A stretch of DNA of 64,000 nt, from positions 1-64,000 of the forward strand of contig JAJRXR010000069.1 in NCBI GenBank assembly GCA_024276195.1. Direction: 5' to 3'. Below, one piece after another: positions 1-64,000 of this stretch. The translations under genes and the position numbers were made by a program. Numbering within the stretch: the first letter of the stretch is position 1; every line of letters starts with the position of its first letter. A model generated the notes under the pieces. The model worked only from the letters and a program-made list of their open reading frames with translations. It was not told the DNA's origin and ran no database searches. This DNA is from Planctomycetota bacterium (GTDB lineage: Bacteria; Planctomycetota; Phycisphaerae; Phycisphaerales; UBA1924).

Positions 1-49
1 AGGCTACATTTCACTCCGTCCGGCGTTTTCACCGGGCGTTTCACATCCT

Positions 50-123
50 GGGGCGGTAGCTCAATTGGTTAGAGTTCCGGACTGTCTATCCGGTGGTTGC
101 GGGTTCGAGTCCCGTCCGCCTCG
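50..123 (+). tRNA. tRNA-Asp (anticodon GTC)
   Basis: The segment folds into a full cloverleaf. The acceptor stem GGGGCGG pairs with CCGCCTC through one G-T wobble. The D stem is GCTC/GAGT, the anticodon stem CCGGA/TCCGG, and the T arm GCGGG-TTCGAGT-CCCGT. The anticodon loop CTGTCTA places GTC at positions 34-36, which decodes Asp. Position 37 is a pyrimidine where a purine is usual. CCA is not encoded. A strong terminator follows within 10 nt. Confidence 0.95.
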
Positions 124-128
124 TTTCC

Positions 129-163
129 CAGGCCCTTGCATTGCAAGGGCCTGTGTTCTTTTT
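129..163 (+). terminator. Intrinsic terminator of tRNA-Asp
   Basis: A perfect 12-bp inverted repeat (129-140 with 142-153) forms a GC-rich stem with a tight loop. It is followed by a T-rich tract at 154-163. It lies just after the tRNA and between the tRNA and the convergent nosL. Confidence 0.85.
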
Positions 164-189
164 CGCGGCGCTGCGCCGTTCTCGCCGGC

Positions 190-651
190 TCAGGGTGAGA
201 GGCGGGGCAAGACGCCCTCGAACGTGAGGATGTCACCACCGACATCGCGTTGGAGCGCTTCGGCGCTGGCGCGGCTTTCGAACGCGGCGGCGTGTGAGGC
301 CATCGGCGTCGGGAGGTCTGGCGACACGAGGTAGACCGCGTCCTCGGCGGGCAGCCAGGTTCTGGTCGCATGATCGTGGACCCAGCGGCGCAGGACTGTC
401 AGACCGGGGTTGGCGCTCTGGTGGTTGGCCAGGCAGTTGAGATCATCGAAGAGCAACGGTTTCGGGAGCCCGCGATCGTCTTCGATGATGGTGGCGCAGG
501 CGAAGCGTTCGTCGCTGATAATCATGCCGCACTGGGCGCACATGTCGTCGTCGAGATGCACGGTGGGCGGGGTGTCGGGCGATTGCTGGCGGCAGGCGCT
601 GGTGCTGATGGCGACAAGCGCGAGGGTTGCGGCGGCGGGGAGGCGGTTCAT
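190..651 (-). CDS. nosL: NosL, copper-binding accessory protein for nitrous oxide reductase
   Basis: Encodes 153 residues. An N-terminal hydrophobic signal ends in Ser-Ala-Cys at about residue 20, so a lipoprotein is likely. The NosL signature Met-Cys-x2-Cys-Gly-Met follows at about residues 37-42; in the family it binds Cu(I) for delivery to apo-NosZ through the NosDFY complex. The ATG start overlaps the nosY stop by 4 nt (ATGA), which fixes both the start and the operon membership. It is the last gene of the nos operon and converges on the tRNA-Asp terminator. Confidence 0.9.
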   Translation of the reverse strand: MNRLPAAATLALVAISTSACRQQSPDTPPTVHLDDDMCAQCGMIISDERFACATIIEDDRGLPKPLLFDDLNCLANHQSANPGLTVLRRWVHDHATRTWLPAEDAVYLVSPDLPTPMASHAAAFESRASAEALQRDVGGDILTFEGVLPRLSP

Positions 652-1541
652 GCCGGGGACTTTCTGGTGAAGATGACCGAGGCGAGGGTCAGGCTCAGGG
701 CTCCCCAGGCTGTGAGGACACCCAGGAGCATCCAGGGTAGGGCGGAGCCGTAGTGGCGAGAGGCGTACGCGCCGGCGGGGCCGAGCACGTCGAGCGAGGC
801 GTTGAGCCCGTTGACGACGGACATTTTGTAGGCCTGGATGGGGTTGAGCATGGCGAGGGTGAAGAGCTCCTGGACGCGGAGCTTGAAGACGATCGTGCCG
901 GCCATGAGGCCGAGGTCGCTGAGGAAGACAAAGGCGAGCCAGGTGAAGACGGCGACGCCGGTTGCGACGCTGGCCTTGCGCGTGCAGACGGAGATCAGCA
1001 GGCCGACGGAGAGCATGACGACGGTGAGCAGGCAGGTCATCGCGACGAGCATGAGGAACGAGCCGACGCCGGTCCCGCCGGCTTTCCAGGCGAGCACCGC
1101 GGCGCTGAGTGAGAAGCCGATGCAGACCGAGGCGCACAGGGCGATCGATAGGCCCAGGAACTTGCCGAGCAGGATCTCGCGCGGGGAGACGGGTTGGGCG
1201 AGGAGGTAGAGGAGTGTGCCGCGCTCGCGTTCGCCGGCGATTGATGTGGCGCCCGCGGTCATGGCCATCAGGGGGACGATGAGCATGACGAGGTTGAGCA
1301 GGCCCGCGGCGGTGCGTCCGAACCCGGCAAAGCCCATCGAGCCCGACCCGGCAAGAGCCATGAACGAGGTCGCCATGGCCAGCACCGCGAACCCGATGGT
1401 GTAGAGCGGGAACCAGCGGCTTGTCACCGCGTCGCGCAGCTCGCGGCGCGCAAACGCGAGCGTCGCCCGCGAGAACCCGGGGCAGGCGGGGACGAGCGCG
1501 GCAGCGGGGGGCGCTGGTGCTGTTGCGGTAAGTGTGCTCAT
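648..1541 (-). CDS. nosY: NosY, ABC-2 type permease of the Nos copper-assembly transporter
   Basis: 297 residues with about six hydrophobic segments, typical of an ABC-2 permease. It also has the cytoplasmic stretch with Glu-Arg-Glu-Arg-Gly-Thr (about residues 104-109) that is conserved in NosY-type permeases. With NosF and NosD it forms the membrane complex needed to mature the copper sites of NosZ. It overlaps nosF upstream and nosL downstream by 4 nt each, so the three are translationally coupled. Confidence 0.92.
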   Translation of the reverse strand: MSTLTATAPAPPAAALVPACPGFSRATLAFARRELRDAVTSRWFPLYTIGFAVLAMATSFMALAGSGSMGFAGFGRTAAGLLNLVMLIVPLMAMTAGATSIAGERERGTLLYLLAQPVSPREILLGKFLGLSIALCASVCIGFSLSAAVLAWKAGGTGVGSFLMLVAMTCLLTVVMLSVGLLISVCTRKASVATGVAVFTWLAFVFLSDLGLMAGTIVFKLRVQELFTLAMLNPIQAYKMSVVNGLNASLDVLGPAGAYASRHYGSALPWMLLGVLTAWGALSLTLASVIFTRKSPA

Positions 1542-2419
1542 GGCTCGCTCTCTTGGGTCGTGATGTCGTCGAGGATCTCAAAGTCGCGGACCTGGATTTT
1601 GCCCTCTGCGAGCTGGCGGATCGGGACTGCTTTCTGGTCGCGGGGGACGCTGACGCAGAGGCCGTGCCCGTTGAGGTTGACGCTGTGCCCGCGCTCGCGG
1701 AGCAGCGCGGCCGCGGCGTCTTCGGCCCCGCTGAAAAGGTGCAGGCGCAGCGTGCGGACGGCGGAGGCGCTCGACCAGAGATCCTCGGGCGTGGTGTCCC
1801 TGACGAGGCGCCCACTGTCCATCACCAGCACGCGATCGGCCAGGGCGATGACCTCGTCGGGGCGGTGGGAGGCGAAGAGGATTGTTTTGCCCTGGTCTTT
1901 GAGCCCGGAGAGCGAATCGACGACCTCGGCGCGACCGGCTGCGTCGAGGTTTGACGTGGGCTCATCGAGGACGATAACGGGCGGGTCCGAGAGCATGGCG
2001 ACGGCGAGAGCGAGGCGCTGCTTCATGCCGCCCGAGAGGTCGCGGACGCGCTTGCGTTCGTGCCCGGAGAGGCCGACCTGCTCGAGGAGAACGCCGCACC
2101 GGCCCGGGTCTGCGCGGCGCAGGTCGGAGAAGAAGCGCATGGCGGAGCCGACGCGGGTGTCGTCGTGGAAGGCGAGCTCCTGGGGGACATAGCCGATGTG
2201 GGCGCGGGCGCGTTTGCCGGCGCGCCGGGTGTCTGCGCCGCTGACACTGATCGAGCCTTTGAAGCGGATGACGCCTAGGAGGCATCGGATGAGGGTGGTT
2301 TTGCCGGCGCCGTTGCTACCCCAGAGGGCGACGGCCTGGCCCGGAGCAAGCTCGAACGAGACATCATCGACGGCGGCGATGCGCCCGAATCGCTTGGTGA
2401 CGGCGCGTGCAACGATCAT
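1538..2419 (-). CDS. nosF: NosF, ABC transporter ATPase of the Nos system
   Basis: 293 residues. Walker A is Gly-Ser-Asn-Gly-Ala-Gly-Lys-Thr-Thr near residue 34, the signature is Leu-Ser-Gly-Gly-Met-Lys-Gln-Arg, and Walker B is Val-Leu-Asp-Glu-Pro-Thr-Ser. A His switch follows (Ala-Ser-His-Arg). The C-terminal extension of about 80 residues is normal for NosF. It powers the NosDFY complex in the inner membrane. It lies between nosD and nosY with ATGA overlaps on both sides. Confidence 0.93.
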   Translation of the reverse strand: MIVARAVTKRFGRIAAVDDVSFELAPGQAVALWGSNGAGKTTLIRCLLGVIRFKGSISVSGADTRRAGKRARAHIGYVPQELAFHDDTRVGSAMRFFSDLRRADPGRCGVLLEQVGLSGHERKRVRDLSGGMKQRLALAVAMLSDPPVIVLDEPTSNLDAAGRAEVVDSLSGLKDQGKTILFASHRPDEVIALADRVLVMDSGRLVRDTTPEDLWSSASAVRTLRLHLFSGAEDAAAALLRERGHSVNLNGHGLCVSVPRDQKAVPIRQLAEGKIQVRDFEILDDITTQESEP

Positions 2420-3816
2420 GTGCGGCTCCTCCGCGGGGCGCGGGGTGGGGAAGGCAGGCCCGGGCTCCGCCCGAGCAGGGTGAGCACGCCTGCGGCGCCG
2501 GCGAGCAGGCCAGCGGCGGAGAGGGCCATGCCCAGGGGGCTGGTGCTGCTGGACGTTGCGAGCGTGACCTCGGGGGGCGTCATCAGGGGGGCGGGGTCTA
2601 TGAACTTGGGATCGGGGCGCATCTCGGGCAGGGCTCGAGCCGTGAACTCGATCGCCTGCTGGGCGGGGCTGTGGACGAGCAGGCGGAGGTTTGGCTCGCG
2701 TGCGAGGAGGGATTCGAAGAGGCTCGAGGCGCGGTATTCGAGGTCGCCGATGCCGTTGTTGTCGTGATCGAAGCCGGCGTAGTCGGACCAGAAGTTGCCG
2801 CGTCCATCTTTGGAGAAGTGGTTGAGCGTGAGGTCGCCGCGCCCGTGGACGCCGACCTGCTCTTCGTTTTCGATGAAGCCGTTGCCGGTGAAGATGTTGT
2901 CGTGTGTGTTAGGGGTGATGAGGGCGCCGACCTCGTTGTAGGCGATGAAGTTGTTCTCGATGGCGCCGGTCGAATCGACGGAGGAGGGGCTGTTGTCGAT
3001 GTAGAGCCCGACGCGGTTGGCGAGCAGGGCATTGGATCGGACGACGATGTTGTCGCAGTCTTTGAGGCCGATGGCGTAGCCGCTGGAGCCGCGGTTGTTG
3101 ACGATGGTGTTGGAGGTGAGGGTGATGTTGTTGCTGTACATGAGGTAGATGCCGACGGAGTTTCCGCGGAGGGTGTTTTCGGAGAGGGTGGTGTTGTGGC
3201 TGTACATGAAGTGGAGGCCGTAGCGGCTGAGCTCGACGGTGTTGCGTCGGACGGAGAGGTCTTCGGAGTACCAGAAGACCATGTCGCGGGCGGCGGAGAC
3301 GTGGTTGTCTTCAACGATGCACCCGTGGCTCCACCAGAGGCGGATGGCGTCGCCGCGTCTGCCGGGTTTGAGGTCTTTGCCGCTGATGGTGTTGCGTTGG
3401 ATGATTGAGTTGGAGGCGCCCTTGAGGTCGATGCCGAAGAGGACGTCTTCGAGCACGCAGTCTTCGATGGTGGCGTCCGGGGCGAGGACGCGGATGCCCG
3501 CGGGTTCGCGGTCAACGCGGTCGCCCGAGGCGCGGATGGTGAAGCCGCGGAAGGTGACGCCCGGGGCGAGGATCTCGACGACGGTCCCCTGGGAGCCAGC
3601 GTCGATGATGACGGATCCTTGCCCATCGAGGGCGACGGTTTTAGTGATGCGCAGCGAGCCGTAATAGATCCCGGGGGGGACGGCGATGGCGGCGCCTGGC
3701 TGTGCGTTGTCGATGAGCGTGCTGATCGCGTCTGTGGTCTGGATCGGATCTGGGGTTCCGATGCCGACGCGGGCGAGCATGATGAGCGTCAGGATGGCGA
3801 TCACGGCGCGGGCCAT
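2416..3816 (-). CDS. nosD: NosD, periplasmic beta-helix copper-maturation protein
   Basis: 466 residues. A signal peptide covers about residues 1-20. A long right-handed parallel beta-helix follows, built from repeats with NTI/NTL-type turns and the motifs HFMYSHN and YLMYSNN typical of NosD carbohydrate-binding/sugar-hydrolysis (CASH) domains. A C-terminal hydrophobic segment at about residues 430-450 probably anchors it to the membrane. The family docks NosL and hands copper on for assembly of CuZ and CuA. Its stop overlaps the nosF start by 4 nt, and 7 nt separate its start from the nosB-like gene. Confidence 0.93.
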   Translation of the reverse strand: MARAVIAILTLIMLARVGIGTPDPIQTTDAISTLIDNAQPGAAIAVPPGIYYGSLRITKTVALDGQGSVIIDAGSQGTVVEILAPGVTFRGFTIRASGDRVDREPAGIRVLAPDATIEDCVLEDVLFGIDLKGASNSIIQRNTISGKDLKPGRRGDAIRLWWSHGCIVEDNHVSAARDMVFWYSEDLSVRRNTVELSRYGLHFMYSHNTTLSENTLRGNSVGIYLMYSNNITLTSNTIVNNRGSSGYAIGLKDCDNIVVRSNALLANRVGLYIDNSPSSVDSTGAIENNFIAYNEVGALITPNTHDNIFTGNGFIENEEQVGVHGRGDLTLNHFSKDGRGNFWSDYAGFDHDNNGIGDLEYRASSLFESLLAREPNLRLLVHSPAQQAIEFTARALPEMRPDPKFIDPAPLMTPPEVTLATSSSTSPLGMALSAAGLLAGAAGVLTLLGRSPGLPSPPRAPRRSRT

Positions 3817-3823
3817 GTTTGCT

Positions 3824-4483
3824 TTACTCCCCGTTGTTCGCGGCGACGAGCGGGCGGTAAGCCCTGCGGTGGAAGAACAGCGCCACGATGATGACGACAG
3901 AGGCGAGGGCGGAGAGGAGGAGCCCGATCCCGGGCGTGGCGATGGTTTTGAACTGGCCGACCATGCCGGTGCCGAGGATGGGGGGGACGAAGGGTTCGAT
4001 GGAGTTGGAGAGCGGGGCGTCGGGGTCGAGATTTTGGCCGAAGTGGCTCATCCAGAGGTGGAGGTCGAGCAGGAAGATCGCGGGGAAGAAGACGGCGGGG
4101 AGGACGAGGAGGACTGCCCAGCGGCTGTGGATCCATGCGGCGAACTCGAGCATGATGACGAGGAGGATGAGGATATAGACGCCGACGCTGCGCTCGAACT
4201 GGGCGGCTTCTTCGAGGGGTCGCATCCCGATGTAGTGGTTGAGGCTGTCGATCTCGGCGACATCGCCCGAGAGCTGGTTGACGTGGGCGGTGAGCTGGAG
4301 GTTGTCGGGGTACTGCGGCGCGACCAGCACCATGTGCCAGTAGGGTAGGAAGAGCGAGACGAGGATCAGCACGCGGGCGATGAGCAGAAGGAAGCTCGGG
4401 GCTCGGTATCGGAGCTCGTGCTGGGTGAGATCTTCGGTGCTGACGCGGGGGCCGATGATCCGTCCGATGAGAGACTGTGACAT
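3824..4483 (-). CDS. NosB-like integral membrane protein of clade II nos clusters
   Basis: 219 residues with at least four hydrophobic segments, near residues 28-50, 98-115, 120-140 and 185-205. The conserved-looking stretch APQYP ... LNHYIGM lies between the first two. This matches the small membrane protein found between nosZ and nosD in clade II (atypical) clusters and called NosB; its biochemical role is not established. The assignment rests on position plus the recalled motif. The start at 4483 was chosen because the protein then begins just before the first hydrophobic segment. The frame stays open further upstream, but that part reads as Arg/Ser-rich shadow sequence. Confidence 0.75.
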   Translation of the reverse strand: MSQSLIGRIIGPRVSTEDLTQHELRYRAPSFLLLIARVLILVSLFLPYWHMVLVAPQYPDNLQLTAHVNQLSGDVAEIDSLNHYIGMRPLEEAAQFERSVGVYILILLVIMLEFAAWIHSRWAVLLVLPAVFFPAIFLLDLHLWMSHFGQNLDPDAPLSNSIEPFVPPILGTGMVGQFKTIATPGIGLLLSALASVVIIVALFFHRRAYRPLVAANNGE

Positions 4484-4571
4484 CGCGTGATCCTTGCTTG
4501 GCGCCTGGGCGGGCAGGCGTGGTCCATGTCGCCAAAGCTGGCCCCGCGTCTTTCGGCGCGGGGCAGCGTGG

Positions 4572-6560
4572 TTATTCAGTAGGCTCGACCATGAGGTAGC
4601 CGACCATTTCGAGGTGCAGCGCCGAGCAGAACTCGGAGCAGTAGAAGGGGAAGACGCCGGGCACATCGGCGATGAACTCGAACTTGGCGGTCTCGCCGGG
4701 TTCGAGGCTGAGGTTGATGTTGTACTGCGGGATGGCGAGGCCGTGGGTGGCGTCAACGGCGCGCTCGATGTTGGTGATGCGCCAGACGACCTTGTCGCCC
4801 TGCTTGATGTTGATGTGCTCAGGGTTGAAGTGGCTCCGGATGGCGGTCATGTAGATCTCGACCGTGCCATCGTCCTTGCGCTCGACTCGCTCCATTTTGC
4901 GCCGTGGCGCCCAGGGATCGACGGCCTGGGTCTGCGGGTCCCACCCGATCTCGGGGTAGACGGACCAGGGGTTGAGCTTGTCGGCCTTGATGATCTGCGC
5001 GTAGTGCGGCTCGCCGACGCCGATGGGCATGTCGTAGATCACGGGCATGTCGGCGCCCTGGTTCGAGATGTCCAGGAGCTGGAAGTTCTGCGGGAGCAGG
5101 GGTCCGGTCGGGAAGAAACGGTCTACGGACCACTTGTTGAAGGAGATGAGGTACTTGCCGTCGGGGCTGACGGTGTCGCCCTCGGCGACGCCGATGTGCC
5201 CGACGTTGTACTGGACAGGGGTCTTGTGGACGAGGGTCCAGTCGGGCTCGGGCGTGCCCTTTCCGTAGGATCCGCCGAGGGTCCAGCGGGCGACGGCCGA
5301 GTCGAGGAAGAGCGAGGTGTAGGCGTAGCCGTCCGGCCCGAACTGGGTGTGCAGGGGGCCAAGGCCGACCTCGACCTGGGCCTCGACGACGGAGTCGAAG
5401 TCGAGCACGGAGATGCCGAACTCGTCCTTGCCGGAGAAGGTTTTGTTGGCGATGGCGTCCATGATTTTCTGGAACGAGTAGATCGTGACGTGGGGGTCGA
5501 GCTTGCCGGAGACGACGATGAAGTCGCCCTTGGGCGCGACGTCCACGCCGTGGGGGCTGCGGGGCTCGGGTGTGAGATAGAGCAGGCCCTCGGCGATCGC
5601 GGTTTCGAGGGTGATGACGGGGAAGCCCTGGATGATCTCGACCTTGCCGCTCTGGTAGATTTTCTCGGCCTTGCGCCAGTCGATGATGTGGAGATAGTCC
5701 GTGGCGTTCATGCTGGCGCCGGCCTCGAACGGCGGGTTCTTGTTCTCGATCCCTCCGGTCGCCAGCTCGGTGTTGATCGAGTTGACAAACATGTAGCCGT
5801 CGCTGACGCCCTTGCCAGCGTCGGCGATGTCCTGCCAGTACGGCGGGAGCTCGATCGCGAACGATCGGTCCTTGTCGATCCGACCCTTCTTGCGGTCGAA
5901 CTTCCACATCGTGATCGAGCCCTTGTATTTTTCTTTGTAGTCGCTGATGGGGGCGTACTCGGCTCCCCAGGGGACGGCGTACTGCCCGCCCTCGATGACG
6001 TACTCGGTGTTGGGCGTGACGAAGGTGCCGCCGTGGTCGCTGACGGTCAGCGGGTTCTTGATGATCTGCTTGGTCTCGAAGTCGCGGAGGTCGATCACGG
6101 CGACGCGGGCGTTGATCTTGTCGTTGATGAAGAGCCACTGCCCGTCGTAGTCGCCCTTGGTCTCGGAGAGAGCGGGGTGGTGGGTGTCGCCCCAGAGGTT
6201 GGCCTTGTCGTTGACGTAGCCCTGCTCGAGGATCTCGTTACCCACGCCGTAGCCCCAACCCTGCCAGGGCTCGGGCGTGAAGACGGCGATGCTGCGCAGA
6301 AGACGCATCGAGGGGACTCCAATGACGAAGACCTGCCCGCTGTGCCCGCCGGAGGAGAAGATGATGTACTCGTCTTTCATCCCGCTGGGTGTTAAGGTTT
6401 TGGCGGCGGCGAGGAGGTCGGCGGTGCTCAGGCCGCGCTCCTTAGCGATCCGCTGGACATCGCTGATTGATTGGGCCGAGGCCGCGGTCGAGGCGCTCCC
6501 GATACACGCGACAAGAGCGAGTGCGCTCAGGCCAATCCCGATTCGTTTCTGCTTTCTCAT
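4572..6560 (-). CDS. nosZ: Nitrous oxide reductase NosZ (clade II, Sec-exported)
   Basis: 662 residues. It reduces N2O to N2 in the periplasm. The signal peptide (about 1-30) lacks a twin Arg, which is the Sec type expected in clade II. A seven-bladed propeller carries the CuZ histidines: DTHHP (about 125-129), DHGGTF (about 175), and further sites in SPHGVDV, GPLHTQF, NVGHIGV and GEPHYAQ. The C-terminal cupredoxin domain has the CuA ligands: His in DATHG, then Cys-Ser-Glu-Phe-Cys with the following His and Met (about 641-652). The catalytic set is complete. An AGGAT/GGAG ribosome site precedes the ATG. Confidence 0.97.
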   Translation of the reverse strand: MRKQKRIGIGLSALALVACIGSASTAASAQSISDVQRIAKERGLSTADLLAAAKTLTPSGMKDEYIIFSSGGHSGQVFVIGVPSMRLLRSIAVFTPEPWQGWGYGVGNEILEQGYVNDKANLWGDTHHPALSETKGDYDGQWLFINDKINARVAVIDLRDFETKQIIKNPLTVSDHGGTFVTPNTEYVIEGGQYAVPWGAEYAPISDYKEKYKGSITMWKFDRKKGRIDKDRSFAIELPPYWQDIADAGKGVSDGYMFVNSINTELATGGIENKNPPFEAGASMNATDYLHIIDWRKAEKIYQSGKVEIIQGFPVITLETAIAEGLLYLTPEPRSPHGVDVAPKGDFIVVSGKLDPHVTIYSFQKIMDAIANKTFSGKDEFGISVLDFDSVVEAQVEVGLGPLHTQFGPDGYAYTSLFLDSAVARWTLGGSYGKGTPEPDWTLVHKTPVQYNVGHIGVAEGDTVSPDGKYLISFNKWSVDRFFPTGPLLPQNFQLLDISNQGADMPVIYDMPIGVGEPHYAQIIKADKLNPWSVYPEIGWDPQTQAVDPWAPRRKMERVERKDDGTVEIYMTAIRSHFNPEHINIKQGDKVVWRITNIERAVDATHGLAIPQYNINLSLEPGETAKFEFIADVPGVFPFYCSEFCSALHLEMVGYLMVEPTE

Positions 6561-6605
6561 GACTCCGATCCTTCCGTAAGGAGCGCGGGAGCGCTCACGA
6601 TAAAG

Positions 6606-7430
6606 TCACCCGTCAGCCTGGAGCGAACGGATGTACTGGATGATTTTGAGCAGGTCCTCGTCGGAGAGGGCCGGGTTGCCGCCCTTGGGGGGCATGTCAA
6701 TACCGGTGGTGTTGGCCGCGTCCCAGATCGGGCGCCCGGTCTTGACGAAGGTCATCATTTCTTTGTCGGTCTTGGAGGCGACAAACTCGCTTCCGGCCAG
6801 CGGCCTGCCGAGTCCATCCATGCCCTCGCCGGTCCTGCCGTGGCACGCCGAGCAGGAGGCGATGAACTCGACCTTGCCGACCGCGATCTCCGGGGCGCCC
6901 TCGCCGGTCGGGTGCGGGGCGATGATCCAGGGGTCCATCGAGACGGTGGGGGCGTTCGGATCCTGGAGCGTTTTGATAAAGCTGACTACGGCATGAATCT
7001 TCGTGTCGTCGAGATCGGGATTCCCGGCTCGCGGGAGCATGGCCACGCCCGTTGTGTTGGCGGGGTCGTCGGGCGTCCGCCCGTTGACGATGAGGTTGAA
7101 CAGCTCATCGTCGGTGGCGCCCTGGACAAAGGCGCTGTTGCGGATGGGCTTGCCGAGCCCGTGCACGCCGTCGGCGTTGGAACCATGACACACGACGCAC
7201 GTCTGCAAGAACGTGGCCTTGCCCAGCTCGATCGGGCCAGACGGGGCGCTGGCGTGCGAGGTGAGGGCGTTGGCAGCGTCTGCCTCACTCGCTGAGGTCG
7301 CCCGGAAGACCAGCCCGATGATCACGGGCAGGGTCACGATCACCATGAGCCCGAGCCCCAGCGAGCGGAGCAAGTTCGGATCGGACGCCGGGGGCGTGGT
7401 GTGCTTTGGCGTGGGTGCGTTTGAGGTCAT
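6606..7430 (-). CDS. Membrane-anchored dihaem cytochrome c, likely electron donor to NosZ
   Basis: 274 residues. A single N-terminal transmembrane segment (about 25-45) anchors two cytochrome c domains facing the periplasm. Haem sites are CVVCH (about 87-91) and CSACH (about 194-198), each followed by a distal Met region (VAMLPRAGNP, IDMPPKGGNP). It lies 45 nt upstream of nosZ on the same strand, where clade II clusters usually carry c-type cytochromes, so a role in passing electrons from the quinol pool to NosZ is a reasonable inference. The first gene of the nos operon is this one or the Rrf2 gene. Confidence 0.85.
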   Translation of the reverse strand: MTSNAPTPKHTTPPASDPNLLRSLGLGLMVIVTLPVIIGLVFRATSASEADAANALTSHASAPSGPIELGKATFLQTCVVCHGSNADGVHGLGKPIRNSAFVQGATDDELFNLIVNGRTPDDPANTTGVAMLPRAGNPDLDDTKIHAVVSFIKTLQDPNAPTVSMDPWIIAPHPTGEGAPEIAVGKVEFIASCSACHGRTGEGMDGLGRPLAGSEFVASKTDKEMMTFVKTGRPIWDAANTTGIDMPPKGGNPALSDEDLLKIIQYIRSLQADG

Positions 7431-7484
7431 TGATGCTCTCCAGAGTGTGCGTGAAAGAGGAGATCAAGAGTACCACGCGGCCCA

Positions 7485-7516
7485 TTTATAGTGTAGTGCA
7501 TGAACAAATCCACTAT
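7485..7516 (-). promoter_or_regulatory. Candidate promoter and inverted repeat upstream of the cytochrome c / nosZ operon
   Basis: Read on the minus strand, a TATAAA-like -10 box (7485-7490) lies about 55 nt before the cytochrome start. The inverted repeat ATAGTG-N17-CACTAT (7488-7516) overlaps it. The sequence ATCCAC inside it recurs in the palindrome upstream of the neighbouring Rrf2 gene, so a shared operator is possible. No clear -35 box is visible. Confidence 0.4.
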
Positions 7517-7554
7517 GTGAAGAAAAAAACACGCTCTGGTGGGCACTGAACATG

Positions 7555-8085
7555 TCATGGTGAGGGCTTATCCGATTGAGAGCGGCGCCCAGGCGCTTGC
7601 CCTTTGACTGTGGGTGATTGGGCCGCTTGGACGGCGCATAGGCCTGCGGCCGCGTTCTCATCGGCAAGGAGATCCGCGATCGAAGTGGTCGCGAACGCCT
7701 GGCGAACACCGGCGATCTGTTCGTCGAGCAGGCGGTGCAGCGAGCAGAGGCTGGTGTGCCCCTTGATGCCCAGTGGGCACCGTTCGATGCGAGAAATATC
7801 GCTTTCTGTTGCGAGAAGCACGTCCAGGACGCTGATGGCGGTGGGGACCTTCGAGAGTGAGAACCCACCGCCGGCGCCTCGCTGGGCGTGGAGGATGCCC
7901 GCCCGGGCCAGCGTGCGCAGGATTTTTTGGAGATACCCGACGGGGGCGTTGACGGCCTGGGCGATCTCCTGGGCCGCCGTTGGCCCGTCTTGGCGCTGTG
8001 CGATGTGGACGACCGCTCGCAGCGCATATTCAGAGGTCTGGGAGATCAGGGCGTTGGGGGTTGGTGGGGGGGAATGTGGAGGCAC
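7555..8085 (-). CDS. Rrf2-family transcriptional regulator of the nos cluster
   Basis: About 176 residues. An N-terminal winged helix opens with QTSEYALRAV. The recognition region carries YLQKILRTLARAGIL and the wing GAGGGFSL. The sensor loop has Cys-Pro-Leu-Gly followed by Leu-Cys-Ser-Leu-His; these Cys/His residues fit the usual Fe-S ligands of Rrf2 proteins such as NsrR and IscR, but the exact Cys spacing differs. In denitrifiers such regulators respond to NO or redox. The GTG start at 8085 sits where transcription should begin; a start a few codons later at CTG (Leu-Ile-Ser-Gln) is possible. Confidence 0.85.
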   Translation of the reverse strand: MPPHSPPPTPNALISQTSEYALRAVVHIAQRQDGPTAAQEIAQAVNAPVGYLQKILRTLARAGILHAQRGAGGGFSLSKVPTAISVLDVLLATESDISRIERCPLGIKGHTSLCSLHRLLDEQIAGVRQAFATTSIADLLADENAAAGLCAVQAAQSPTVKGQAPGRRSQSDKPSP

Positions 8086-8089
8086 AAAT

Positions 8090-8120
8090 ATACTATCGGC
8101 ATATCCACAATGGATGTCAA
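8090..8120 (-). promoter_or_regulatory. Promoter and candidate operator of the Rrf2 gene
   Basis: On the minus strand the -35 box is TTGACA (8115-8120). The -10 box is GATAGT (8092-8097) with a 17-nt spacer. The -10 ends 6 nt before the GTG start, so the mRNA is probably leaderless. The palindrome ATCCA-CAA-TGGAT (8103-8115) fills the spacer and could be an autoregulatory operator. Confidence 0.6.
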
Positions 8121-8360
8121 GCGTCCCGGGTTGGCATTGCGCGAGAATCTCTGGACGGGTCCGGGGCGGACGATCTTTCGCACGTGGGTTCGGGTCTGAT
8201 GGGGCGCGCTTAGTATCGCCCCCCGCATCGGGTGAGATGCTCGCATGTGGGCAGTGAGCTTCTTTCGAACTATGGAACGCGACCCGGGTTCTCGGTCGGG
8301 CGCCGCCCGCTCCAGAGCGCGGGTTGGCGCCTCCGAGCCGGTCTGAGCCCAGGGGTTTGT

Positions 8361-10181
8361 ATGTCAGAGATCACGATCCGGATGCCTCAGTTTCTGCGCG
8401 TGCGTCCTCGGATCTTCGATCTGCGTTCGGCCCTGAGCGGGTCGCCCCGGGCCGAGGTCCTGTCGGGGTTGACGGTGGCGCTCGCGTTGGTGCCCGAGGC
8501 GGTGGCGTTCGCGTTTCTCGCGGGTGTGCCGCCGTTGGTGGGGCTGTACGCGGCGTTCATCATCTGCCTGATCAGCTCGGTGCTCGGGGGGCGCCCGGGG
8601 ATGATCTCGGGGGCGACGGGGGCGATGGGTGTAGTGATCGTTGCGCTCGTCGCCAACTATGGCATCGGCTATCTGTTCTATGCGGTGGTGCTGTGCGGGA
8701 TCATCCAGCTTGTGGTCGGGCTGCTGCGTCTTGGGCGGTTCATCCGGATCGTGCCGCACCCGGTGATGCTGGGGTTTGTCAACGGGCTGGCGCTGGTGAT
8801 TCTGCTGGCGCAGGTGGGGAGCTTCAAAACTCTGGGCGATGACGGGGCGATGGCGTTCCTCACGGGGGCGCGCCTGTGGACGATGCTTGGGCTTGTCGGT
8901 GCGACGATGGGGATTATCGCGTTTCTGCCGCGTTTGACGCGGGTTGTGCCCTCATCGCTGGCGGCGATTCTGGTTGTTTCGCTCGGGGCGTACGCGATCA
9001 ACGCGGCGACGGGCGCGGAAGATGGGTCCGACGACGGTCGGCGGACCGTGCTCACCGTCCGCGACATGCTCGAGGACAGCACGCGGGCGGCGGCGGTCAG
9101 CACCGCCCAGCGGGCGAAAGATGACGCCGCCCTTGAGGCCGCGACGGCCTCGCTCGCGCCCGGGATCAGCGCCGTGCCGGCGTCTGCTGGGGCGATCGCG
9201 CCGCTGACACGGGAGGAGACGGCCAGCGCGATCGCGTCGGTTGATGCGGCGCAGGTCGGGATCAAGGGGGGGCTGCCGCGTCCGGTCTGGATGGAGTATT
9301 CGCTGCCCACGTTGAGCCTGGAGACGCTCCGGATCATCTTCCCGTTTGCAATAGTTCTCGCGGGCGTGGGGCTGATCGAGTCGCTGATGACGCTCAAGCT
9401 CATTGATGAGCTGACGGAGACGCGCGGGCGCAGCAACCGCGAGTGCAAGGGTCAGGGCATCGCCAACATCGTGTGCGGGCTGTTCGGCGGGATGGGCGGG
9501 TGCGCGATGATCGGTCAGTCACTGATCAACGTCAAGTCCGGGGGGCGCGGGCGGTTGTCGGGCATCACGGCGGCGGTCGCGCTGCTCGCCTTTATCCTGT
9601 TCCTTGCGCCCTACATCGAGGCGGTTCCGATGGCGGCGCTCGTCGGGGTGATGTTCATGGTCGTCATCGGCACGTTCGAGTGGACCACGCTCCAGACCTG
9701 GCGGCGCATCCCGATCCCCGAGATCCTGATCATGCTGATCGTCGCGGCGTACACCGTGCTGATGCACGATCTCGCTTCGGCGGTGATCCTTGGGGTCGCG
9801 CTCTCGGCCCTGGTTTTCTCGTGGAACAAGAGCAAGCACCTGGTCGCCGATATCCAGTTCAACGAGCACGGGAGCAAGATCTACCAGCTCCACGGCGTGG
9901 TTTTCTTCGGGAGCGTCGCGAGCTTCCGAGATATTTTCACACCGCACGAGGACCCGCAGGACGTGGTGATCGACTTCTACTTCAGCCGCGTGTACGACCA
10001 GTCGGCGCTCGAGGCGATCAACTCGCTGGCCGAGCGGTACCAGAAGCTGGGCAAGAGGCTGCACCTGCGCCATCTGAGCGATGATTGCCGGCGTCTGCTC
10101 GATCGCGCGGGCGATCTTGTCGAGGTCAACATCAGCGAGGACCCGCACTACCACGTCGCGATGGAACTCCGGTCGCAGTAG
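8361..10181 (+). CDS. SulP/SLC26-family anion transporter with STAS domain
   Basis: 606 residues from the [11 protein letters not shown]. An N-terminal Sulfate_transp domain has about a dozen hydrophobic segments, with the early motif [13 protein letters not shown] and the stretch [21 protein letters not shown] domain fills the last 120 residues. The family moves sulfate, bicarbonate or other anions; the substrate here cannot be told. A hydrophilic Ala-rich insert of roughly 85 residues (about 215-303) interrupts the membrane domain just before the GLIESL segment. It is divergent from the nos regulator, 275 nt away. The intervening DNA shows no other gene. Confidence 0.88.
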
Positions 10182-10202
10182 AAGAACGCGCGGCGAGCGC
10201 GA

Positions 10203-10559
10203 TCAGCCCGAGCCTTCGCCGAGGCCAAGGGCGTCGAGCGCTTCGAGGAGCTTGGGGACGTAGACGTACCCGGGTCCGCCCTGCATGGTCACGACGACGC
10301 CGGCGAGCTCGAGCAGCTGCTCGCGTGTGGCACCCGCTTTGACGGCTTTTTCGGCGTGCGAATAGATGCACGCCTCGCAGCGGACGCTCATTCCGATAGC
10401 AAGGGCAATGAGTTCCTTCTCGCGGACGGAGAGGGCGCCCTCGCCCATGAGCTTCTGGAACATGGAGCCGAACCCGCGAGCGATGTCGGGTGCTGCGGTT
10501 TTCATGGCGCCTACGCGGTCGGGCCAGGTGCTGTAGTGCTTGGCGGCATCGGTGCTCAT
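10203..10559 (-). CDS. Carboxymuconolactone decarboxylase / AhpD-like protein
   Basis: 118 residues. It carries the AhpD-type motif Cys-Glu-Ala-Cys-(x)3-His (RCEACIYSHAEKA, about residues 60-72) in the usual all-helical fold, including EKELIALAIG before it. Members with this CxxC-H motif act as peroxidase-type thiol proteins. The family size is normal. It is convergent with the SulP gene (21 nt apart) and lies 55 nt downstream of the rhodanese gene on the same strand, so the two may form a small sulfur/redox unit. Confidence 0.85.
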   Translation of the reverse strand: MSTDAAKHYSTWPDRVGAMKTAAPDIARGFGSMFQKLMGEGALSVREKELIALAIGMSVRCEACIYSHAEKAVKAGATREQLLELAGVVVTMQGGPGYVYVPKLLEALDALGLGEGSG

Positions 10560-10614
10560 CGCAGTTCTCCGGTGGCGCCAGTACGGCGCGGTTTGAATGA
10601 CAGAAAATAGATAC

Positions 10615-11187
10615 TCAGGCGTGCTTGGTCGAGCAAGAGGCGCCCGGCGCGGAGCGGTTCCAGGGCATTCGGGAGAGGATCATCGCCATGCCGCACCAGC
10701 CCGTGGCGCCGGCGAAGATGAGTCCCGCGCCCACGAACGCGCTCAGCCAGAGCAGCCAGGGCGAGACGTACATGCCCAGGATGATCCCGAGCAGGACCAG
10801 CGAGCCGGCGGTCATCTGGACCTGGCGCATGACGTCGATCCGCGGCGCCGAGGCGCTGCGCTCGGTGGCGCGCCCGCTCGCCTTCCACGCCTCGATCCCG
10901 CCCTGGAGGTGGTAGGTCTCGCTGCCCTCCTGGGCGAAGCGTTCGCAGGCGTCGGCGGATCGTTTGCCGGAGCGGCAGTGGAACACGACCCGCTTGTCGG
11001 CGCAGGCCTGGCGGACCTTGTCCGGATCGAAGGTGCTCAGGGGGAAGTGGCGCGACTGGGCGATCCGTTCGGCCTCGTGCTCGAAGCCCTCTCGCACGTC
11101 TACGAGCACGGCCTCGCCAGAGGCGATCCATGACTCGAGCTGCTCGGGCGAGACATCGATCGGCTTGCACACGGTTTCAGTGGTCAT
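10615..11187 (-). CDS. Rhodanese-domain protein with two membrane helices (YgaP-like)
   Basis: 190 residues. A rhodanese domain (about 8-105) has the active-site loop His-Cys-Arg-Ser-Gly-Lys-Arg-Ser, with Cys as the sulfur acceptor. A DUF2892-type pair of transmembrane helices follows (about 125-170). This is the layout of YgaP, a membrane-bound sulfurtransferase. The ATG at 11187 was preferred to an upstream TTG two codons earlier. It is probably co-transcribed with the AhpD-like gene. Confidence 0.87.
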   Translation of the reverse strand: MTTETVCKPIDVSPEQLESWIASGEAVLVDVREGFEHEAERIAQSRHFPLSTFDPDKVRQACADKRVVFHCRSGKRSADACERFAQEGSETYHLQGGIEAWKASGRATERSASAPRIDVMRQVQMTAGSLVLLGIILGMYVSPWLLWLSAFVGAGLIFAGATGWCGMAMILSRMPWNRSAPGASCSTKHA

Positions 11188-11328
11188 GCCCAACTCTATG
11201 CCCGGTCTCCACCCGGCTGGTGGGTTCGCGGCGCCACAGGCGGGTATGTTTTCGGGAGGCGGGTGATAGGGAGATCGCCCTGATTTTGTGCGCCCCGGCG
11301 GAGTGTGCGCGGGCGGACGAGCGCGCCC

Positions 11329-12405
11329 CTAGGCGGCGGCCTTGGTCGCTTTGAGCTTGCCCGAGGCGAACTGCACGATCTGGTCGGCGATCTTGTCGAG
11401 GGAGGTGATGTGGCACGCCCCGCCCCGCTCGATCGCCACCTTGGGCATCCCAAAGACGACGCAGCTCGCCTCGTCCTGGGCGACGGTGACGCTGCCGGCG
11501 TCGCGCATGGTCTTGAGCCCGGTGGAACCATCATCACCCATGCCCGTGAGGATGATCCCCATCGAGTTCACTCCAGCGATCTCCGCGACGGACTCGAAGA
11601 GGACCTCGACCGAGGGTCGGTGCCTGCAGACGCGCGGCCCCTGCGAGACCTGCACGCAGTACCGCGCCCCGTCCTTGACCAGGCGCAGGTGCTTGTCGCC
11701 CGGAGCGAGAATTGCCCGTCCGGGGATGACCGAGTCGCCGTCGCGGGCTTCGATGACTTCCATCTCGGACAAGTCGTTGAGGCGGGCGGCGAACGAGCTG
11801 GTGAACCCCGCGGGCATGTGCTGTGCCATCACGATCCCGGGGGATGTCCCGGGCAGCGGGGTGAGCACGCGCGTGAGCGCGTCGGTGCCGCCGGTGGACG
11901 AGCCGATTGCGACGATCTTGTTTGTCGTCTGGTGCGAGGCGCCGAGCGAGAGCTTGGTGGTCTGCTTGGAGGCGTTCATCGCGGCGACCGCGGCCCGCTT
12001 GGTGATGTCGATGCTCTTGGCGTTGCGGATGATCCGGGCCAGTTCTGTCGTAAGGTTGCCGACGGAGTAGGCCTCGCCGGGCTTGGCGAGCACGTCGATC
12101 GCGCCCGCGTCGAGGCAGGCCAGGGCGGTGGCGCAGCCTTTTTGTGTCAGCGAGCTGACGATGATCGTGGGGATCGGGTGGTACTTCATCAGCTTGCGCA
12201 GGAAGGTGAGCCCGTCCATCCGGGGCATCTCGATGTCGAGCGTGATGATGTCGGGCTTGAGCTCGGCGATCATGTCGCGCCCGACGTACGGATCAGGGGC
12301 GGCGCCGAGCACCTTGATCCCTGGCTGCTTGGAGAGCTGATCGGTCAGCGCCTTCCGCACGATCGCGGAATCATCGATAATCAGTACGCCTACGTCCTGG
12401 GTCAT
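11329..12405 (-). CDS. cheB: CheB, chemoreceptor glutamate methylesterase/deamidase
   Basis: 358 residues. A receiver domain (about 1-120) has the phosphoacceptor Asp in DLDIEMPRMDG and the conserved Lys in LAKPGEA. The C-terminal methylesterase domain has the catalytic Ser in GSSTGGTDAL, His in AQHMPAGF and Asp in MGDDG. It removes methyl groups from the MCP and opposes CheR. It is the last gene of the minus-strand che run. Confidence 0.95.
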   Translation of the reverse strand: MTQDVGVLIIDDSAIVRKALTDQLSKQPGIKVLGAAPDPYVGRDMIAELKPDIITLDIEMPRMDGLTFLRKLMKYHPIPTIIVSSLTQKGCATALACLDAGAIDVLAKPGEAYSVGNLTTELARIIRNAKSIDITKRAAVAAMNASKQTTKLSLGASHQTTNKIVAIGSSTGGTDALTRVLTPLPGTSPGIVMAQHMPAGFTSSFAARLNDLSEMEVIEARDGDSVIPGRAILAPGDKHLRLVKDGARYCVQVSQGPRVCRHRPSVEVLFESVAEIAGVNSMGIILTGMGDDGSTGLKTMRDAGSVTVAQDEASCVVFGMPKVAIERGGACHITSLDKIADQIVQFASGKLKATKAAA

Positions 12406-12439
12406 ATCGTCGAGATCCTCTCGAATCTGGTGGTGTTGC

Positions 12440-12898
12440 TCAGGCCGCCTTGGACTCGGCGGCGCTCGAGGCGCCGCGGCACGTCACGCGGAGGCATTCG
12501 CCATCGCAATCGAAGGTGGCGGTGATCCCGGCATCGCCCGAGTCGGTCTCGACGAGCTCGGGGAGGCCGAGTGAGAAGGTTGACTCCTGCCCGCCGATAT
12601 CGTTGAGCACGGACCCGCCGAGGATATTGGACAGCTCGCGGATGGCGTCGAGGCCTTCGGTTTCGATATCGATGTCTTCGGCCTCGACGCCGAGCAGGCT
12701 GGAGGCGAGCTCGCTGAGGAAGCCATCGCTGGCCGAGACGGTCATAGTTCCGGTTGTGGGGCCGGTGAAGCGGATGCGGGCGTGGCGCGTGGGCTCAGCG
12801 GTCTCGCCCGGGTCGCACGGATCGACGAGGACAAAGGCGGTGCGCTCGAGCGCCTCGATGGTGATGCGGTTGAGCGTCTCTGGAGTGAGTTCGGTCAT
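12440..12898 (-). CDS. CheX/CheC-type chemotaxis phosphatase-like protein (first copy)
   Basis: 152 residues. The CheX/CheC/FliY fold is suggested by the motif Glu-Leu-Ser-Asn-x2-Gly-Gly (IRELSNILGG, about residues 83-92), where Glu and Asn are the catalytic pair that dephosphorylates CheY-P in this family. The start at 12898 overlaps the stop of the upstream cheY by 4 nt. It probably sets the signal decay time, since no CheZ is present. Similarity is modest, so CheX versus a FliN/FliY relative is not fully settled. Confidence 0.75.
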   Translation of the reverse strand: MTELTPETLNRITIEALERTAFVLVDPCDPGETAEPTRHARIRFTGPTTGTMTVSASDGFLSELASSLLGVEAEDIDIETEGLDAIRELSNILGGSVLNDIGGQESTFSLGLPELVETDSGDAGITATFDCDGECLRVTCRGASSAAESKAA

Positions 12899-13278
12899 GA
12901 GGAGACTCCCATCGTGTCGGTGATGATGCGGCACAGATCCTCGGGCTCGAAGGGTTTGCGCAGAGAATCGGAGATCCCGAGGGCCGTGATTCGGTCCAGA
13001 CGCTCTCGGTTGGTTTCGGTGCTGACAATGACCACGCGGACATCGCGGAGCTCTTCGCGTTTGCGGAGCTCGATGGCGAACTGCTCGCCGTCCATCACGG
13101 GCATGTTCAGATCGAGCAGGACGAGATCGACCCAGACGGTTTCGAGAATGTCGAGGGCCTCTTGCCCGTTGCCGGCCTCGTGGATTCGGTTCTCGTCAAC
13201 ACCGGCGAGCTTGACGACCTTTTTGATCGCGGCCCGGAGGATCGGAGAGTCGTCAACGATCAGTACGTTGCAGTGCAT
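12895..13278 (-). CDS. CheY-like single-domain response regulator (first copy)
   Basis: 127 residues, a lone receiver domain. Asp-Asp near residue 9, the phosphoacceptor in LLDLNMPVMDG (about residue 58), Ser/Thr in VIVSTE and Lys in LRKPFEP are all present. The ATG at 13278 overlaps the HDOD stop (TAATG), which fixes the start. It sits between a phosphatase gene and an HDOD gene, so it likely carries the CheA signal to an output that is not encoded here. Confidence 0.9.
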   Translation of the reverse strand: MHCNVLIVDDSPILRAAIKKVVKLAGVDENRIHEAGNGQEALDILETVWVDLVLLDLNMPVMDGEQFAIELRKREELRDVRVVIVSTETNRERLDRITALGISDSLRKPFEPEDLCRIITDTMGVSS

Positions 13279-14150
13279 TATGCCGCCCCTTGCTCGGAGT
13301 GCCCGGAAATCGCCTCTTCTAGGTCGCGGAATCGTGTCATGGTTTCGACAATCTCGTGCTCGGCCGAGGCGCGGTCGATCTTCAAAGACTCCCGGACGTG
13401 CGGGGCGAGCTGGTACTGCAGCCCGTCGTCGCCGATGCACAGGCCCGACCAGAGCGTGATGAAGTCCGCCGCGTGGACGACGTCGATCAGCGGGTCGGCG
13501 CCTGTTTCACCGGGCTCGGGCGGGCGGTGGTGGTGATGGATGGCGGCGCAGATTCGGTCGGGCAGGTTCCAGCGCTTGGCCAGGGCGGCGCCCAGCTCGG
13601 CGTGGTCCACGCCCAGACGCAGGCGTTCCTGCTCGGTGAACCCGCGTTCTGGAGTTTCGTCGGGGTCGATGTCGCGGAAGGCGTCGGCGCCGAGGGCGAC
13701 GTCCACCGCGAGCTTGCCGATGTCGCGCAGCAACCCGGCGACATACGCGACGCCCGGCTCGCAGACCTTGCGCGATTCGGCGATGAGTTCCGCAGCGAGG
13801 GCGCCGCCGACGGATCCGCGCCAGAGGTCCTGGCGGCGCAGGCCGTAGGCCTCGCCAGCGCCATCGAACAGCTCGGAGGATTTGTGCTCAAGCACGATCC
13901 GGCGGAGCGTCTTGGAGCCGAGGCGGACGATCCCCTCGCGGAGGTCGAAGACGCGCCCGGGCACGCCGTAGGCGGCGGAGTTGGCGGTGCGCAGGACCGA
14001 GGCGCTGATCGCCTCATCGGTCATGATGAGGTCTTCGAGTTCCTTCGAGTTGTACTCGCCCGAGCTGAGCATGGACGCGACGCGGGCGATGACGACCGGC
14101 GCCGGGGAGAGCTTGACGCACTTGTCAATGAGTGTTTCTACGCTGCCCAC
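13278..14150 (-). CDS. HDOD-domain protein of the chemosensory cluster
   Basis: 290 residues. The HDOD domain (about 10-210) carries the conserved stretches SPAPVVIARV, IMTDEAISASVLRTANSA and the Asp of LLRDIGKLAV. A His-rich IHHHHRPPEP segment follows near residue 205. HDOD proteins are HD-like domains without confirmed catalytic activity and often act as signalling adaptors beside che genes. It overlaps cheD by 13 nt and cheY by 1 nt. Confidence 0.85.
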   Translation of the reverse strand: MGSVETLIDKCVKLSPAPVVIARVASMLSSGEYNSKELEDLIMTDEAISASVLRTANSAAYGVPGRVFDLREGIVRLGSKTLRRIVLEHKSSELFDGAGEAYGLRRQDLWRGSVGGALAAELIAESRKVCEPGVAYVAGLLRDIGKLAVDVALGADAFRDIDPDETPERGFTEQERLRLGVDHAELGAALAKRWNLPDRICAAIHHHHRPPEPGETGADPLIDVVHAADFITLWSGLCIGDDGLQYQLAPHVRESLKIDRASAEHEIVETMTRFRDLEEAISGHSEQGAA

Positions 14151-14671
14151 AGGGTTTTCTCCTTCCCACGGTTCCGGATGCTGACTGTTCCGTCGCTCAG
14201 TGGCATGACGAGTGTGCGGCTGATATTGCCGCCGGTTTCATCCGCCGAGAGCAGGATGTTGTTCTTCCAGAACAGCTTGCGGAGCATGGTCCTGTTCCGA
14301 GAGCCAACGCGGAAGTGTCCGTCGTCGTTGAGGATCTCGGCTCCGCCTGCGGCGCAGACGATCATGCGTTCTTTCTGGGCGCCCAGCTCATAGGCGGAGC
14401 GGAAGAGCAGGGGGATGCCGGTGTCGGCGAACATCGCGGGGCGTTTGGCGGCTTTGTCGGGGTTGACCTTGGAGAGCGGGAGCATGAAGTGGAGCATGCC
14501 CCCGATCTTTGCGATGGGGTCGTAGATGGTGACGCCGATGCACGAGCCGAGTGCGTACGTCACGAGCGTGGCGTTCGGGTCGTTCGTGATGGCGATGTCA
14601 GCGACGCCGATGGTGATCCCGCCCTTGGCGTCGGCCTGACTCGGTTTGAGCGCAGTCTGGGTCATGCTCAT
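14138..14671 (-). CDS. cheD: CheD, chemoreceptor glutamine deamidase
   Basis: 177 residues. CheD family features are clear: LVTYALGSCIGVTIYDP contains the catalytic Cys, and GGMLHFMLP contains the catalytic His. The family deamidates Gln on MCPs and also binds CheC to stimulate CheY-P hydrolysis. That fits the CheX/CheC-type genes in this cluster. The start overlaps the cheR stop by 4 nt. Confidence 0.93.
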   Translation of the reverse strand: MSMTQTALKPSQADAKGGITIGVADIAITNDPNATLVTYALGSCIGVTIYDPIAKIGGMLHFMLPLSKVNPDKAAKRPAMFADTGIPLLFRSAYELGAQKERMIVCAAGGAEILNDDGHFRVGSRNRTMLRKLFWKNNILLSADETGGNISRTLVMPLSDGTVSIRNRGKEKTLWAA

Positions 14672-15495
14672 TCGTCCCCCTTGACATACACACTCGGAAT
14701 CTCGGAGCGGAGCCCGACGTCCATCCCCGAGAGCGTCTCGGCGCTGCCGATCACAAAGACCCCGTCCGGCGTGAGCAGGTCACGCATCCGTGTGACGAGC
14801 CTGGTGCGGATGTCGAGGTCGAAGTAGATCATCACATTCCGCAGGAAGATGATGTCGAACGGCCCTTTCATGGGCCAGCGGTCCATCAGGTTCATCTGCT
14901 GGACGCTCACCATCGAGCGGATATCCGCCCGGACCTGGTACTGGGCGTCCTCGGCGGCGCCGATTTTCTCGAAGTAGTTGCGGACAATGTTCGTCGGCTG
15001 CCCTTCGAGCATTTTCGCGGGATAGACGCCGGCGCGGGCCAGGTCGATCGACTTCTTCGAGAGGTCCGTCGCGAGGATGCGCACGTCCCACCTGGAGGCG
15101 TCTTTGAGTGTTTCGAGCATGTGGATTGCGAGGGTGTAGGGCTCTGCGCCGGAGGAGCAGGCCGCGGACCAGACCCGCAGACGCCGGTTCTTTCGCGATT
15201 CGACCATGCGCGGGTAGACGACGTTCTGCAGGTGCTTGAAGTGGTTCATCTCGCGGAAGAACGACGTTGTGTTTGTGGAGAGAAGATCAAAAAAGAGGAG
15301 CAGGTCGTCCTCGGTGGGCTTCCCGTGCAGGTGCTTGAGGTAGGCGTCGATGGACTCGTAGTCCGACCGGAGCACGAACTTGCTCAGGCGGTTCTGGACG
15401 AGCACGGACTTGCCCTCGGTCAGGTTCAGGCCCCACTTGGCCCGGGCGACCTCGGCGATGTCTTTGAACTGCTTTGAAGTGAGAGTCGCGGCCAA
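14668..15495 (-). CDS. cheR: CheR, chemoreceptor methyltransferase
   Basis: 275 residues. The N-terminal helical domain is followed by the SAM-binding domain with SAACSSGAEPYTLA and the later IIFLRNVMIYFD. It methylates Glu residues of the MCP. No C-terminal TPR or tether is present. The MCP next door lacks an obvious CheR-binding pentapeptide, so recognition is presumably direct. It lies 66 nt downstream of the MCP gene. Confidence 0.94.
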   Translation of the reverse strand: MAATLTSKQFKDIAEVARAKWGLNLTEGKSVLVQNRLSKFVLRSDYESIDAYLKHLHGKPTEDDLLLFFDLLSTNTTSFFREMNHFKHLQNVVYPRMVESRKNRRLRVWSAACSSGAEPYTLAIHMLETLKDASRWDVRILATDLSKKSIDLARAGVYPAKMLEGQPTNIVRNYFEKIGAAEDAQYQVRADIRSMVSVQQMNLMDRWPMKGPFDIIFLRNVMIYFDLDIRTRLVTRMRDLLTPDGVFVIGSAETLSGMDVGLRSEIPSVYVKGDE

Positions 15496-15561
15496 GGATG
15501 TTTCTCCGAGGAGTGGAAGACGCCGCCAGCCCTTCCGGGCCGGCGGCGTGGGTGTGCGGTC

Positions 15562-17295
15562 TTAGAACGATTCGAGCGAGTCATCCTCGAACGGGATGAG
15601 GCTCTCGGCGTTGGCGCTTGAGGGGGCAGAGGCCTGGGCCGCTCTCGGGGCGGTTGCCTCGGGGGCGGGGCGCTGCAGCGCGGGCGAACCTGCGGAGGAC
15701 TTGCCCGTGAACTGGTTGACCAGATCGCGGAGCGAGCTGACCTGCGCCGCGGTCTGCTCGGCGTTGGACGCGAGCTCTTCCGAGTTGCCGGCGTTCTGCT
15801 GGGTGACCCGGTCGAGGTCGCTGACGCCCTGGTTGATCTGGCCGATGCCCTCGGCCTGCTCGGACGATGCTGCGGAGATTTCTCCGATGAGCGAGCTGAC
15901 CTTCTGGGTGTTGCCGACGATTTCTTCGAGGGCCTCGCCGACGCGCTGGGCGATGTTCACGCCATTATCAGCCCGCTTGGAGGATTCCTCGATCATCGCC
16001 GAGGTGTTCTTCGCGGCTTCGGCGCTGCGCATCGCCAGGTTGCGGACCTCCTCGGCGACAACGGCGAACCCCTTGCCCGCCTCGCCCGCACGGGCGGCCT
16101 CGACCGCCGCGTTCAGGGCAAGCAGGTTCGTCTGGAACGCGATCTCGTCGATCACCTTGATGATCTTGGATATCTCGGCGCTGGAGGTTTTGATCTCAGA
16201 CATGGCCGTGGACATCTCGGTCATCTCGCTCTGGCCCTTGTCGCCCGAGCGCATGCACTCTTCGGAGAGCGTGGACGCCTGGCGGCAGTTATCCGCGTTG
16301 CGCTCGGTCATGCTCGACATTTCTTCGAGCGAGGAGCTGATTTCCTCGAGGCTCGACGCCTGCTGAGCGGCGCCCTCGGACAGGGCCTGGCTGGAGCTGG
16401 CGATCTGCTGGGCGCCCGTGTCGATCTGATCGGCGCCGGCGCCGACCTCTTCGAGCATCTTGCGCAGACGCTCGGCCTGATCCTTGTCGCGCTGGCGCGC
16501 CTCGGCGGCCTCACGCTCGAGCTTCTTCTGTTCGGTGATGACCGTCCACGACGCCATGCACCCGATGAACTCGCCGTCGGAGTCGTACACACCGTCGGCC
16601 TGGAGGGTGACGTCTTCGCCGCCGATCTGGATCTCGGCCTTGTGCGGGAGGTACCGCTTGGGGTCGCCCAGGATCCGGCGCTGGATGGACGGGTCCTTGT
16701 GGAACACGTCGATGCAGGTTCCGAGCAGGTCGTCGACCTTGACGGGGAGCTTGTGCTCGATCGACCGCAGTGTCGTGATGGACGCCTCGTTCATGTACGT
16801 CAGGACAAGATCTTTGTCCACGAGCATGACGTTCAGCGGCTGCTGACGCATCATGTCGCTGACCTTCTGTGCCTCGGTCTCGATGTCGAGGTACGCGAGC
16901 TTCTGCATGGTGATGTCAGACGCGATCTTGACGACCTTGTAGGCCTTGCCGTTCTCATCGAAGATGGGGTTGTACGAGCCCCGGATCCAGATGGTTGTCC
17001 CGCCCTTGCCGACGCGGGGGAACTCGCCCTCCTGGTACTGGCCCCGGTTGAGCGCATTCCAGAACTCGCGGTACTCCGGGCTGGCGGCGTAGGCGCCGTC
17101 CACGAACATCCGGTGGTGCTGGCCCTGGATCTCGCCGAGCGTGTAGCCCACTGTCTCACAGAAGTTGTCGTTGGCGGTGATGATCGTCCCGTCCAGCTCG
17201 AACTCGATCATGGCCTGGAACTGGCTGAGCGTGTTCGTGAACTGGATGGCCTGGGACTGGTCGTTGGTGATGGATTCTGAGGTCTCGGTGCTCAT
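15562..17295 (-). CDS. Soluble methyl-accepting chemotaxis protein with two PAS domains
   Basis: 577 residues with no signal peptide and no transmembrane segment, so cytoplasmic. PAS 1 (about 20-140) has [17 protein letters not shown] and a PAC-like tail. PAS 2 (about 150-265) begins [18 protein letters not shown]. The signalling hairpin tip contains [19 protein letters not shown] and [13 protein letters not shown]. The C terminus is acidic ([10 protein letters not shown]). PAS domains of this kind often bind haem, FAD or small ligands; the ligand here is unknown. Next to cheW and cheA, it forms the cluster's only receptor. Confidence 0.93.
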
Positions 17296-17352
17296 GGCGT
17301 TGCGTCCTTGCTTCTGTGTCTTTCCGGGTGTGTCGGTGTATGTGGGGGCGTC

Positions 17353-17931
17353 TTAGACGGTGCGGGTTTCGGGGTTCTGGCTCGGAACGGGCGAGTCGGT
17401 GTCGGTCGAGAGGGTTTCCTCTCCGCCGAGGACTCGGTCGATGTCCAGAAGGATCACGACCTTGGTCGTTTCGCCAGCCTTGACCTTGCCCATGCCCATG
17501 ATCGAGTCGGCGCTCGCTGAGGATCCGAACCGGGGAGCCGGCTCGATCTGGTCCTGGCGGATGTCCAGAACCTCGCTGACGGTGTCAACGATGACACCCA
17601 TCTGGAGCTGGTCGCCCCCCTCGGAATCCTCGACATCCACGACGATGACGCACGTCGCCTCGGTGTACTTCACGGGGGGGAGCCCGAACTTCGTCCGCAG
17701 CTCGATCACGGGGATGATCTTGCCCCGCAGGTTGATCACACCCTTGATGTAGTCGGGGGTTCGGGGGAGGGGGGTGATGTCGATGAGGCCGATGATCTCG
17801 CGCACGCGCAGGATTTCGACGCCGTACTCCTCTTTCCCGAGTCGGAAGGTGAGGAACTTGTCGTCGTTCTCGTTGGTGCTGGCGAGGGTATCGGCCCCGC
17901 CTCGAGAAGATTGTGTGGGTGTGGTGGTCAT
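17353..17931 (-). CDS. cheW: CheW, receptor-kinase coupling protein
   Basis: 192 residues, a single CheW domain (about 22-170) with EEYGVEILRVREIIG, the PDYIKGVINLRGKIIPVIEL strand pair and a hydrophobic core typical of the family. Short unstructured tails flank it. It couples the soluble MCP to CheA. Only 3 nt separate it from the upstream cheA stop. Confidence 0.94.
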   Translation of the reverse strand: MTTTPTQSSRGGADTLASTNENDDKFLTFRLGKEEYGVEILRVREIIGLIDITPLPRTPDYIKGVINLRGKIIPVIELRTKFGLPPVKYTEATCVIVVDVEDSEGGDQLQMGVIVDTVSEVLDIRQDQIEPAPRFGSSASADSIMGMGKVKAGETTKVVILLDIDRVLGGEETLSTDTDSPVPSQNPETRTV

Positions 17932-17934
17932 GCG

Positions 17935-20538
17935 CTACTCCTTGGAGATATCTGAGGGGGAGTCGTTGCTTGTGGGCAGGTCCTGGGCCTGGGTGAGCAG
18001 GCCGACGACATCGATGATGGGGGCGACACGTCCATCGCCGAGGATGGCTCCGCCCGACACACCCCGCAGCGTGCCGACGCCCTTACCGAGTGTTTTGATG
18101 ACGACCTGCTGCTGGCCCAGCAGCTCGTCAACCTCGAGGCAGCACCGAGACCCGTTGGCCTCGAGCACAACAAACAGGCGTTGGTCGCTGTCGGTCTGGT
18201 CCTTGTCGATGTTGAACAGCTTGCTCAGGCGGTAGATTGGGAGCAGGGCGCCGCGGACCATGATCGTCTCGCCCCGCTCCATGACGGTCGAGATATCTTC
18301 GGGGTTCGGGCGGAAGCTCTGCTCGATCGAGAGCGTGGGCAGGACGTACCGGTGCGATCCGCACCGGATAACCATGCCGTCGATGATTGCCATGGTCAGG
18401 GGGAGGCTCAGCACGAACGTCGAGCCCTTGCCCGGGGCCGAGCGGATCTCGACCTTGCCGCGCAGGGCCTGGATGTTCCGGCGGACGACGTCCATCCCGA
18501 CACCACGCCCCGAGACATCGGTGACCTTTTCTGCGGTCGAGAAGCCGGGGGCGAAGATGAGCTGGAAGACTTCGCGGTCGGACATTTCGGCGCCGTCGCG
18601 TTCGGACGCGACAACACCGCGCTCGATGGCCTTGGACAGGATCTTGTCGCGGTGGAGGCCTCGCCCGTCGTCCTCGACTTCGATGATGATGGCGCCGCCC
18701 TTGTGGAAGGCGCGGAGCGTGAGCGTACCGGCCTCGGCCTTGCCCGCGCCGACGCGCTCGTCAGGGCCTTCGAGCCCGTGGTCGCAGGCGTTGCGGATCA
18801 TGTGGACCAGCGGGTCACCGATCTCCTCGACCACGTTGCGGTCGAGCTCGGTGTCCTCGCCCTCGATTTTGAGGGTGATTTCTTTCTCGCTCTTGGCCGA
18901 GAGGTCGCGGACGAGGCGGGTCATTTTCTGGAACGTGCCGTGGAGTGTCACCATGCGCAGCGACATGGCGACCTCCTGCAGGTCGCGGATAATCTTGCCA
19001 ACGTGCACGAGGTTGCGCTTGGTGCGTTGCTCGCTGAGGCTCTGAACGTTCGGGTCCTGGACCGCCATCTGGTGTCCGATGACGAGTTCGCCGACCATGT
19101 CAACCAGCCCGTCGAGGCGCTTGGTGTTGACCTTGACGGTCTGATCGGCGCGTCGTTTCTGGGATGGCGGCGCCTTCGGGGCGCTGGGGGGCTTGCCTGC
19201 GCTGGCCTGGGGCGCCCTCTTGGGCTCGTCCTGGGCGGGCTTGCTTGTTTCTGATGGCGTCTTGGCGGAGCCGCGGGCCGGGATGTCGCCCGACAAGGCC
19301 GCGTCGAGCCGGCGGATGATCTCGTTGTAGGCCCTCTTCTGCGGCGCCTCGCCATCTTCCAGAACGCCGATCAGGGTTGTGAGCAGGTCGCACGCGTTGA
19401 GCGTGAGGTCCAGGAACCCGGTGCAGACCTTGGTTGTCCCGTTGCGGGCCGCGTCGAGCAGGTACTCGGATTTGTGAGCCAGCTCCACGATCGGGGCCAG
19501 GTTCAGGAACCCCGCGACACCCTTGATCGTGTGGAACGCCCTGAAAACAGTGTTAATCAGCTCCGTGTTCTCGGAGTCGGTCTCGAGTTCGAGCAGGGCT
19601 CCCTCGGCCGCCGCGATGTGCTCGCGCGATTCGCTGATGAACTCGCTGAGCATCTCGTCGTCTTCGGCGACCAGCTCGACCACGCCCTCGTCCGATGGCG
19701 CAGGCGGCGCCACGTTAGCGCTGTCCGCAGGCTCGTGATCGGCGCCGCCGGGCGCCGGCGCGTCGGTGGGCGCCTCGTCGGCGGGCTCAGGGGCGACCCC
19801 CTCGTCCGGGGTGTCGCCGGCGGACTCGGCAGGCGCAGCGCTCCCGTCGGAGCAGCATGCGCGAAGGCTCTTGAGCAGCTTGTCGTTGGCAGTCCAGGTC
19901 CCGGCGCACTCGGGCGTCGCCTCTTCGATCAGGCGGCGCATCCAGTCCACAAGGTCGAGCACCTCGTCGGCGGGGAAACGAGCGTCCTGCTCGATCGCAC
20001 GATCGATTGCGCTCTCGGCCTCGTGAAACAGCGCCTGCGGCGCGTGGGCCGCGACAACGCCGCACTCGCCCTTGATCGTGTGGATTCGCCGGCGAACCTC
20101 GGCCACCGAGTCCGGCCCACCCTCGCCCGAAACGATCGAGAGCACCTGGGCCTCGATCTCGTTGAGTGTGTCTTCGCTCGAAGAGAGCCAGGCCTCGAAC
20201 AGGTCCGCGTCTACTTCGAGTGCGTCTTTGCTCTCGCTCGGGGGGGGTGGGGCGTCGAGCCCGCTGGCTGCGGCGTCCACCAGGTCTTGCAGGTAATCAA
20301 TGGTCTCGTGGACCTTGGCCAGCAGATCCTCAGGCGTCTCGGATTCTCGGAGTACGACGCTCTCGATCGCCTCGACGGCGCCGTCGACCATTTCGCAGGC
20401 GCCGTCGTGCTCACCGAGTTCGCTGGCCTCGCCCAAGGCGCTCAGCGCGTCGCGCAACTCCACGAGCCCGGGCGGATCATCCGCGTCGGTCTTCGCGGCG
20501 GACCGGGCGATCTCCTCGATTCGTGTCGTTAGGTTCAA
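17935..20538 (-). CDS. cheA: CheA hybrid-free histidine kinase with two Hpt domains
   Basis: 867 residues. There are two histidine phosphotransfer domains: Hpt1 at about 110-215 with RRIHTIKGECG, and Hpt2 at about 300-400 with RAFHTIKGVAGF. A Pro/Ala-rich linker, the dimerisation domain (VNTKRLDGLVDMVGELVIG), the HATPase (HMIRNACDHGLE; GRGVGMDVVRRNI) and a C-terminal CheW domain follow. Single-Hpt CheA proteins are more common; doubled Hpt domains occur in non-flagellar systems. It phosphorylates CheY and CheB. Confidence 0.94.
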   Translation of the reverse strand: MNLTTRIEEIARSAAKTDADDPPGLVELRDALSALGEASELGEHDGACEMVDGAVEAIESVVLRESETPEDLLAKVHETIDYLQDLVDAAASGLDAPPPPSESKDALEVDADLFEAWLSSSEDTLNEIEAQVLSIVSGEGGPDSVAEVRRRIHTIKGECGVVAAHAPQALFHEAESAIDRAIEQDARFPADEVLDLVDWMRRLIEEATPECAGTWTANDKLLKSLRACCSDGSAAPAESAGDTPDEGVAPEPADEAPTDAPAPGGADHEPADSANVAPPAPSDEGVVELVAEDDEMLSEFISESREHIAAAEGALLELETDSENTELINTVFRAFHTIKGVAGFLNLAPIVELAHKSEYLLDAARNGTTKVCTGFLDLTLNACDLLTTLIGVLEDGEAPQKRAYNEIIRRLDAALSGDIPARGSAKTPSETSKPAQDEPKRAPQASAGKPPSAPKAPPSQKRRADQTVKVNTKRLDGLVDMVGELVIGHQMAVQDPNVQSLSEQRTKRNLVHVGKIIRDLQEVAMSLRMVTLHGTFQKMTRLVRDLSAKSEKEITLKIEGEDTELDRNVVEEIGDPLVHMIRNACDHGLEGPDERVGAGKAEAGTLTLRAFHKGGAIIIEVEDDGRGLHRDKILSKAIERGVVASERDGAEMSDREVFQLIFAPGFSTAEKVTDVSGRGVGMDVVRRNIQALRGKVEIRSAPGKGSTFVLSLPLTMAIIDGMVIRCGSHRYVLPTLSIEQSFRPNPEDISTVMERGETIMVRGALLPIYRLSKLFNIDKDQTDSDQRLFVVLEANGSRCCLEVDELLGQQQVVIKTLGKGVGTLRGVSGGAILGDGRVAPIIDVVGLLTQAQDLPTSNDSPSDISKE

Positions 20539-20901
20539 CGCTCACACCTCTTCGATTGGCCAACACATCACCCCGGGAGGCGTTCCCGGGAGGGCTCGTA
20601 TCGGTGTGACCGGACCCGTTCTGAATCCAGAGCCTTCAACAATCCACCCAGAGCGTTGAAGGCACATAAAGCTGTGTGTTTCCGGGCCTTGCACGCCTGC
20701 GGAGACACCGGACTGGGGGGGGCGCCGCTGCGATGCGCCCCGGATGCGAGGCGCTGAATCTGCGCCGGGATGGCATCGGCCTGGATCACTCGCGCTTGGC
20801 AAAAGTTTCGCCCGCGCTGGGCCGATCAGGGGTGGACGAGGCGGGTCCGTTGGGCGGAGCCGCGCACACACGCGACCGATTGGTTCCTTGAGAGGGGCTC
20901 T
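20539..20901 (+). promoter_or_regulatory. Divergent che intergenic region with candidate sigma-54-type promoter and inverted repeat
   Basis: This 363-nt gap between cheA (minus) and cheX (plus) holds no gene. On the plus strand TTGGCA ... TTTCGC (20796-20811) has the GG-N10-GC spacing of a sigma-54 promoter; other positions match only partly. A perfect 9-bp inverted repeat (20632-20640 with 20655-20663) and a CCCGGGA hairpin near 20575 could be operators or RNA structures for cheA. Confidence 0.35.
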
Positions 20902-21381
20902 ATGAACGCTCAGCAGATCCGGTGCTTCCTCGAGTCGACCGAGAACCTGTTCTCGACGATGCTCAACACGAGCGTCGAGTTCGGCAAGCCGGTGATGCAG
21001 CCCCGTGATGCGAAGCACCACGATGTCTCCGGCATCATCGGGCTCTCGGGCGATATCGTCGGCTCGGTGGTCGTCGGGCTCCCGACCGAGACCGCGATCG
21101 CGGCGGTCGAGGCGTTCGTTGGATGCCGCATCGAGCCTGATGATGAGAACTTCGCCGACGCGGTGGGTGAGCTTGCGAACATGATCGCCGGGGGCGCCAA
21201 GGCCAAGATGGAAGGCGACGATATCTCGATCAGTTGCCCGTCGGTCGTCATCGGGTCAGACTACACCGTGCAGCGTCCACGCCAGGCGAGTTGCGTGTGC
21301 ATCCCGTGCCGGAGCCCGCTGGGCGAGTTTGACCTGAACATCTGCATCAACAGTCCCGCTCAGGCCTCGAAGGCCGCGTAG
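20902..21381 (+). CDS. CheX-like chemotaxis phosphatase (second copy)
   Basis: 159 residues, a full CheX domain. The paired residues of the active helix appear as Gly-Glu-Leu-Ala-Asn-Met-Ile-Ala-Gly-Gly (about residue 93 onward). IIGLSGDIVGSVVVGLP is the usual CheX beta-strand. It has a GAGAGGGG ribosome site 5 nt before the ATG. It is followed after 17 nt by cheY, its likely substrate. Confidence 0.87.
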   Translation: MNAQQIRCFLESTENLFSTMLNTSVEFGKPVMQPRDAKHHDVSGIIGLSGDIVGSVVVGLPTETAIAAVEAFVGCRIEPDDENFADAVGELANMIAGGAKAKMEGDDISISCPSVVIGSDYTVQRPRQASCVCIPCRSPLGEFDLNICINSPAQASKAA

Positions 21382-21398
21382 AGCGCCGGGAGAACACC

Positions 21399-21773
21399 GT
21401 GAAAACGCTTATAGTTGACGATTCCAACACGATGCGGATGATCATCTCGTCCACGCTCAAGAAGATCGGTGGGCACACGATCGAGACCGCGTGCGACGGC
21501 AAGGACGCGCTCTCCAAGGCCAGCGCGTTCAAGCCGGATCTGATCCTGCTCGATTGGAACATGCCCAACATGAACGGTCTGGACTTTCTCAAGGCCTTCC
21601 GGGCTGCGGGCGCCAAGACCCCGGTGATTATGGTGACGACCGAGGCCGAGAAGACGCGCGTCATCCAGGCGGTCCAGGCGGGCGCGAACAACTACCTCGT
21701 CAAGCCCTTCACAGCCGACCAGCTCTCCAAGCGCGTCGCCGACACCATGGCCAAGGTGAAAAAAGCCGCCTAA
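21399..21773 (+). CDS. cheY: CheY response regulator (second copy)
   Basis: 124 residues, a lone receiver domain of classic CheY length. It starts with GTG. Asp-Asp in LIVDDSNTMR, phosphoacceptor Asp in LLDWNMPNMNG, Thr in MVTTEAEK and Lys in LVKPF are present. The WNMPNMNG sequence is the form common in flagellar-type CheY. It converges on lysK with a 4-nt overlap of the 3' ends. Confidence 0.94.
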   Translation: MKTLIVDDSNTMRMIISSTLKKIGGHTIETACDGKDALSKASAFKPDLILLDWNMPNMNGLDFLKAFRAAGAKTPVIMVTTEAEKTRVIQAVQAGANNYLVKPFTADQLSKRVADTMAKVKKAA

Positions 21774-22891
21774 CCCCGTGTCTCGACCAGCTCCAGCGTC
21801 AGGCGCTCGACCGCCTCGCGCACAACGCGGATCGACCGGGCGAACTCGCCCAGGTCCAGGCGTTCCTCGGGCGAGTGGTCCAGCGAGCTGTCGCCCGGGC
21901 CGTACGCCGCGATCGGGCAGTCCCACGCCGAGGCGACGACGTTCATATCGCACGTGCCCGTCTTGAGCTTGGGGTGGGGTCGCCCGCCGACGGATCGGAT
22001 AGCGCCCGTGACGGCGCGCACAACCGCGTCGTTGCGGCTCGACCGGTGGGCCGCCTCAAAGCCCCCGAGCCGGAGCGCAACACGATGATCCCCCCGAAAG
22101 ATCGTGCGCAACTCCGACCCGAGACCCTCTGGTGAGATCCACTGCGGGACGCGGAAGCTGCCGCGGATGACGGCGTGGTCCGACAACCCGTCCGATTCAC
22201 TGTTCATGCCGACGATCGTCGCCCGCACGGTGTCGAAGACCGTTTCCCGGTCGGCGTTGAGGCGGTCGATCAGGTCCATCGCGTCGCGCCACCACGCCAT
22301 GGCGATATCCGCGGCGCTGCGGTCCTCGCCCGCGCTGTGCCCGCAGGGCGTCGTGATCTCGATGGTGACGACGAGGCGTCCCTTGTACCCGAGCGTGACG
22401 CCGTCCCACCCGCTGGGCTCACCGATCAGGCATGCGTCCGGGCGCCACGTGTCGCGCAGGTGCTGGGCGCCGGGCGAGTCTTGTTCTTCCCCGAGGGCCG
22501 CCGCGACGCGCACGCGCACGCCCGCGGGCAGCGTCGCGTCCGAGGCGCCGATGAGCATCGCGGCGAGCGGTCCCTTGGCGTCCACGCTGCCGCGCCCGTG
22601 CAGGATCCCGTCCTCGATCCGCACCGGGATATCCCCGGGGACGGTGTCGATGTGCCCGAGGAGCACAATATCGAGATTGATCGGCCCGCCCCCAGACCGG
22701 CTCGCGATCCCGTTGCCGACATCGTCGATGTGGGCGTCGTACCCGAGCGTGCCGGCGTGCTCGACGAAGACCTCGACCGCGGGGCGCTCACTGGCGGTGA
22801 CGCTCCTGGTGCGCACCAGCTCGTGCAGGAAGCGCACGCTCGCGTCGCTTGAGGCGGCGTCCGGGTTGATGGCGGCGGGGGCTGTGTTCAC
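21770..22891 (-). CDS. lysK: LysK, [LysW]-lysine hydrolase (M20 peptidase family)
   Basis: About 373 residues from the GTG at 22891, which overlaps the lysZ stop (GTGA). M20 metallopeptidase signatures include [11 protein letters not shown] with metal-binding His and Asp, [12 protein letters not shown] with the bridging Asp, and GEEQDSPG with the general-base Glu. In the LysW pathway it frees lysine from the carrier protein as the last step. The whole LysW-X-Y-Z-K set is adjacent, which favours this role over DapE or ArgE. Confidence 0.85.
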
Positions 22892-23721
22892 GCGATCGCT
22901 CCCTCGAAGACTGTTCCACACCCGCTTCGAGCGTCGGCGACTGGGCTTGCGCCCGAGGCGGACCCGATGACGACGCGCCCGACGCCGCCGCTGAGTGCTT
23001 CCTCTGCGCCGAGCACCTTGTTCTTCATCCGCCCCTTGGCCGCCCGGCGAACCTCATCCAGGCTCGAGACGGTCTCGATCAGCGACGACCGATCCTCGGG
23101 GTCGCGCAGCACGCCGGGAACGTTTGACAGCAGCAGCAGCTCGTCGGCGCCCAGCGCCGCCGCCGTCGCCGCCGCCGCCCGGTCCGCGTCCACGTTCATC
23201 GCGACACCCTCGTCCGACATCGCCGGCGGCGTCAGCACGGGCGTCCGCCCATCATCGAGCAGCAGGCGCAAAAACCGATCGTCAACCCGCTCGACGCGTC
23301 CGCTCAGATCATCGCGGATCACCACCGTCCGCCCGTCCGCGTCCACGCTCCGGATCGCGCTCTTGCGTTTGCCCGTCCACAGCCCCGCGTCGATCCCCGA
23401 CAAACCCACCGCGTCCACACCCGCGCGGCGCAGCGTCTCGACGATACCCTTGTTGACCTTGCCGCAGTAGGCCATCTCAAAGATTTTGAGTGTCTCGCGG
23501 TCGGTCCGTCGGCTTGTGTGCCCGCTCGGGCTTGTGATAAAGGTGGGGGGGCGCCCGAGCTTTTCGCTGAGGATGTTCGTTTCGTGCGACCCGCCGTGGA
23601 CGAGGACGACGCGCACGCCGGCGCGCACAAGCCCCGCGATCTCGCCCAGCGCCGCATCGGGCTTGATGCCCTCGCCGCCGCCAATCTTGATGACAATCAG
23701 TTCGCTCATGGTTTCTCTCAT
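22888..23721 (-). CDS. lysZ: LysZ, [LysW]-aminoadipate kinase
   Basis: About 277 residues. The amino acid kinase fold opens [11 protein letters not shown], with VHGGSHETN for the substrate and [12 protein letters not shown] plus GLSGIDAGL, which resemble Thermus LysZ closely (recalled, not aligned by program). It phosphorylates the side-chain carboxylate of LysW-bound aminoadipate. The ATG at 23721 overlaps the lysY stop (ATGA); a second ATG four codons later is equally usable. Confidence 0.9.
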
Positions 23722-24746
23722 GCCGGGTGCAGGCCCGGGAAGCCCAGGCCCGCGCGTTCGTCGAGCCCTGTCGCCACGTTCATCGCCTGCACCGCGCTGC
23801 CCGCGGCGCCCTTGACCAGATTGTCGATCGCGCACAGCGTGACAACCCGCCCCGTCCGTTCATCAACGTCGAACCCGACATCCGCGTAGTTTGACCCCGC
23901 GAGCACGTTCGGGTCCGGCAGGCGGTGCAGCCCCGTCCGCTCGCGCACAACACGGACAAACGGCTCGCCCGCGTACGCCTCGCGGAAGAGCGTCCACAGC
24001 TCTTTGGTGTCTACCGGGCGCGTCGGGATGATGTGGGCTGTACAGAGCGCCCCGCGGACCATCTCGATTGCGGTCACGGACACGTCGAGTGTGAACTCGC
24101 CGAGCGCCTGGTGGACCTCGGCCGCGTGCCGGTGCCCGGTCAGCGCGTACGAGCGCACGGCGCCCGACCGCTCCGGGTGATGGCTCCCCGCGCTCGCCTC
24201 GGCCCCCGCCTCGGACGACCCGACCTTGATGTCCGCGATGACCCGCTCGATCAGCCCCGCCCGCGCCAGCGGCAGCAGCGCCAGGTTCATCGCCGTCGCG
24301 TTGCACCCGACGCCCGAGATCAGGCGTGCGCCCGCGATCGCCTCGCGCTCGAGCTCGGGCAGGCCGTACACCGCCTCGCCCAGACGCTCCGGGGCCGGGT
24401 GATCCCAGCGGTACCAGTCCTTGTATTGCCCGGACGATCGCAGGCGGAAGTCCGCTGATAAATCAATGACCGTCGTTCCGAGCCCGAGCCAGCGGTCGAT
24501 GTCGCCCGCCGCCTTCCCGTGAGGCATGCACAGGAACACCACATCGCTCGCCTCAACCTCGTCCGGCGACCGAAACACCAGCTCGCTCCGCCCGCGCATG
24601 TTCGGGTGGACCCGGTGGACCGGCTGGCCCGCGAGCTTGCGGCTCGTCACCGCCTGGACATCCACATCTGGATGGTCCGACAGCAGACGCAGCAGCTCCC
24701 CGCCCGTGTACCCGCTCGCCCCAACAATCGTCGCGGTGTGGCTCAC
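23718..24746 (-). CDS. lysY: LysY, [LysW]-aminoadipate 6-phosphate reductase
   Basis: 342 residues from the GTG at 24746 (GTGA overlap with lysX). The ArgC/LysY fold has the NADP motif IVGASGYTGGELLRLL and the catalytic Cys in ISGVGCNATAMNLAL. KVGSSEAGAEAS before the His-rich loop is LysY-like, as opposed to the GYSGAG of ArgC. It makes the LysW-bound semialdehyde. A separate ArgC lies 2.7 kb upstream in the arginine operon, so the two paralogues are specialised. Confidence 0.9.
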   Translation of the reverse strand: MSHTATIVGASGYTGGELLRLLSDHPDVDVQAVTSRKLAGQPVHRVHPNMRGRSELVFRSPDEVEASDVVFLCMPHGKAAGDIDRWLGLGTTVIDLSADFRLRSSGQYKDWYRWDHPAPERLGEAVYGLPELEREAIAGARLISGVGCNATAMNLALLPLARAGLIERVIADIKVGSSEAGAEASAGSHHPERSGAVRSYALTGHRHAAEVHQALGEFTLDVSVTAIEMVRGALCTAHIIPTRPVDTKELWTLFREAYAGEPFVRVVRERTGLHRLPDPNVLAGSNYADVGFDVDERTGRVVTLCAIDNLVKGAAGSAVQAMNVATGLDERAGLGFPGLHPA

Positions 24747-25618
24747 GCGCTCGCTCCCTCGGCTCGGTTCGGTACAAGGCCCAGCGCATACTCCGCGACG
24801 CGCCCGGGGATGTCCACGCCCGACGCGTCCACGCTGTTGCGAAACTCCATCGAGTGGTTCAGCTCGTTGACGAGCAGCCCGCGCTGCGGACACTCAAGCA
24901 GATCAACCGCGACGATGTCCCCGCCGACGCACGCCGCGGCCCGGCGCGAGATCTCGCCGACCTCGCCCGAGACATCAATCCCGCAGGTCGTCGCCCCGAG
25001 GGCCGTGTTGGTCAGCCAGTGCTCGCTCGAACGCGCGATGCCCGCGACCGCCTCGCCCCCGACGACGAACACCCGCAGGTCCCGCCCCGGCTTGGCGATG
25101 TGCTCCTGCACATAAAGAACCTGCTGCTGGGCCGAGCCGAGCACGGCGCGGTGCTCGATGACCGCCTCGGCCGCGTCCCGATCGTTCACCCGCGATACCA
25201 GGCGCCCCCACGAGCCCACCGTCGGCTTGATCACCGCCGGGTACCCGATCTTCTCGACCGCCTCGAGCGCCGACTCCTGCCCGAGCCCCACGCACACCCG
25301 CGGCGTCGGAACCCCGGCGCGCTCGAGCGCCAGACTCGTCCGCAGCTTGTCCGAGCAGATCTCGATCGTCTCCGACGGGTTGACGCAGCGAACGCCCATC
25401 GCCTCAAGAACCCGGACCGCCGAGAGCGAACTCGTCAGGCTCATCGACCGGTCCAGGACTAGGTCAACACCCGACCAGCGCGACGCGTCGGACAGATCGA
25501 ACACCTCGCTCCGAACATCCACGACGTCGCACACGACGCCCAGGCGCTCGAACGAGTCGAGCAGCATCCGCTCCTCGACACGAACCCTTGAATGCAGCAT
25601 CACCACTCGCACGGGCAT
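24743..25618 (-). CDS. lysX: LysX, LysW-aminoadipate ligase (ATP-grasp)
   Basis: 291 residues. An ATP-grasp ligase of the LysX/RimK group: YPAVIKPTVGSWGRLVSRV binds ATP, and LLVNELNHSMEFRNSVD near residue 252 holds the metal-binding Glu and Asn. The C-terminal part resembles Thermus LysX, which uses alpha-aminoadipate (recollection). It attaches the substrate amino group to the C-terminal Glu of LysW. A strong AAGGAGGG site precedes the ATG, 19 nt after lysW. Confidence 0.9.
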   Translation of the reverse strand: MPVRVVMLHSRVRVEERMLLDSFERLGVVCDVVDVRSEVFDLSDASRWSGVDLVLDRSMSLTSSLSAVRVLEAMGVRCVNPSETIEICSDKLRTSLALERAGVPTPRVCVGLGQESALEAVEKIGYPAVIKPTVGSWGRLVSRVNDRDAAEAVIEHRAVLGSAQQQVLYVQEHIAKPGRDLRVFVVGGEAVAGIARSSEHWLTNTALGATTCGIDVSGEVGEISRRAAACVGGDIVAVDLLECPQRGLLVNELNHSMEFRNSVDASGVDIPGRVAEYALGLVPNRAEGASA

Positions 25619-25637
25619 CGCCCTCCTTCAAACGTGC

Positions 25638-25832
25638 TTACTCGCCCCAGTCCTCTTCAACCTCGGGCGCCAGCTCCATCTTGATCGGGTCGCGGCTGAT
25701 CACCTCAAGCTCGGCGCCGCAGTCCGTGCACTGGGCGATCTGGCCCGACAACGGCGGGCGGTCGAAACTGATCAGCCCGGCGCACTCTGGGCACGATGCG
25801 TTCAGGGTTTCGTTGGTCGTGCTTGTGTCCAT
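25638..25832 (-). CDS. lysW: LysW, amino-group carrier protein
   Basis: 64 residues. Two zinc-binding knuckles (Cys-Pro-Glu-Cys near residue 14 and Cys-Thr-Asp-Cys near residue 35) precede an acidic tail ending EEDWGE. That is the defining C terminus of LysW, whose last Glu carries the biosynthetic intermediate. The negative body presents the substrate to LysZ, LysY and LysK. It is the first gene of the lys operon, with an AGGAG site 7-8 nt before the ATG. Its leader carries a candidate attenuator. Confidence 0.96.
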   Translation of the reverse strand: MDTSTTNETLNASCPECAGLISFDRPPLSGQIAQCTDCGAELEVISRDPIKMELAPEVEEDWGE

Positions 25833-25870
25833 GCCTTTGCTCCTGTCTTGTGTTGGTGTGTTTGTGATTC

Positions 25871-25906
25871 TGGAAAAAGAACAACCCCCGGCTCGCGTCC
25901 GGGGGT
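25871..25906 (-). terminator. Candidate attenuator terminator in the lysW leader
   Basis: On the minus strand, ACCCCCGG pairs with CCGGGGGT (arms at 25906-25899 and 25891-25884) around a 7-nt loop. The sequence TGTTCTTTTTCC follows directly. It lies between the leader reading frame and lysW, so if it terminates transcription it does so before the operon. The 5' arm plus loop can alternatively pair with the leader at 25968-25976 (9 perfect pairs). Confidence 0.75.
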
Positions 25907-25940
25907 CTGTCGCTTCTGATCTGGTGTCGTGAGTGTGAAC

Positions 25941-26030
25941 TCAGACCGATCGAAGCCGCAGGGATCGCCCGGACGCTCTCGGCGTCGCTTTGGCTTTCGC
26001 GGCTTTCTTGACCTGTCCGTACATCATCAT
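25941..26030 (-). CDS. Lys/Arg-rich leader peptide of the lysW operon (putative attenuator peptide)
   Basis: Up to 29 codons, with three consecutive ATG codons and then Tyr-Gly-Gln. The body holds VKKAAKAKA (four Lys codons in seven) and then five Arg codons near the end. GACGAGG precedes the ATGs, and spacing favours the second or third. The stop lies 35 nt before the terminator hairpin. Codons Ala-Ser-Gly (GCG TCC GGG) after the Lys run can pair with the terminator's 5' arm. Layout, composition and pairing fit a ribosome-stalling attenuator sensing charged tRNA-Lys. This is inference from sequence alone. Confidence 0.65.
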   Translation of the reverse strand: MMMYGQVKKAAKAKATPRASGRSLRLRSV

Positions 26031-26060
26031 CCTCGTCGCCCGGCGGACCCGGGCTGGGCA

Positions 26061-26119
26061 AGCCTATCCACCCATCGGGCCGCGTCAAGGTCCCTCATCA
26101 CCAAATTGTGCATATGCAC
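26061..26119 (-). promoter_or_regulatory. Candidate promoter and palindrome upstream of the lysW leader
   Basis: On the minus strand TTGACG (26083-26088) and TAGGCT (26061-26066) are spaced by 16 nt. They would start a transcript about 25 nt before the leader ATGs. Just upstream lies the perfect palindrome GTGCATATGCAC (26108-26119). Its half GTGCATA also occurs in the putative ArgR box of the argR promoter, so ArgR control is possible. Confidence 0.45.
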
Positions 26120-26133
26120 GCCCGGACACGCCC

Positions 26134-27438
26134 TCAGAGCCTCTCGGCGAGGCTCTCGACCCAGGCCTCCAGCTCATTGAGGCGCAGATCCGCACACGCG
26201 CCCGGGCTGACCCGAGCCCGCACACTCGCCCCGGCGTTGCCCTGGGCCAGCGCGTCGAGCTCCCGCCCAACCTGTTTATACGCATCGCGGAAGGCCATCC
26301 CGCCCACGCTCAGCTCCACCGCCCGGTCCGTGGCGAACATCGGCGGGTCGATCGCGTCGAGCATCCGGTCCGTGTGCAGCGTCATCCCCGAGAGCACGCG
26401 GGGCACGAGCGCCGAGGAACGCTCAACGGCGCGCAGCCCACGGAGCAACGCCCCCTTGCTCAGCTGAAGATCACGGTGGTAGCCGCTGGGCAGGCTTACG
26501 AGTTGTTGCAGCTCGCCCATCGCCCCGCCGACGACCGACGCGGACGCGCGCATCAACTCGGCGACGTCCGGGTTGCGTTTGTTGGGCATGATTGATGATC
26601 CGGTCGAGGCCTCATCAGCCAGCGTGACGAAGGCGAACTCCGCCGAGGCGAACAGCGTTAGATCCCACCCGAGGCGCCGAACGACCTGCGCCAGTTGCCA
26701 CGCGGCGCTCAGCGCTTGGAGTTCATGGGCGCCGCGCGTCGCCTGCGCGTGCATCGGATTGATCAGCAGTCGGTCGAACCCCAGCTCGCGCGCAACGCCC
26801 TCGCGGTCGAGCGCGATATTCACGCCATATCCCGCGGCGGTCCCGAGCGGGCAGGTGTTGATCCAGCCCGCGCTCAAGCGCAGCAGCTCCGCTGCGTCGC
26901 AGAACCCTTCTACGTACGAAGCCATCCAGAGCCCGACGCTCGAAGGAACTGCCCGTTGGAGGTGCGTGTACCCGGGCATGGGGTCCAGCTCGTGCTTTCG
27001 TGCCAAGGCCAGGGCCGCGCGGGCAGCGTCGAGGCTGCGCTCCGCGAGGCGATGGAGGGCTTCGATGGTGTACAGGCGCGTCGCGACAAGCACCTGATCG
27101 TTGCGGCTGCGCCCCAGGTGGACCCGCTTGCCGGCTTCGCCCAGGCGATCAACCAGGAACGCCTCGATCGCCGAGTGCCCGTCCTCATACCGATCATCGA
27201 GCGTGAACCGTCCATCACCGAGTCGGGCGCGCAGCTCATCGAGTGCCCGCTCGATCGCCCCGGTCTCATCGCCCGAGAGTAGCCCGATCCGCTCAAGACC
27301 GCGCACGTGCGCGAGTGTGGCGGTGATGTCGTACCCGATCAGCTCTCGATCGAGCACGACGTCGTCGCCCGCCATGAACCGCATCATCTCGTTGTCCGGG
27401 ACGCTGCCCGCGCCCTTGGCCCACACAGGTTCGCTCAT
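26134..27438 (-). CDS. argH: Argininosuccinate lyase
   Basis: 434 residues, fumarase/aspartase superfamily. The signature GSSIMPNKRNPD with the catalytic Ser loop is present near residue 285, and HLGRSRNDQV and YTHLQRAVP supply the other active-site regions. It splits argininosuccinate into arginine and fumarate, the last step of the pathway. It is the last gene of the seven-gene arg operon; its start overlaps the argC stop by 4 nt. No convincing terminator separates it from the lys promoter. Confidence 0.96.
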   Translation of the reverse strand: MSEPVWAKGAGSVPDNEMMRFMAGDDVVLDRELIGYDITATLAHVRGLERIGLLSGDETGAIERALDELRARLGDGRFTLDDRYEDGHSAIEAFLVDRLGEAGKRVHLGRSRNDQVLVATRLYTIEALHRLAERSLDAARAALALARKHELDPMPGYTHLQRAVPSSVGLWMASYVEGFCDAAELLRLSAGWINTCPLGTAAGYGVNIALDREGVARELGFDRLLINPMHAQATRGAHELQALSAAWQLAQVVRRLGWDLTLFASAEFAFVTLADEASTGSSIMPNKRNPDVAELMRASASVVGGAMGELQQLVSLPSGYHRDLQLSKGALLRGLRAVERSSALVPRVLSGMTLHTDRMLDAIDPPMFATDRAVELSVGGMAFRDAYKQVGRELDALAQGNAGASVRARVSPGACADLRLNELEAWVESLAERL

Positions 27439-28391
27439 GTCAGTCCCTCCGTCTCCTCAAGCCCGAGCGCGAGGTTGATGTTCTGAACCGCCTGCGACGC
27501 GGCGCCCTTGAGCAGATTATCCAGCGAGCACACGACGCCGATCCGCTTTGGATTGTCTTTGTTAACACTCAGCGCCCCAACCCGGGCTTGATTGGTTTCA
27601 ACCACGCCGCGCAGATCAACCGAGCCCTCTGCATCGAACTCGACCATCGCCGAGCCCGCGTAGGCCCGGTCGTACCGAGATGCCAGATCACCAACACTCA
27701 CAGGGTCACGCAGCTCGCACAACGCGGTCAGGACGATTCCTCGGAAGTGTCCGCCGACGCTCGGCGCAAAGCGCACGGGCGTCCCGAGATGGCGCGAGAC
27801 CTCCCGCTCGTGCAGGTGCCCCGTGATCGAATATGGGAGGACGTTTCCCCCGACAACTTCGGGATCGTTCTTCTCGCTGGGCGTTGTTCCCGCGCCGGAG
27901 TACCCGCTGACGCCGAAGCAGTGGGGGGGCGTCGCGCAGAGGTCGATGATCGGGCGCAGCGCCAGGTGCATCGCCGTGGCGTAGCAGCCCGGGTTGCTGA
28001 TGCGCCGGGCGGACCGGATCGCCCCCGCGTTGTGCTCGGTGAGACCGTAAACCCAGCGATCGTCGAATCGCCTGTCCGCGCTCAGGTCCAGCACGAGTGC
28101 CTGCGCCTGTCCCGATTCAATCGCGTCGATATACGCACCCGACATCCCGTTGGGCAGAGCCAGCACAACGACATCGGCATCGCGCTCGATCACGCCCGGA
28201 TCGCTCTTAAGAAACACCTGTCCACCGGGAAACCCGGGGACCTCGCCCGAGATTTCACGCCCGACGAGCGACCGCGAGGTGGCGTACGAAAGTTCCAGGC
28301 GCGGGTGATCGCGCACAAGGCGCAGCAGCTCGCGCCCGACAAACCCCCGGGCGCCGACGAGCCCGACGCGGAATGTGCGTTGCTCAGCCAA
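27435..28391 (-). CDS. argC: N-acetyl-gamma-glutamyl-phosphate reductase
   Basis: 318 residues if it starts at the TTG at 28391, which overlaps the argAB stop by 8 nt. Upstream sequence is inside argAB and unlikely to be coding in this frame. The NADP motif GLVGARGFVGREL, catalytic Cys in ISNPGCYATAM, and GVSGYSGAGTTPSEKN mark ArgC. It reduces acetylglutamyl phosphate to the semialdehyde. It is a distant paralogue of LysY in the neighbouring operon. Confidence 0.92.
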   Translation of the reverse strand: MAEQRTFRVGLVGARGFVGRELLRLVRDHPRLELSYATSRSLVGREISGEVPGFPGGQVFLKSDPGVIERDADVVVLALPNGMSGAYIDAIESGQAQALVLDLSADRRFDDRWVYGLTEHNAGAIRSARRISNPGCYATAMHLALRPIIDLCATPPHCFGVSGYSGAGTTPSEKNDPEVVGGNVLPYSITGHLHEREVSRHLGTPVRFAPSVGGHFRGIVLTALCELRDPVSVGDLASRYDRAYAGSAMVEFDAEGSVDLRGVVETNQARVGALSVNKDNPKRIGVVCSLDNLLKGAASQAVQNINLALGLEETEGLT

Positions 28392-29715
28392 CGACGGCCT
28401 CCTCAGCGTGAACCTCGAAGGAATCTTCGCGCCCCAGGGCGGACTCGATCGCTGTGTCAATTTCGCCGCGCCCGCGCAGCCCGCGCCAGAACACCACCCA
28501 CTCGGCGGTGCGGTGCATGCCATCGCTCCGCTCGAAGTACCACGGGTTGATCGCGTTGCCGGGGCGCGAGCGCCAGAACATGCGGGGTGTTGATTCTGTC
28601 AGTGTTCTCCAGAGCGACGCGCCGATGCCGGCGCCCTGGGCTTGGGCGGTGACGGCGAACTTGTCCAGGTACGGCGCCGGGCCGCTCCGCGTGAGTACCG
28701 CCGCGGCTGTGTAGTCTCCCGCGAGCACCGTCCGCTCGATAGCGATTGTTTCGAAGGAGCCCTGCCGGAGCGTTCGCCCGAAGCTCGTCTCGATCAAACC
28801 GCGCAGCCGATCCGTGTCCACCCCTTTGGCGCCGTCGAACACGCGGATGCGCACGCCGCGCCGGACCAGCGTCCCGTTGCCCCGGTGCGTGAACAGCTCC
28901 TGCGCAAGGTGCTCGGGCGAGGTGATCGAGACCGATGCTTGCGCGTCCAGACGCCCGAGCAGCGAGCTGATCTGTTCGAGCTTGAGCGCCATCCCGCCTT
29001 GCACCCAGGGCTCGCGCGAGAGGCGTTCGTAATCTTCCGCCAGGTTCACCGCCGGGATGATCTTCCCGCGATCATCCAGCAGCCCGCCGGTCGGCGTCAA
29101 GAACACGACCTTCCGCGGCTGGAGCGCTACAGCCAGCTCACGCGTCGCAATATCGGCGTTGATGTTGAGGATCTGCCCGGACCCCGTCTCGCCCAGGGGC
29201 GAGACGATCGGCAGATGCCCGCCCTCGATCGCGGAACGGATCACCGATGTGTCCACACCCCGCACCCGCCCGACAAACCCGAGCCCGGCGATCTCTGACC
29301 GCTGCGCCTCGAACACACCCGACGTGATCGGGCGCGCCCGCACGTCCAGCCGGCTCAGCGCATCGGCGAGCCTCGCGCCCTCATCCTGAAACACCTTGCG
29401 CGCTATGCCCAGGATCTCGGGCGTTGTGACGCGTTGCCCGTCGATCCAGTCGCACCCGAGCCCCTTGTGCTCAAGGGCTCGGCTGAGCTGGGGGCCGGCG
29501 CCGTGGACAACCACCGGGCACAGCCCGACGCGCCACAAAAACGCGAGCGCCGACGCGAGCTCGTCGAGGCTGCTCTCGAGTATCCCGCCACCGACCTTGA
29601 CGACCGCGAACCGGGCGGAGTCCACGCCGCTGAAGCTGGCGAGGTACTGCTCGATCTCGCGCCGCGAGCCGAGGTTGTGCAGCAGGTTGACGATGATGTC
29701 GTGGCACGGGTCCAT
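28384..29715 (-). CDS. Bifunctional N-acetylglutamate synthase/kinase (ArgA-ArgB fusion)
   Basis: 443 residues. The N-terminal amino acid kinase domain (about 1-285) contains VVKVGGGILE, VVVHGAGPQLS and INADIATRELA. A GNAT acetyltransferase domain of about 150 residues follows, ending with MFWRSRPGNAINPWYFERSDG. This is the fused enzyme of Xanthomonas and relatives, which makes and phosphorylates N-acetylglutamate and is normally feedback-inhibited by arginine. It sits between argE' and argC with overlaps of 1 and 8 nt. Confidence 0.93.
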   Translation of the reverse strand: MDPCHDIIVNLLHNLGSRREIEQYLASFSGVDSARFAVVKVGGGILESSLDELASALAFLWRVGLCPVVVHGAGPQLSRALEHKGLGCDWIDGQRVTTPEILGIARKVFQDEGARLADALSRLDVRARPITSGVFEAQRSEIAGLGFVGRVRGVDTSVIRSAIEGGHLPIVSPLGETGSGQILNINADIATRELAVALQPRKVVFLTPTGGLLDDRGKIIPAVNLAEDYERLSREPWVQGGMALKLEQISSLLGRLDAQASVSITSPEHLAQELFTHRGNGTLVRRGVRIRVFDGAKGVDTDRLRGLIETSFGRTLRQGSFETIAIERTVLAGDYTAAAVLTRSGPAPYLDKFAVTAQAQGAGIGASLWRTLTESTPRMFWRSRPGNAINPWYFERSDGMHRTAEWVVFWRGLRGRGEIDTAIESALGREDSFEVHAEEAVVG

Positions 29716-30779
29716 CAGGCGCCCCCGCTCGTGCTGAACAGGCGCCGGTACACCGAAGCCGCGATCTGAAGATCGGCAAGCGGGACAAACTCGCCCGGCG
29801 CATGGGCCTGCGCGATGTCGCCCGGGCCAAACACAACCGCAGGAATCCCCGCCCCCGCGAACAACGCCGCTTCCGTCCAGAAGTCCACACCCGGGGCGAT
29901 CTCAACGCCAAGCGTCCCGCCTAATGCTCGGCTCGCGGGCGTCTCGCGCAGCGCTGGCGCCGTGAACCGTGTCGTCCACTCCGCGTTCGAGCCCTCGGGC
30001 GTCACCGCCCGGATCGCGCGGAGCATCCCCTCCGCATCAGCCCCCGCCCCCGGGCGAACACCGAAGCGAACCCGCGCGCTCGACGCGACCATGTTCGGCT
30101 TCGTCCCCCCCTCGGCATGCCCGAGGTTCAGTCGCCAGCTCTCCCCGGCGCGTTCTGCGTCCGCTGCGGCCTCGAGCGCTCGCGCCCCCCACACCACGGC
30201 GTCGTGCAGCGCGCTGCGCCCATTCCCGAGCGACGCGTGCCCGCCCTGCCCCCGGAACTCCACCTGACAGCTCACGATCCCGCGGTGCTCAAGCACGGCG
30301 CAGGCGCCTGTTGGCTCCGACACGATCACACCCAGGTATACAGCACGCCGCTCATCAAGAAACGTGCGCACACACGCGCTTGGTCCTCCCTCCTCGTCCG
30401 TGGTAAACAGCACCGCCGCGTCTCCGTTGCTGGCCTCGCACGCCGCGAGGATGCACGCCGCGGCCCCTTTGATGTCGCACGCGCCCAGCCCGATCGCCTG
30501 CCCATTCTCAACCAGCAGATCCAACGGATCCCGGTTCCATCCACCATCTGGCGGGACCGTATCAAGGTGACAGTTCACCAGTGTGTCTGCGCTGCCGCGC
30601 CGCGCGTACAGGTTTACCGACCCAGCGCCCAGGTCGCGCAGCTCGATCGCAAACCCGCACGAGTCAAGAATCCCGCGCACGTACACGAGCGCAGCGTGGT
30701 CCGCCCCGATCGCCCGCGGCGGGTTCGTCGTGTCGCACGCGACAAGTTTCCGAAGATGTTCGGTTATGCGTCCGAGCAC
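29715..30779 (-). CDS. N-acetyl-L-citrulline deacetylase (ArgE')
   Basis: 354 residues from the GTG at 30779, which overlaps argG by 16 nt. M20 metallopeptidase with NCHLDTVPPDGGW, GLGACDIKGAAA and TTDEEGG carrying the metal and base residues. The stretches CDTTNPPRAI and VFGPGDIAQAHAPGEFV match the Xanthomonas acetylcitrulline deacetylase as recalled. Together with an acetylornithine-type carbamoyltransferase in the same operon, this points to acetylcitrulline and not acetylornithine as substrate. Confidence 0.85.
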   Translation of the reverse strand: MLGRITEHLRKLVACDTTNPPRAIGADHAALVYVRGILDSCGFAIELRDLGAGSVNLYARRGSADTLVNCHLDTVPPDGGWNRDPLDLLVENGQAIGLGACDIKGAAACILAACEASNGDAAVLFTTDEEGGPSACVRTFLDERRAVYLGVIVSEPTGACAVLEHRGIVSCQVEFRGQGGHASLGNGRSALHDAVVWGARALEAAADAERAGESWRLNLGHAEGGTKPNMVASSARVRFGVRPGAGADAEGMLRAIRAVTPEGSNAEWTTRFTAPALRETPASRALGGTLGVEIAPGVDFWTEAALFAGAGIPAVVFGPGDIAQAHAPGEFVPLADLQIAASVYRRLFSTSGGA

Positions 30780-31975
30780 GCCGCCCCCCGCGCTCCATGG
30801 GCCGCCATCGCGCTCGCCAGCCCGCCGATCTTGATGAACCCCGTCGCGTCGGCGCTCGTCCAATCGGCGCTCTGGGCGTACACCGCCCCGTCGCACCGCA
30901 GGATGTTCTCCGAGTCAATGGCCACCGCATCGCACCGCCCGCCCCGAGTCTCGATGACCACCTCGCCGGTGACGCGCCCCTGCGTGGACCGGATGAACAC
31001 CTCCAGATCCTCCCGCAAAGGCTCGTAAAACAGGCCCGAATACACAAGCTCGGTCCACTTCCGGGCCGCGATCGGCTTGAACCGGTTCTGCTCGCGCGAG
31101 AGAACGCACTCTTCAAGCGCTCGATGCCCCGTTAGTAGCGCCTCAAGCCCGGGCGCTTCGAACACGATCCGACCCTTGAGCCCGATGACCGTATCGCCCG
31201 TGTAGATCCCGCGTCCAACGCCGTACGCTCCGAGCAGCGCGTTGAGTTCACCCAGCAGCGCCGCTCCAGCGAGAACGCGCCCATCGAGCGACACCGCCTC
31301 CCCGCGCTCGAACCCGATGCGCACGCGCATCGCCCCGCCCGGCAGCTTGTCCGCAGGCGCGGTGAGGCGGTACGTCTCGTCCGATGGCGCCCCGAACCCG
31401 TCGATTTCCGACCCCGAAACCGTCACGCCCAGCAGATTCTCATTCATCGTGTAGCGTTTGACATCCTCGGGCGTCTCAAACCCGAGCATGCGCAGCGCCT
31501 CCATCTCGTACACACGCGGCTCATCGCACAACCCCTGGATCTCACGCACCGGCGCCACGATCGGCAGATCCGTCAGGCACCCGATCGACTGGTCGAACCG
31601 GACCTGGTCGTTGCCCATCGCGGTACACCCGTGCGCGATCGCCCCGGCGCCGATCGACTCGGCAAGCTTCACCGCCCGAGCCGCGATGACGTACCGATCC
31701 GAGCACAGCAGCGGGTACTGGTCCTGGTACTTCGCCCCGCCCATCACGAAGGGCGTGACAAAGCTCTCCCACAACTCGTCCCCCGCGTCCTGCGTGATGT
31801 GCTCCTTCGCGCCAAGGCTCAGAGCCCGTTGCTCGATCTGCGCTCGGTGCTCGGCGCTGACGCCGCCCGTATCGACGAACAGCGTGACGACATCCCACCC
31901 CTGGTCCTTGAGGTATGGAACGCAAAAGCTCGTGTCGAGCCCGCCCGAGAACGCCAGCACCGCAGTCTTGCTCAT
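30764..31975 (-). CDS. argG: Argininosuccinate synthase
   Basis: 403 residues. The N-terminal PP-loop LAFSGGLDTS binds ATP. GCTAMGNDQVRFD and the long C-terminal multimerisation part are those of ArgG. It joins citrulline and aspartate. The subtype resembles ArgG of Xanthomonas-like operons (GNDQVRFD where GKGNDQVRFE is common elsewhere). The ATG overlaps the argF' stop by 4 nt. Confidence 0.96.
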   Translation of the reverse strand: MSKTAVLAFSGGLDTSFCVPYLKDQGWDVVTLFVDTGGVSAEHRAQIEQRALSLGAKEHITQDAGDELWESFVTPFVMGGAKYQDQYPLLCSDRYVIAARAVKLAESIGAGAIAHGCTAMGNDQVRFDQSIGCLTDLPIVAPVREIQGLCDEPRVYEMEALRMLGFETPEDVKRYTMNENLLGVTVSGSEIDGFGAPSDETYRLTAPADKLPGGAMRVRIGFERGEAVSLDGRVLAGAALLGELNALLGAYGVGRGIYTGDTVIGLKGRIVFEAPGLEALLTGHRALEECVLSREQNRFKPIAARKWTELVYSGLFYEPLREDLEVFIRSTQGRVTGEVVIETRGGRCDAVAIDSENILRCDGAVYAQSADWTSADATGFIKIGGLASAMAAHGARGAACSDA

Positions 31976-33009
31976 CTGATCTCTCCCGCGACGCCCAGCA
32001 GCGTCGTCATCAGCGCCTTCTGCACGTGCAGCCTGTTCGCGGCCTCCTCGATCACCATCGACCGGGGCGAGTCGAACACCGCGTCCGTCGCCTTCACGTT
32101 CCGCCTCGCCGGCAGGCAGTGGCTGAACACCGCGTCGCTGGTGCGCGCCATCTTGGCCTCATCAACAATGAAATGCTTGTTCGCGTCGCGCACCGGTTTC
32201 TCTCGCTCCCAGTCGCCGTAGAACGCGAGCGAACCCCAGCTCTTGGCGTAGACCGCGTGCGCCCCGTCGTAGGCGCTCTCGATGTCGTGCGACATCCCAA
32301 ACGACCCGCCCGAAAGCTCCGCGTTCTTTGTCGCGGCGTTCATGTACCGCTCGTCGAGCGCGAACCGCTCGTCCGGGCACAGCAGTGTGACGTCCATCCC
32401 CAGCTTTGTCGCGATCATCACCGCCGAGTTCGCGACCGCCGTGTTCAGAGGCTTGGGGTGGTACGTCCACGTCAGGACGTATTTTTTCCCGCGAAGCTCG
32501 CCCAGGCGGTCGCCCAGCGCCATCGCGTGCGACAGCTCCTGGCACGGGTGCGTGATGGTTTCCATGTTGATTACAGGGACGGTCGCGTGGGCCGCGAAGG
32601 CCCGGATGACATGGTCCCGGCGATCGAGCGACCAGTCCTCGAACATTGGGAACCGGCGCACCGCGATCAGGTCGCAGTACTCGCTGAGCACCCGGGCCGC
32701 TTCGCGGACGTGCTCCTCGGCGGCGCCGTCCATCACCTCGCCATCGCCGAACGCCATCTCCCACGCGCCCTTGCCCGGCTCGAGCACCACCGCGTGCGCC
32801 CCGAGCTGGAACGCACCGATCTCGAACGACGCCCGCGTCCGCAGCGACGGGTTGAAAAACACCAGCGCGATCGTCTTGTTCTTGAGCAGATGCTGCACCG
32901 GGTTCTGTCGGAGCGCGCGGGCGCGGTCGATGAGTGTCGTGAGGTTTTCGATGCTCCAGTTCTGGGTTGTGATGAAGTGGGGGGGCGAGTCGGGCGCGGT
33001 GCGTGTCAT
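31972..33009 (-). CDS. N-acetylornithine carbamoyltransferase (ArgF')
   Basis: 345 residues. Carbamoyl phosphate site FFNPSLRTRASFE, then the diagnostic ETITHPCQELSHAMALGD, TWTYHPKPLNTAVANS and FSHCLPARRNVKATDAV. These stretches are nearly those of Xanthomonas acetylornithine carbamoyltransferase (recalled) and lack the ornithine-binding SMG loop of ordinary OTCases. It makes N-acetylcitrulline. Its ATG at 33009 overlaps the argR stop (ATGA). Confidence 0.93.
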   Translation of the reverse strand: MTRTAPDSPPHFITTQNWSIENLTTLIDRARALRQNPVQHLLKNKTIALVFFNPSLRTRASFEIGAFQLGAHAVVLEPGKGAWEMAFGDGEVMDGAAEEHVREAARVLSEYCDLIAVRRFPMFEDWSLDRRDHVIRAFAAHATVPVINMETITHPCQELSHAMALGDRLGELRGKKYVLTWTYHPKPLNTAVANSAVMIATKLGMDVTLLCPDERFALDERYMNAATKNAELSGGSFGMSHDIESAYDGAHAVYAKSWGSLAFYGDWEREKPVRDANKHFIVDEAKMARTSDAVFSHCLPARRNVKATDAVFDSPRSMVIEEAANRLHVQKALMTTLLGVAGEIR

Positions 33010-33464
33010 GGCGTGTCGCCTTCGCTGCGCAGGAGCTTGCCCAGGGTCGCGCACACCCGCCGGGCGGATGTGCTGCCCGTTGTCGCGATCATGACCGTAT
33101 CGTCGCCAGCGATCGTGCCGACCACGCCCGTCGGGGGCCAGCGGTCGAGCGCATCACCAATCAATCCTGCGTGCCCGGGCGCCGTGCGCACCACCACCAT
33201 GGAATCCGCCTGACGGATCATCGTCACATGACGCGTGACCACGATGCGCAGCTCGCCCGGTCCATCAACACCCAGCGGCGTCGTCGGGAGCACATACCCC
33301 CCAGGCCCCTTGACCACGCCCATCGTCGCCAGATCACGCGAGACCGTCGCCTGCGTCACCTGCTCGCCGCGCTCGCGCAGCGCCGCGACCAGCTCGTCCT
33401 GGTCCCCGATGCGCCGCGTTCGCAGCAGCTCGCTCAAGATCTCACGTCGCCGCTGTCTGCCCAT
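33006..33464 (-). CDS. argR: Arginine repressor ArgR
   Basis: 152 residues. An N-terminal winged helix has VTQATVSRDLATMGVVKGPGGYVLP, here cited in part, and a C-terminal arginine-binding oligomerisation domain has GTIAGDDTVMIAT. It heads the arg operon. The ATG at 33464 was chosen over an earlier ATG at 33482 because the promoter's -10 box (33471-33476) lies between them. The mRNA is then leaderless. Confidence 0.92.
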   Translation of the reverse strand: MGRQRRREILSELLRTRRIGDQDELVAALRERGEQVTQATVSRDLATMGVVKGPGGYVLPTTPLGVDGPGELRIVVTRHVTMIRQADSMVVVRTAPGHAGLIGDALDRWPPTGVVGTIAGDDTVMIATTGSTSARRVCATLGKLLRSEGDTP

Positions 33465-33470
33465 GGTATA

Positions 33471-33500
33471 AATATACACCACAGTGCATAGTTATGTCAA
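33471..33500 (-). promoter_or_regulatory. argR operon promoter with overlapping ARG box
   Basis: On the minus strand the -35 box TTGACA (33495-33500) and -10 box TATATT (33471-33476) are 18 nt apart. Between and over them lies an 18-bp near-palindrome, TATGCACTGTGGTGTATA (33473-33490), the length of a classical ARG box with one mismatch between half sites. Binding there would block RNA polymerase, which suggests autoregulation and operon control by ArgR. Confidence 0.7.
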
Positions 33501-33611
33501 CACCCCTCTGGCCCCGCCCGCCCCGATCCCGCCGGATACCCTGCACCCCATGCCCAGCCCGGGCTGCGGGCGATCACCACGGACGGCGAACCGGCACAGG
33601 ATGGCGAATAG

Positions 33612-35540
33612 ATGCAAGTGGTTGGTACAACAGGCATTCTGACCATCGCCGAGGGCGGGGTGCTGCCGTTTATCCTCACCGCAATCATCGTCCTGGGCGT
33701 CGGCGCCCAGTGGATCGCCTGGCGATTCCGCATCCCCTCGATCCTGCTGCTCCTGCTCATCGGTATCCTCGCCGGCCCCGTCTTCCGCTGGCTCGCCGCC
33801 GGATCGTCGATTGAGTTTCTTGCCCAGAGCCCGGACGAGCTGCTCGGCGAGGACCTCCTGCTCTCGCTCGTCGGCTTCTCCGTCGCGCTCATCCTCTACG
33901 AGGGCGGCCTCACCCTCCGCTTCGGCCAGCTCAGGGGCGTTGCGCGCTCCATCATCGCGCTCGTCACCATCGGCGCACTCGTCACATGGTGCGTCGCCGC
34001 CGTCTCCGCCTACTTCTTCTTCTCGCTTTCCGCCGAGATCGCAATCCTCTTCGGCGCCATCATCATCGTCACCGGCCCGACCGTCATCGGCCCCATGCTC
34101 TCGCACATCCGCCCCGCCGGCGCCGTCGGCCCCATCCTCCGCTGGGAGGGCATCGTCATCGATCCCATCGGCGTCCTCGCCGCCGTCCTCGTCTTCGAGG
34201 CCATCGTCATCGGCGAAACTCAGAACGCCATCGGCCCCATCGCCATGGGCATCACCAAAACCATCATCGTCGGCGGCGGGCTCGGGGCGCTCGCAGCCAT
34301 CCTTCTTCTCGGTCTGATGAGCCGCTACTGGATCCCTGATTTCCTCCAGAACCCCTTCTCCCTCATGCTCGTGATCGCGACGTTCACGGTCTCGAACGTC
34401 TTCCAGGCCGAGTCGGGCCTGTTCGCCGTCACCGTCATGGGCATTGTTCTGGCCAACCAGAAACGCGCCGACATCCGTCACATCATCGAGTTCAAAGAGA
34501 ACATCCGCGTGCTGCTTATCAGCGTGCTTTTCATCGTTCTCGCTGCGCGCCTGGAGCTTGACCAGCTCCTGAGCGTCAACCTCTGGTCCATGGCGGCGCT
34601 GCTGATCGTGCTCATCGTCGTCGGGCGTCCGCTGGGTGTGATGATCTCGACGATCGGCTCGGGGCTGAGCTGGAACGAGCGTCTGTTCGTGTCCTGCGTC
34701 GCGCCGCGCGGGATCGTCGCGGCCGCCGCCGCCTCGATCTTCGCCCTTGCGCTCGAGAGCCGCGGGATCGCGGGCGGCGAGCAGCTCGTCCCCCTCACCT
34801 TCATGGTCATTGTCGGCACCGTCACCATCTATGGCCTCAGCGCCACCCCTCTCGCCCGCGCCTTGGGTGTCTCCGACCAGAACCCACAGGGCATCATCTT
34901 CATCGGCGCCCCACGATGGGTCCGCGCCATGGGCGAGAACCTCAAGGCCCGCGGCATCCCCGTCCTGCTCGTCGATACCAACCGCTCCAATATCGTCGCC
35001 GCCCGCATGGCCCACCTCCCCGCCGTCCATGACAACATCCTCAGCGAGCATGTCATCGACGACCTGGACCTGCGCGGCATCGGGCGCGCCTTGGCCGTCA
35101 CGCCCAACGACGAGGTCAACGCCCTCGCCCTCCAGCGCTTCTCCGAGCACTTCGACAAGGCCGAGCTCTACCGTCTGCCCTCCAAGGCCTCAAAGAAAGG
35201 TGACGCCGAGCCCTCGCGCGCCCTCGGACGCCTCCTCTTCGAGCCCGGCGCACACTACGCCCTGCTCGAATCACGCATCGCCAGCGGCTGGATCATCAAG
35301 TCCACCGTACTCTCCGAGGAGTTCACCTACGAGGACTACTGCACCCTCTACGGCCCCAACACCCTCGCCCTCTTCGTCGTCCGTAAGTCCGGCTCGCTCG
35401 CCATCGTCACCTCCGCCCGTGTGCCCGAGCCCGAGCCGGGCGACACCCTCGTCGCCCTCATCAATCCCGATGAGCTGTTCGTCCCGGGCCTCGCATTCAA
35501 GAACGCCGAGGGCGAGGAGCTACCAGACCCGGACGCCTAG
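33612..35540 (+). CDS. CPA1-type sodium(potassium)/proton antiporter with TrkA-like C-terminal domains
   Basis: 642 residues. Twelve or so membrane segments fill about 15-415, with the pair of acidic/charged positions expected in Na_H_Exchanger proteins (GPTVIGPML; EGIVIDPIGV). The cytoplasmic tail has a Rossmann-like TrkA-N segment (PQGIIFIGAPRWVRAMGE) and a TrkA_C-like end (about 570-630). Such tails usually bind nucleotides and gate transport. It is divergent from argR with 147 nt between; a weak start region (AGGATGGCG) precedes the ATG. Confidence 0.87.
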   Translation: MQVVGTTGILTIAEGGVLPFILTAIIVLGVGAQWIAWRFRIPSILLLLLIGILAGPVFRWLAAGSSIEFLAQSPDELLGEDLLLSLVGFSVALILYEGGLTLRFGQLRGVARSIIALVTIGALVTWCVAAVSAYFFFSLSAEIAILFGAIIIVTGPTVIGPMLSHIRPAGAVGPILRWEGIVIDPIGVLAAVLVFEAIVIGETQNAIGPIAMGITKTIIVGGGLGALAAILLLGLMSRYWIPDFLQNPFSLMLVIATFTVSNVFQAESGLFAVTVMGIVLANQKRADIRHIIEFKENIRVLLISVLFIVLAARLELDQLLSVNLWSMAALLIVLIVVGRPLGVMISTIGSGLSWNERLFVSCVAPRGIVAAAAASIFALALESRGIAGGEQLVPLTFMVIVGTVTIYGLSATPLARALGVSDQNPQGIIFIGAPRWVRAMGENLKARGIPVLLVDTNRSNIVAARMAHLPAVHDNILSEHVIDDLDLRGIGRALAVTPNDEVNALALQRFSEHFDKAELYRLPSKASKKGDAEPSRALGRLLFEPGAHYALLESRIASGWIIKSTVLSEEFTYEDYCTLYGPNTLALFVVRKSGSLAIVTSARVPEPEPGDTLVALINPDELFVPGLAFKNAEGEELPDPDA

Positions 35541-35671
35541 CTCGTGTTCAACGCTGGCGTCGGGCGCCCAGAATGACGCGACAAGCCAGCTCGATCTGCT
35601 CTAAACTCCACCTTCGTAAGCCACTGCAAGCTCGTCCTGGTATTCCGCCCCTGATGTATTACGCCGACGGG

Positions 35672-36544
35672 TCAGGCGCCGCCTCGCCCCCGGGGCGGCG
35701 CCGCCCACCCCATCTTGCGCATCAGCGTCTGCCAGTAGCTCACATCGGGGTCGCTGACAAACTGGATCTCGGTCCCCCCGCCGCGCACGAGCACGCGCTG
35801 CCCGGAGTGCAGGCGCCGCCGTCCGCGTCCGTCGATCACCAGCTCCGTCCCGCTCCCGTTCTCATGGTTGACGTCGAGCATTCGGATCTCGATCTCGTGC
35901 CCGTGCCCGACGACGATCGGGCGGAAGCTCAGCGAGTGGGCAGCGATGGGCGTGATGACCGTCGCGGGCACGCCCGGCGCCACGATCGGCCCGCCCGCCG
36001 AGACGTTGTACGCCGTCGATCCCATGGGCGTCGAGAGCACCAGCCCATCGCCGCTGACCATCGGCCCCGCCTGCCCGTCGATCAGGATCTCGAGCGTGAT
36101 CATCCGGAAGGGCGGCCCCGCCGTGACGACAAAGTCATTGACCGCGCTCAGCGAATCCAGCTCGGCGCCGCGCTCATCCACGATCCTCGCGTCGAGCATC
36201 GGCGCCCGGCGTGTGTCCAGCGCGCCGCCCCCGAACAGCGACGCGGCGTGGCGCTCGATCGAATCCAGATCAAACTCGGCCATGAACCCGACGCGCCCGA
36301 TGTTCACGCCCAGAATCGGGCGACCACACCGCGCGTACCGCCCGGCCGCCGTCATCAGCGTCCCGTCCCCCCCCAGCACAACAATCAGCTCGACATCGGC
36401 GCAGTCGCGCGGGGACTCGTCGGACATCGCCTCGCGCGCGTCCACCAGCGAGCCGTGGGCGCGGATCAACGCGCTCACACGCGCCTCGGCGTCCTCCGCG
36501 CCGGGCTTGCCCCGGTTCACAAGCAGCAGCACGGCTCGTCCCAT
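35672..36544 (-). CDS. nadK: NAD kinase
   Basis: 290 residues. The catalytic GGDGTLM motif, the following Gly-rich NIGRVGFMAEFD, and the NE/D region AVNDFVVTAGP are those of the PpnK/NadK family. SGDGLVLSTPMGSTAYNVSAGG completes the nucleotide site (given in part). It makes NADP from NAD. It is 23 nt downstream of dxs on the same strand and probably co-transcribed. Confidence 0.94.
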   Translation of the reverse strand: MGRAVLLLVNRGKPGAEDAEARVSALIRAHGSLVDAREAMSDESPRDCADVELIVVLGGDGTLMTAAGRYARCGRPILGVNIGRVGFMAEFDLDSIERHAASLFGGGALDTRRAPMLDARIVDERGAELDSLSAVNDFVVTAGPPFRMITLEILIDGQAGPMVSGDGLVLSTPMGSTAYNVSAGGPIVAPGVPATVITPIAAHSLSFRPIVVGHGHEIEIRMLDVNHENGSGTELVIDGRGRRRLHSGQRVLVRGGGTEIQFVSDPDVSYWQTLMRKMGWAAPPRGRGGA

Positions 36545-36567
36545 GAGCGAGGCCCTCTCGCGCAGTC

Positions 36568-38574
36568 CTAAACCCTTGCCCCGTCACGATCCGCCGCAGG
36601 CGTCGGCTCGGCCCGCTCGCCCGAGCGCGCCTTGGCGCCCGCGCCCCCGACCGCCTCCCGGATTGCCCGCGTGATCCCGCCGACATCGATCCCGGCCTCG
36701 CGGAGCTGGTTCGCCCGCGAATCCTGCAAGATCCACGAGTCGGGCAGCCCGAGACGGACAACCCCGCCCGCGTCGAGCCCACGCTCCTGCGCGCACTCGA
36801 GCACCGCCGCGCCGAACCCGCCGATCACCGCGTGGTCCTCGACCGTCACAACCGGGATCCGCCTCGAGAGCAGCGATTCCACGAGCGCCGCGTCCACCGG
36901 CTTGGCGAACCGCGCATCCCAGACCGCGACCTTGTACTCGCCCCCGAGCGCCTCCGCCGCAGCGATCGCGTCGATTGCCGCCGTTCCGAACCCGAGCACC
37001 GCGGCATCCGGTCGGCGCGCGTCCAGGTCCGCGTACTCGGGCGTCAGCAGGCGCGCCTTGCCGATCTCAAACGCCGGGCACACCTGGCCCGTGAAGCGGT
37101 CAGACACAACATCCCGCGGGTAGCGCACGGCGCTGAGCCCCGCGTCGTACGTCCGCATCAGCTCGATCGCCGCGATCAGGCTCGCCTCGTCGATCGGCGC
37201 CATCAGCACCGCGTCGGGCAGCGTCCGCAGCAGCGCGATATCGCAAAAACCATGATGCACCGCGCCGTCGCCGCCCACGACGCCCGCCCGGTCCAGCAGC
37301 AACCGTACCCCGAGGCCCTGCAGCGCGACCTCCTGGAACGCCTGGTCGAACGCGCGCTGGAGGAACGTCGAGTACACCGCGAAGAAGGGTTTGGCGCCGG
37401 TCTTGGCCAGCCCCGCCATCATGTCCAGCGCGTGCGACTCGCAGATCCCCACGTCCCACGCTCGCTCCGGGAACTGTTCGAGCGCCGGCGCGATCCCGGT
37501 CCCGTCCGCCATCGCCGCCGTGCAGACGACCACCCGCTCGTCGCGCTCCATCACGCCGCAGACCGCGTCGGCCACCGCCGCCGTGAACGACCGCCCGCCG
37601 CTCGACATCTCAACCCGGCATCCCAGCCGCTCGTCCCGCTCGACCTTGAACGCCTTGGGCGAGTGGAACCGCGTCGCGTCGTCCTCGGCGACGTCCAGCC
37701 CCTTGCCCTTGATCGTCTTGACGTGCAGCACCATCGGGCGGTCCAGATCCCGCGCCTCGCCCAGAAACTCGATCAGCGTCGGGATGTCGTGCCCGTCAAT
37801 CGGCCCGACCGTCACCAGCCCGAAATGCTCGAACCACTAGTGCTCGGCGATCATCGCCTTGGTCATCTCTCCCGCCCGGTGGTACGCCTCCTGGAGCACA
37901 CCCCCGCCCGGGATCTTGCCCAGAATCTTCCGCGCGCCCTTCTTGAAGTCTGAATATGTGTGGCTCACCCGCACGCGATCGAAGTACCCCGCCAGCGCTC
38001 CCTGCGGCTTGCTGATCGACATCCCGTTGTCGTTGAGCACCACCAGCATCTGGCGTTTAAGTGTCCCCGCGTTGTTGAGCCCCTCCATCGCCACGCCGTT
38101 GGCGATCGACGCGTCACCGATCAGCGCCACCACGCGCCGCCCGTTTGGGTTCGTCTCCGGGTCGTACGCCTGAGCGTTGAGCGTGTCGCCGCGGGCCATG
38201 CCGACGGCCGTCGAGATCCCCGTCCCCGCGTGTCCCACGCGGAACAGGTCGAACCCGCTCTCAAGCGGCTCGGGGAACCCGCTCATCCCCTCGCGCGTCC
38301 GCAGCTTGCCCATCAACCCCTGGCGCCCGGTCAGCAGCTTGTGCGGGTAGCACTGGTGCCCGACATCGAACAGCAGGCGGTCGTGCGAAAAATCAAAGAC
38401 ATAATGCAGCGCGATCGTCAGCTCGACCACACCCAGGTTCGGAGCCAAGTGCCCGCCCGTCTTGGACACCTGCGCGATGATCGTCTCGCGGATCTCCCCC
38501 GCGAGCTCGTCAAGCCTCGAGACCGGGAGGCGGCGCAGATCCTCAGGCCCCGTCAGTGTGTCCAGAATCGACAT
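36568..38574 (-). pseudogene. dxs: 1-deoxy-D-xylulose-5-phosphate synthase interrupted by one in-frame TAG
   Basis: A 669-codon frame with a single TAG at codon 246 (37837-37839). Everything else is intact: the TPP site VGHQCYPHK and IGDASIANGVAMEG upstream, then VGPIDGHDI, the transketolase domain IYSTFLQRAFDQ and the C-terminal domain after it. From memory of E. coli DXS, the spacing from the Lys before the stop to Phe-Glu is right only if the stop counts as a residue, so it looks like a substitution, not an insertion. DXS is the entry enzyme of the MEP pathway and usually essential. A sequence error, a recent null allele or readthrough are all open. Confidence 0.85.
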
Positions 38575-38740
38575 CCGCTCGTGCTCCCCGCGCAGGGGCG
38601 CTCGCCCCCGGGAACTTTCAAAGATTCTTGAAACAAGTCTACCCGGACCCGTCCCCGCCGTCCACGGGGGGCATTCATGCCCTGTCAGTACCCCGCAGGC
38701 TCCGCCGCGTTCGTTGATTCATCGGATTCTGGCGCCCGGA

Positions 38741-39637
38741 TTACGCCCCGCGCCGCTCGAGGAACCGGGCCAGGTCCGAAAGCGCCTCCCCGGGCCGCCC
38801 GAACCCCTCGACCGCACGGCGCGCCTCAGCCCCCAGGCGCGCGACTTCGCCCTTGGCGCCCGCGACGCCCATGACCCCGGGGTATGTCAGCTTCCCGGCC
38901 CCTGCGTCCTTGCCCGTCCGCTTGCCCGTCTTCACCTCGCACGACTCGACATCCAGCAGATCATCGACGATCTGGAACATCAGCCCGATCGCCTCGCCGA
39001 AGGTGGTCAGGCGTTCGATCGCGCCCGCATTGCCCCCGCCGAGCACCCCGCCCATGCGGCACGCCGCCCGGATCAACGCCCCCGTCTTGTTCCTGTGGAT
39101 CAGCTCAAGCCGCTGGGCGTCCGTCAGCGATTCGTCCATCCCCCCGAGCGTGTCGCAGACCTGCCCGCTGATCATCGCGTTCGTCCCGCGCACCAGCTCA
39201 TCGGTCAGGGCGCCCAGGTGCTCGCTCGCCGCCGCCCGCAGCGCCCCGAACGCCAACGCCAGCATCGCGTCGCCCGCCAGGATCGCCATCGCCTCGCCAG
39301 AGCGAATGTGCAGCGTCGGTCTGCCGCGCCGCAGGTCGTCGTCGTCCATCGCCGGGAGATCGTCGTGAACCAGGCTGAACGCATGGACCAGTTCGATCGC
39401 CGCCCCCGCAGGCAGCGTCGCCTGCCCGGTTCCCCCAGCCGCGACCCCGCTCCACCACGCCAGAGCCGGGCGGACCCGCTTGCCCCCACCCAGGAGCGAA
39501 TACCGGATCGCGTCGTCCAGCCCGCTCTCAAGGCGCAGACCATCGAGCAGGCGAACGAGGTAGGCGTTGATCGCCGCCGCGGGCTCGCGCATGGCCTCGG
39601 GGACCGCCGCCTGCGATGTGTCCGTGTCCGGTCGCAC
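38741..39637 (-). CDS. Short-chain prenyl diphosphate synthase (farnesyl/geranylgeranyl type)
   Basis: 298 residues, GTG start. The first Asp-rich motif is HDDLPAMDDDDLRRGRPT and the second is LMFQIVDDLLDVE, both complete. GGKRVRPAL at about residue 52 binds diphosphate. It condenses IPP with allylic diphosphates. Chain length cannot be settled from sequence alone, though the bulky context before the first motif fits the IspA/GGPPS group. It lies directly upstream of dxs. A TACGAT box ends 5 nt before the GTG. Confidence 0.9.
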   Translation of the reverse strand: MRPDTDTSQAAVPEAMREPAAAINAYLVRLLDGLRLESGLDDAIRYSLLGGGKRVRPALAWWSGVAAGGTGQATLPAGAAIELVHAFSLVHDDLPAMDDDDLRRGRPTLHIRSGEAMAILAGDAMLALAFGALRAAASEHLGALTDELVRGTNAMISGQVCDTLGGMDESLTDAQRLELIHRNKTGALIRAACRMGGVLGGGNAGAIERLTTFGEAIGLMFQIVDDLLDVESCEVKTGKRTGKDAGAGKLTYPGVMGVAGAKGEVARLGAEARRAVEGFGRPGEALSDLARFLERRGA

Positions 39638-39694
39638 GCCCGATCGTAGGGGGGGCGGCCCCCCGGGCGCCCGCCGCCGCTACCATCGCTCCCG

Positions 39695-40363
39695 ATGCAG
39701 ATGCTCCGCGATCTGGTCTCGCTCTTTGTCGGTGGCGGGTGGGTGATGTACCCGCTCTTGCTGCTCAGCCTCGTCTCGATCACCCTCACGGTCGAGCGCA
39801 CCGCGTTCTGGATGCGCATTCATTCGCCCGGCTCGCGCCGCCGCCTCTCCCGCCTGATGTCCAAGATCCGCGCCGGCGACACGACCGCAGCTATCGCAAT
39901 GGCCGAACGCTCGGGCTCGATCTACATGCGCTTCGTCGCGGGCCTGCTCGACCACGCCACCCGGACCAACGCCGACGCGGGCGCGACCGAGTCCGCCGCG
40001 CTCGAACTCATCGAGGACGCCCGCCCGATCATCGAGCGCTTCAGCGTGATCCTTTCGACCATCGTCACCGCGGCCCCGCTGCTGGGCATCCTCGGGACCG
40101 TCACGGGCATCATCCAGAGCTTCCGCCTGCTCGGGGGCGCCGAGGCCATCACCGACCCCACCGTCGTCGCCGCCGGCATCGCCCAGGCGCTCTACACCAC
40201 CGCCTTCGGCCTGACCGTCGCCCTCGTCACCCTCTTCCCGTATGTCATCTTCCGGTCCCAGGCCGACCGATGCCTCGGGCGCCTGGAAACCGTCAGCGCC
40301 ACCATCGCCGAGCACACGCCCCGGCGCGACGCGCCCGCCGCCCGCGCATCGAGCGCCGCCTAG
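39695..40363 (+). CDS. ExbB/TolQ/MotA family proton channel protein
   Basis: 222 residues with an N-terminal transmembrane segment (about 12-35) and a conserved pair near residues 125-145 and 160-185. The signature AAPLLGILGTVTGIIQSF is the family's core helix. It is 58 nt from the divergent prenyl synthase start. No ExbD/TolR partner is adjacent, so the partner must be elsewhere. A TACCAT box lies 8 nt before the ATG. Confidence 0.88.
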   Translation: MQMLRDLVSLFVGGGWVMYPLLLLSLVSITLTVERTAFWMRIHSPGSRRRLSRLMSKIRAGDTTAAIAMAERSGSIYMRFVAGLLDHATRTNADAGATESAALELIEDARPIIERFSVILSTIVTAAPLLGILGTVTGIIQSFRLLGGAEAITDPTVVAAGIAQALYTTAFGLTVALVTLFPYVIFRSQADRCLGRLETVSATIAEHTPRRDAPAARASSAA

Positions 40364-40385
40364 CTTCTGTCATCGATCCAAGCCC

Positions 40386-40555
40386 GTGCCACTGACCCGT
40401 CTTCGGATCAGTACTGAGTCGGGTGGCGTGCAGACGGCGCCAGCCTTCTGCGCGGTTGACGCTCGATCGTGGAGAAGCCGCGGCGGCATCTCCACGGCAC
40501 CCGCACCCGACGTCACCCGCGCATCAGTACTGATCCGAAGACGGGTCAGTGGCAC
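40386..40555. repeat. 170-bp MITE-like element with perfect 32-bp terminal inverted repeats
   Basis: The ends 40386-40417 and 40524-40555 are exact inverted copies, beginning GTGCCACTGACCCGTC on the left. The interior is GC-rich with a second imperfect repeat (GTCGGGTG ... CACCCGAC) and holds no gene. It lies between the convergent exbB-like and ptsN genes. No target-site duplication is obvious. It could be a non-autonomous transposable element or a REP-type palindrome. Confidence 0.75.
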
Positions 40556-40576
40556 GACGGTCCATCAGAATAAGCT

Positions 40577-41038
40577 CTACGCGACTGCTTCCTGCTCCTT
40601 GAGCAGCTCGTAGATCTCTTCAGCGCTCTGCGCCTCGTACACCTGATCTCGAAACGCCTCGAGCGAGATCAGGCGGCTGATCCGCGCCAACGCCTGGATG
40701 TGGTCGCTTGTCCGGTCGGGCGGGCTCGCCAGCAGCACGATCAACCGCACCGGCTGCTGGTCGATCGCCTCGAAGTCCATCGGCTCGGCGGGCTTGCCCA
40801 TTGCGACCGCCAGCCCGCTCAGGCCCGCGCACTTGCCGTGCGGGATCGCCAGCCCGTGCCCGATGCCGGTCGTGCGTGTCTGCTCGCGCGTCCACACGGC
40901 TTCCTTGAGCGCCGCCGGGTCTTTCACCAGCCCCTGCTCGCTCAGCAGATCGACCAGCTCACCGATCACGCCCTGCTTGTCCGTTGAGACCAGCGGGACC
41001 TTGATGCACTCGGGGGTCATGATGTCGAGAAGGTTCAC
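40577..41038 (-). CDS. PTS IIA-like nitrogen-regulatory protein (PtsN)
   Basis: 153 residues from the GTG at 41038, preceded by AGAGAGG at 6-nt spacing. The PTS_EIIA type 2 domain has the phosphorylated His in GIGHGLAIPHGKC, with the later VRLIVLLASPPD strand. Such lone EIIA-Ntr proteins act in regulation, not sugar uptake. No EI or HPr gene is nearby. Confidence 0.9.
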   Translation of the reverse strand: MNLLDIMTPECIKVPLVSTDKQGVIGELVDLLSEQGLVKDPAALKEAVWTREQTRTTGIGHGLAIPHGKCAGLSGLAVAMGKPAEPMDFEAIDQQPVRLIVLLASPPDRTSDHIQALARISRLISLEAFRDQVYEAQSAEEIYELLKEQEAVA

Positions 41039-41153
41039 ACGCCGCCTCTCTGAACAGCTTTCATTCGGACTCACCCACGCACTCGGGGGATCGGGAGTCT
41101 AGCGATCTCGCCCGCCCCGTTGTACCCCGAGGATCTCCCCGGACCCCGCTTAT

Positions 41154-42467
41154 CTAACCACCCCGCCCAAACAGGGCCGCGAACCCGCCATCGCGGTACA
41201 CCCGCCCGGGCTCTCCGGGCAGGCCCGCCGGCTCGGTCCGCACCTCCGCCTGGGCGGTAAACCCCTGCTGGCCCAGGTGCAGGACCATCGCCTCGTTCTC
41301 CTCGGGCTCGAGGCTGCACGTCGAATACAGCATCCGCCCGCCCGGCGCCAGCATCGGGATCGAGTCCGCCATAATCTGACGCTGCACCCCCATCAGGCGG
41401 TCCTGCTGCGTCTTGCTCACGCGGTACTTCGCCTCGCCCCGCCTGGGCAGCACGCCCGTGTTCGAGCACGGCACGTCGAGCACCACCAGATCCGCCCGCC
41501 CGAACGCCTCGCGCCCGAGCGTCTCGATGCCCACGCACCGCACCCGCTCGCTGCCCGCGAACGTCCGCGTCAGGGCCGCGAACCGCCCGGGATCGACGTC
41601 CGTCGCGAGGATGTATGCCTCGGGAAACATCGCCGCGAGCTGGCGCGTCTTGGTCCCCTTGCCCGCGCACAGATCAACAATCAGCCCGGGCGTCAGATCG
41701 CGTGCGATGCCCATCGCCTGGCCCGAGCCGGCGTCCTGCACCCACAGATCCGAACGCGACGACAGCAGCTCACCGAGCCCGCGCCGCTGGCCCGTGAACA
41801 CCGAGTACCCATCAAGCTCGTGCGCCTCGAGCCCGGGGATCTCGCCTGCGCCGTCGGCGAAGGCCGTGTTGAGCACCAGTGGCGGGTCGCACAGCGTGTG
41901 CAGCGCCAGCGCGTGGGCCGCCTCCGTGCCGACGCGCGCCCCCCATCGCTGGAGCAGCGACGTCGGGACGCCCGTCGCCACGCCCACCCGGTCGAGTGCG
42001 TCCTCGGGCAGAACCGTTTCTTTGAGTTCGCGGGCCGAGCCATCGCTCAGCGGGATCGCGTCGAGTCGATCATCCCAGGCGTCGATGCGTTCGCCGACCA
42101 GGCGTGAAATCCCGCGCAGCACCGCGTTGACCAGCGCCGCGGCCTTCGGGTTGTGCCCCTTGACCCACTCGACGGAGGTATCAATCGCCGCGTGGGCCGG
42201 CACCCGGTCCAGCAGCACCAGCTGCGCCGCCCCGCCCAGCACCGCCGCCCGCACGGGTTCGTCGAGCTTGTTGAACGGGCGAGAGAGGTTGTGCTCGCAG
42301 AGGTAGCGCAGCGTGACCCACCGCCGCCCGACCTCATGGTGGATCGCCCCGGCCAGCCCCGCGTCGCGAGAGCTGAGCCCAGCCGTGTCGATCGGCGCCA
42401 GCGAGATCTCGGGAAACGTCTGGGCGTCCTCGCTCAGGCGGGCAAAGACCCGCCCGCGGGCGTCCAT
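41154..42467 (-). CDS. 16S rRNA m5C methyltransferase RsmB-like protein
   Basis: 437 residues from ATG at 42467. An N-terminal NusB-like helical domain (about 1-140) is followed by a SAM methyltransferase domain. VDLCAGKGTKTRQLA binds SAM, VLDVPCSNTGVLPR and the later YSTCSLEPEENE carry the two Cys residues of the m5C mechanism. The order NusB-like then Nol1/Nop2/Sun is that of RsmB. Its start is 101 nt from the divergent histidine kinase gene. Confidence 0.9.
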   Translation of the reverse strand: MDARGRVFARLSEDAQTFPEISLAPIDTAGLSSRDAGLAGAIHHEVGRRWVTLRYLCEHNLSRPFNKLDEPVRAAVLGGAAQLVLLDRVPAHAAIDTSVEWVKGHNPKAAALVNAVLRGISRLVGERIDAWDDRLDAIPLSDGSARELKETVLPEDALDRVGVATGVPTSLLQRWGARVGTEAAHALALHTLCDPPLVLNTAFADGAGEIPGLEAHELDGYSVFTGQRRGLGELLSSRSDLWVQDAGSGQAMGIARDLTPGLIVDLCAGKGTKTRQLAAMFPEAYILATDVDPGRFAALTRTFAGSERVRCVGIETLGREAFGRADLVVLDVPCSNTGVLPRRGEAKYRVSKTQQDRLMGVQRQIMADSIPMLAPGGRMLYSTCSLEPEENEAMVLHLGQQGFTAQAEVRTEPAGLPGEPGRVYRDGGFAALFGRGG

Positions 42468-42568
42468 CTCGCCCCCGCCTTGGGAGGCCCCGCTTGCCGA
42501 ACGCCCCCGACCCCCGAACGATTTGGTGTGTGCAGATTTCAAGGGCGAGTCTACGCCCCCGCCCGCCC

Positions 42569-44200
42569 ATGACAGACCACCCCGACACGCAATCTTCGGA
42601 TCCACCCGCCGGCGCCGGCGTCGGTCTGCCTTCGCGTGCTCCCGAACGCCAGCGGGGCCTGCTCGCGGGGCTTCGGATCCGCAAGAAGCTCATGCTCCTG
42701 CACACCATTTTTTCGCTCACCCTCGCCGGCGTCCTGCTCATCCCCCTCCGCCCCGCACTGCGCGGCATCGTCCACCAGGGTGAACAACGCCACGCCATCG
42801 ACCTGCTCGAACTCGTCGCGCTCGATCCCGACGCCCTGGCCTTCTTCCACAACCCCGCCTCGGGCGTGAGCCTTGAGCTTGTTCGTCCGGACATCCCGGG
42901 CGCCGAGGGCGCACGCGCAAGCCCGGGCGTCCCCGTCCCGGTCGGAGGCCCGACGAGCCCGGGCGCCGCCCTTGTTGAGGTTCCCTCGCTCGGGCTTGTC
43001 CGCGCCACCATCGAGCACCCGCATGCGCGGCGCGAGGTGCTCAAGGTCTACATCCTCATGATCGCGGCCCTGCTCGCGGTCTACGCGCTCGTCGTCCTCG
43101 CGCTGGAGACCTTTGTGCTGCCCCGCCATGTGTACGCGCCGATCCGGCGGATGCTCCGGGCGGATCGGGCTGTGCAGGAGGGGGACAAGGAGGCCGAGCT
43201 GATCGCCGAGTCGCACATCCCCGCCGACGAGCTGGGCGAGATCATGCGCTCGCGCAACGCCTCGATCCGATCGATGCGCACGCACGAGTCCGACCTGGCC
43301 GATGCGCTCGACCGCCTCGAGACCGTCGCCAGCGACCTGCGCCGCAAGAACCACATGCTCGAGACGGCCCGGCGCAACCTCGAGGGCGCCGACCGTCTGG
43401 CGAGTCTGGGGATGATGTCCGCGGGCATCGCCCACGAGCTCAACACCCCGCTCGCCGTGGCCAAGGGCCTGGTCGAGAAGCTCGGGCTCAGCCCGGACCA
43501 CGCGCTGAGCGAGACCGAGTCCGCGCTGCTCGCCCGCGTCGTCGGGCGCCTCGAACGCCTCAGCGAAAGCCTGCTCGACTTCGCCCGCGCCCGCGCGCCC
43601 GAGTACCGCCCGGCGAGCCCGCGCGCGATCGTCGATGAGGCGTTCACGCTCGTTCGCCTGGACCGGGGCGCTGGCGGGTTCGATCTGGTCAACGCGCTCG
43701 ATGAGCATCTCATGATTTCCTGCGACGCCGACCGGATGGTCCAGGTCTTTGTGAACCTGATCCGCAACGCCGTGGACGCGATCCGGGCCAGGGGCCTGAG
43801 CCCGGACCAGGCCCAGGCGCGGATCGAGGTCGCGTCCGTGCGCACGCGCCGCGACGGCGCCGATTGGCTCAGCATCACCATCACCGACAACGGCCCCGGC
43901 ATCGACCCCGAACTCCTCCCAAGGCTCTTCGAGCCCTTCGTCTCGACCGAGCTCGACGCCCGCGGCACCGGCCTGGGCCTGGCCGTCGCCGAGGGCATCG
44001 TCCGCGAGCACTCGGGCGTGATCCTGGCGCGCAACCGCCCCGGGCGCGCCGGCGCCGTCTTTGAAGTTATGCTCCCCCTCGACCCAGACACGCAGGCAGA
44101 CTCCCGGACCGACACCACCATCGATCAGGACACGCCCGACGAGTCCAGCGAGGCGCCCGGGCGCCGCCCCCCGCCCGGGCGAGAGGACCGCAGCACGTGA
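42569..44200 (+). CDS. Membrane sensor histidine kinase
   Basis: 543 residues from the ATG MTDHPDT. Two transmembrane segments (about 45-62 and 165-185) bracket a periplasmic region of about 100 residues with no recognised domain. HAMP, then the HisKA box GIAHELNTPLAVAKG with phospho-His, and the HATPase (NLIRNAVDAI; DNGPGIDPELL; GTGLGLAVAEGI). The hydrophilic C-terminal tail of about 40 residues is Pro/Asp-rich. It overlaps the response regulator gene by 4 nt. Confidence 0.93.
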   Translation: MTDHPDTQSSDPPAGAGVGLPSRAPERQRGLLAGLRIRKKLMLLHTIFSLTLAGVLLIPLRPALRGIVHQGEQRHAIDLLELVALDPDALAFFHNPASGVSLELVRPDIPGAEGARASPGVPVPVGGPTSPGAALVEVPSLGLVRATIEHPHARREVLKVYILMIAALLAVYALVVLALETFVLPRHVYAPIRRMLRADRAVQEGDKEAELIAESHIPADELGEIMRSRNASIRSMRTHESDLADALDRLETVASDLRRKNHMLETARRNLEGADRLASLGMMSAGIAHELNTPLAVAKGLVEKLGLSPDHALSETESALLARVVGRLERLSESLLDFARARAPEYRPASPRAIVDEAFTLVRLDRGAGGFDLVNALDEHLMISCDADRMVQVFVNLIRNAVDAIRARGLSPDQAQARIEVASVRTRRDGADWLSITITDNGPGIDPELLPRLFEPFVSTELDARGTGLGLAVAEGIVREHSGVILARNRPGRAGAVFEVMLPLDPDTQADSRTDTTIDQDTPDESSEAPGRRPPPGREDRST

Positions 44201-44838
44201 ACGAGACCGCCCCGCACGACACAACCCCGCTTCCACCGACCCCGCTGTCGATCGTCGCGCTCGACGACGACGCGGACTTCCGCGAGTTCATCCGGTCGGC
44301 GCTGGAGGGCGACGGGCACGAAGTCCGAGCGGTCGGCGAGCCGGAGAGTTTTTTTACCGCCTGCGACGTCGCCCTGCCCGACCTCGTGCTGCTCGACATC
44401 AAAATGGGCAAGACCAGCGGCGAGCAGGTCCTCACCGACATCCGCCGGCGCTGGCCCGCGCTGTGCGTCATCGTCGTCACGGGCTACCCCACGCTCGACT
44501 CGATGCGCCAGACGTTCAAGCAGGACGTGTTCGATTACCTCGCCAAGCCCTTCACGCTCGACGAACTCAGGCGCGTGCTCGCCCAGGCCTCCGAGGCGTT
44601 CGACCTGGGCAAGCGCCCGCAAGACCGCCTCCGACAGGAGCTTGGGCGCCAGATCCGCCTGGCCCGCACCGAGCGGGCCTGGACGCTCAAAGAACTCAGC
44701 GAGTCGTCGAGCGTCTCGGTCAGCCAGCTCAGCTCCATCGAGCGCGGCGCCCACCTGCCGAGCCTCGAATCACTCCTCTCGATCGCCACCGCCCTCGGAC
44801 GCTCCCCCTCGGCCTGGCTCCAGGGCGCCGGCTTCTAA
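44197..44838 (+). CDS. Response regulator with an XRE/Cro-type DNA-binding output domain
   Basis: 213 residues, GTG start in a GTGA overlap. The receiver domain (about 15-130) has Asp-Asp-Asp near residue 24, phosphoacceptor in LLDIKMGKTSG and Lys in LAKPFTL. The output domain (about 145-205) reads LGRQIRLARTERAWTLKELS then SVSQLSSIERG, a typical XRE/HTH_3 helix-turn-helix. Most response regulators use OmpR, NarL or Fis outputs; XRE outputs are uncommon. The partner kinase is the overlapping gene upstream. The target is unknown. Confidence 0.92.
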   Translation: MNETAPHDTTPLPPTPLSIVALDDDADFREFIRSALEGDGHEVRAVGEPESFFTACDVALPDLVLLDIKMGKTSGEQVLTDIRRRWPALCVIVVTGYPTLDSMRQTFKQDVFDYLAKPFTLDELRRVLAQASEAFDLGKRPQDRLRQELGRQIRLARTERAWTLKELSESSSVSVSQLSSIERGAHLPSLESLLSIATALGRSPSAWLQGAGF

Positions 44839-44845
44839 AAACGTA

Positions 44846-44866
44846 GAGCCGGTTTCCAACCGGCTC
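44846..44866. repeat. 21-bp palindromic repeat (GAGCCGG-N7-CCGGCTC), copy 1
   Basis: A 7-bp perfect inverted repeat around TTTCCAA, 8 nt after the response regulator stop. An identical 21-bp copy is at 50561-50581. It could end transcription weakly or serve as a REP-type unit. Confidence 0.7.
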
Positions 44867-44916
44867 AAACGCCCATTCACGTTGACAACCCCGCCTCGCC
44901 GACCTTGACTGCGCCG

Positions 44917-46128
44917 ATGTCCGAACCGATCGCATCCAGTCCATCGAGCGGGCCAGTGCTGTTCACTGCGTTCGAGCCCTCGGGCGATGACCACGCGGCT
45001 CCGGTCATCGCCGAGTTGCTGCGCCGCAGGCCCGGGCTGAAGGTCTACGCCTGGGGCGGCCCGAAGATGGAACGGGCCGGGGCGATCCTCGTCGAGCGCA
45101 CGGGCGACGACGCGGTCATGGGCATGCCGGGCCTAGCCAAGATCCGTGAGCACAAGCTCATCAACCAGCGCATCGGGGCCTGGATGGACGAGCACAAGCC
45201 CTCGCTGCACGTCCCGGTCGATTCGCCCGGCGCCAACTTCCCGATCTGCAAGCTGGCCAAGGCGCGGGGCTGCCGCGTGGTTCACCTTGTCGCCCCGCAG
45301 ATCTGGGCCTGGGCGACGTGGCGCATCCGCAAGCTGCGCAGGCTCACCGACCATGTGCTGTGTCTGCTCCCGTTCGAGGAGGAGTGGTTCAAGTCGCGAG
45401 GCGTCGAGGCGACGTTCATCGGGCACCCCCTGTTTGAAGACCCTCTCGACGAGGGCGCTCTGGACGAGCGCATCGCAGACTGGCCCGAGGGCTCGCCCCG
45501 GATCGCGCTCATGCCCGGCTCGCGCCCCGCGGAGATGCGCAAGAACTTCCCGCTGCTCATCGGCGCCTACAGGCGCCTCGAGCGCGAGCACGACGCCATC
45601 GCGGGAGTCGTCGCCGCGACCCGCCCGGAGGTCGAGACGGAGCTTCGGCGCCTGGGCGCCCCCTGGCCCGAGACGCTGCGCATCGAGACGGGCAAGACCG
45701 ACGAGGTCATCCGCTGGTGCGAGCTGGCGTTGGTTGTTTCGGGGACGGTGACGCTGCAGATCGCCAAGCAGCGCCGCCCGATGGTGATTGTGTACAAGTT
45801 CAACCGTCTGATCTCGCTGCCGCTGCGCCTGGTGGTCAAGACGCGCCTGTTCAGCCTGCCGAACCTGATCGCGGGTCGAAAGATTGTGCCAGAACTCATC
45901 CCGCATTTCGGCACGGCCGAGCCGATCGCGGGCGAGGCGATCACATTGCTCGAAGACGCCTGTGCCGCCGACGACCAGCGCCGGGATCTTGCGCGCGTGA
46001 CGGATCGCTTTGCCGGGCGTCGCGCCTCGGAGATCGCGGCGGACCGGATCGAGCTGTTCCTGCCGGATCGTGAGTCTGTTATAGAAGCTCCGAGATCACA
46101 AAACCGAGCCGCGAGCGTGAGCTCGTGA
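44917..46128 (+). CDS. lpxB: Lipid-A-disaccharide synthase
   Basis: 403 residues from ATG at 44917. GT19 family: EPSGDDHAAPVIAEL near the start, VHLVAPQIWAWATWRI, GHPLFEDP, LMPGSRPAEMRKNFPLL and LVVSGTVTLQIA are characteristic. It joins UDP-diacylglucosamine to lipid X, which implies lipid A in the outer membrane. The last codons (NRAASVSS) and the stop come from a REP palindrome that has extended or replaced the native end. TTGACA-N17-TTGACT sits 6 nt before the ATG, so a leaderless mRNA is likely. Confidence 0.93.
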   Translation: MSEPIASSPSSGPVLFTAFEPSGDDHAAPVIAELLRRRPGLKVYAWGGPKMERAGAILVERTGDDAVMGMPGLAKIREHKLINQRIGAWMDEHKPSLHVPVDSPGANFPICKLAKARGCRVVHLVAPQIWAWATWRIRKLRRLTDHVLCLLPFEEEWFKSRGVEATFIGHPLFEDPLDEGALDERIADWPEGSPRIALMPGSRPAEMRKNFPLLIGAYRRLEREHDAIAGVVAATRPEVETELRRLGAPWPETLRIETGKTDEVIRWCELALVVSGTVTLQIAKQRRPMVIVYKFNRLISLPLRLVVKTRLFSLPNLIAGRKIVPELIPHFGTAEPIAGEAITLLEDACAADDQRRDLARVTDRFAGRRASEIAADRIELFLPDRESVIEAPRSQNRAASVSS

Positions 46129-46171
46129 CGTGCTGCGCGGCACTCGCGTGCTCACGCACGCGGCTCGGTTT
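46101..46171. repeat. REP-type palindrome overlapping the lpxB 3' end
   Basis: An imperfect inverted repeat of about 25-bp arms opening AAACCGAGCCGCG and closing CGCGGCTCGGTTT. It contains the lpxB stop codon and ends 6 nt before the convergent gene's stop. A related palindrome is at 63226-63293 (shared CCGAGCCGCGAGCGTGAGC). Confidence 0.75.
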
Positions 46172-46176
46172 ATGCC

Positions 46177-46887
46177 TTAGAGTCGCACCCCCGCTAGCGC
46201 CACCGCGCACGCCCCGTTGCCGACCCGGTCCTGGATCTCGAACGTCTCCCACACCGACTCGCTGATCGGCAGGCCCTTGTCGAGCAGCGCGTGGAACATC
46301 CGTCCGATGTCGTGCTCGCACGTCGCCTCGTCGCGGGCGAAGAGCACGACCATCGCCCCGGCTCGCTCGATCGTCGCCTCGCGCGCCAGCTTGAGCACAT
46401 CGCCCGCAGGCCCGCCGACGAGCTGGGCCGCGTACGCCCTGTTGGCCTGCGGCGTCCCCCCGACATACGCCACCTGCGCCACCGCCTTGACCTCGAGCCA
46501 GTACGCCTCGCCCGCCTCGACAACCTTCCCTTCCGGCGCCATCGACTCGGCCATCGACTCGAACAGCGTCCCCGACGCCCGGTCGATCTCGACCAGCTCC
46601 GTCACCGGGTCGATGAGCCTCGCGCCCGGGTCGTGTGTCAGGACCAGGTCGCAGCGCTCGCGTTCCCGGCGGATGGGCCGGTCCGAAATGGCCCCGCCGT
46701 ACACCTGCTCCGTGTGGACCCCGAGCCCGCTGGCCCGGAATCCCGCCGCCAGGATCGGGTGCAGCCCGACCTCATCGAGCGAATCCAGCCCAGAAACCGC
46801 CTGCTCCGCCCGGAGTTCGAGCTCTCGCCCGCGCAGACTCTGCGCCGCAATCTCGACCAGCTCACGCCCTGACCATGCCCGGTGCAT
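46177..46887 (-). CDS. Conserved hypothetical protein, possible PD-(D/E)xK nuclease fold
   Basis: 236 residues, not recognised. The protein is soluble with mixed alpha/beta character. Asp in RCDLVLT followed about 65 residues later by Glu-x-Lys in YWLEVKAV resembles the D...ExK active site of PD-(D/E)xK nucleases, but this is only a pattern guess. It converges with lpxB at a shared palindrome and is divergent from the AGCS gene. Confidence 0.6.
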   Translation of the reverse strand: MHRAWSGRELVEIAAQSLRGRELELRAEQAVSGLDSLDEVGLHPILAAGFRASGLGVHTEQVYGGAISDRPIRRERERCDLVLTHDPGARLIDPVTELVEIDRASGTLFESMAESMAPEGKVVEAGEAYWLEVKAVAQVAYVGGTPQANRAYAAQLVGGPAGDVLKLAREATIERAGAMVVLFARDEATCEHDIGRMFHALLDKGLPISESVWETFEIQDRVGNGACAVALAGVRL

Positions 46888-47001
46888 GCTCAGAGGGTAC
46901 CGTCACAGCCCCGCGCAGCCCACGCGCGTTGCATCCCGCGCCCGTTTCGGCGATCATCCCCGCTCAACTCTCGAACCACGCCTCTGCACGATCGGATTCA
47001 C

Positions 47002-48894
47002 ATGGACGCCATCAACAACTTCGTCGGGGCGCTCAACGGCGTTCTGTTCTCGGTCTACACCATCTACGCCCTCCTCCTCACAGGCGCACTGTTCACCGTC
47101 TGGTCCATCTTCGGCCAGTACCGCGCGCTCACTCATGGCGTACAGGTCGTCCGAGGCAAGTACGACGACAAGGACGACCCGGGCGCCATCAACCACTTCC
47201 AGGCCCTCTCCGCCGCACTCTCCGCGACGGTCGGACTCGGCAACATCGCCGGTGTTGCCGTCGCCGTTGCTCTTGGCGGACCCGGCGCAATCCTCTGGAT
47301 GTGGGTCATCGGCATCCTCGGCATGGCCCTCAAGATGACCGAAGTCACTCAGTCCATGCTCTACCGCAACACCGACGACCCCGAGAACCCCCACGGCGGT
47401 CCCATGTTCGTCGTCAAAGAAGGCTTCAAGTAATGGGGTCTAGGTCCCATCGGCGCCGTCATCGGCGGTGTCTTCGTCTTCACACTCCTTATCTCCGCGT
47501 TCACTGGCGGCAACATGTTCCAGGCCTGGAACGTCGCCGACATTACCTTCACCTACTTCCAAATCCCCCAGGGCGTCACCGGTGTCATCCTCACCGTCGT
47601 CGTCGGCCTCGTCATTCTGGGCGGCATCAAACGCATCGGTTCCGTCGCGGGCAAGATCGTCCCGTTCATGTGCATCACCTATGTGCTTGTCGCGTTCATC
47701 GTTCTTGGTGTCAACGCCGGTGAGATACCCTCGATGCTCGGGCTCATTGTCAAGAGCGGCCTTCCCAGCTTCCTCGGAGGCGAATCGCCCGACGCCACCG
47801 GCGCCTTCCTGGGTGGCACGTTCGGCTACGCCGCCATGTGGGGCATCAAGCGGGCTCTCTTCTCCTCCGAGGCGGGCCAGGGCTCAAGCCCCATCGCACA
47901 CTCCGCCGCCAAGACCGACGAGCCTGTCCGCGAGGGCGTCGTCGCTGGTCTCGAACCCTTCATCGACACCATCGTCGTCTGCACCCTCACCGCCCTCGTG
48001 ATCCTTTCCTCCGGCGCCTACAACCGCGAGGCTGAAGCGACCTTCGATCCCGTTGCTGGCATCAGTATTGTTCAGGCCACCAACGAGTCCGGACAGGCCG
48101 TGGAGGACATGTGGACGCTCGACTCGGGCTACCTCCCACGCATGACCGAGGACGCCCGGCGCATCCGCCGTTCGGGCGAGAACGACTCTGGTTGGCGCAG
48201 CGGTGAGACTGTCTTCATCATTGTTCAAGCCGATGAGAACGAGGACACCGGGCGTGCGCTCCGGAAAATCTCGGGAACCATCAGCGTCGAGGACGGCGCC
48301 GATGGTGGCGCCGTCTACAGCGTCAACTGGGGGACGCTCGAATCCAGTGTCACGCCCACCTTCCGCCAGACCGAAGAAGGTGCGCCTGATTACGGGATCT
48401 ACGGTGATTACGCCGGCGCCTCACTTACCGCATACGCCTTCGACCGTGTCTTCCCCGGCACCGGCATGGTGCTTATCACCATCGCCGCCTGGCTTTTTGC
48501 TATCTCCACAATGATCTCGTGGTCCTACTACGGCGAGCAGGGCGTCTACTACCTCTTCGGCTGGACCGGCAAGAATGCCATGAAGACGATCGTCTTCTTC
48601 TACAAGATCATCTACTGCCTGCTCATTCTACTCACCACCGTCCTCGCGATGCCGCTCTTCACCGACTCCCACGGCAACAAGGCCGCGTTCATCGCCAACG
48701 ATCACCAGCTCGACATGTGGACTACCCTCGGACTCGGTGTCATGCTCGTCGTCAACATCCCCATCATGCTCATCTTCGGCGCCAAGGCCATGTCCGCTTA
48801 CCACGCGTACTTCAAGAAGATGAAGGCCGGCGGCGATCCCCCGCACGAGGCGCCTTCGATTACCGATGTCATCGAAGGCAAGGACGCCGAGTAA
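47002..48894 (+). pseudogene. AGCS-family sodium:alanine/amino acid symporter interrupted by one in-frame TAA
   Basis: A 631-codon frame with one TAA at codon 144 (47431-47433). The upstream part has LSATVGLGNIAGVAVAVALGGPGAILWMW and GGPMFVV (quoted in pieces), the downstream part resumes WGLGPIGAV with GGNMFQAWNV and SSEAGQGSSPIAHSAAKT. These are strong AGCS signatures and the frame is the same before and after. A hydrophilic stretch of about 130 residues (about 345-470) lies between two late membrane segments, unusual for the family. The start ATG at 47002 is chosen because MDAINNF begins the usual N terminus. An intrinsic terminator follows. Confidence 0.85.
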
Positions 48895-48919
48895 ACCTCG
48901 CGACAATCTAAAACCAAAC

Positions 48920-48952
48920 ACGCCCACGCCATCTCGGCGTGGGCGTTTCTCA
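48920..48952 (+). terminator. Intrinsic terminator after the AGCS gene
   Basis: ACGCCCACGCC (48920-48930) pairs perfectly with GGCGTGGGCGT (48936-48946) around a 5-nt loop and is followed by TTCTCATT. It lies 25 nt after the AGCS stop and before the convergent hypothetical gene. Confidence 0.8.
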
Positions 48953-48976
48953 TTGTCCACAGCACTCGCCGACCCT

Positions 48977-49516
48977 CTACTCCGCGTCGCGTGCGCCCAG
49001 AGCCGCCCGGATCTTCTCCCGCGTCTCGATCGCGTGCTCAAGCGTGCTTGTGCGCACCTTACTCATCATGGACCGCCAGAACCACGGGATCGGGACCACC
49101 GACAGCGGCAGGTACCACATCCACGTCTTGAACCATCCGTTCGTCCACGCCCCGTAGCTCCCGGGCAGGTACGTCTGCAGCAAGCTGTCCGTTATAGGTA
49201 GCCCGGGCCAGACCGTCAGCGCCAGCACCGCCGCGATCCCGACGGGCCACTTCCTGGGCAGCACCAGGCGCCAGCTCACCCGCGTCCCGCCCTCGACCGC
49301 CTCGCCCACGCCCACCAGGCGCCGGTCCAGCGGCGTCCCCTGCGCCTCGACCGAGAACAACCCCCCGTCGCCGGCGCGCACAAACCCGGGCAGCTTCCCT
49401 TTCTTCGACAACCCCTCGAGCGCATCGCAGATCTGCTCGCCCGACTTCTCGGACTCGATCGGCGCCAGCGTTTGCTCGGGCGCGTCGCCCTGCTCTGGTT
49501 TCGGGTCTGTGCTCAT
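48977..49516 (-). CDS. Hypothetical membrane protein
   Basis: 179 residues from MSTDPKPEQ at 49516. The N-terminal half is acidic and soluble with ICDALEGLSKKGKLPGFV. Two hydrophobic segments lie at about 95-115 (KWPVGIAAVLALTVWPGL) and 135-155. A short charged helix at the C terminus contains MSKVRTSTLEHAIETREKI. No family is recognised. It converges on the AGCS terminator. Confidence 0.7.
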   Translation of the reverse strand: MSTDPKPEQGDAPEQTLAPIESEKSGEQICDALEGLSKKGKLPGFVRAGDGGLFSVEAQGTPLDRRLVGVGEAVEGGTRVSWRLVLPRKWPVGIAAVLALTVWPGLPITDSLLQTYLPGSYGAWTNGWFKTWMWYLPLSVVPIPWFWRSMMSKVRTSTLEHAIETREKIRAALGARDAE

Positions 49517-49637
49517 GCGTCTCTCTGCATCGGAATGCGGCGGAGCCGAGTCTACGCCCGTTCCCGGACGGTCCGTCTGTGCGGGCTGTGCGGGTCGGTC
49601 TGGTTGTGGCACGTGTTCTGCATGTACCGCCTATGAC

Positions 49638-50201
49638 ATGCTCAAACACTCCTCAACATCCCCGTCGTTGCGTCTGGTCAACACCAGCGCGTCCGCCGAA
49701 CGCAACGTGTCGCCCCCGGGCAACACGCCCCGGGTCCGCAAGCGCCGCGTCCCCTCCTCGGGCGTCGGAAGCGTCGATGCCCTGGGCATCGGGGCCGCCG
49801 ATCCGCTCCGGGCACTGGCCGAGGCCCGCTCGCCCCGGACCTCGCCCACCAGCGACCTCCAGGCGACCGACGCCCGCTGGGTCTTTGCGGTCCGCGTCTC
49901 CAAGGCCCTCGAGCCCGGCCCCGAGCCGGCGCTCCCGCCCGATCGCCGCCGACGCCTGATGTCGATCGCCAAGGCGCTGGGTCTGCGTCCGTTCGACGCG
50001 AACCTGATTATCGCGATCGTCCAGGACGCGGCCCGCTCGGGCGAGCCGCTCTCAAGCTCCGTCGAGGAGCGCCTGGGCCTCGTGCGCGCCGTGCACAGCG
50101 CCGGCATCTCCAGATCAAGTCTCCTGCTCGTGGCGTTTGTGTCCGCCGTTGTTTCAGCCGCTCTGGTCGCCTGGTCCGCGGCCTGGATTCTCGGAGGCTG
50201 A
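49638..50201 (+). CDS. Hypothetical protein with C-terminal transmembrane segment
   Basis: 187 residues. The N-terminal 70 residues are Ser/Pro/Arg-rich and probably unstructured. A helical segment at about 75-150 contains ARWVFAVRVSKALEP and LGLRPFDANLIIAIVQDAA. One hydrophobic anchor ends the protein (LLLVAFVSAVVSAALVAW), suggesting a tail-anchored protein. Similar proteins occur in planctomycetes as I recall, but no function is known. Confidence 0.65.
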   Translation: MLKHSSTSPSLRLVNTSASAERNVSPPGNTPRVRKRRVPSSGVGSVDALGIGAADPLRALAEARSPRTSPTSDLQATDARWVFAVRVSKALEPGPEPALPPDRRRRLMSIAKALGLRPFDANLIIAIVQDAARSGEPLSSSVEERLGLVRAVHSAGISRSSLLLVAFVSAVVSAALVAWSAAWILGG

Positions 50202-50207
50202 CAACCC

Positions 50208-50581
50208 GTCTCCTCCCGGAGACACCCCGGTCCCCCCGCTCGGGGACCACGTCCCTTCGGGGACTGCGTCCCCTCGGGGACAGCCCTTCGGGGCCATGCC
50301 CTGTTCCACCAGGGCCTCCACGCTCGCGCGTGGGACATCACCCGTGCCCGCTCGCACGGGACATCACTCGCAGCGCACGGGCGCGCCGGACACGCAGGGC
50401 CGGCGCGCCCGTGTCGCGCGCCATCCTCCCCCGCCCCAGCGGGGGAGGTGTCGAGCGCAGCGACGACGGAGGGGGTCTTTCTTTCTCCTCCCCCTCGTGG
50501 CACGGGCGTCCCGCCCGTGATCTCCACCCTCTCTTCTTCCTTCTTCCCCCCATCTTGGTGGAGCCGGTTTCCAACCGGCTC
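50208..50581. repeat. Cluster of about eight distinct GC-rich palindromes
   Basis: A gene-free run of hairpin-forming units: a series built on GTCCC-TTC/CTC-GGGGAC (50225-50285), CGGGCGCGCCGG-type arms (50379-50410), CCTCCCCCGC-CCCA-GCGGGGGAGG halves (50426-50450), CACGGGCG-TCC-CGCCCGTG (50500-50518) and the 21-bp GAGCCGG palindrome (50561-50581). No gene is visible inside. The CACGGGCG unit recurs in the coding linker at 52751-52785. Confidence 0.7.
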
Positions 50582-50601
50582 GGGGCGCCGTCTACCCTTT
50601 T

Positions 50602-50706
50602 TCCTCCCTCATCGACGCCCACGGCAAAGCCGCCCGACGCTGGGACAAGGTCAAGGTTCCTGGGCACGCTGCGGAGGTGCTCGAGGAGGTCAAGACGCTG
50701 GGGTGA
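50602..50706 (+). pseudogene. Peroxiredoxin (Bcp/PrxQ-type) C-terminal remnant
   Basis: A 34-codon open stretch ending in TGA, reading LIDAHGKAARRWDKVKV and then GHAAEVLEEVK. That is the usual ending of Bcp/PrxQ peroxiredoxins, whose first ~120 residues with the catalytic Cys are absent. It begins right after the palindrome cluster, so the rest was lost by rearrangement. A second short tail-like stretch (MIDWIREETGEAFED, 50731-50778) follows and may be another gene end. Confidence 0.55.
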
Positions 50707-50774
50707 TCAGCTTGCCGTCCGGCCTCCTCCATGATCGACTGGATCCGCGAGGAGACGGGCGAGGCGTTCGAGGA

Positions 50775-51500
50775 CTAGCTGTCGCTCGAGATTGCCTCGC
50801 CGCACTCTGGGCAGACCAGCCCGCTCGATAAACCGGCCAGTTCGTAGCCGCACTTAGCGCATGGTCGCTCACCCTCGAGCCCGCGACTGCTCGCGCGAAC
50901 CCACCAGATCAGCGTGGCGACGAGTGCCATGTGAAACGCGACAACCCATGCGTCGAACCATATGACGACGCTCGGGATCTGTGGCTGCCAAAGAGTGAAC
51001 TCGCGAATGTAAATCAAGCCGAGGTTGCACGACGCGAGAACGCCAACCGCGAGCCAAGCAGGCCACCGGCGAGCCATGATCGCAAAGGCAATGAACGGGA
51101 GTGGTTGCATCAACGACAAGGCGAGCAGCCGATCGCCTGTCAGGCTGAGCTCGTATTGAGCAGCCTCAAATGTCAACTGCGGCCAGAACAGCCCGAAGCC
51201 CCAGACGCACGCGTACACCCAGATCGGCGTCTTCTGCCCAGAAAGGAAGAGAGCCAGAGTCAGGTAGATGGCGGTCAGGAGCGAGTATTCCGGCCCCAGG
51301 ATCGCAAACCACGCCCATGGCATCCAACGCGCCACGACTATGAACGTGGCGTCAATCCCGAAGGTCTCAGTTATGAACTCCAGAACCATGAACCGGAAAT
51401 CGACGCCAGCGGCGACACCGGCAATAAGTCCCAGCAACAGACTCAGGGCGATCCACCCAACAACACCGAGGCCCCAGATCTCACGCTTGTGTCGCGACAT
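50775..51500 (-). CDS. Membrane protein with C-terminal zinc ribbon
   Basis: 241 residues with about six hydrophobic segments (from residue 10 to 205). It ends in a double-knuckle zinc ribbon: Cys-Ala-Lys-Cys-Gly-Tyr, then Cys-Pro-Glu-Cys-Gly. This is the largest of four proteins in the window with that tail, the others being the small genes at 57458, 58039 and 59068. The ribbon should face the cytoplasm if the membrane topology is even. Function is unknown; the tail is a planctomycete-type motif as I recall. Confidence 0.75.
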   Translation of the reverse strand: MSRHKREIWGLGVVGWIALSLLLGLIAGVAAGVDFRFMVLEFITETFGIDATFIVVARWMPWAWFAILGPEYSLLTAIYLTLALFLSGQKTPIWVYACVWGFGLFWPQLTFEAAQYELSLTGDRLLALSLMQPLPFIAFAIMARRWPAWLAVGVLASCNLGLIYIREFTLWQPQIPSVVIWFDAWVVAFHMALVATLIWWVRASSRGLEGERPCAKCGYELAGLSSGLVCPECGEAISSDS

Positions 51501-51510
51501 GCTCCGTTCA

Positions 51511-51593
51511 GCCTACCCTGTCGCGGCACATGAACACCCTTCCCCCCCCAGACCTCTCCGATTCCGCCATCCTCCGCGTCGTCGCCAGCGTCC
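51511..51593 (+). repeat. 83-bp direct repeat, left copy (start of the D-amino-acid oxidase gene)
   Basis: Matches 52499-52581 over 83 nt without gaps, 69 identical. It includes the ATG and about 21 codons of the oxidase's present 5' end (reading MNTLPPPDLSDSAILRVVA) and then runs out at the carbonic anhydrase stop. The pair brackets the carbonic anhydrase gene. Confidence 0.85.
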
Positions 51594-51596
51594 CTC

Positions 51597-52361
51597 TCAG
51601 TGAAACGCTCGTCCGTTCATCGGCTGCACCGGGCGGTAGTTGCCGCTATAGATCGCCTCGAACGCCGAGATCTGCGCCCCGGACAGCTCGACGGGCGTCG
51701 CCATCACAAACCACTTGACCCCCTCCGTGCAGGGCGGCGTCGTGAACGAGCCGTCGTACCGGTAGTACGACCTGTCCGTAGGCAGCATGTCGATGGCGTT
51801 GATCGTCACGCCGTGGATGGTCTTTGCTCTACCGGGCTTCTTTGGAGCGTGCGCGCGCACCGGCTCGTAGGCGGCGTTCTCCGCCCCGCGGTCGAGCATG
51901 ACACCCACGACCGCGTACTCGCCGTCGGCGCTCTGGTGGACGAAGTGGATCTCCATGTCGGAGTGCTCGCCCGCGAAGGTGTGCTCGCTGAGGGCGTGGA
52001 GGTGGAACTGGAGCAGGGTGTAGGTCTTGCCCTCAACGCTGATGGAGCTGCCCGCGTCGTAGTTGGCCTTGATCGCGTGCCCGTTGTTGCCGATGCGCAG
52101 CGCCGACGCCCGGTAGTTGAACACGATGTCGGGGCTGTGGGCGTGGGTTCCGGCGGGGATGTCGATCGGAGACTGCTCCCGCCCGTCGTCACAGTCGGCG
52201 AAGGCCGGGTCCAGCTGGCCCCAACGCTCCGCCCCGCGGTCTCCCGTGTACCCCCACTTGGCGTCCTTCTGCGGCGCGGCTGCGCACCCGACGAGCGCCA
52301 GCCCCGCCGCTGCACAGATCGTCAGAGCCATGGTGTTCGTCGCGTGTGCCTTGGTCTTCAT
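51597..52361 (-). CDS. Alpha-class carbonic anhydrase, predicted lipoprotein
   Basis: 254 residues from ATG at 52361. The signal ends Leu-Val-Gly-Cys (about residue 26), a good lipobox. The zinc site His-x-His in LQFHLHALSEHT plus His in MEIHFVHQS is complete, and SPIDI and TPPCTEGVKW are family stretches. It interconverts CO2 and bicarbonate in the periplasm. The gene lies between two copies of the oxidase 5' end, pointing to insertion or duplication. Confidence 0.94.
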   Translation of the reverse strand: MKTKAHATNTMALTICAAAGLALVGCAAAPQKDAKWGYTGDRGAERWGQLDPAFADCDDGREQSPIDIPAGTHAHSPDIVFNYRASALRIGNNGHAIKANYDAGSSISVEGKTYTLLQFHLHALSEHTFAGEHSDMEIHFVHQSADGEYAVVGVMLDRGAENAAYEPVRAHAPKKPGRAKTIHGVTINAIDMLPTDRSYYRYDGSFTTPPCTEGVKWFVMATPVELSGAQISAFEAIYSGNYRPVQPMNGRAFH

Positions 52362-52498
52362 AACAGCAGGTTTCCTGTTTGATATCGCTGAGTGAGTTCG
52401 TTCTGGAGTGGCGCTTCGGCGCGCCGAGCCGCTCTGCAACGGAGAAAGCGGCGGCGGATTCTAGATGCTCTCGCCCGGGCGTGCCTCTTGCCGCCCGG

Positions 52499-52581
52499 GC
52501 CTACCCTGTCGTGGGCCATGAACGTTCTTCCCGCGCCAGATCTCTCCGATTCCGCCATCCTCCGCGTTGTCGCGGGTATCC
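52499..52581 (+). repeat. 83-bp direct repeat, right copy (functional 5' end of the oxidase)
   Basis: Right partner of 51511-51593. It holds the ATG at 52518 and the first 21 codons of the oxidase, with 19 nt upstream. Confidence 0.85.
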
Positions 52582-53573
52582 GCCCCTGCCGGCGCACCGG
52601 CGTTCGCCTCGAATCTGAACAACTCACACTCGGCGCGCGCACAAAGACCGTCATCCACAACTACGGGCACGGCGGGTGCGGCGTCACCACCTCCTTCGGG
52701 TGCGCCCAGCTCGCTGCCGACCTTGTCGAAGCCTCTTCTTCTCCCCCTCCCCCCCCTCGTGGCACGGGCGTTCCGCCGGTGATCTCCTCCCCCTCCTTCC
52801 TCCCCCCAATCGCCATCCTCGGCGCCGGCGTCATCGCCCTCTCCACCGCCCGCGAACTCCTCTCCCGCGCCTACCAAGTCACCTGCTACGCCTCCGCCTT
52901 CGCCGAGCACACCACCTCCAACATCGCCGGCGCCCTCTGGCTCCCCACCGGCATCGAGTTCGGCAGCACACACGAAGCCGTCGCACGCTTCCAGGACATC
53001 CTCCAGCGCTCCAAGCGCGCCTTCTCCGAACTCGACCGAGAGCGGTGGGGGGTCGAACGTATCCCCGTCTATACGCCCGCCTACGCCGCGCACGAAGAAC
53101 GCTTCTTCAACAACGCCACCATCGACCCGCCCGAGCTGCTCGAACGCCTCCCCCTCCCCGGCCCCCCGCGCGCCGGGCGCGTCTTCTACACCGACTTCAT
53201 CCACACACCCCGCTTCATGCGCGCGCTCGTTGACGACGTCAGCGCTCGCGGCGGCGCGCTCGTCGAACGCACATTCAACTCACGCGACGATCTCGGGCGA
53301 CTCGACGAGCCCATCCTCGTCAACTGCCTCGCCCTCGGCGCCCGCGACCTCTTCGACGATCACGACCTCTACCCCGCCCGCGGCGTCCTCGTTCACATGA
53401 AGCCGCAACCGCTCGGGTACGCCATCGACGACGGCTACCGCTACATGTTCCCGCGCGAGGACGCGCTCATCCTCGGCGGGTGCTTCGACGCCGGTGTTGA
53501 TGACCCAGACCCCCCCGAGCACATCGCCCAAGAGATCCTCGCCCATCACCGGCGCTTCTTTGGTGTGAGTTGA
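52518..53573 (+). CDS. Circularly permuted D-amino-acid oxidase-like flavoprotein
   Basis: 351 residues. The usual C-terminal block comes first: LSDSAILRVVAGIRP, the substrate-binding Arg in RTGVRLE and YGHGGCGVTTSFGCA (about residues 9-70). A linker of about 27 residues with RGTGVPPVIS follows. Then comes the usual N terminus: ILGAGVIALSTARELL (FAD Rossmann loop, third Gly replaced by Ala), NIAGALWLPTG, and the middle of the enzyme to YRYMFPREDALILGG with the active-site Tyr. It ends at HHRRFFGVS, where a normal enzyme would continue into the first block. The single frame is open throughout. Activity is unproven. Confidence 0.85.
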   Translation: MNVLPAPDLSDSAILRVVAGIRPCRRTGVRLESEQLTLGARTKTVIHNYGHGGCGVTTSFGCAQLAADLVEASSSPPPPPRGTGVPPVISSPSFLPPIAILGAGVIALSTARELLSRAYQVTCYASAFAEHTTSNIAGALWLPTGIEFGSTHEAVARFQDILQRSKRAFSELDRERWGVERIPVYTPAYAAHEERFFNNATIDPPELLERLPLPGPPRAGRVFYTDFIHTPRFMRALVDDVSARGGALVERTFNSRDDLGRLDEPILVNCLALGARDLFDDHDLYPARGVLVHMKPQPLGYAIDDGYRYMFPREDALILGGCFDAGVDDPDPPEHIAQEILAHHRRFFGVS

Positions 53574-53591
53574 TCCGCGACCCCACCACAT

Positions 53592-53666
53592 CCCGGAGGG
53601 GAGGGCTTCCAGCCCTCCCGCACGACCCTCAGCGCCCTGGGAGGGCTGGAAGCCCTCCCCTCCGGG
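53592..53666. repeat. 75-bp REP-type palindrome with perfect 28-bp arms
   Basis: Arms 53592-53619 and 53639-53666 are exact inverted copies (CCCGGAGGGGAGGG... ) with a 19-nt loop. It follows the oxidase stop by 18 nt and could act as its terminator. No gene lies inside. Confidence 0.8.
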
Positions 53667-53671
53667 GGAAA

Positions 53672-53742
53672 TTGAGCGATCAATCAAATAATACTTGAAC
53701 GAGCACTCAAGCCCGCTATTCTCCCTTGAACGATCGCTCAAG
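53672..53742 (+). promoter_or_regulatory. Promoter and TetR-type operators of the 53751 gene
   Basis: TTGAAC (53695-53700) and TATTCT (53717-53722) form a promoter with a 16-nt spacer. Two 18-bp palindromes of the form CTTGAACGA-n-CACTCAAG and CTTGAACGATCGCTCAAG lie at 53694-53711 and 53725-53742, 31 nt apart (three helical turns). A weaker third copy is at 53672-53687. Their layout suits autorepression by the TetR protein. Confidence 0.7.
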
Positions 53743-53750
53743 GAACCCCG

Positions 53751-54359
53751 ATGACGCCTGACACCCGCGAAAAACTCCTGACGACCGCCGCCCGTCTCTT
53801 CCTTGAGCAGGGCTTCGCCGCGACGGGCATCGCCACGATCTGCCGCGAGGCCGGCGTCAACCCGGGCTCGCTCTACCACTTCTTCGCCTCCAAGGACGCC
53901 CTACTCATCGGCGTGCTTCAGTGGTACGAGGCCCACCTCCGCCCCCTCGTGATGGACCCGATCGAGCAGGCCCAGCCCGACCCGCTCGAGCGCGTCTTCG
54001 ACCTGCTCGCGTGGTACCGGGGGAATCTGGAGCTGACCGAGTGCCGCATGGGGTGCCCCATCGGCAACCTCGCGCTTGAAGTGACCGACACCCACCCCGA
54101 GGCCCGCCCGTTCATCGACATCAACTTTGTCAACTGGGCGCACGCCATCGAGGCCTGGCTCATCGAGGCGGGGGATCGGCTCCCGCCGGAGACCGACCGG
54201 CGCGCCTTGTCGCGCATGGTGCTGACGGTGATGGAGGGCGGCATCATGCAGGCCCGGGCCGCCAACCGCTTGGCGCCGTTTGATGATTCCGTCGCGCAGC
54301 TGCGCGCCTACACCGACACCCTCGTCGCCTCGACGAACCAGAAGGAGACCCACAAATGA
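53751..54359 (+). CDS. TetR-family transcriptional repressor
   Basis: 202 residues. The N-terminal HTH reads LLTTAARLFLEQGFAATGIATICREAG and SLYHFFASKDALL (in part), typical of TetR. The C-terminal ligand domain resembles the TetR_C_11/LmrA-YxaF group. An AAGGA site precedes the ATG. It overlaps the downstream gene by 4 nt and has strong matching operators in its own promoter, so it probably controls both. Confidence 0.9.
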   Translation: MTPDTREKLLTTAARLFLEQGFAATGIATICREAGVNPGSLYHFFASKDALLIGVLQWYEAHLRPLVMDPIEQAQPDPLERVFDLLAWYRGNLELTECRMGCPIGNLALEVTDTHPEARPFIDINFVNWAHAIEAWLIEAGDRLPPETDRRALSRMVLTVMEGGIMQARAANRLAPFDDSVAQLRAYTDTLVASTNQKETHK

Positions 54360-55441
54360 CGCACGCCCTGACCAGCGCGTTCGGCGCTCTCGCGCTCTCG
54401 CTTTCCATCACGTCCGTCGCGAGCGCGCAGGCGCCGATCGCAACGCCCGAGCGCCCGTCCCGCCTCAGCGAAGGCCCGCTCGAGCCACTGAACTACTTCA
54501 TCGGCGACTGGACCATCGACGCGACCTGGTCGTGGGGCAACCGCTTGCGCGGGCGCAACGAGTACCGCGTGGGCCTCAACGGCGAGTTCCTCGAGGTCAA
54601 AACCATCGTCCAGGACAACGAAGGCCCCGTCTACGAGCGTTACTTCTCGTTCTATACCTATGACAAGAACACCGAATCATTTGTCGCCATGGGCCTCAAC
54701 TCGGACGGCTCGACATCGTCCCTGCCGCACACCCTCGAGGTCATCGACGGGCTCCCCCAGATGGAGTTCGTCACCACCAACCCCGACGGCTCGAGCCTGC
54801 GCCAGATCCTCGCGGCCATCGACAAAGACACCTGCGATTGGCGAGTCTGGATGACCGCAGCGGGCGAGGAGACCGAGCAGCAGATCATGGAAGGGCAGTG
54901 GGAGCGCGTCACGGGTGATGGCGTACGATCGGCACTCGGGGAAGCGGGTCAGAGCACCCCGCGCAGCATTGATACATCCACGCTGGCTCCCGGAGGCAGG
55001 GACGTTCGCTCGTTGACGAAGACCGTGGAGATCGACGCTTCTACATCAGACGTTTTTAGCGTGTGGTCAACGGTCGAGGGCTGGACGCCGGTCTTTGGGC
55101 GTGAGCGATGGAACGCAAACTTTGACCTGGGCATCGGCGGACAGTACGAGTGGCTTATCCCCGGCTGGATCAACTCGAGCGGGTGCCAGATCCTCAGCTA
55201 CATCCCGAACCGCATGATCTCGTTCACCTGGAACGCCCCGCCCAATCCGCCCGCGAACAGCCTTGGTCAAACATGGGTCGTCGTGGAGCTCGACGAAACC
55301 GAGAGCGGCGGAACCCGCATCACACTCACCCATCTCGGCTTCGGCGATGGGCACGACTGGGACACATATGTCAGCTACTACGAGAACGCATGGACGAGCG
55401 TGCTGAGCAAGATGAGCAAACGCCTGAGCAAGAGCGGCTAA
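54356..55441 (+). CDS. Exported protein with DUF1579-like and SRPBCC (AHSA1) domains
   Basis: 361 residues. Signal peptide about 1-25 (ending ASAQ). Domain 1 (about 30-190) resembles DUF1579: LNYFIGDWTIDATWSW and IVQDNEGPVYERYFSFY. Domain 2 (about 215-355) is an AHSA1/START-like fold: VEIDASTSDVFSVWSTVEGW and TRITLTHLGFGDG. SRPBCC domains hold hydrophobic ligands. Cotranscribed with the TetR gene, so the inducer may relate to its ligand. Function unknown. Confidence 0.75.
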   Translation: MTHALTSAFGALALSLSITSVASAQAPIATPERPSRLSEGPLEPLNYFIGDWTIDATWSWGNRLRGRNEYRVGLNGEFLEVKTIVQDNEGPVYERYFSFYTYDKNTESFVAMGLNSDGSTSSLPHTLEVIDGLPQMEFVTTNPDGSSLRQILAAIDKDTCDWRVWMTAAGEETEQQIMEGQWERVTGDGVRSALGEAGQSTPRSIDTSTLAPGGRDVRSLTKTVEIDASTSDVFSVWSTVEGWTPVFGRERWNANFDLGIGGQYEWLIPGWINSSGCQILSYIPNRMISFTWNAPPNPPANSLGQTWVVVELDETESGGTRITLTHLGFGDGHDWDTYVSYYENAWTSVLSKMSKRLSKSG

Positions 55442-55450
55442 GCCGCGTTC

Positions 55451-57448
55451 CTATTCCGCCTTCCGAACCCACTCCGCCTCCAGCGGCGCCAGCTCACCCT
55501 TGAGCCTGTCCCGCTCGTCCGTCAGGCGGTTCGCCCGCTCGACATCCGCCCACACGTCCGGGTCCGCCAGCTCGCCATCAATCTCTTTGACCCGCGATTC
55601 GAGCAGCGCGATCTTCTCCTCAATCTTCTCCAGCGGCATCCACGAGAACTTGCTCTTGGGCTCGTCCTTGGGCGGCGTTGTCTCGACAGCGCTCGGACTC
55701 GCAGTGTTCTGGTGAACCGCTCTTCCCTTCCCGTTCCCCCTTCGCGCCTCCGCGTCCCCTTCACGCCTCCGCGTACTCTTTTCGTGCCACTCGGTGTACG
55801 TCCCCGCGAACGTCTCGGCCCCGCCGTGCCCATCCAGAATCAGCAGGTGGTCGCAGGTCGCGTCGATCAGGGCGCGGTCGTGGCTGATGAGCAGCAGCGT
55901 TCCGTCGAACGTGCCGCCCTTTTTCGGGTCGTCCGGGTCCGGGCGGGCGAGGGCCTCTTCGATGCGCTCGGCGCTGGGGATATCCAGGTGGTTCGTGGGT
56001 TCGTCGAGCACGAGCACGTTCTTGGCGCAGGCCAGCAGGGCCGCGAGTCGCACCCGGGCCCGCTCGCCGCCCGAGAGGATGCCGACCTCTTTTTCCTGCT
56101 CCCGCCCGCTGAACAAAAACGCCCCGGCCAGGTTCCGCGCCTCCTGCTCGGAGAGCATCACCTTCTCGTTGGTCTCTTTCTTGATTAGGTCCTGCATCTG
56201 GCGGAAGAGCACGCGCTCCGGGTCGAGCTGCTCGTCGGTCTGGCGGAAGTAGCCGACCTCGAGCTTGCTTCCGAGCTTGACGGTCCCCGAGTCGGGCTTG
56301 AGGGAGTCGAGCAGGATGCGCACGAGCGTGGTCTTCCCGGCGCCGTTAGGGCCGATGATCCCCCAGCGCTCCCCCCGCCCGATCTTGAGACTCAGGTCAT
56401 CGAACAAGATTTTCTCTGAGCCATCATCGTTGGCGTATTTCTTGCTCAGCCCGCGCGCCGCGACGACGATGTCGCCCGTCCGCTCGGCCTTGGCCAGGCT
56501 CAGGCGGAGCATCGCCAGCTCCATCGGGCGTTCCAGCGTCGAGCCCGCCTTGGCCCGGTCCAGCCTGCTCTCGCGCCCCTTGGCCTGCTTGGAGCGCTGG
56601 CCCGCCTTGTACTTGCGGATGAACGCCTCTTCGCGCTTGAACAGGGATTGTTCTTTTTCGTACGCGCGCATCTGCGCCTCGCGCCGCTCCGCCCGCAGCT
56701 TGCGGAAGACCGTGTAGCTGCCCGGGTAGTCAATCACCCGTCCTTGCTCGACCTCCGCGATCCGGTCCACCACGCGGTCGAGCAGGTACCGGTCGTGCGA
56801 GACCATCAGCACAGCGCCCTTGAACTCGTCACGCAAGAACGACTCGAGCCACTCCCGCCCGCTCAGGTCCAGGTGGTTCGTCGGCTCATCGAGCAGCAGC
56901 GCATCGGGCCTTTCGAGCAGCACGCGGGCGAGCGCCAGGCGCCCCTTCTGCCCGCCGGAGAGGTCTTTGACGAGGATCCCGAACTGCGAGTCCTCGAACC
57001 CGAGCCCGTGCAGGACGGTCTCGATGATGTGGTCAATGGCGTACCCGCCAGCCGCCTCGATGGCCTTCTCGAGGCGCTCCTGCTCGCGCATCAGCTTGTC
57101 GAGGGCGCTCCCCTCGACCGTGCCCATTTTCTCGTAGACCGAGTTGAGCTCATGATGCAGCGCGTGCAGCTCGGCGAAGGCGCCCTCGGCCGACTCGCGC
57201 AGCGTCTCCTCCGGGTCCAGGTCCGGGTCCTGCTTCAGGTACGACGCCCGGGCGCCGCGCTGGAGGGTGATGGTCCCCGAATCGGGCGAGAGGATGCCGC
57301 CCAGGGCCTTGAGCAGCGTGCTCTTGCCGGCGCCGTTGCGTCCGACCAGCCCGATCCGCTCGCCCGCCTCGACAGCGATCGAACAGCCTTCGAGTACAAT
57401 GTCGTTGCCGTACGCGTGAGAGATGTTGGCGGCGCCGAGGATTGGCAT
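55451..57448 (-). CDS. ABC-F family ATPase (Uup/EttA-like ribosome-associated)
   Basis: 665 residues with two ATPase domains. Walker A GRNGAGKST and GPNGAGKTT, signatures LSGGQKGRLALARVLL and LSGGERARVRLAALL, and Walker B LLDEPTNHLD and VLDEPTNHLD. A linker with Arg/Lys helices (about 245-305) separates them, and a coiled-coil C terminus ends the protein. No membrane segment, so it acts on ribosomes. The ATG at 57448 is preceded by TAGACT 6 nt upstream. Its 5' end was duplicated at 57866-57945. Confidence 0.93.
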   Translation of the reverse strand: MPILGAANISHAYGNDIVLEGCSIAVEAGERIGLVGRNGAGKSTLLKALGGILSPDSGTITLQRGARASYLKQDPDLDPEETLRESAEGAFAELHALHHELNSVYEKMGTVEGSALDKLMREQERLEKAIEAAGGYAIDHIIETVLHGLGFEDSQFGILVKDLSGGQKGRLALARVLLERPDALLLDEPTNHLDLSGREWLESFLRDEFKGAVLMVSHDRYLLDRVVDRIAEVEQGRVIDYPGSYTVFRKLRAERREAQMRAYEKEQSLFKREEAFIRKYKAGQRSKQAKGRESRLDRAKAGSTLERPMELAMLRLSLAKAERTGDIVVAARGLSKKYANDDGSEKILFDDLSLKIGRGERWGIIGPNGAGKTTLVRILLDSLKPDSGTVKLGSKLEVGYFRQTDEQLDPERVLFRQMQDLIKKETNEKVMLSEQEARNLAGAFLFSGREQEKEVGILSGGERARVRLAALLACAKNVLVLDEPTNHLDIPSAERIEEALARPDPDDPKKGGTFDGTLLLISHDRALIDATCDHLLILDGHGGAETFAGTYTEWHEKSTRRREGDAEARRGNGKGRAVHQNTASPSAVETTPPKDEPKSKFSWMPLEKIEEKIALLESRVKEIDGELADPDVWADVERANRLTDERDRLKGELAPLEAEWVRKAE

Positions 57449-57466
57449 GGGCGGAGTCTAGATGGC
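57387..57466. repeat. 80-bp direct repeat, ABC-F start, original copy
   Basis: Covers the first 21 codons of the ABC-F gene plus its TAGACT box. It matches 57866-57945 in 79 of 80 positions. Confidence 0.9.
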
Positions 57467-57844
57467 GCCGGGCTCGGATTCGATCGGGGCGAGGTGCTGG
57501 CCGCATTCGGGGCAGGGGAGATCCGGTTGTCCCGTACGGTCGTACTTGCACCAGGGACACAGACCCTTGCCCAGACGTGATACCCGACGATCCTGAAGGA
57601 GAGTCAGGCCAATCAAGACGATCGATGCCGGTGCAAGTATCGCTATAGGAACCGCAACCCAAGCGCTACTGGGTGGATGGGGAGGTGGGTCATGCCACAT
57701 GTGAACAGGCCAGAGGATCAAGGCCACCATGCAAGCAATGAGGAGAAGGACCAAAACTTCGCACCAGAGAGTGAGCCGTTTCAGGCGCCGATCATGCCAC
57801 ACCAGGGCACGGTCGAAATGGTCAGACTCTTGATCGCCCATCAC
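57458..57844 (-). CDS. Small membrane protein with zinc ribbon (copy 1)
   Basis: 128 residues. An N-terminal charged region with DRALVWHDRR, two hydrophobic segments (about 25-45 and 65-85), then Cys-Pro-Trp-Cys-Lys-Tyr and Cys-Pro-Glu-Cys-Gly before a tail LAPIESEPGAI. It is a clear paralogue of the gene at 59068 (both have DRAL-x-WH-x-RR and LAPIE-x-EP-x-AI). Translation may start at the GTG at 57844 or the ATG at 57841. The 3' end abuts the ABC-F gene. Confidence 0.8.
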   Translation of the reverse strand: MMGDQESDHFDRALVWHDRRLKRLTLWCEVLVLLLIACMVALILWPVHMWHDPPPHPPSSAWVAVPIAILAPASIVLIGLTLLQDRRVSRLGKGLCPWCKYDRTGQPDLPCPECGQHLAPIESEPGAI

Positions 57845-57868
57845 TAATCTTTAGCACCCGCCCGCCCT
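57838..57868. repeat. Remnant of the glucose/sorbosone dehydrogenase 3' end
   Basis: A degraded copy of the dehydrogenase's last codons (minus-strand GGRVLKI). It lies immediately before copy 1 of the zinc-ribbon gene. Equivalent sequence is at 58424-58455 and, as the true gene end, at 59442-59474. Confidence 0.75.
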
Positions 57869-57945
57869 TCGAGCACAATGTCGTTGCCGTACGCGTGAGA
57901 GATGTTGGCGGCGCCGAGGATTGGCATGGGCGGAGTCTAGATGGC
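57866..57945. repeat. 80-bp direct repeat, duplicated ABC-F start
   Basis: Second copy of 57387-57466 (79/80). It has the ATG but no ABC-F gene follows it, because the frame runs into the dehydrogenase remnant. It marks a recent tandem duplication. Confidence 0.9.
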
Positions 57946-57949
57946 AAGG

Positions 57950-58035
57950 GGTGGCGTGGTCTGGAGCCGAAGGCGGAAGGCCACGCGAGCCGCCCAGTTC
58001 GTGGCCTTCGCCCTTCGGGCTCAGACCACGCCACC
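57950..58035. repeat. 86-bp palindromic element R, copy 1
   Basis: About 36-bp imperfect inverted repeat arms opening GGTGGCGTGGTCTG and closing CAGACCACGCCACC around a short centre. It ends 3 nt before the stop of zinc-ribbon copy 2, so it may terminate or protect that transcript. Copy 2 is at 58979-59064. Confidence 0.8.
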
Positions 58036-58038
58036 CGC

Positions 58039-58428
58039 CTATAGGCTTTCGACGCGGGGAATCTCACCGCACTCAGGGCACTCCTCCCAGGAACTCAATC
58101 CTTGCCGTGAGTACCCGCACCAGGGACACTCCTTCTGTTCAACCCTGGACCGCATTAGCGACCAATGCGTAATCGAGTTGGTGGATGAAATTGCGTATCG
58201 GATTAGCGCGACCCCTCCGACGACGAACGCGAGATCAAACGGCAGGTTCGGCCAGATCGCAGAATTTCCTCGGATACGAGGGCTGCTCGTGACGTAGATG
58301 TAAATCAGGATCCCGGTCGTGCATAAAATCGCAGTGAGCTTCACCTTGGCGATACGCAATCGCTCACGCACCGCGAGAACGAACTCCGATCGCATCGACG
58401 GGCTCTTGAAGTTTTTTAGACTCTTCAC
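58039..58428 (-). CDS. Small membrane protein with zinc ribbon (copy 2, divergent)
   Basis: 129 residues. Two hydrophobic segments (about 28-48 and 65-85), then Cys-Pro-Trp-Cys-Gly-Tyr and Cys-Pro-Glu-Cys-Gly. Its N terminus differs from copies 1 and 3, so it diverged earlier or was replaced. The GTG start overlaps the stop of the dehydrogenase-tail remnant. Element R follows. Confidence 0.75.
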   Translation of the reverse strand: MKSLKNFKSPSMRSEFVLAVRERLRIAKVKLTAILCTTGILIYIYVTSSPRIRGNSAIWPNLPFDLAFVVGGVALIRYAISSTNSITHWSLMRSRVEQKECPWCGYSRQGLSSWEECPECGEIPRVESL

Positions 58429-58455
58429 TCCACAATCTTAAGCACCCACCTTCGC
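58424..58455. repeat. Second remnant of the dehydrogenase 3' end
   Basis: Minus-strand sequence encodes WVLKIVE and TGA, matching the true end of the dehydrogenase at 59442-59474. It lies directly before zinc-ribbon copy 2. Confidence 0.75.
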
Positions 58456-58465
58456 CACATCGAAA

Positions 58466-58951
58466 CTACTCAGGTGGAGGCAACAGCACGGCGGACTCAA
58501 GCCAAGAAATCCCGGAGGCCTTGACCGTCTCGAAGTCCCGATCTCGCCCGTCCGCGAAGTGAGCTCGCAATGGACCGTCCAGTCCCCGAGAGGTCACGGC
58601 GACAACCATCACATCCTCGGCAGACCTCTGTCCTCGCCAGATCTCATTGTCTGGGTTGACGAGGTAGGGCTCGCCCGTTGCCGGATACGGAAAGTACCAA
58701 TCCAGCATTTGGAGTGGGATAGCAGCCGACTCACCTCTCGTCACACTGCTGACGGCCTCCGGCACGGTCATCGCTGACATGTCATCCGCGCAGGCGAATG
58801 TCTCATCAATTGCGAGGGCCACGTCATAGCACCGGCTCGATGGGGGGCCTAACTCGGGAATGATGGGCAACATCTCCTCGCGTGGCCACCAACTCACCAG
58901 CGCCGTCGTGGCGAGAATGACCCCGATACCAGCGATTACCAGTACACGCAT
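58466..58951 (-). CDS. Hypothetical protein with N-terminal signal anchor
   Basis: 161 residues from ATG at 58951. A hydrophobic N-terminal segment (VLVIAGIGVILATTALVSWW) is followed by a soluble domain with two Cys (RCYDVAL, ETFACADD) and YLVNPDNEIWRGQ. Not recognised; probably membrane-anchored with the domain outside. It lies between two zinc-ribbon units. Confidence 0.65.
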   Translation of the reverse strand: MRVLVIAGIGVILATTALVSWWPREEMLPIIPELGPPSSRCYDVALAIDETFACADDMSAMTVPEAVSSVTRGESAAIPLQMLDWYFPYPATGEPYLVNPDNEIWRGQRSAEDVMVVAVTSRGLDGPLRAHFADGRDRDFETVKASGISWLESAVLLPPPE

Positions 58952-58978
58952 CGCCAGAATCCTATGCCCGGATGAGGG

Positions 58979-59064
58979 GGTGGCGTGGTCTGGAGCCGAG
59001 GACGGAAGGCCACGCGAGCCGCCCAGTTCGTGGCCTTCGCCCTTCGGGCTCAGACCACGCCACC
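58979..59064. repeat. 86-bp palindromic element R, copy 2
   Basis: Nearly identical to 57950-58035. It also ends 3 nt before a zinc-ribbon stop codon (the gene at 59068). The repeated position suggests it moved with the duplicated unit. Confidence 0.8.
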
Positions 59065-59067
59065 CGC

Positions 59068-59448
59068 CTAGATCGCGTCGGGCTCTGGTTCGATCGGGGC
59101 GAGGAGGCGACCGCACTCCGGGCAAGGCAGCTCCGTCGAGATCGAGCGGTCATAATCGCACCATGGACATCGTTCGGCGATCAGGCGCATCCGTCGGTCA
59201 TCTTGCTGTATGACATTCCGGAACAGTCTCACCCATCCCAACGCGAGGATGGCAGTTGCGATCAGCAGCCATCCCATTCTCGGCAGAATCGGGTAGTTCG
59301 CGCGCAGGGTAGGCCAAACACTCAATGCAAATATGCACGCCAGTATAGCGCCGCTCAAGGCGAACACAAGAAGACTCAGATGCCAACTTCGACGCTCGTG
59401 CCAAGTCAATGCGCGATCGGAGAACTCTTGTGAGTCGCCGTCCATCAC
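59068..59448 (-). CDS. Small membrane protein with zinc ribbon (copy 3)
   Basis: 126 residues, paralogue of the 57458 gene: DRALTWHERR, two hydrophobic segments, Cys-Pro-Trp-Cys-Asp-Tyr, Cys-Pro-Glu-Cys-Gly and the ending LAPIEPEPDAI. The ATG overlaps the stop of the intact dehydrogenase gene (TGATG), which suggests this is the parental position of the family here. Confidence 0.8.
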   Translation of the reverse strand: MMDGDSQEFSDRALTWHERRSWHLSLLVFALSGAILACIFALSVWPTLRANYPILPRMGWLLIATAILALGWVRLFRNVIQQDDRRMRLIAERCPWCDYDRSISTELPCPECGRLLAPIEPEPDAI

Positions 59449-60647
59449 TCCACAATCTTCAGCACCCGTCCGCCCCGCATATCCAGGACGTATAGCTCCC
59501 CGTCGTTGTCGCGTCCGAAGCTGCTGATGGCCTGGGCCGAGCCGCTCGGGCCGAAGCCGGCTTTGAACGACTCGGTGATCTCCACCACGTCGTCCGCCCG
59601 CCAGTTCTCGCCGAGCTTGAACGTCCAGACTCGCCCGGACATGAAGTCGGCGACGATGTAGCGTCCGAGGAGCTTGGGGATGGTCTTGCCCTCGTAGACA
59701 TAGCCGCCGGTGATCGACGCGAGCGGGTGGTGGCGGTAGACGAACACGGGCGCCTCGAGGCCGCGCTTGCGGTGGACCTCGGCGTCGAGCTTGGGCGGGT
59801 CCTGAAACTTGGCGCGTCCGGGCTTGAAGCGTCCGTCGCCTTCCATGACTTTCCAGCCGTAGTTCTCGCCGCCCTTGGAGGCGCCCCGCTGGACGTGGAC
59901 TTCCTCAAACCGGTTCTGCCCGACGTCGGCGATCCAGAGGTTGGCGTCGGAGTCGAACTCGAGTCGCCAGGGGTTGCGCAGGCCGTAGGCCCAGATTTCG
60001 TCGCGCGCGGCGGTGTCCTCGGTGAAGGGGTTGTCGCCCGGGATGGCGTACTTCTTGCCGTCGTCGGGCTCCCCGGTCACGTCGAGGCGCAGGATTTTGC
60101 CGAGGAGTGTGTCGAGCCTCTGCCCGGCGTTGTGCGGGTCGTTGGCGGCGCCGCCATCGCCCATGCCGATGTAGAGCATGCCGTCGGGTCCAAACCGAAT
60201 ACACCCGCCGTTGTGGTTGCCGTAGGGCTGCTTGATCTCGATGAGGATCTCTTCGGAGTCCATGTCGGCGCTGTGCTCGTCGGCGGCGAAGAAGCGGCTG
60301 ACGCGCGTCGAGCCGTCCTTGGCGGTGTAGTTCACATAAAAGAAGCCGTTGTCCTCAAAGCCGGGGTCGAACGCGAGTCCGAGGAGCCCCTGTTCCCAGT
60401 TCTGGGTGCTGAAGTCGGAGGTGTCGATGGAGAAGAAGGCGTCGTCGAGCAGCGCGTCGTCCTCGATGATGCGGATTTTTCCGCCCTGCTCGACCACATA
60501 GAACCGCTCCTCGCTCGACGGGTCCGGGGCGAAGTCCACGGGTTTGGAGAGCCCCGAGACCCAGGCCTCGACGGTCTGGGCGGCGGCGCCCGGGGCCAGG
60601 ACGAGCGGCAGCGAGAGGGCGGCGACGGTAAGGAGGCTCTTGGTCAT
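59445..60647 (-). CDS. Exported glucose/sorbosone dehydrogenase-like PQQ protein
   Basis: 400 residues from ATG at 60647. Signal peptide about 1-24 (ending AAAQ). A six-bladed GSDH beta-propeller with NHNGGCIRFGPDGMLYIGMGDGG-type sequence (quoted in part), ENYGWKVMEGDG and YRHHPLASITGGYVY. It resembles Yli-type soluble aldose dehydrogenases, which use PQQ and calcium in the periplasm; the substrate is not known. Its 3' end was copied into the zinc-ribbon cluster. Confidence 0.88.
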   Translation of the reverse strand: MTKSLLTVAALSLPLVLAPGAAAQTVEAWVSGLSKPVDFAPDPSSEERFYVVEQGGKIRIIEDDALLDDAFFSIDTSDFSTQNWEQGLLGLAFDPGFEDNGFFYVNYTAKDGSTRVSRFFAADEHSADMDSEEILIEIKQPYGNHNGGCIRFGPDGMLYIGMGDGGAANDPHNAGQRLDTLLGKILRLDVTGEPDDGKKYAIPGDNPFTEDTAARDEIWAYGLRNPWRLEFDSDANLWIADVGQNRFEEVHVQRGASKGGENYGWKVMEGDGRFKPGRAKFQDPPKLDAEVHRKRGLEAPVFVYRHHPLASITGGYVYEGKTIPKLLGRYIVADFMSGRVWTFKLGENWRADDVVEITESFKAGFGPSGSAQAISSFGRDNDGELYVLDMRGGRVLKIVE

Positions 60648-60771
60648 GCCCTGAGCGTATCGCGTCCGAGAAAGGAAGGGCGGGGCGGGCGGCGAGCCTG
60701 TCCGGAGAGATTGAATCCCCACCTGTGGATCTGAGATGGGGCTCCCGACGCAACCGGCGTATCCGCCGTTG

Positions 60772-60777
60772 TATACT
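60772..60777 (+). promoter_or_regulatory. -10 box of panB (leaderless arrangement)
   Basis: TATACT lies 6 nt before the GTG at 60784. No good -35 is seen at the expected position. The spacing matches other genes in this window with leaderless-type promoters. Confidence 0.5.
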
Positions 60778-60783
60778 CAGGTT

Positions 60784-61731
60784 GTGTACGAGAGCAAGAA
60801 AAACGCCCCGGGCGCCCCCCAGCCCGAGCCCCGCTCCAAGCCGATTACGCTGCGCACGCTCGTGCGGATGGCGGGCAACAACGAGCCCTTCGCCTGCCTG
60901 ACCGCCTACGACGCGACGATGGCCAGGTGGCTCGAACGCGCCGGTGTGCACCTGCTACTCGTGGGCGACTCGGCGGCCCAGCTGATCCTGGGGCATGAGC
61001 GCACGACGGACATGCCGCTGGGGTTTGCGGTCGAGCTGACCGCCGCCGTCAAGCGCGGCGCCCCGAACACGCTGGTCATGGCCGACATGCCCTTCCTCAC
61101 GGCTCATGTCTCGGACGAGGACGCGATCCGCAACGCGGCCCGCTTCGTCACCGAGGGCAAGGCGGATATCGTCAAGGTCGAGGCCGACGCCTCCATGGCG
61201 GATCGCATCTCGCAGATGACCCGCGCGGGGATCGCGGTCTGTGCGCACGTCGGGCTGCGCCCGCAGCAGGTCGCGCTCACGGGGGGCTACCGCGCCGCGG
61301 GGCGAACCGCGATCCAGGCCGAGCAGGTCATCAACGACGCGGTCGCGCTCGAGCAGGGCGGCGCCGTGATGCTGCTCGTCGAGGCGACGCCCCCGGAGGT
61401 GTGCCGGGCGCTTGTTGAGCGGACGAGCGTCCCGGTGATCGGGATTGGCGCGGGGACGTCGTGCCACGGGCAGGTTCTTGTGATTCAGGATCTGCTGGGT
61501 CTGACCGATCACCCGCCGAGGTTCGCCGACCCGGTCGCGGACCTTGGTACGGAAATAGTTCGGGCGGCTCAGGAGTGGGTCTCCCGGGTCGCCCGGGGCG
61601 AGATCGGCGGGCAGCGGTACACGATGAGCGAGGGGGAAGCCCGGAAACTGGGCATTCAGTCTGACGAACAAGGCTCACGGGGCGCTGGCCCTGCTCCCAT
61701 GCCCAGGCCCTCGACCAAGAACCCGTCCTGA
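60784..61731 (+). CDS. panB: 3-methyl-2-oxobutanoate hydroxymethyltransferase
   Basis: 315 residues from the GTG at 60784; an ATG at 60736 in the same frame is possible but lies upstream of the -10 box. KPITLRTL, LTAYDATMARWLERAG, VGDSAAQLILGHERT, KVEADASM and VCAHVGLRPQQ are PanB motifs, with Mg-binding Asp residues and the catalytic Glu. It makes ketopantoate for coenzyme A. The C-terminal tail of about 30 residues is extra and Pro-rich. Confidence 0.92.
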   Translation: MYESKKNAPGAPQPEPRSKPITLRTLVRMAGNNEPFACLTAYDATMARWLERAGVHLLLVGDSAAQLILGHERTTDMPLGFAVELTAAVKRGAPNTLVMADMPFLTAHVSDEDAIRNAARFVTEGKADIVKVEADASMADRISQMTRAGIAVCAHVGLRPQQVALTGGYRAAGRTAIQAEQVINDAVALEQGGAVMLLVEATPPEVCRALVERTSVPVIGIGAGTSCHGQVLVIQDLLGLTDHPPRFADPVADLGTEIVRAAQEWVSRVARGEIGGQRYTMSEGEARKLGIQSDEQGSRGAGPAPMPRPSTKNPS

Positions 61732-61774
61732 GCGGCTCTCCCGCTCGCTCGACACCCCTCCGAAGGGAGTTTCC

Positions 61775-63208
61775 ATGCGTCGCTTTATCGCGTTCGGACC
61801 CGCGCTCGTGGTGCTGATGACGTGCGCCGTGGCGTTGCTGGCGGCACCGGCGATCTTCGCCCGCTTCGCCCACGTCCAGACCCGCGCCGAGGTCCACCTC
61901 GCGCGCCAGATCGTTTCAGACGACGACGTGCTGGCGCGGATCGACCGGGCGGTGGCGTCGATCGCGGACAGCGTCCGACCCTCGATCGTCCACATTACCC
62001 CGCCGCGCAGCGCCCGAGGGTTCAGCTTCCGCGGCGCGAGCGGCGCCGGCTGGGCCTACGACACCACGGGGCACATCGTCACCAACGCCCACGTCGTCCG
62101 CGGCTCCGAACGCTTCAGCGTGGAGTTCAACGACGGGCGCGTCGCCAGCGCAAAGCTGATCGGCGCCGACCCGTACACCGACGTTGCCGTGATCAAGGTC
62201 GATCTAGCGAGCGCCCTGATCCCGATGGTCCGCGCCTCGGCCTCGCACCCGCGCCAGGGCGAGCGCGTGTTCGCGTTCGGCTCGCCCTTCGGCTTCAAGT
62301 TCTCCATGTCCGAGGGCATCATCTCGGGTCTCGGGCGAGCCCCGCAGACGGCAAGCCCGTTCGGCGGCTACACCAACTTCATCCAGACCGACGCCGCGGT
62401 TAACCCGGGCAACTCGGGCGGGCCGCTGATCAACATCCGGGGCGAGATCATCGGCATGAACGTCGCCATCGCCACGGGCGCCGACACGTCGGGCTCCGAG
62501 GCGAGCACGGGCGATTCTGCGGGCATCTCCTTCGCCATCCCCATCGCCACCATCGAGCCCATTGTGTCGCAGCTGATCGAAACCGGGCGCGTCTCGCGCG
62601 GGTTCCTGGGCGTCTCGTTCTCCTCGTTCGCGATCGAGCGCCTCGAGACCGACAACGAGTTCATCCGGGGGCTCAAGGTCAGCGATGTGGTCGCGGGTGG
62701 TCCGGCGCAGGACGCGGGCCTGCGGGCGGGCGACATCATCACGCAGATCATGGGCCAGCCGGTGACAGATTCTGAGATCCTCAGCGCGTTGATCGGCTCG
62801 TCGCCCGCGGGCGCCGTGATCCCGCTGACGGTGTACTCCGAGAACGCCGGGAGCACGCGGAGTGTTTCTGTCACGCTCGGCGCCATGCCCGACGAGGTCC
62901 TCGCGCAGCGTTCGAGCGGCTCGATCATGACCCAGCTCGGCGCCGTCATCGGCTCGCAGCGCCAGCGTCCGGACCAGGTCCCGGCGCTGGTGACGGGCGT
63001 CGCCCCGGGCTCGATCGCCGACGACGCCGGGCTCGAGTCGGGCCAGCTCGTCACCCACGTCAACGGCGTGCCCGTCGAGACCGCAGAGGACGTCTTCGTC
63101 GAGCTGATTCGCCAGGACGCGCTCATCGGCAAGCGCGTCACGCTCAGCGTCGTCGGCCCGGGCGACACCGACGCCCCCCAGGACCTGACCTTCCGTCTCG
63201 TCCCCTGA
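61775..63208 (+). CDS. HtrA/DegP-like periplasmic serine protease with two PDZ domains
   Basis: 477 residues. An N-terminal signal anchor (about 5-30) is followed by the trypsin-like domain with the catalytic triad His in TNAHVV, Asp in TDVAVIKV and Ser in NPGNSGGPLI. PDZ1 (about 275-370) and PDZ2 (about 385-470) follow. Role: quality control of exported proteins. A strong GAAGGAG site precedes the ATG. It lies 43 nt after panB. Confidence 0.93.
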   Translation: MRRFIAFGPALVVLMTCAVALLAAPAIFARFAHVQTRAEVHLARQIVSDDDVLARIDRAVASIADSVRPSIVHITPPRSARGFSFRGASGAGWAYDTTGHIVTNAHVVRGSERFSVEFNDGRVASAKLIGADPYTDVAVIKVDLASALIPMVRASASHPRQGERVFAFGSPFGFKFSMSEGIISGLGRAPQTASPFGGYTNFIQTDAAVNPGNSGGPLINIRGEIIGMNVAIATGADTSGSEASTGDSAGISFAIPIATIEPIVSQLIETGRVSRGFLGVSFSSFAIERLETDNEFIRGLKVSDVVAGGPAQDAGLRAGDIITQIMGQPVTDSEILSALIGSSPAGAVIPLTVYSENAGSTRSVSVTLGAMPDEVLAQRSSGSIMTQLGAVIGSQRQRPDQVPALVTGVAPGSIADDAGLESGQLVTHVNGVPVETAEDVFVELIRQDALIGKRVTLSVVGPGDTDAPQDLTFRLVP

Positions 63209-63225
63209 CGCGGTGCGCTGCTTCA

Positions 63226-63293
63226 TCCGAGCCGCGAGCGTGAGCTCGTGCGGGCGTACCAATACTGCGCGAGCTTACGCTCGCGGCTCGGAT
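63226..63293. repeat. REP-type palindrome, second copy of the 46101 family
   Basis: Inverted repeat CCGAGCCGCGAGCGTGAGC ... GCTTACGCTCGCGGCTCGG, between the convergent protease and YdjY-like genes. It may terminate both. Confidence 0.75.
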
Positions 63294-63299
63294 AAACAA

Positions 63300-64000
63300 T
63301 CACTCCGCGCTCAGGCGCACCACCACCCGTGTCTTGAACTCGGGCACGAGGTCCGGGTTGGCGATCCACACCGGCTCATCGATCCCCGCCTCCGGGCTGA
63401 ACCCGTCTCGGAGCGCGACCGTCGCCCCGCCGGTCGAGGGCGCTCGCACGCGAGCGTTGGCGAACATCGCCAGCCCGACGACCAGCCCGGTCCCGTCGGC
63501 GTCGTACACCTCGCGCCCGCGGTGCTCGATGACGCGCGAGCCGGTAAAGACCCACCCGCTGGTGGTAAATGCTTCGCCGGACTCGGCGTGCCGAATCCAG
63601 TTCGCAGCGTCTGTCTCGATCTCGCGCCCCGACGCGTCGGTGTAGGCGATGCGGACGCGGACGCCGTCGCCGGCGGGCGCGAGCGCGTCCTTGCCCCGTC
63701 CAGCCGGCGCCCCCGGGGCGCCGGGGGTCAGCCCGATGAGGAGCATCGCCGCGTGGATGTGCGACGGGCGGGCCTCGGTCATCACCAGCGCCTCGTGCTC
63801 GCGCGTCCCGCGTGTGCAGGCGATCACCTCGAGGTACACATCGGGCGTGTCGGCGTGATGGGCGTCGATGGGCACGATGCCATCGAACTCGACGATCCGG
63901 CGCTGCGCGTCGATCCGGACATGCTCGAACACCTCACGAAAGGCGCCGGTGTCCGCGTCGATTTCGGGGGCGCCCTGCGCCCCAGCGTCGGCGGGTTCTT
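63300..64000 (-). CDS. YdjY-domain-like protein, 5' end beyond the window
   Basis: At least 232 residues; the frame stays open to the window edge (EPADAGAQGAPEID upstream of the internal GTG at 63932), so the true start is outside. HEALVMTEARPSHIHAAMLLIGL resembles the YdjY domain (quoted in part), found in planctomycete exported proteins. The rest is beta-rich with NWIRHAESGEAFTTSGWVFTGS. Function unknown. Confidence 0.7.
   Translation of the reverse strand, partial: EPADAGAQGAPEIDADTGAFREVFEHVRIDAQRRIVEFDGIVPIDAHHADTPDVYLEVIACTRGTREHEALVMTEARPSHIHAAMLLIGLTPGAPGAPAGRGKDALAPAGDGVRVRIAYTDASGREIETDAANWIRHAESGEAFTTSGWVFTGSRVIEHRGREVYDADGTGLVVGLAMFANARVRAPSTGGATVALRDGFSPEAGIDEPVWIANPDLVPEFKTRVVVRLSAE

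Follow-up and report, generated by a model that had tools for sequence, protein, structure and literature searches.

We analyzed a 64,000-nucleotide stretch of planctomycete DNA (referred to here as the window), which carries a lysW-X-Y-Z-K operon on its minus strand. The operon begins with lysW, encoding the amino-group carrier protein (25832-25638; TIGR01206, 64.4 bits with a cut-off of 53.2), followed by lysX for the LysW-aminoadipate ligase (25618-24743; TIGR02144, 312.6 bits, cut-off 275.6), lysY for an ArgC-type reductase (24740-23718, start approximate, longer ORF 23718-24893; TIGR01850 argC, 369 bits, cut-off 233.6), lysZ for the [LysW]-aminoadipate kinase (23715-22888, start approximate, longer ORF 22888-23835; NF010659, 337 bits, cut-off 223), and lysK for the [LysW]-lysine hydrolase (22921-21770; NF003367, 376 bits, cut-off 363). 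For LysX, LysZ, and LysK, the models whose cut-offs are exceeded are of the lysine type. Directly 5′ of the lysW unit, on the same strand, lies an arginine cluster of the acetylornithine-carbamoyltransferase type (26134-33054), with genes for acetylornithine carbamoyltransferase (argF′), argG, an argE-like gene, a fused acetylglutamate kinase, argC, and argH. Downstream of lysK (11329-20538), the translations alone point to chemotaxis-like genes, including a response regulator-methylesterase, a methyl-accepting protein, and a CheA-like kinase.

All features of the lysW leader are on the minus strand, between the end of argH (26134) and the start of lysW (25832). A leader ORF of 29 amino acids at 26030-25941, recognized from its sequence and its conservation among relatives, encodes the peptide MMMYGQVKKAAKAKATPRASGRSLRLRSV; it has three candidate ATG starts in one frame (26030, 26027, and 26024) and a stop codon at 25943-25941. 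Four Lys codons (AAG at 26009-26007, then AAA at 26006-26004, 25997-25995, and 25991-25989) fall within a run of seven, as a first-pass annotation of this DNA had described, whereas the later Arg codons that it gave as five number four in our count. The hairpin with T-tract proposed there was found by a terminator scan: an intrinsic terminator hairpin at 25907-25883, with a T-rich tract at 25882-25872 and GTTCTTTTTC as the sequence directly past the hairpin. The proposed 9-nt complementarity between leader and hairpin is exact, joining GCGTCCGGG at 25976-25968 (segment 2, the 5′ strand of the putative antiterminator) to CCCGGACGC at 25903-25895 (segment 3, its 3′ strand), the latter within the 5′ arm and loop of the terminator (segments 3:4). 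We identified one element that the first-pass annotation did not contain: GACGC at 25986-25982 (segment 1) can pair with GCGTC of segment 2 (25976-25972), which gives a 1:2:3:4 layout. In GC-rich DNA, a 9-nt complementarity proves little by itself, and the fold of the window leader alone is mildly unusual (z of -1.8). The complementarity and the leader of the window stand above chance because they are conserved in relatives.

We searched 151 genomes of the window organism's family and found lysW in 87 of them. The regions upstream of lysW were all examined by script, and 84 of them were full length (at least 300 bases). A leader with at least three Lys codons is present in 82 of these 84 regions, 81 recognized by script and one, at locus L066, by eye, because at that locus the script took a tRNA arm for the terminator. 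By its look, a tRNA gene lies directly 5′ of the lysine leader in this genome (G105). In the two other full-length regions (L017 and L072), the ORFs contain two Lys codons. The script picks the ORF with the most Lys codons in each region, therefore the counts need to be read against shuffles and control regions, here 601 regions that precede other long ORFs of these loci. At least four Lys codons within 12 codons were found in 65 of the 84 lysW upstream regions, in 0.5% of shuffles, and in none of the 601 control regions; at least three within 12 codons were found in 80 of the 84, in 3.6% of shuffles, and in 3.0% of control regions. The first-pass annotation had let its reading depend on whether the Lys codons and the pairing persist in relatives, and both are conserved. 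Beyond the family, at least four Lys codons within 12 codons occurred in one of 15 LysW loci from other families of the phylum (L098 to L112), counted with a slightly different region limit from that of the main count. At L098 (G325), a Lys-rich short ORF, MNAKHIPSLALKGKKAKAKRGLRSGRWGACSF, with AAG codons precedes lysW, and no terminator was seen by eye. At L100 (G282), lysW is preceded by an ORF of 19 codons, two of them for Lys, and this ORF is followed by a long hairpin, the 5′ side of which looks complementary, by eye, to the end of the ORF.

The promoter-like boxes named in the first-pass annotation, TTGACG (26088-26083) and TAGGCT (26066-26061) separated by 16 nt, are present in the sequence as described. 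A strict promoter scan of the window did not list them, as they have 8 of 12 matches with a threshold of 9. Nevertheless, the same layout (TTGACn, 16 or 17 nt, then TAnnnT or a near form) stands 5′ of the leader in many relatives. Scores of at least 8 of 12 were reached in 44 of the 66 leader regions tested (8.8 expected from shuffles) and scores of at least 9 in 27 of the 66 (1.7 expected). Based on this sequence and layout, the boxes at 26088-26061 are probably the lysW unit's own promoter. The distance from the predicted -10 box to the chosen leader start is 7 to 10 nt in 18 of 65 regions listed (e.g., L039, L036, and L023), and on account of this short distance some leaders may be nearly leaderless messages.

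The script detected a terminator in 75 of the 87 lysW upstream regions, one of which is the tRNA arm at L066. For 71 of the 87 loci, we computed the duplex energy between the segment after the Lys codons and the 5′ arm and loop of the terminator from the same genome; the other 16 were omitted, as the script detected either no terminator or one that had no leader ahead of it. The mean energy was -23.1 kcal/mol for own-genome pairs, compared to -18.5 kcal/mol (sd 0.28, 40 rounds) when hairpins were swapped between genomes and -17.0 kcal/mol (sd 0.36) when the segment was shuffled. We then examined individual base pairs in an alignment (A3) of 35 of the 36 short-type leaders among the 71 loci, with L053 omitted. 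Changes on both sides were present in five of the eight antiterminator pairs, amounting to 11 double-change cells where shuffles, which ignore kinship, gave 2.5; none of 500 shuffles reached 11. The antiterminator co-varies with the terminator across the family.

Segment 1 gives a different picture. The 1:2 pairing is present in 95% of cells across the 35 aligned sequences, and its covariation is no better than that of shuffles. A loose search for hairpins past the Lys codons in the 71 loci found no mean excess (mean score 12.66, compared to 12.49 for shuffled sequences, sd 0.46), with scores above 12 in 53 loci where 41 were expected. We attribute this to the fact that short GC-rich stretches nearly always allow a hairpin, and consider the fixed-column count more telling for the 1:2 pairing.

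Lysine is encoded differently in the leaders and in the operon itself. The 82 leaders contain 324 AAA and 36 AAG codons, whereas lysX-aligned stretches from 85 loci contain 26 AAA and 349 AAG codons. (The lysX stretches took the place of an earlier control, the longest downstream frame, which gave 114 AAA and 414 AAG.) In A3, AAA occupies the three core Lys positions in 33, 35, and 33 of the 35 rows, respectively, while the third positions of the codons between them vary; a 6-nt insert in 12 rows brings an extra AAA codon in 11. With AAA kept while neighboring third positions vary, it is the codon that is conserved, as expected of a leader that reads tRNA supply.

The position of segment 2 relative to the Lys codons is also nearly constant. 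In 33 of the 35 sequences of A3, segment 2 starts 13 nt past the first nucleotide of the final Lys codon, the exceptions being the window (15 nt) and one other sequence (12 nt). A ribosome with that codon in its A site would have its front edge at about the point where segment 2 begins. When the stretch that a stalled ribosome would occupy was removed, the RNA up to segment 3 was predicted to pair 2:3 in 33 of 35 sequences. In the absence of a ribosome, RNA of the same extent still paired 2:3 in 23 of 35; segment 1 by itself does not prevent 2:3 pairing in most aligned leaders. Folds of the whole window leader preferred 2:3 with the ribosome stretch removed and 3:4 with the stretch present. 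Across the alignment, minimum-energy folds of the finished transcript contained 2:3 in just nine of 35 sequences when a stalled ribosome was assumed and in 12 of 35 when none was. These folds do not fit a switch that is thermodynamic alone; it would need to be kinetic, with the outcome decided during transcription.

These features suggest the following model. Transcription would start just 5′ of the short leader ORF. Under lysine shortage, a ribosome would stall at the AAA codons with its front edge just before segment 2, which would stay available for pairing with newly made segment 3; the 3:4 terminator would then fail to form, and RNA polymerase would enter lysW. With plentiful lysine, the ribosome would move across segment 2 and beyond it, so that the terminator would form and end transcription. 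Much of this was anticipated by the first-pass annotation. Its proposal that a stall at the last Lys codon leaves the antiterminator segment free agrees with the 13-nt spacing and the covariation, and its extension of trp/his logic to a LysW-type lysine operon gains support from the conservation and the co-varying pairing. Its suggestion that a ribosome entering the Arg codons covers the segment survives in part: covering belongs to our model, and the role of the Arg codons does not, as they are unconserved and arise from a 2-nt difference described below. We conclude that the lysW-X-Y-Z-K operon is very probably regulated by a ribosome-mediated transcription attenuator that responds to the availability of charged lysyl-tRNA, and we infer that the leader is translated, that ribosomes stall on it, and that lysine is the cellular signal.

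A leader peptide could also act through its amino acids, stalling the ribosome as a nascent chain upon binding lysine or another ligand, in the manner of TnaC and tryptophan. In most of the 35 aligned leaders, the core Lys run does lead into the same short motif, an acidic residue or Gly and then Ala. However, residues other than Lys vary widely, and the ends of leaders from other genera are unrelated. The varying distance to segment 2 (13 nt in 33 leaders, 15 and 12 nt in one each) shows that some leaders change frame past the Lys run, and the conservation of AAA rather than AAG points to codon reading. We consider nascent-peptide arrest improbable, although it is the strongest of the alternatives to attenuation by lysyl-tRNA supply.

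The signal read by the leader can be judged further from the genes that stand behind it. One relative (G067) has lysW, X, Y, Z, K, homoaconitase, a homoisocitrate-dehydrogenase-like gene (below the cut-offs of its models), and homocitrate synthase on one strand, a lysine route that looks complete from its sequence. Homocitrate synthase (E at most 1e-40) was detected in 21 of the 87 genomes with lysW and in none of the 64 others (Fisher 4.2e-6, kinship ignored), and 19 of the 21 score above the model cut-off. Conversely, lysA above cut-off was present in 12 of the 87 genomes with lysW compared to 32 of the 64 others (Fisher 1.7e-6, kinship ignored). In nine of the 21 genomes, homocitrate synthase lies at most 10 kb from lysW: eight by coordinates on the same contig (G006, G057, G067, G076, G097, G101, G121, and G131), and one, G133, presumably so, where the gene is on another, short contig and the genome belongs to the same genus as G067. 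Where the gene was above cut-off and in a separate operon with usable upstream sequence, a Lys leader was present in six of six cases, with AAA for every Lys codon. Three of these leaders precede homoaconitase and read MQILASKKGKSKRLKRPAIAFRA or close to it (G051, G093, and G116), and three precede homocitrate synthase and have three, four, and four Lys codons (G060, G104, and G124, respectively). A terminator follows all six, five recognized by script and that of G060, the loop of which is too long for the script, by eye. Upstream sequence was unusable in G129, where it is cut just before the terminator, and in G147, G149, and G106, where the contig runs out; in G119, the sequence ahead of homocitrate synthase resembles the end of a lysK gene. 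No leader was found before a distant homocitrate-synthase-like gene in G025 (33% identity). Because separate homocitrate-synthase and homoaconitase operons have Lys leaders of their own, these six relatives appear to possess a lysine regulon.

This distribution bears on the idea that arginine, either by itself or together with lysine, is what the leader senses, an idea that the four Arg codons in the window and the arginine cluster directly upstream might suggest. The window leader differs from those of relatives by 2 nt right behind the last Lys codon, which puts it in another frame from there on, and the Arg codons of the window are incidental for that reason; the Arg run is not conserved among relatives' leaders. 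In the two nearest relatives, G038 and G113, which belong to the same genus and have a LysW with 89% identity, the leaders read MFEFKTKAAKVKDAECVRAIPAAAMV and MLEFKTKAAKVKDAECVRAIPAASMV. In addition, Lys leaders precede homocitrate-synthase operons, which serve lysine. Arginine sensing is slightly less probable still than peptide arrest.

The hairpin might instead be the ordinary terminator of argH, with a short ORF nearby by chance and no regulation. The end of argH (26134) does lie 5′ of the hairpin, and a terminator there would be unremarkable. However, argH precedes lysW in just five of the 82 relatives' loci with at least 900 nt of upstream sequence, yet the leader and terminator persist, which indicates that the leader travels with lysW and not with argH. 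When 24 genomes were searched with a covariance model built from the leader (R1), each gave one strong match (E below 1e-13), directly 5′ of lysW by coordinates, with next best matches at E 6e-4 or weaker; because most of these genomes contributed to R1, the search is informative for uniqueness and not for finding leaders. Given also that no control region had such an ORF and that the pairing co-varies, we regard a chance arrangement behind argH as scarcely credible. A lysine riboswitch or T-box, each a common kind of lysine-responsive RNA element in bacteria, has an equally negligible likelihood, as no such Rfam family matches the window at gathering score and a permissive RNA-family search of 25830-26140 returned just a chance-level snoRNA match (E 2.5).

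The proposed attenuator has known counterparts elsewhere. The trp and his attenuators of enterobacteria operate by ribosome-mediated transcription attenuation, and the planctomycete leader resembles them in having a leader ORF in which cognate codons are clustered, a terminator, a mutually exclusive antiterminator that begins just past a ribosome stalled on those codons, and a presumably cognate biosynthetic operon. It differs in using lysine and AAA codons, in having a short segment 1 (5 bp) right after the Lys codons, and, in some relatives, in a predicted transcription start close to the leader ATG. The first-pass annotation knew of no described case for a LysW-type operon. This was probably wrong, as a 2005 article in J Biol Chem reportedly described leader-peptide attenuation of the lysine cluster, for the aminoadipate route, in Thermus thermophilus. 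The two systems would share a leader peptide that attenuates a lysine cluster of this route; the planctomycete leader belongs to a different phylum and precedes lysW and, in some genera, homocitrate synthase or homoaconitase as well. The lysine riboswitch (L-box, RF00168) likewise has lysine as its metabolic signal, but it has no match in the window, and sensing here would go through translation. A literature search of limited depth found nothing on point for lysine or LysW attenuation and no report of such attenuation control in this phylum. That the leader is a lysine attenuator of the known trp/his design, in another phylum than Thermus, is well supported by the sequence comparisons.

The metabolic context of the leader varies among genomes. 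No homocitrate synthase was detected in 66 of the 87 genomes with lysW, including the window genome. In the window genome (G000, 91% complete), G038, and G088, we detected no homocitrate synthase, LysA above cut-off, or DapF; in G083 and G110, we detected no homocitrate synthase or LysA above cut-off, and DapF was present in both. A DapL model (TIGR03542) found no gene above cut-off in nine genomes. These same five genomes (G000, G038, G088, G083, and G110) each encode one HMGL-like protein and have kept LysW and the lysine leader. We considered whether the HMGL-like protein of G000 and G083 is a hidden homocitrate synthase and rejected this, as a family scan identified it as hydroxymethylglutaryl-CoA lyase. 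The operon's product in genomes without detectable homocitrate synthase is uncertain; the conserved AAA codons argue that it still serves lysine. A broader reading, which we offer tentatively and hold to be possible but rather doubtful, is that the family manages its lysine supply through an attenuation regulon, made up of the lysW operon and any separate homocitrate-synthase operon, each behind a Lys leader of its own, in which, where homocitrate synthase is undetected (the window genome included), the leader would govern a shortened LysW route fed by α-aminoadipate that is imported or otherwise made.

Overall, comparison across this family argues strongly for ribosome-mediated attenuation specific to lysine. 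Many of its genomes keep the leader and the LysW enzymes without a detectable source of α-aminoadipate, and the leader codons argue, independently of enzyme annotation, that the LysW clusters serve lysine rather than arginine.
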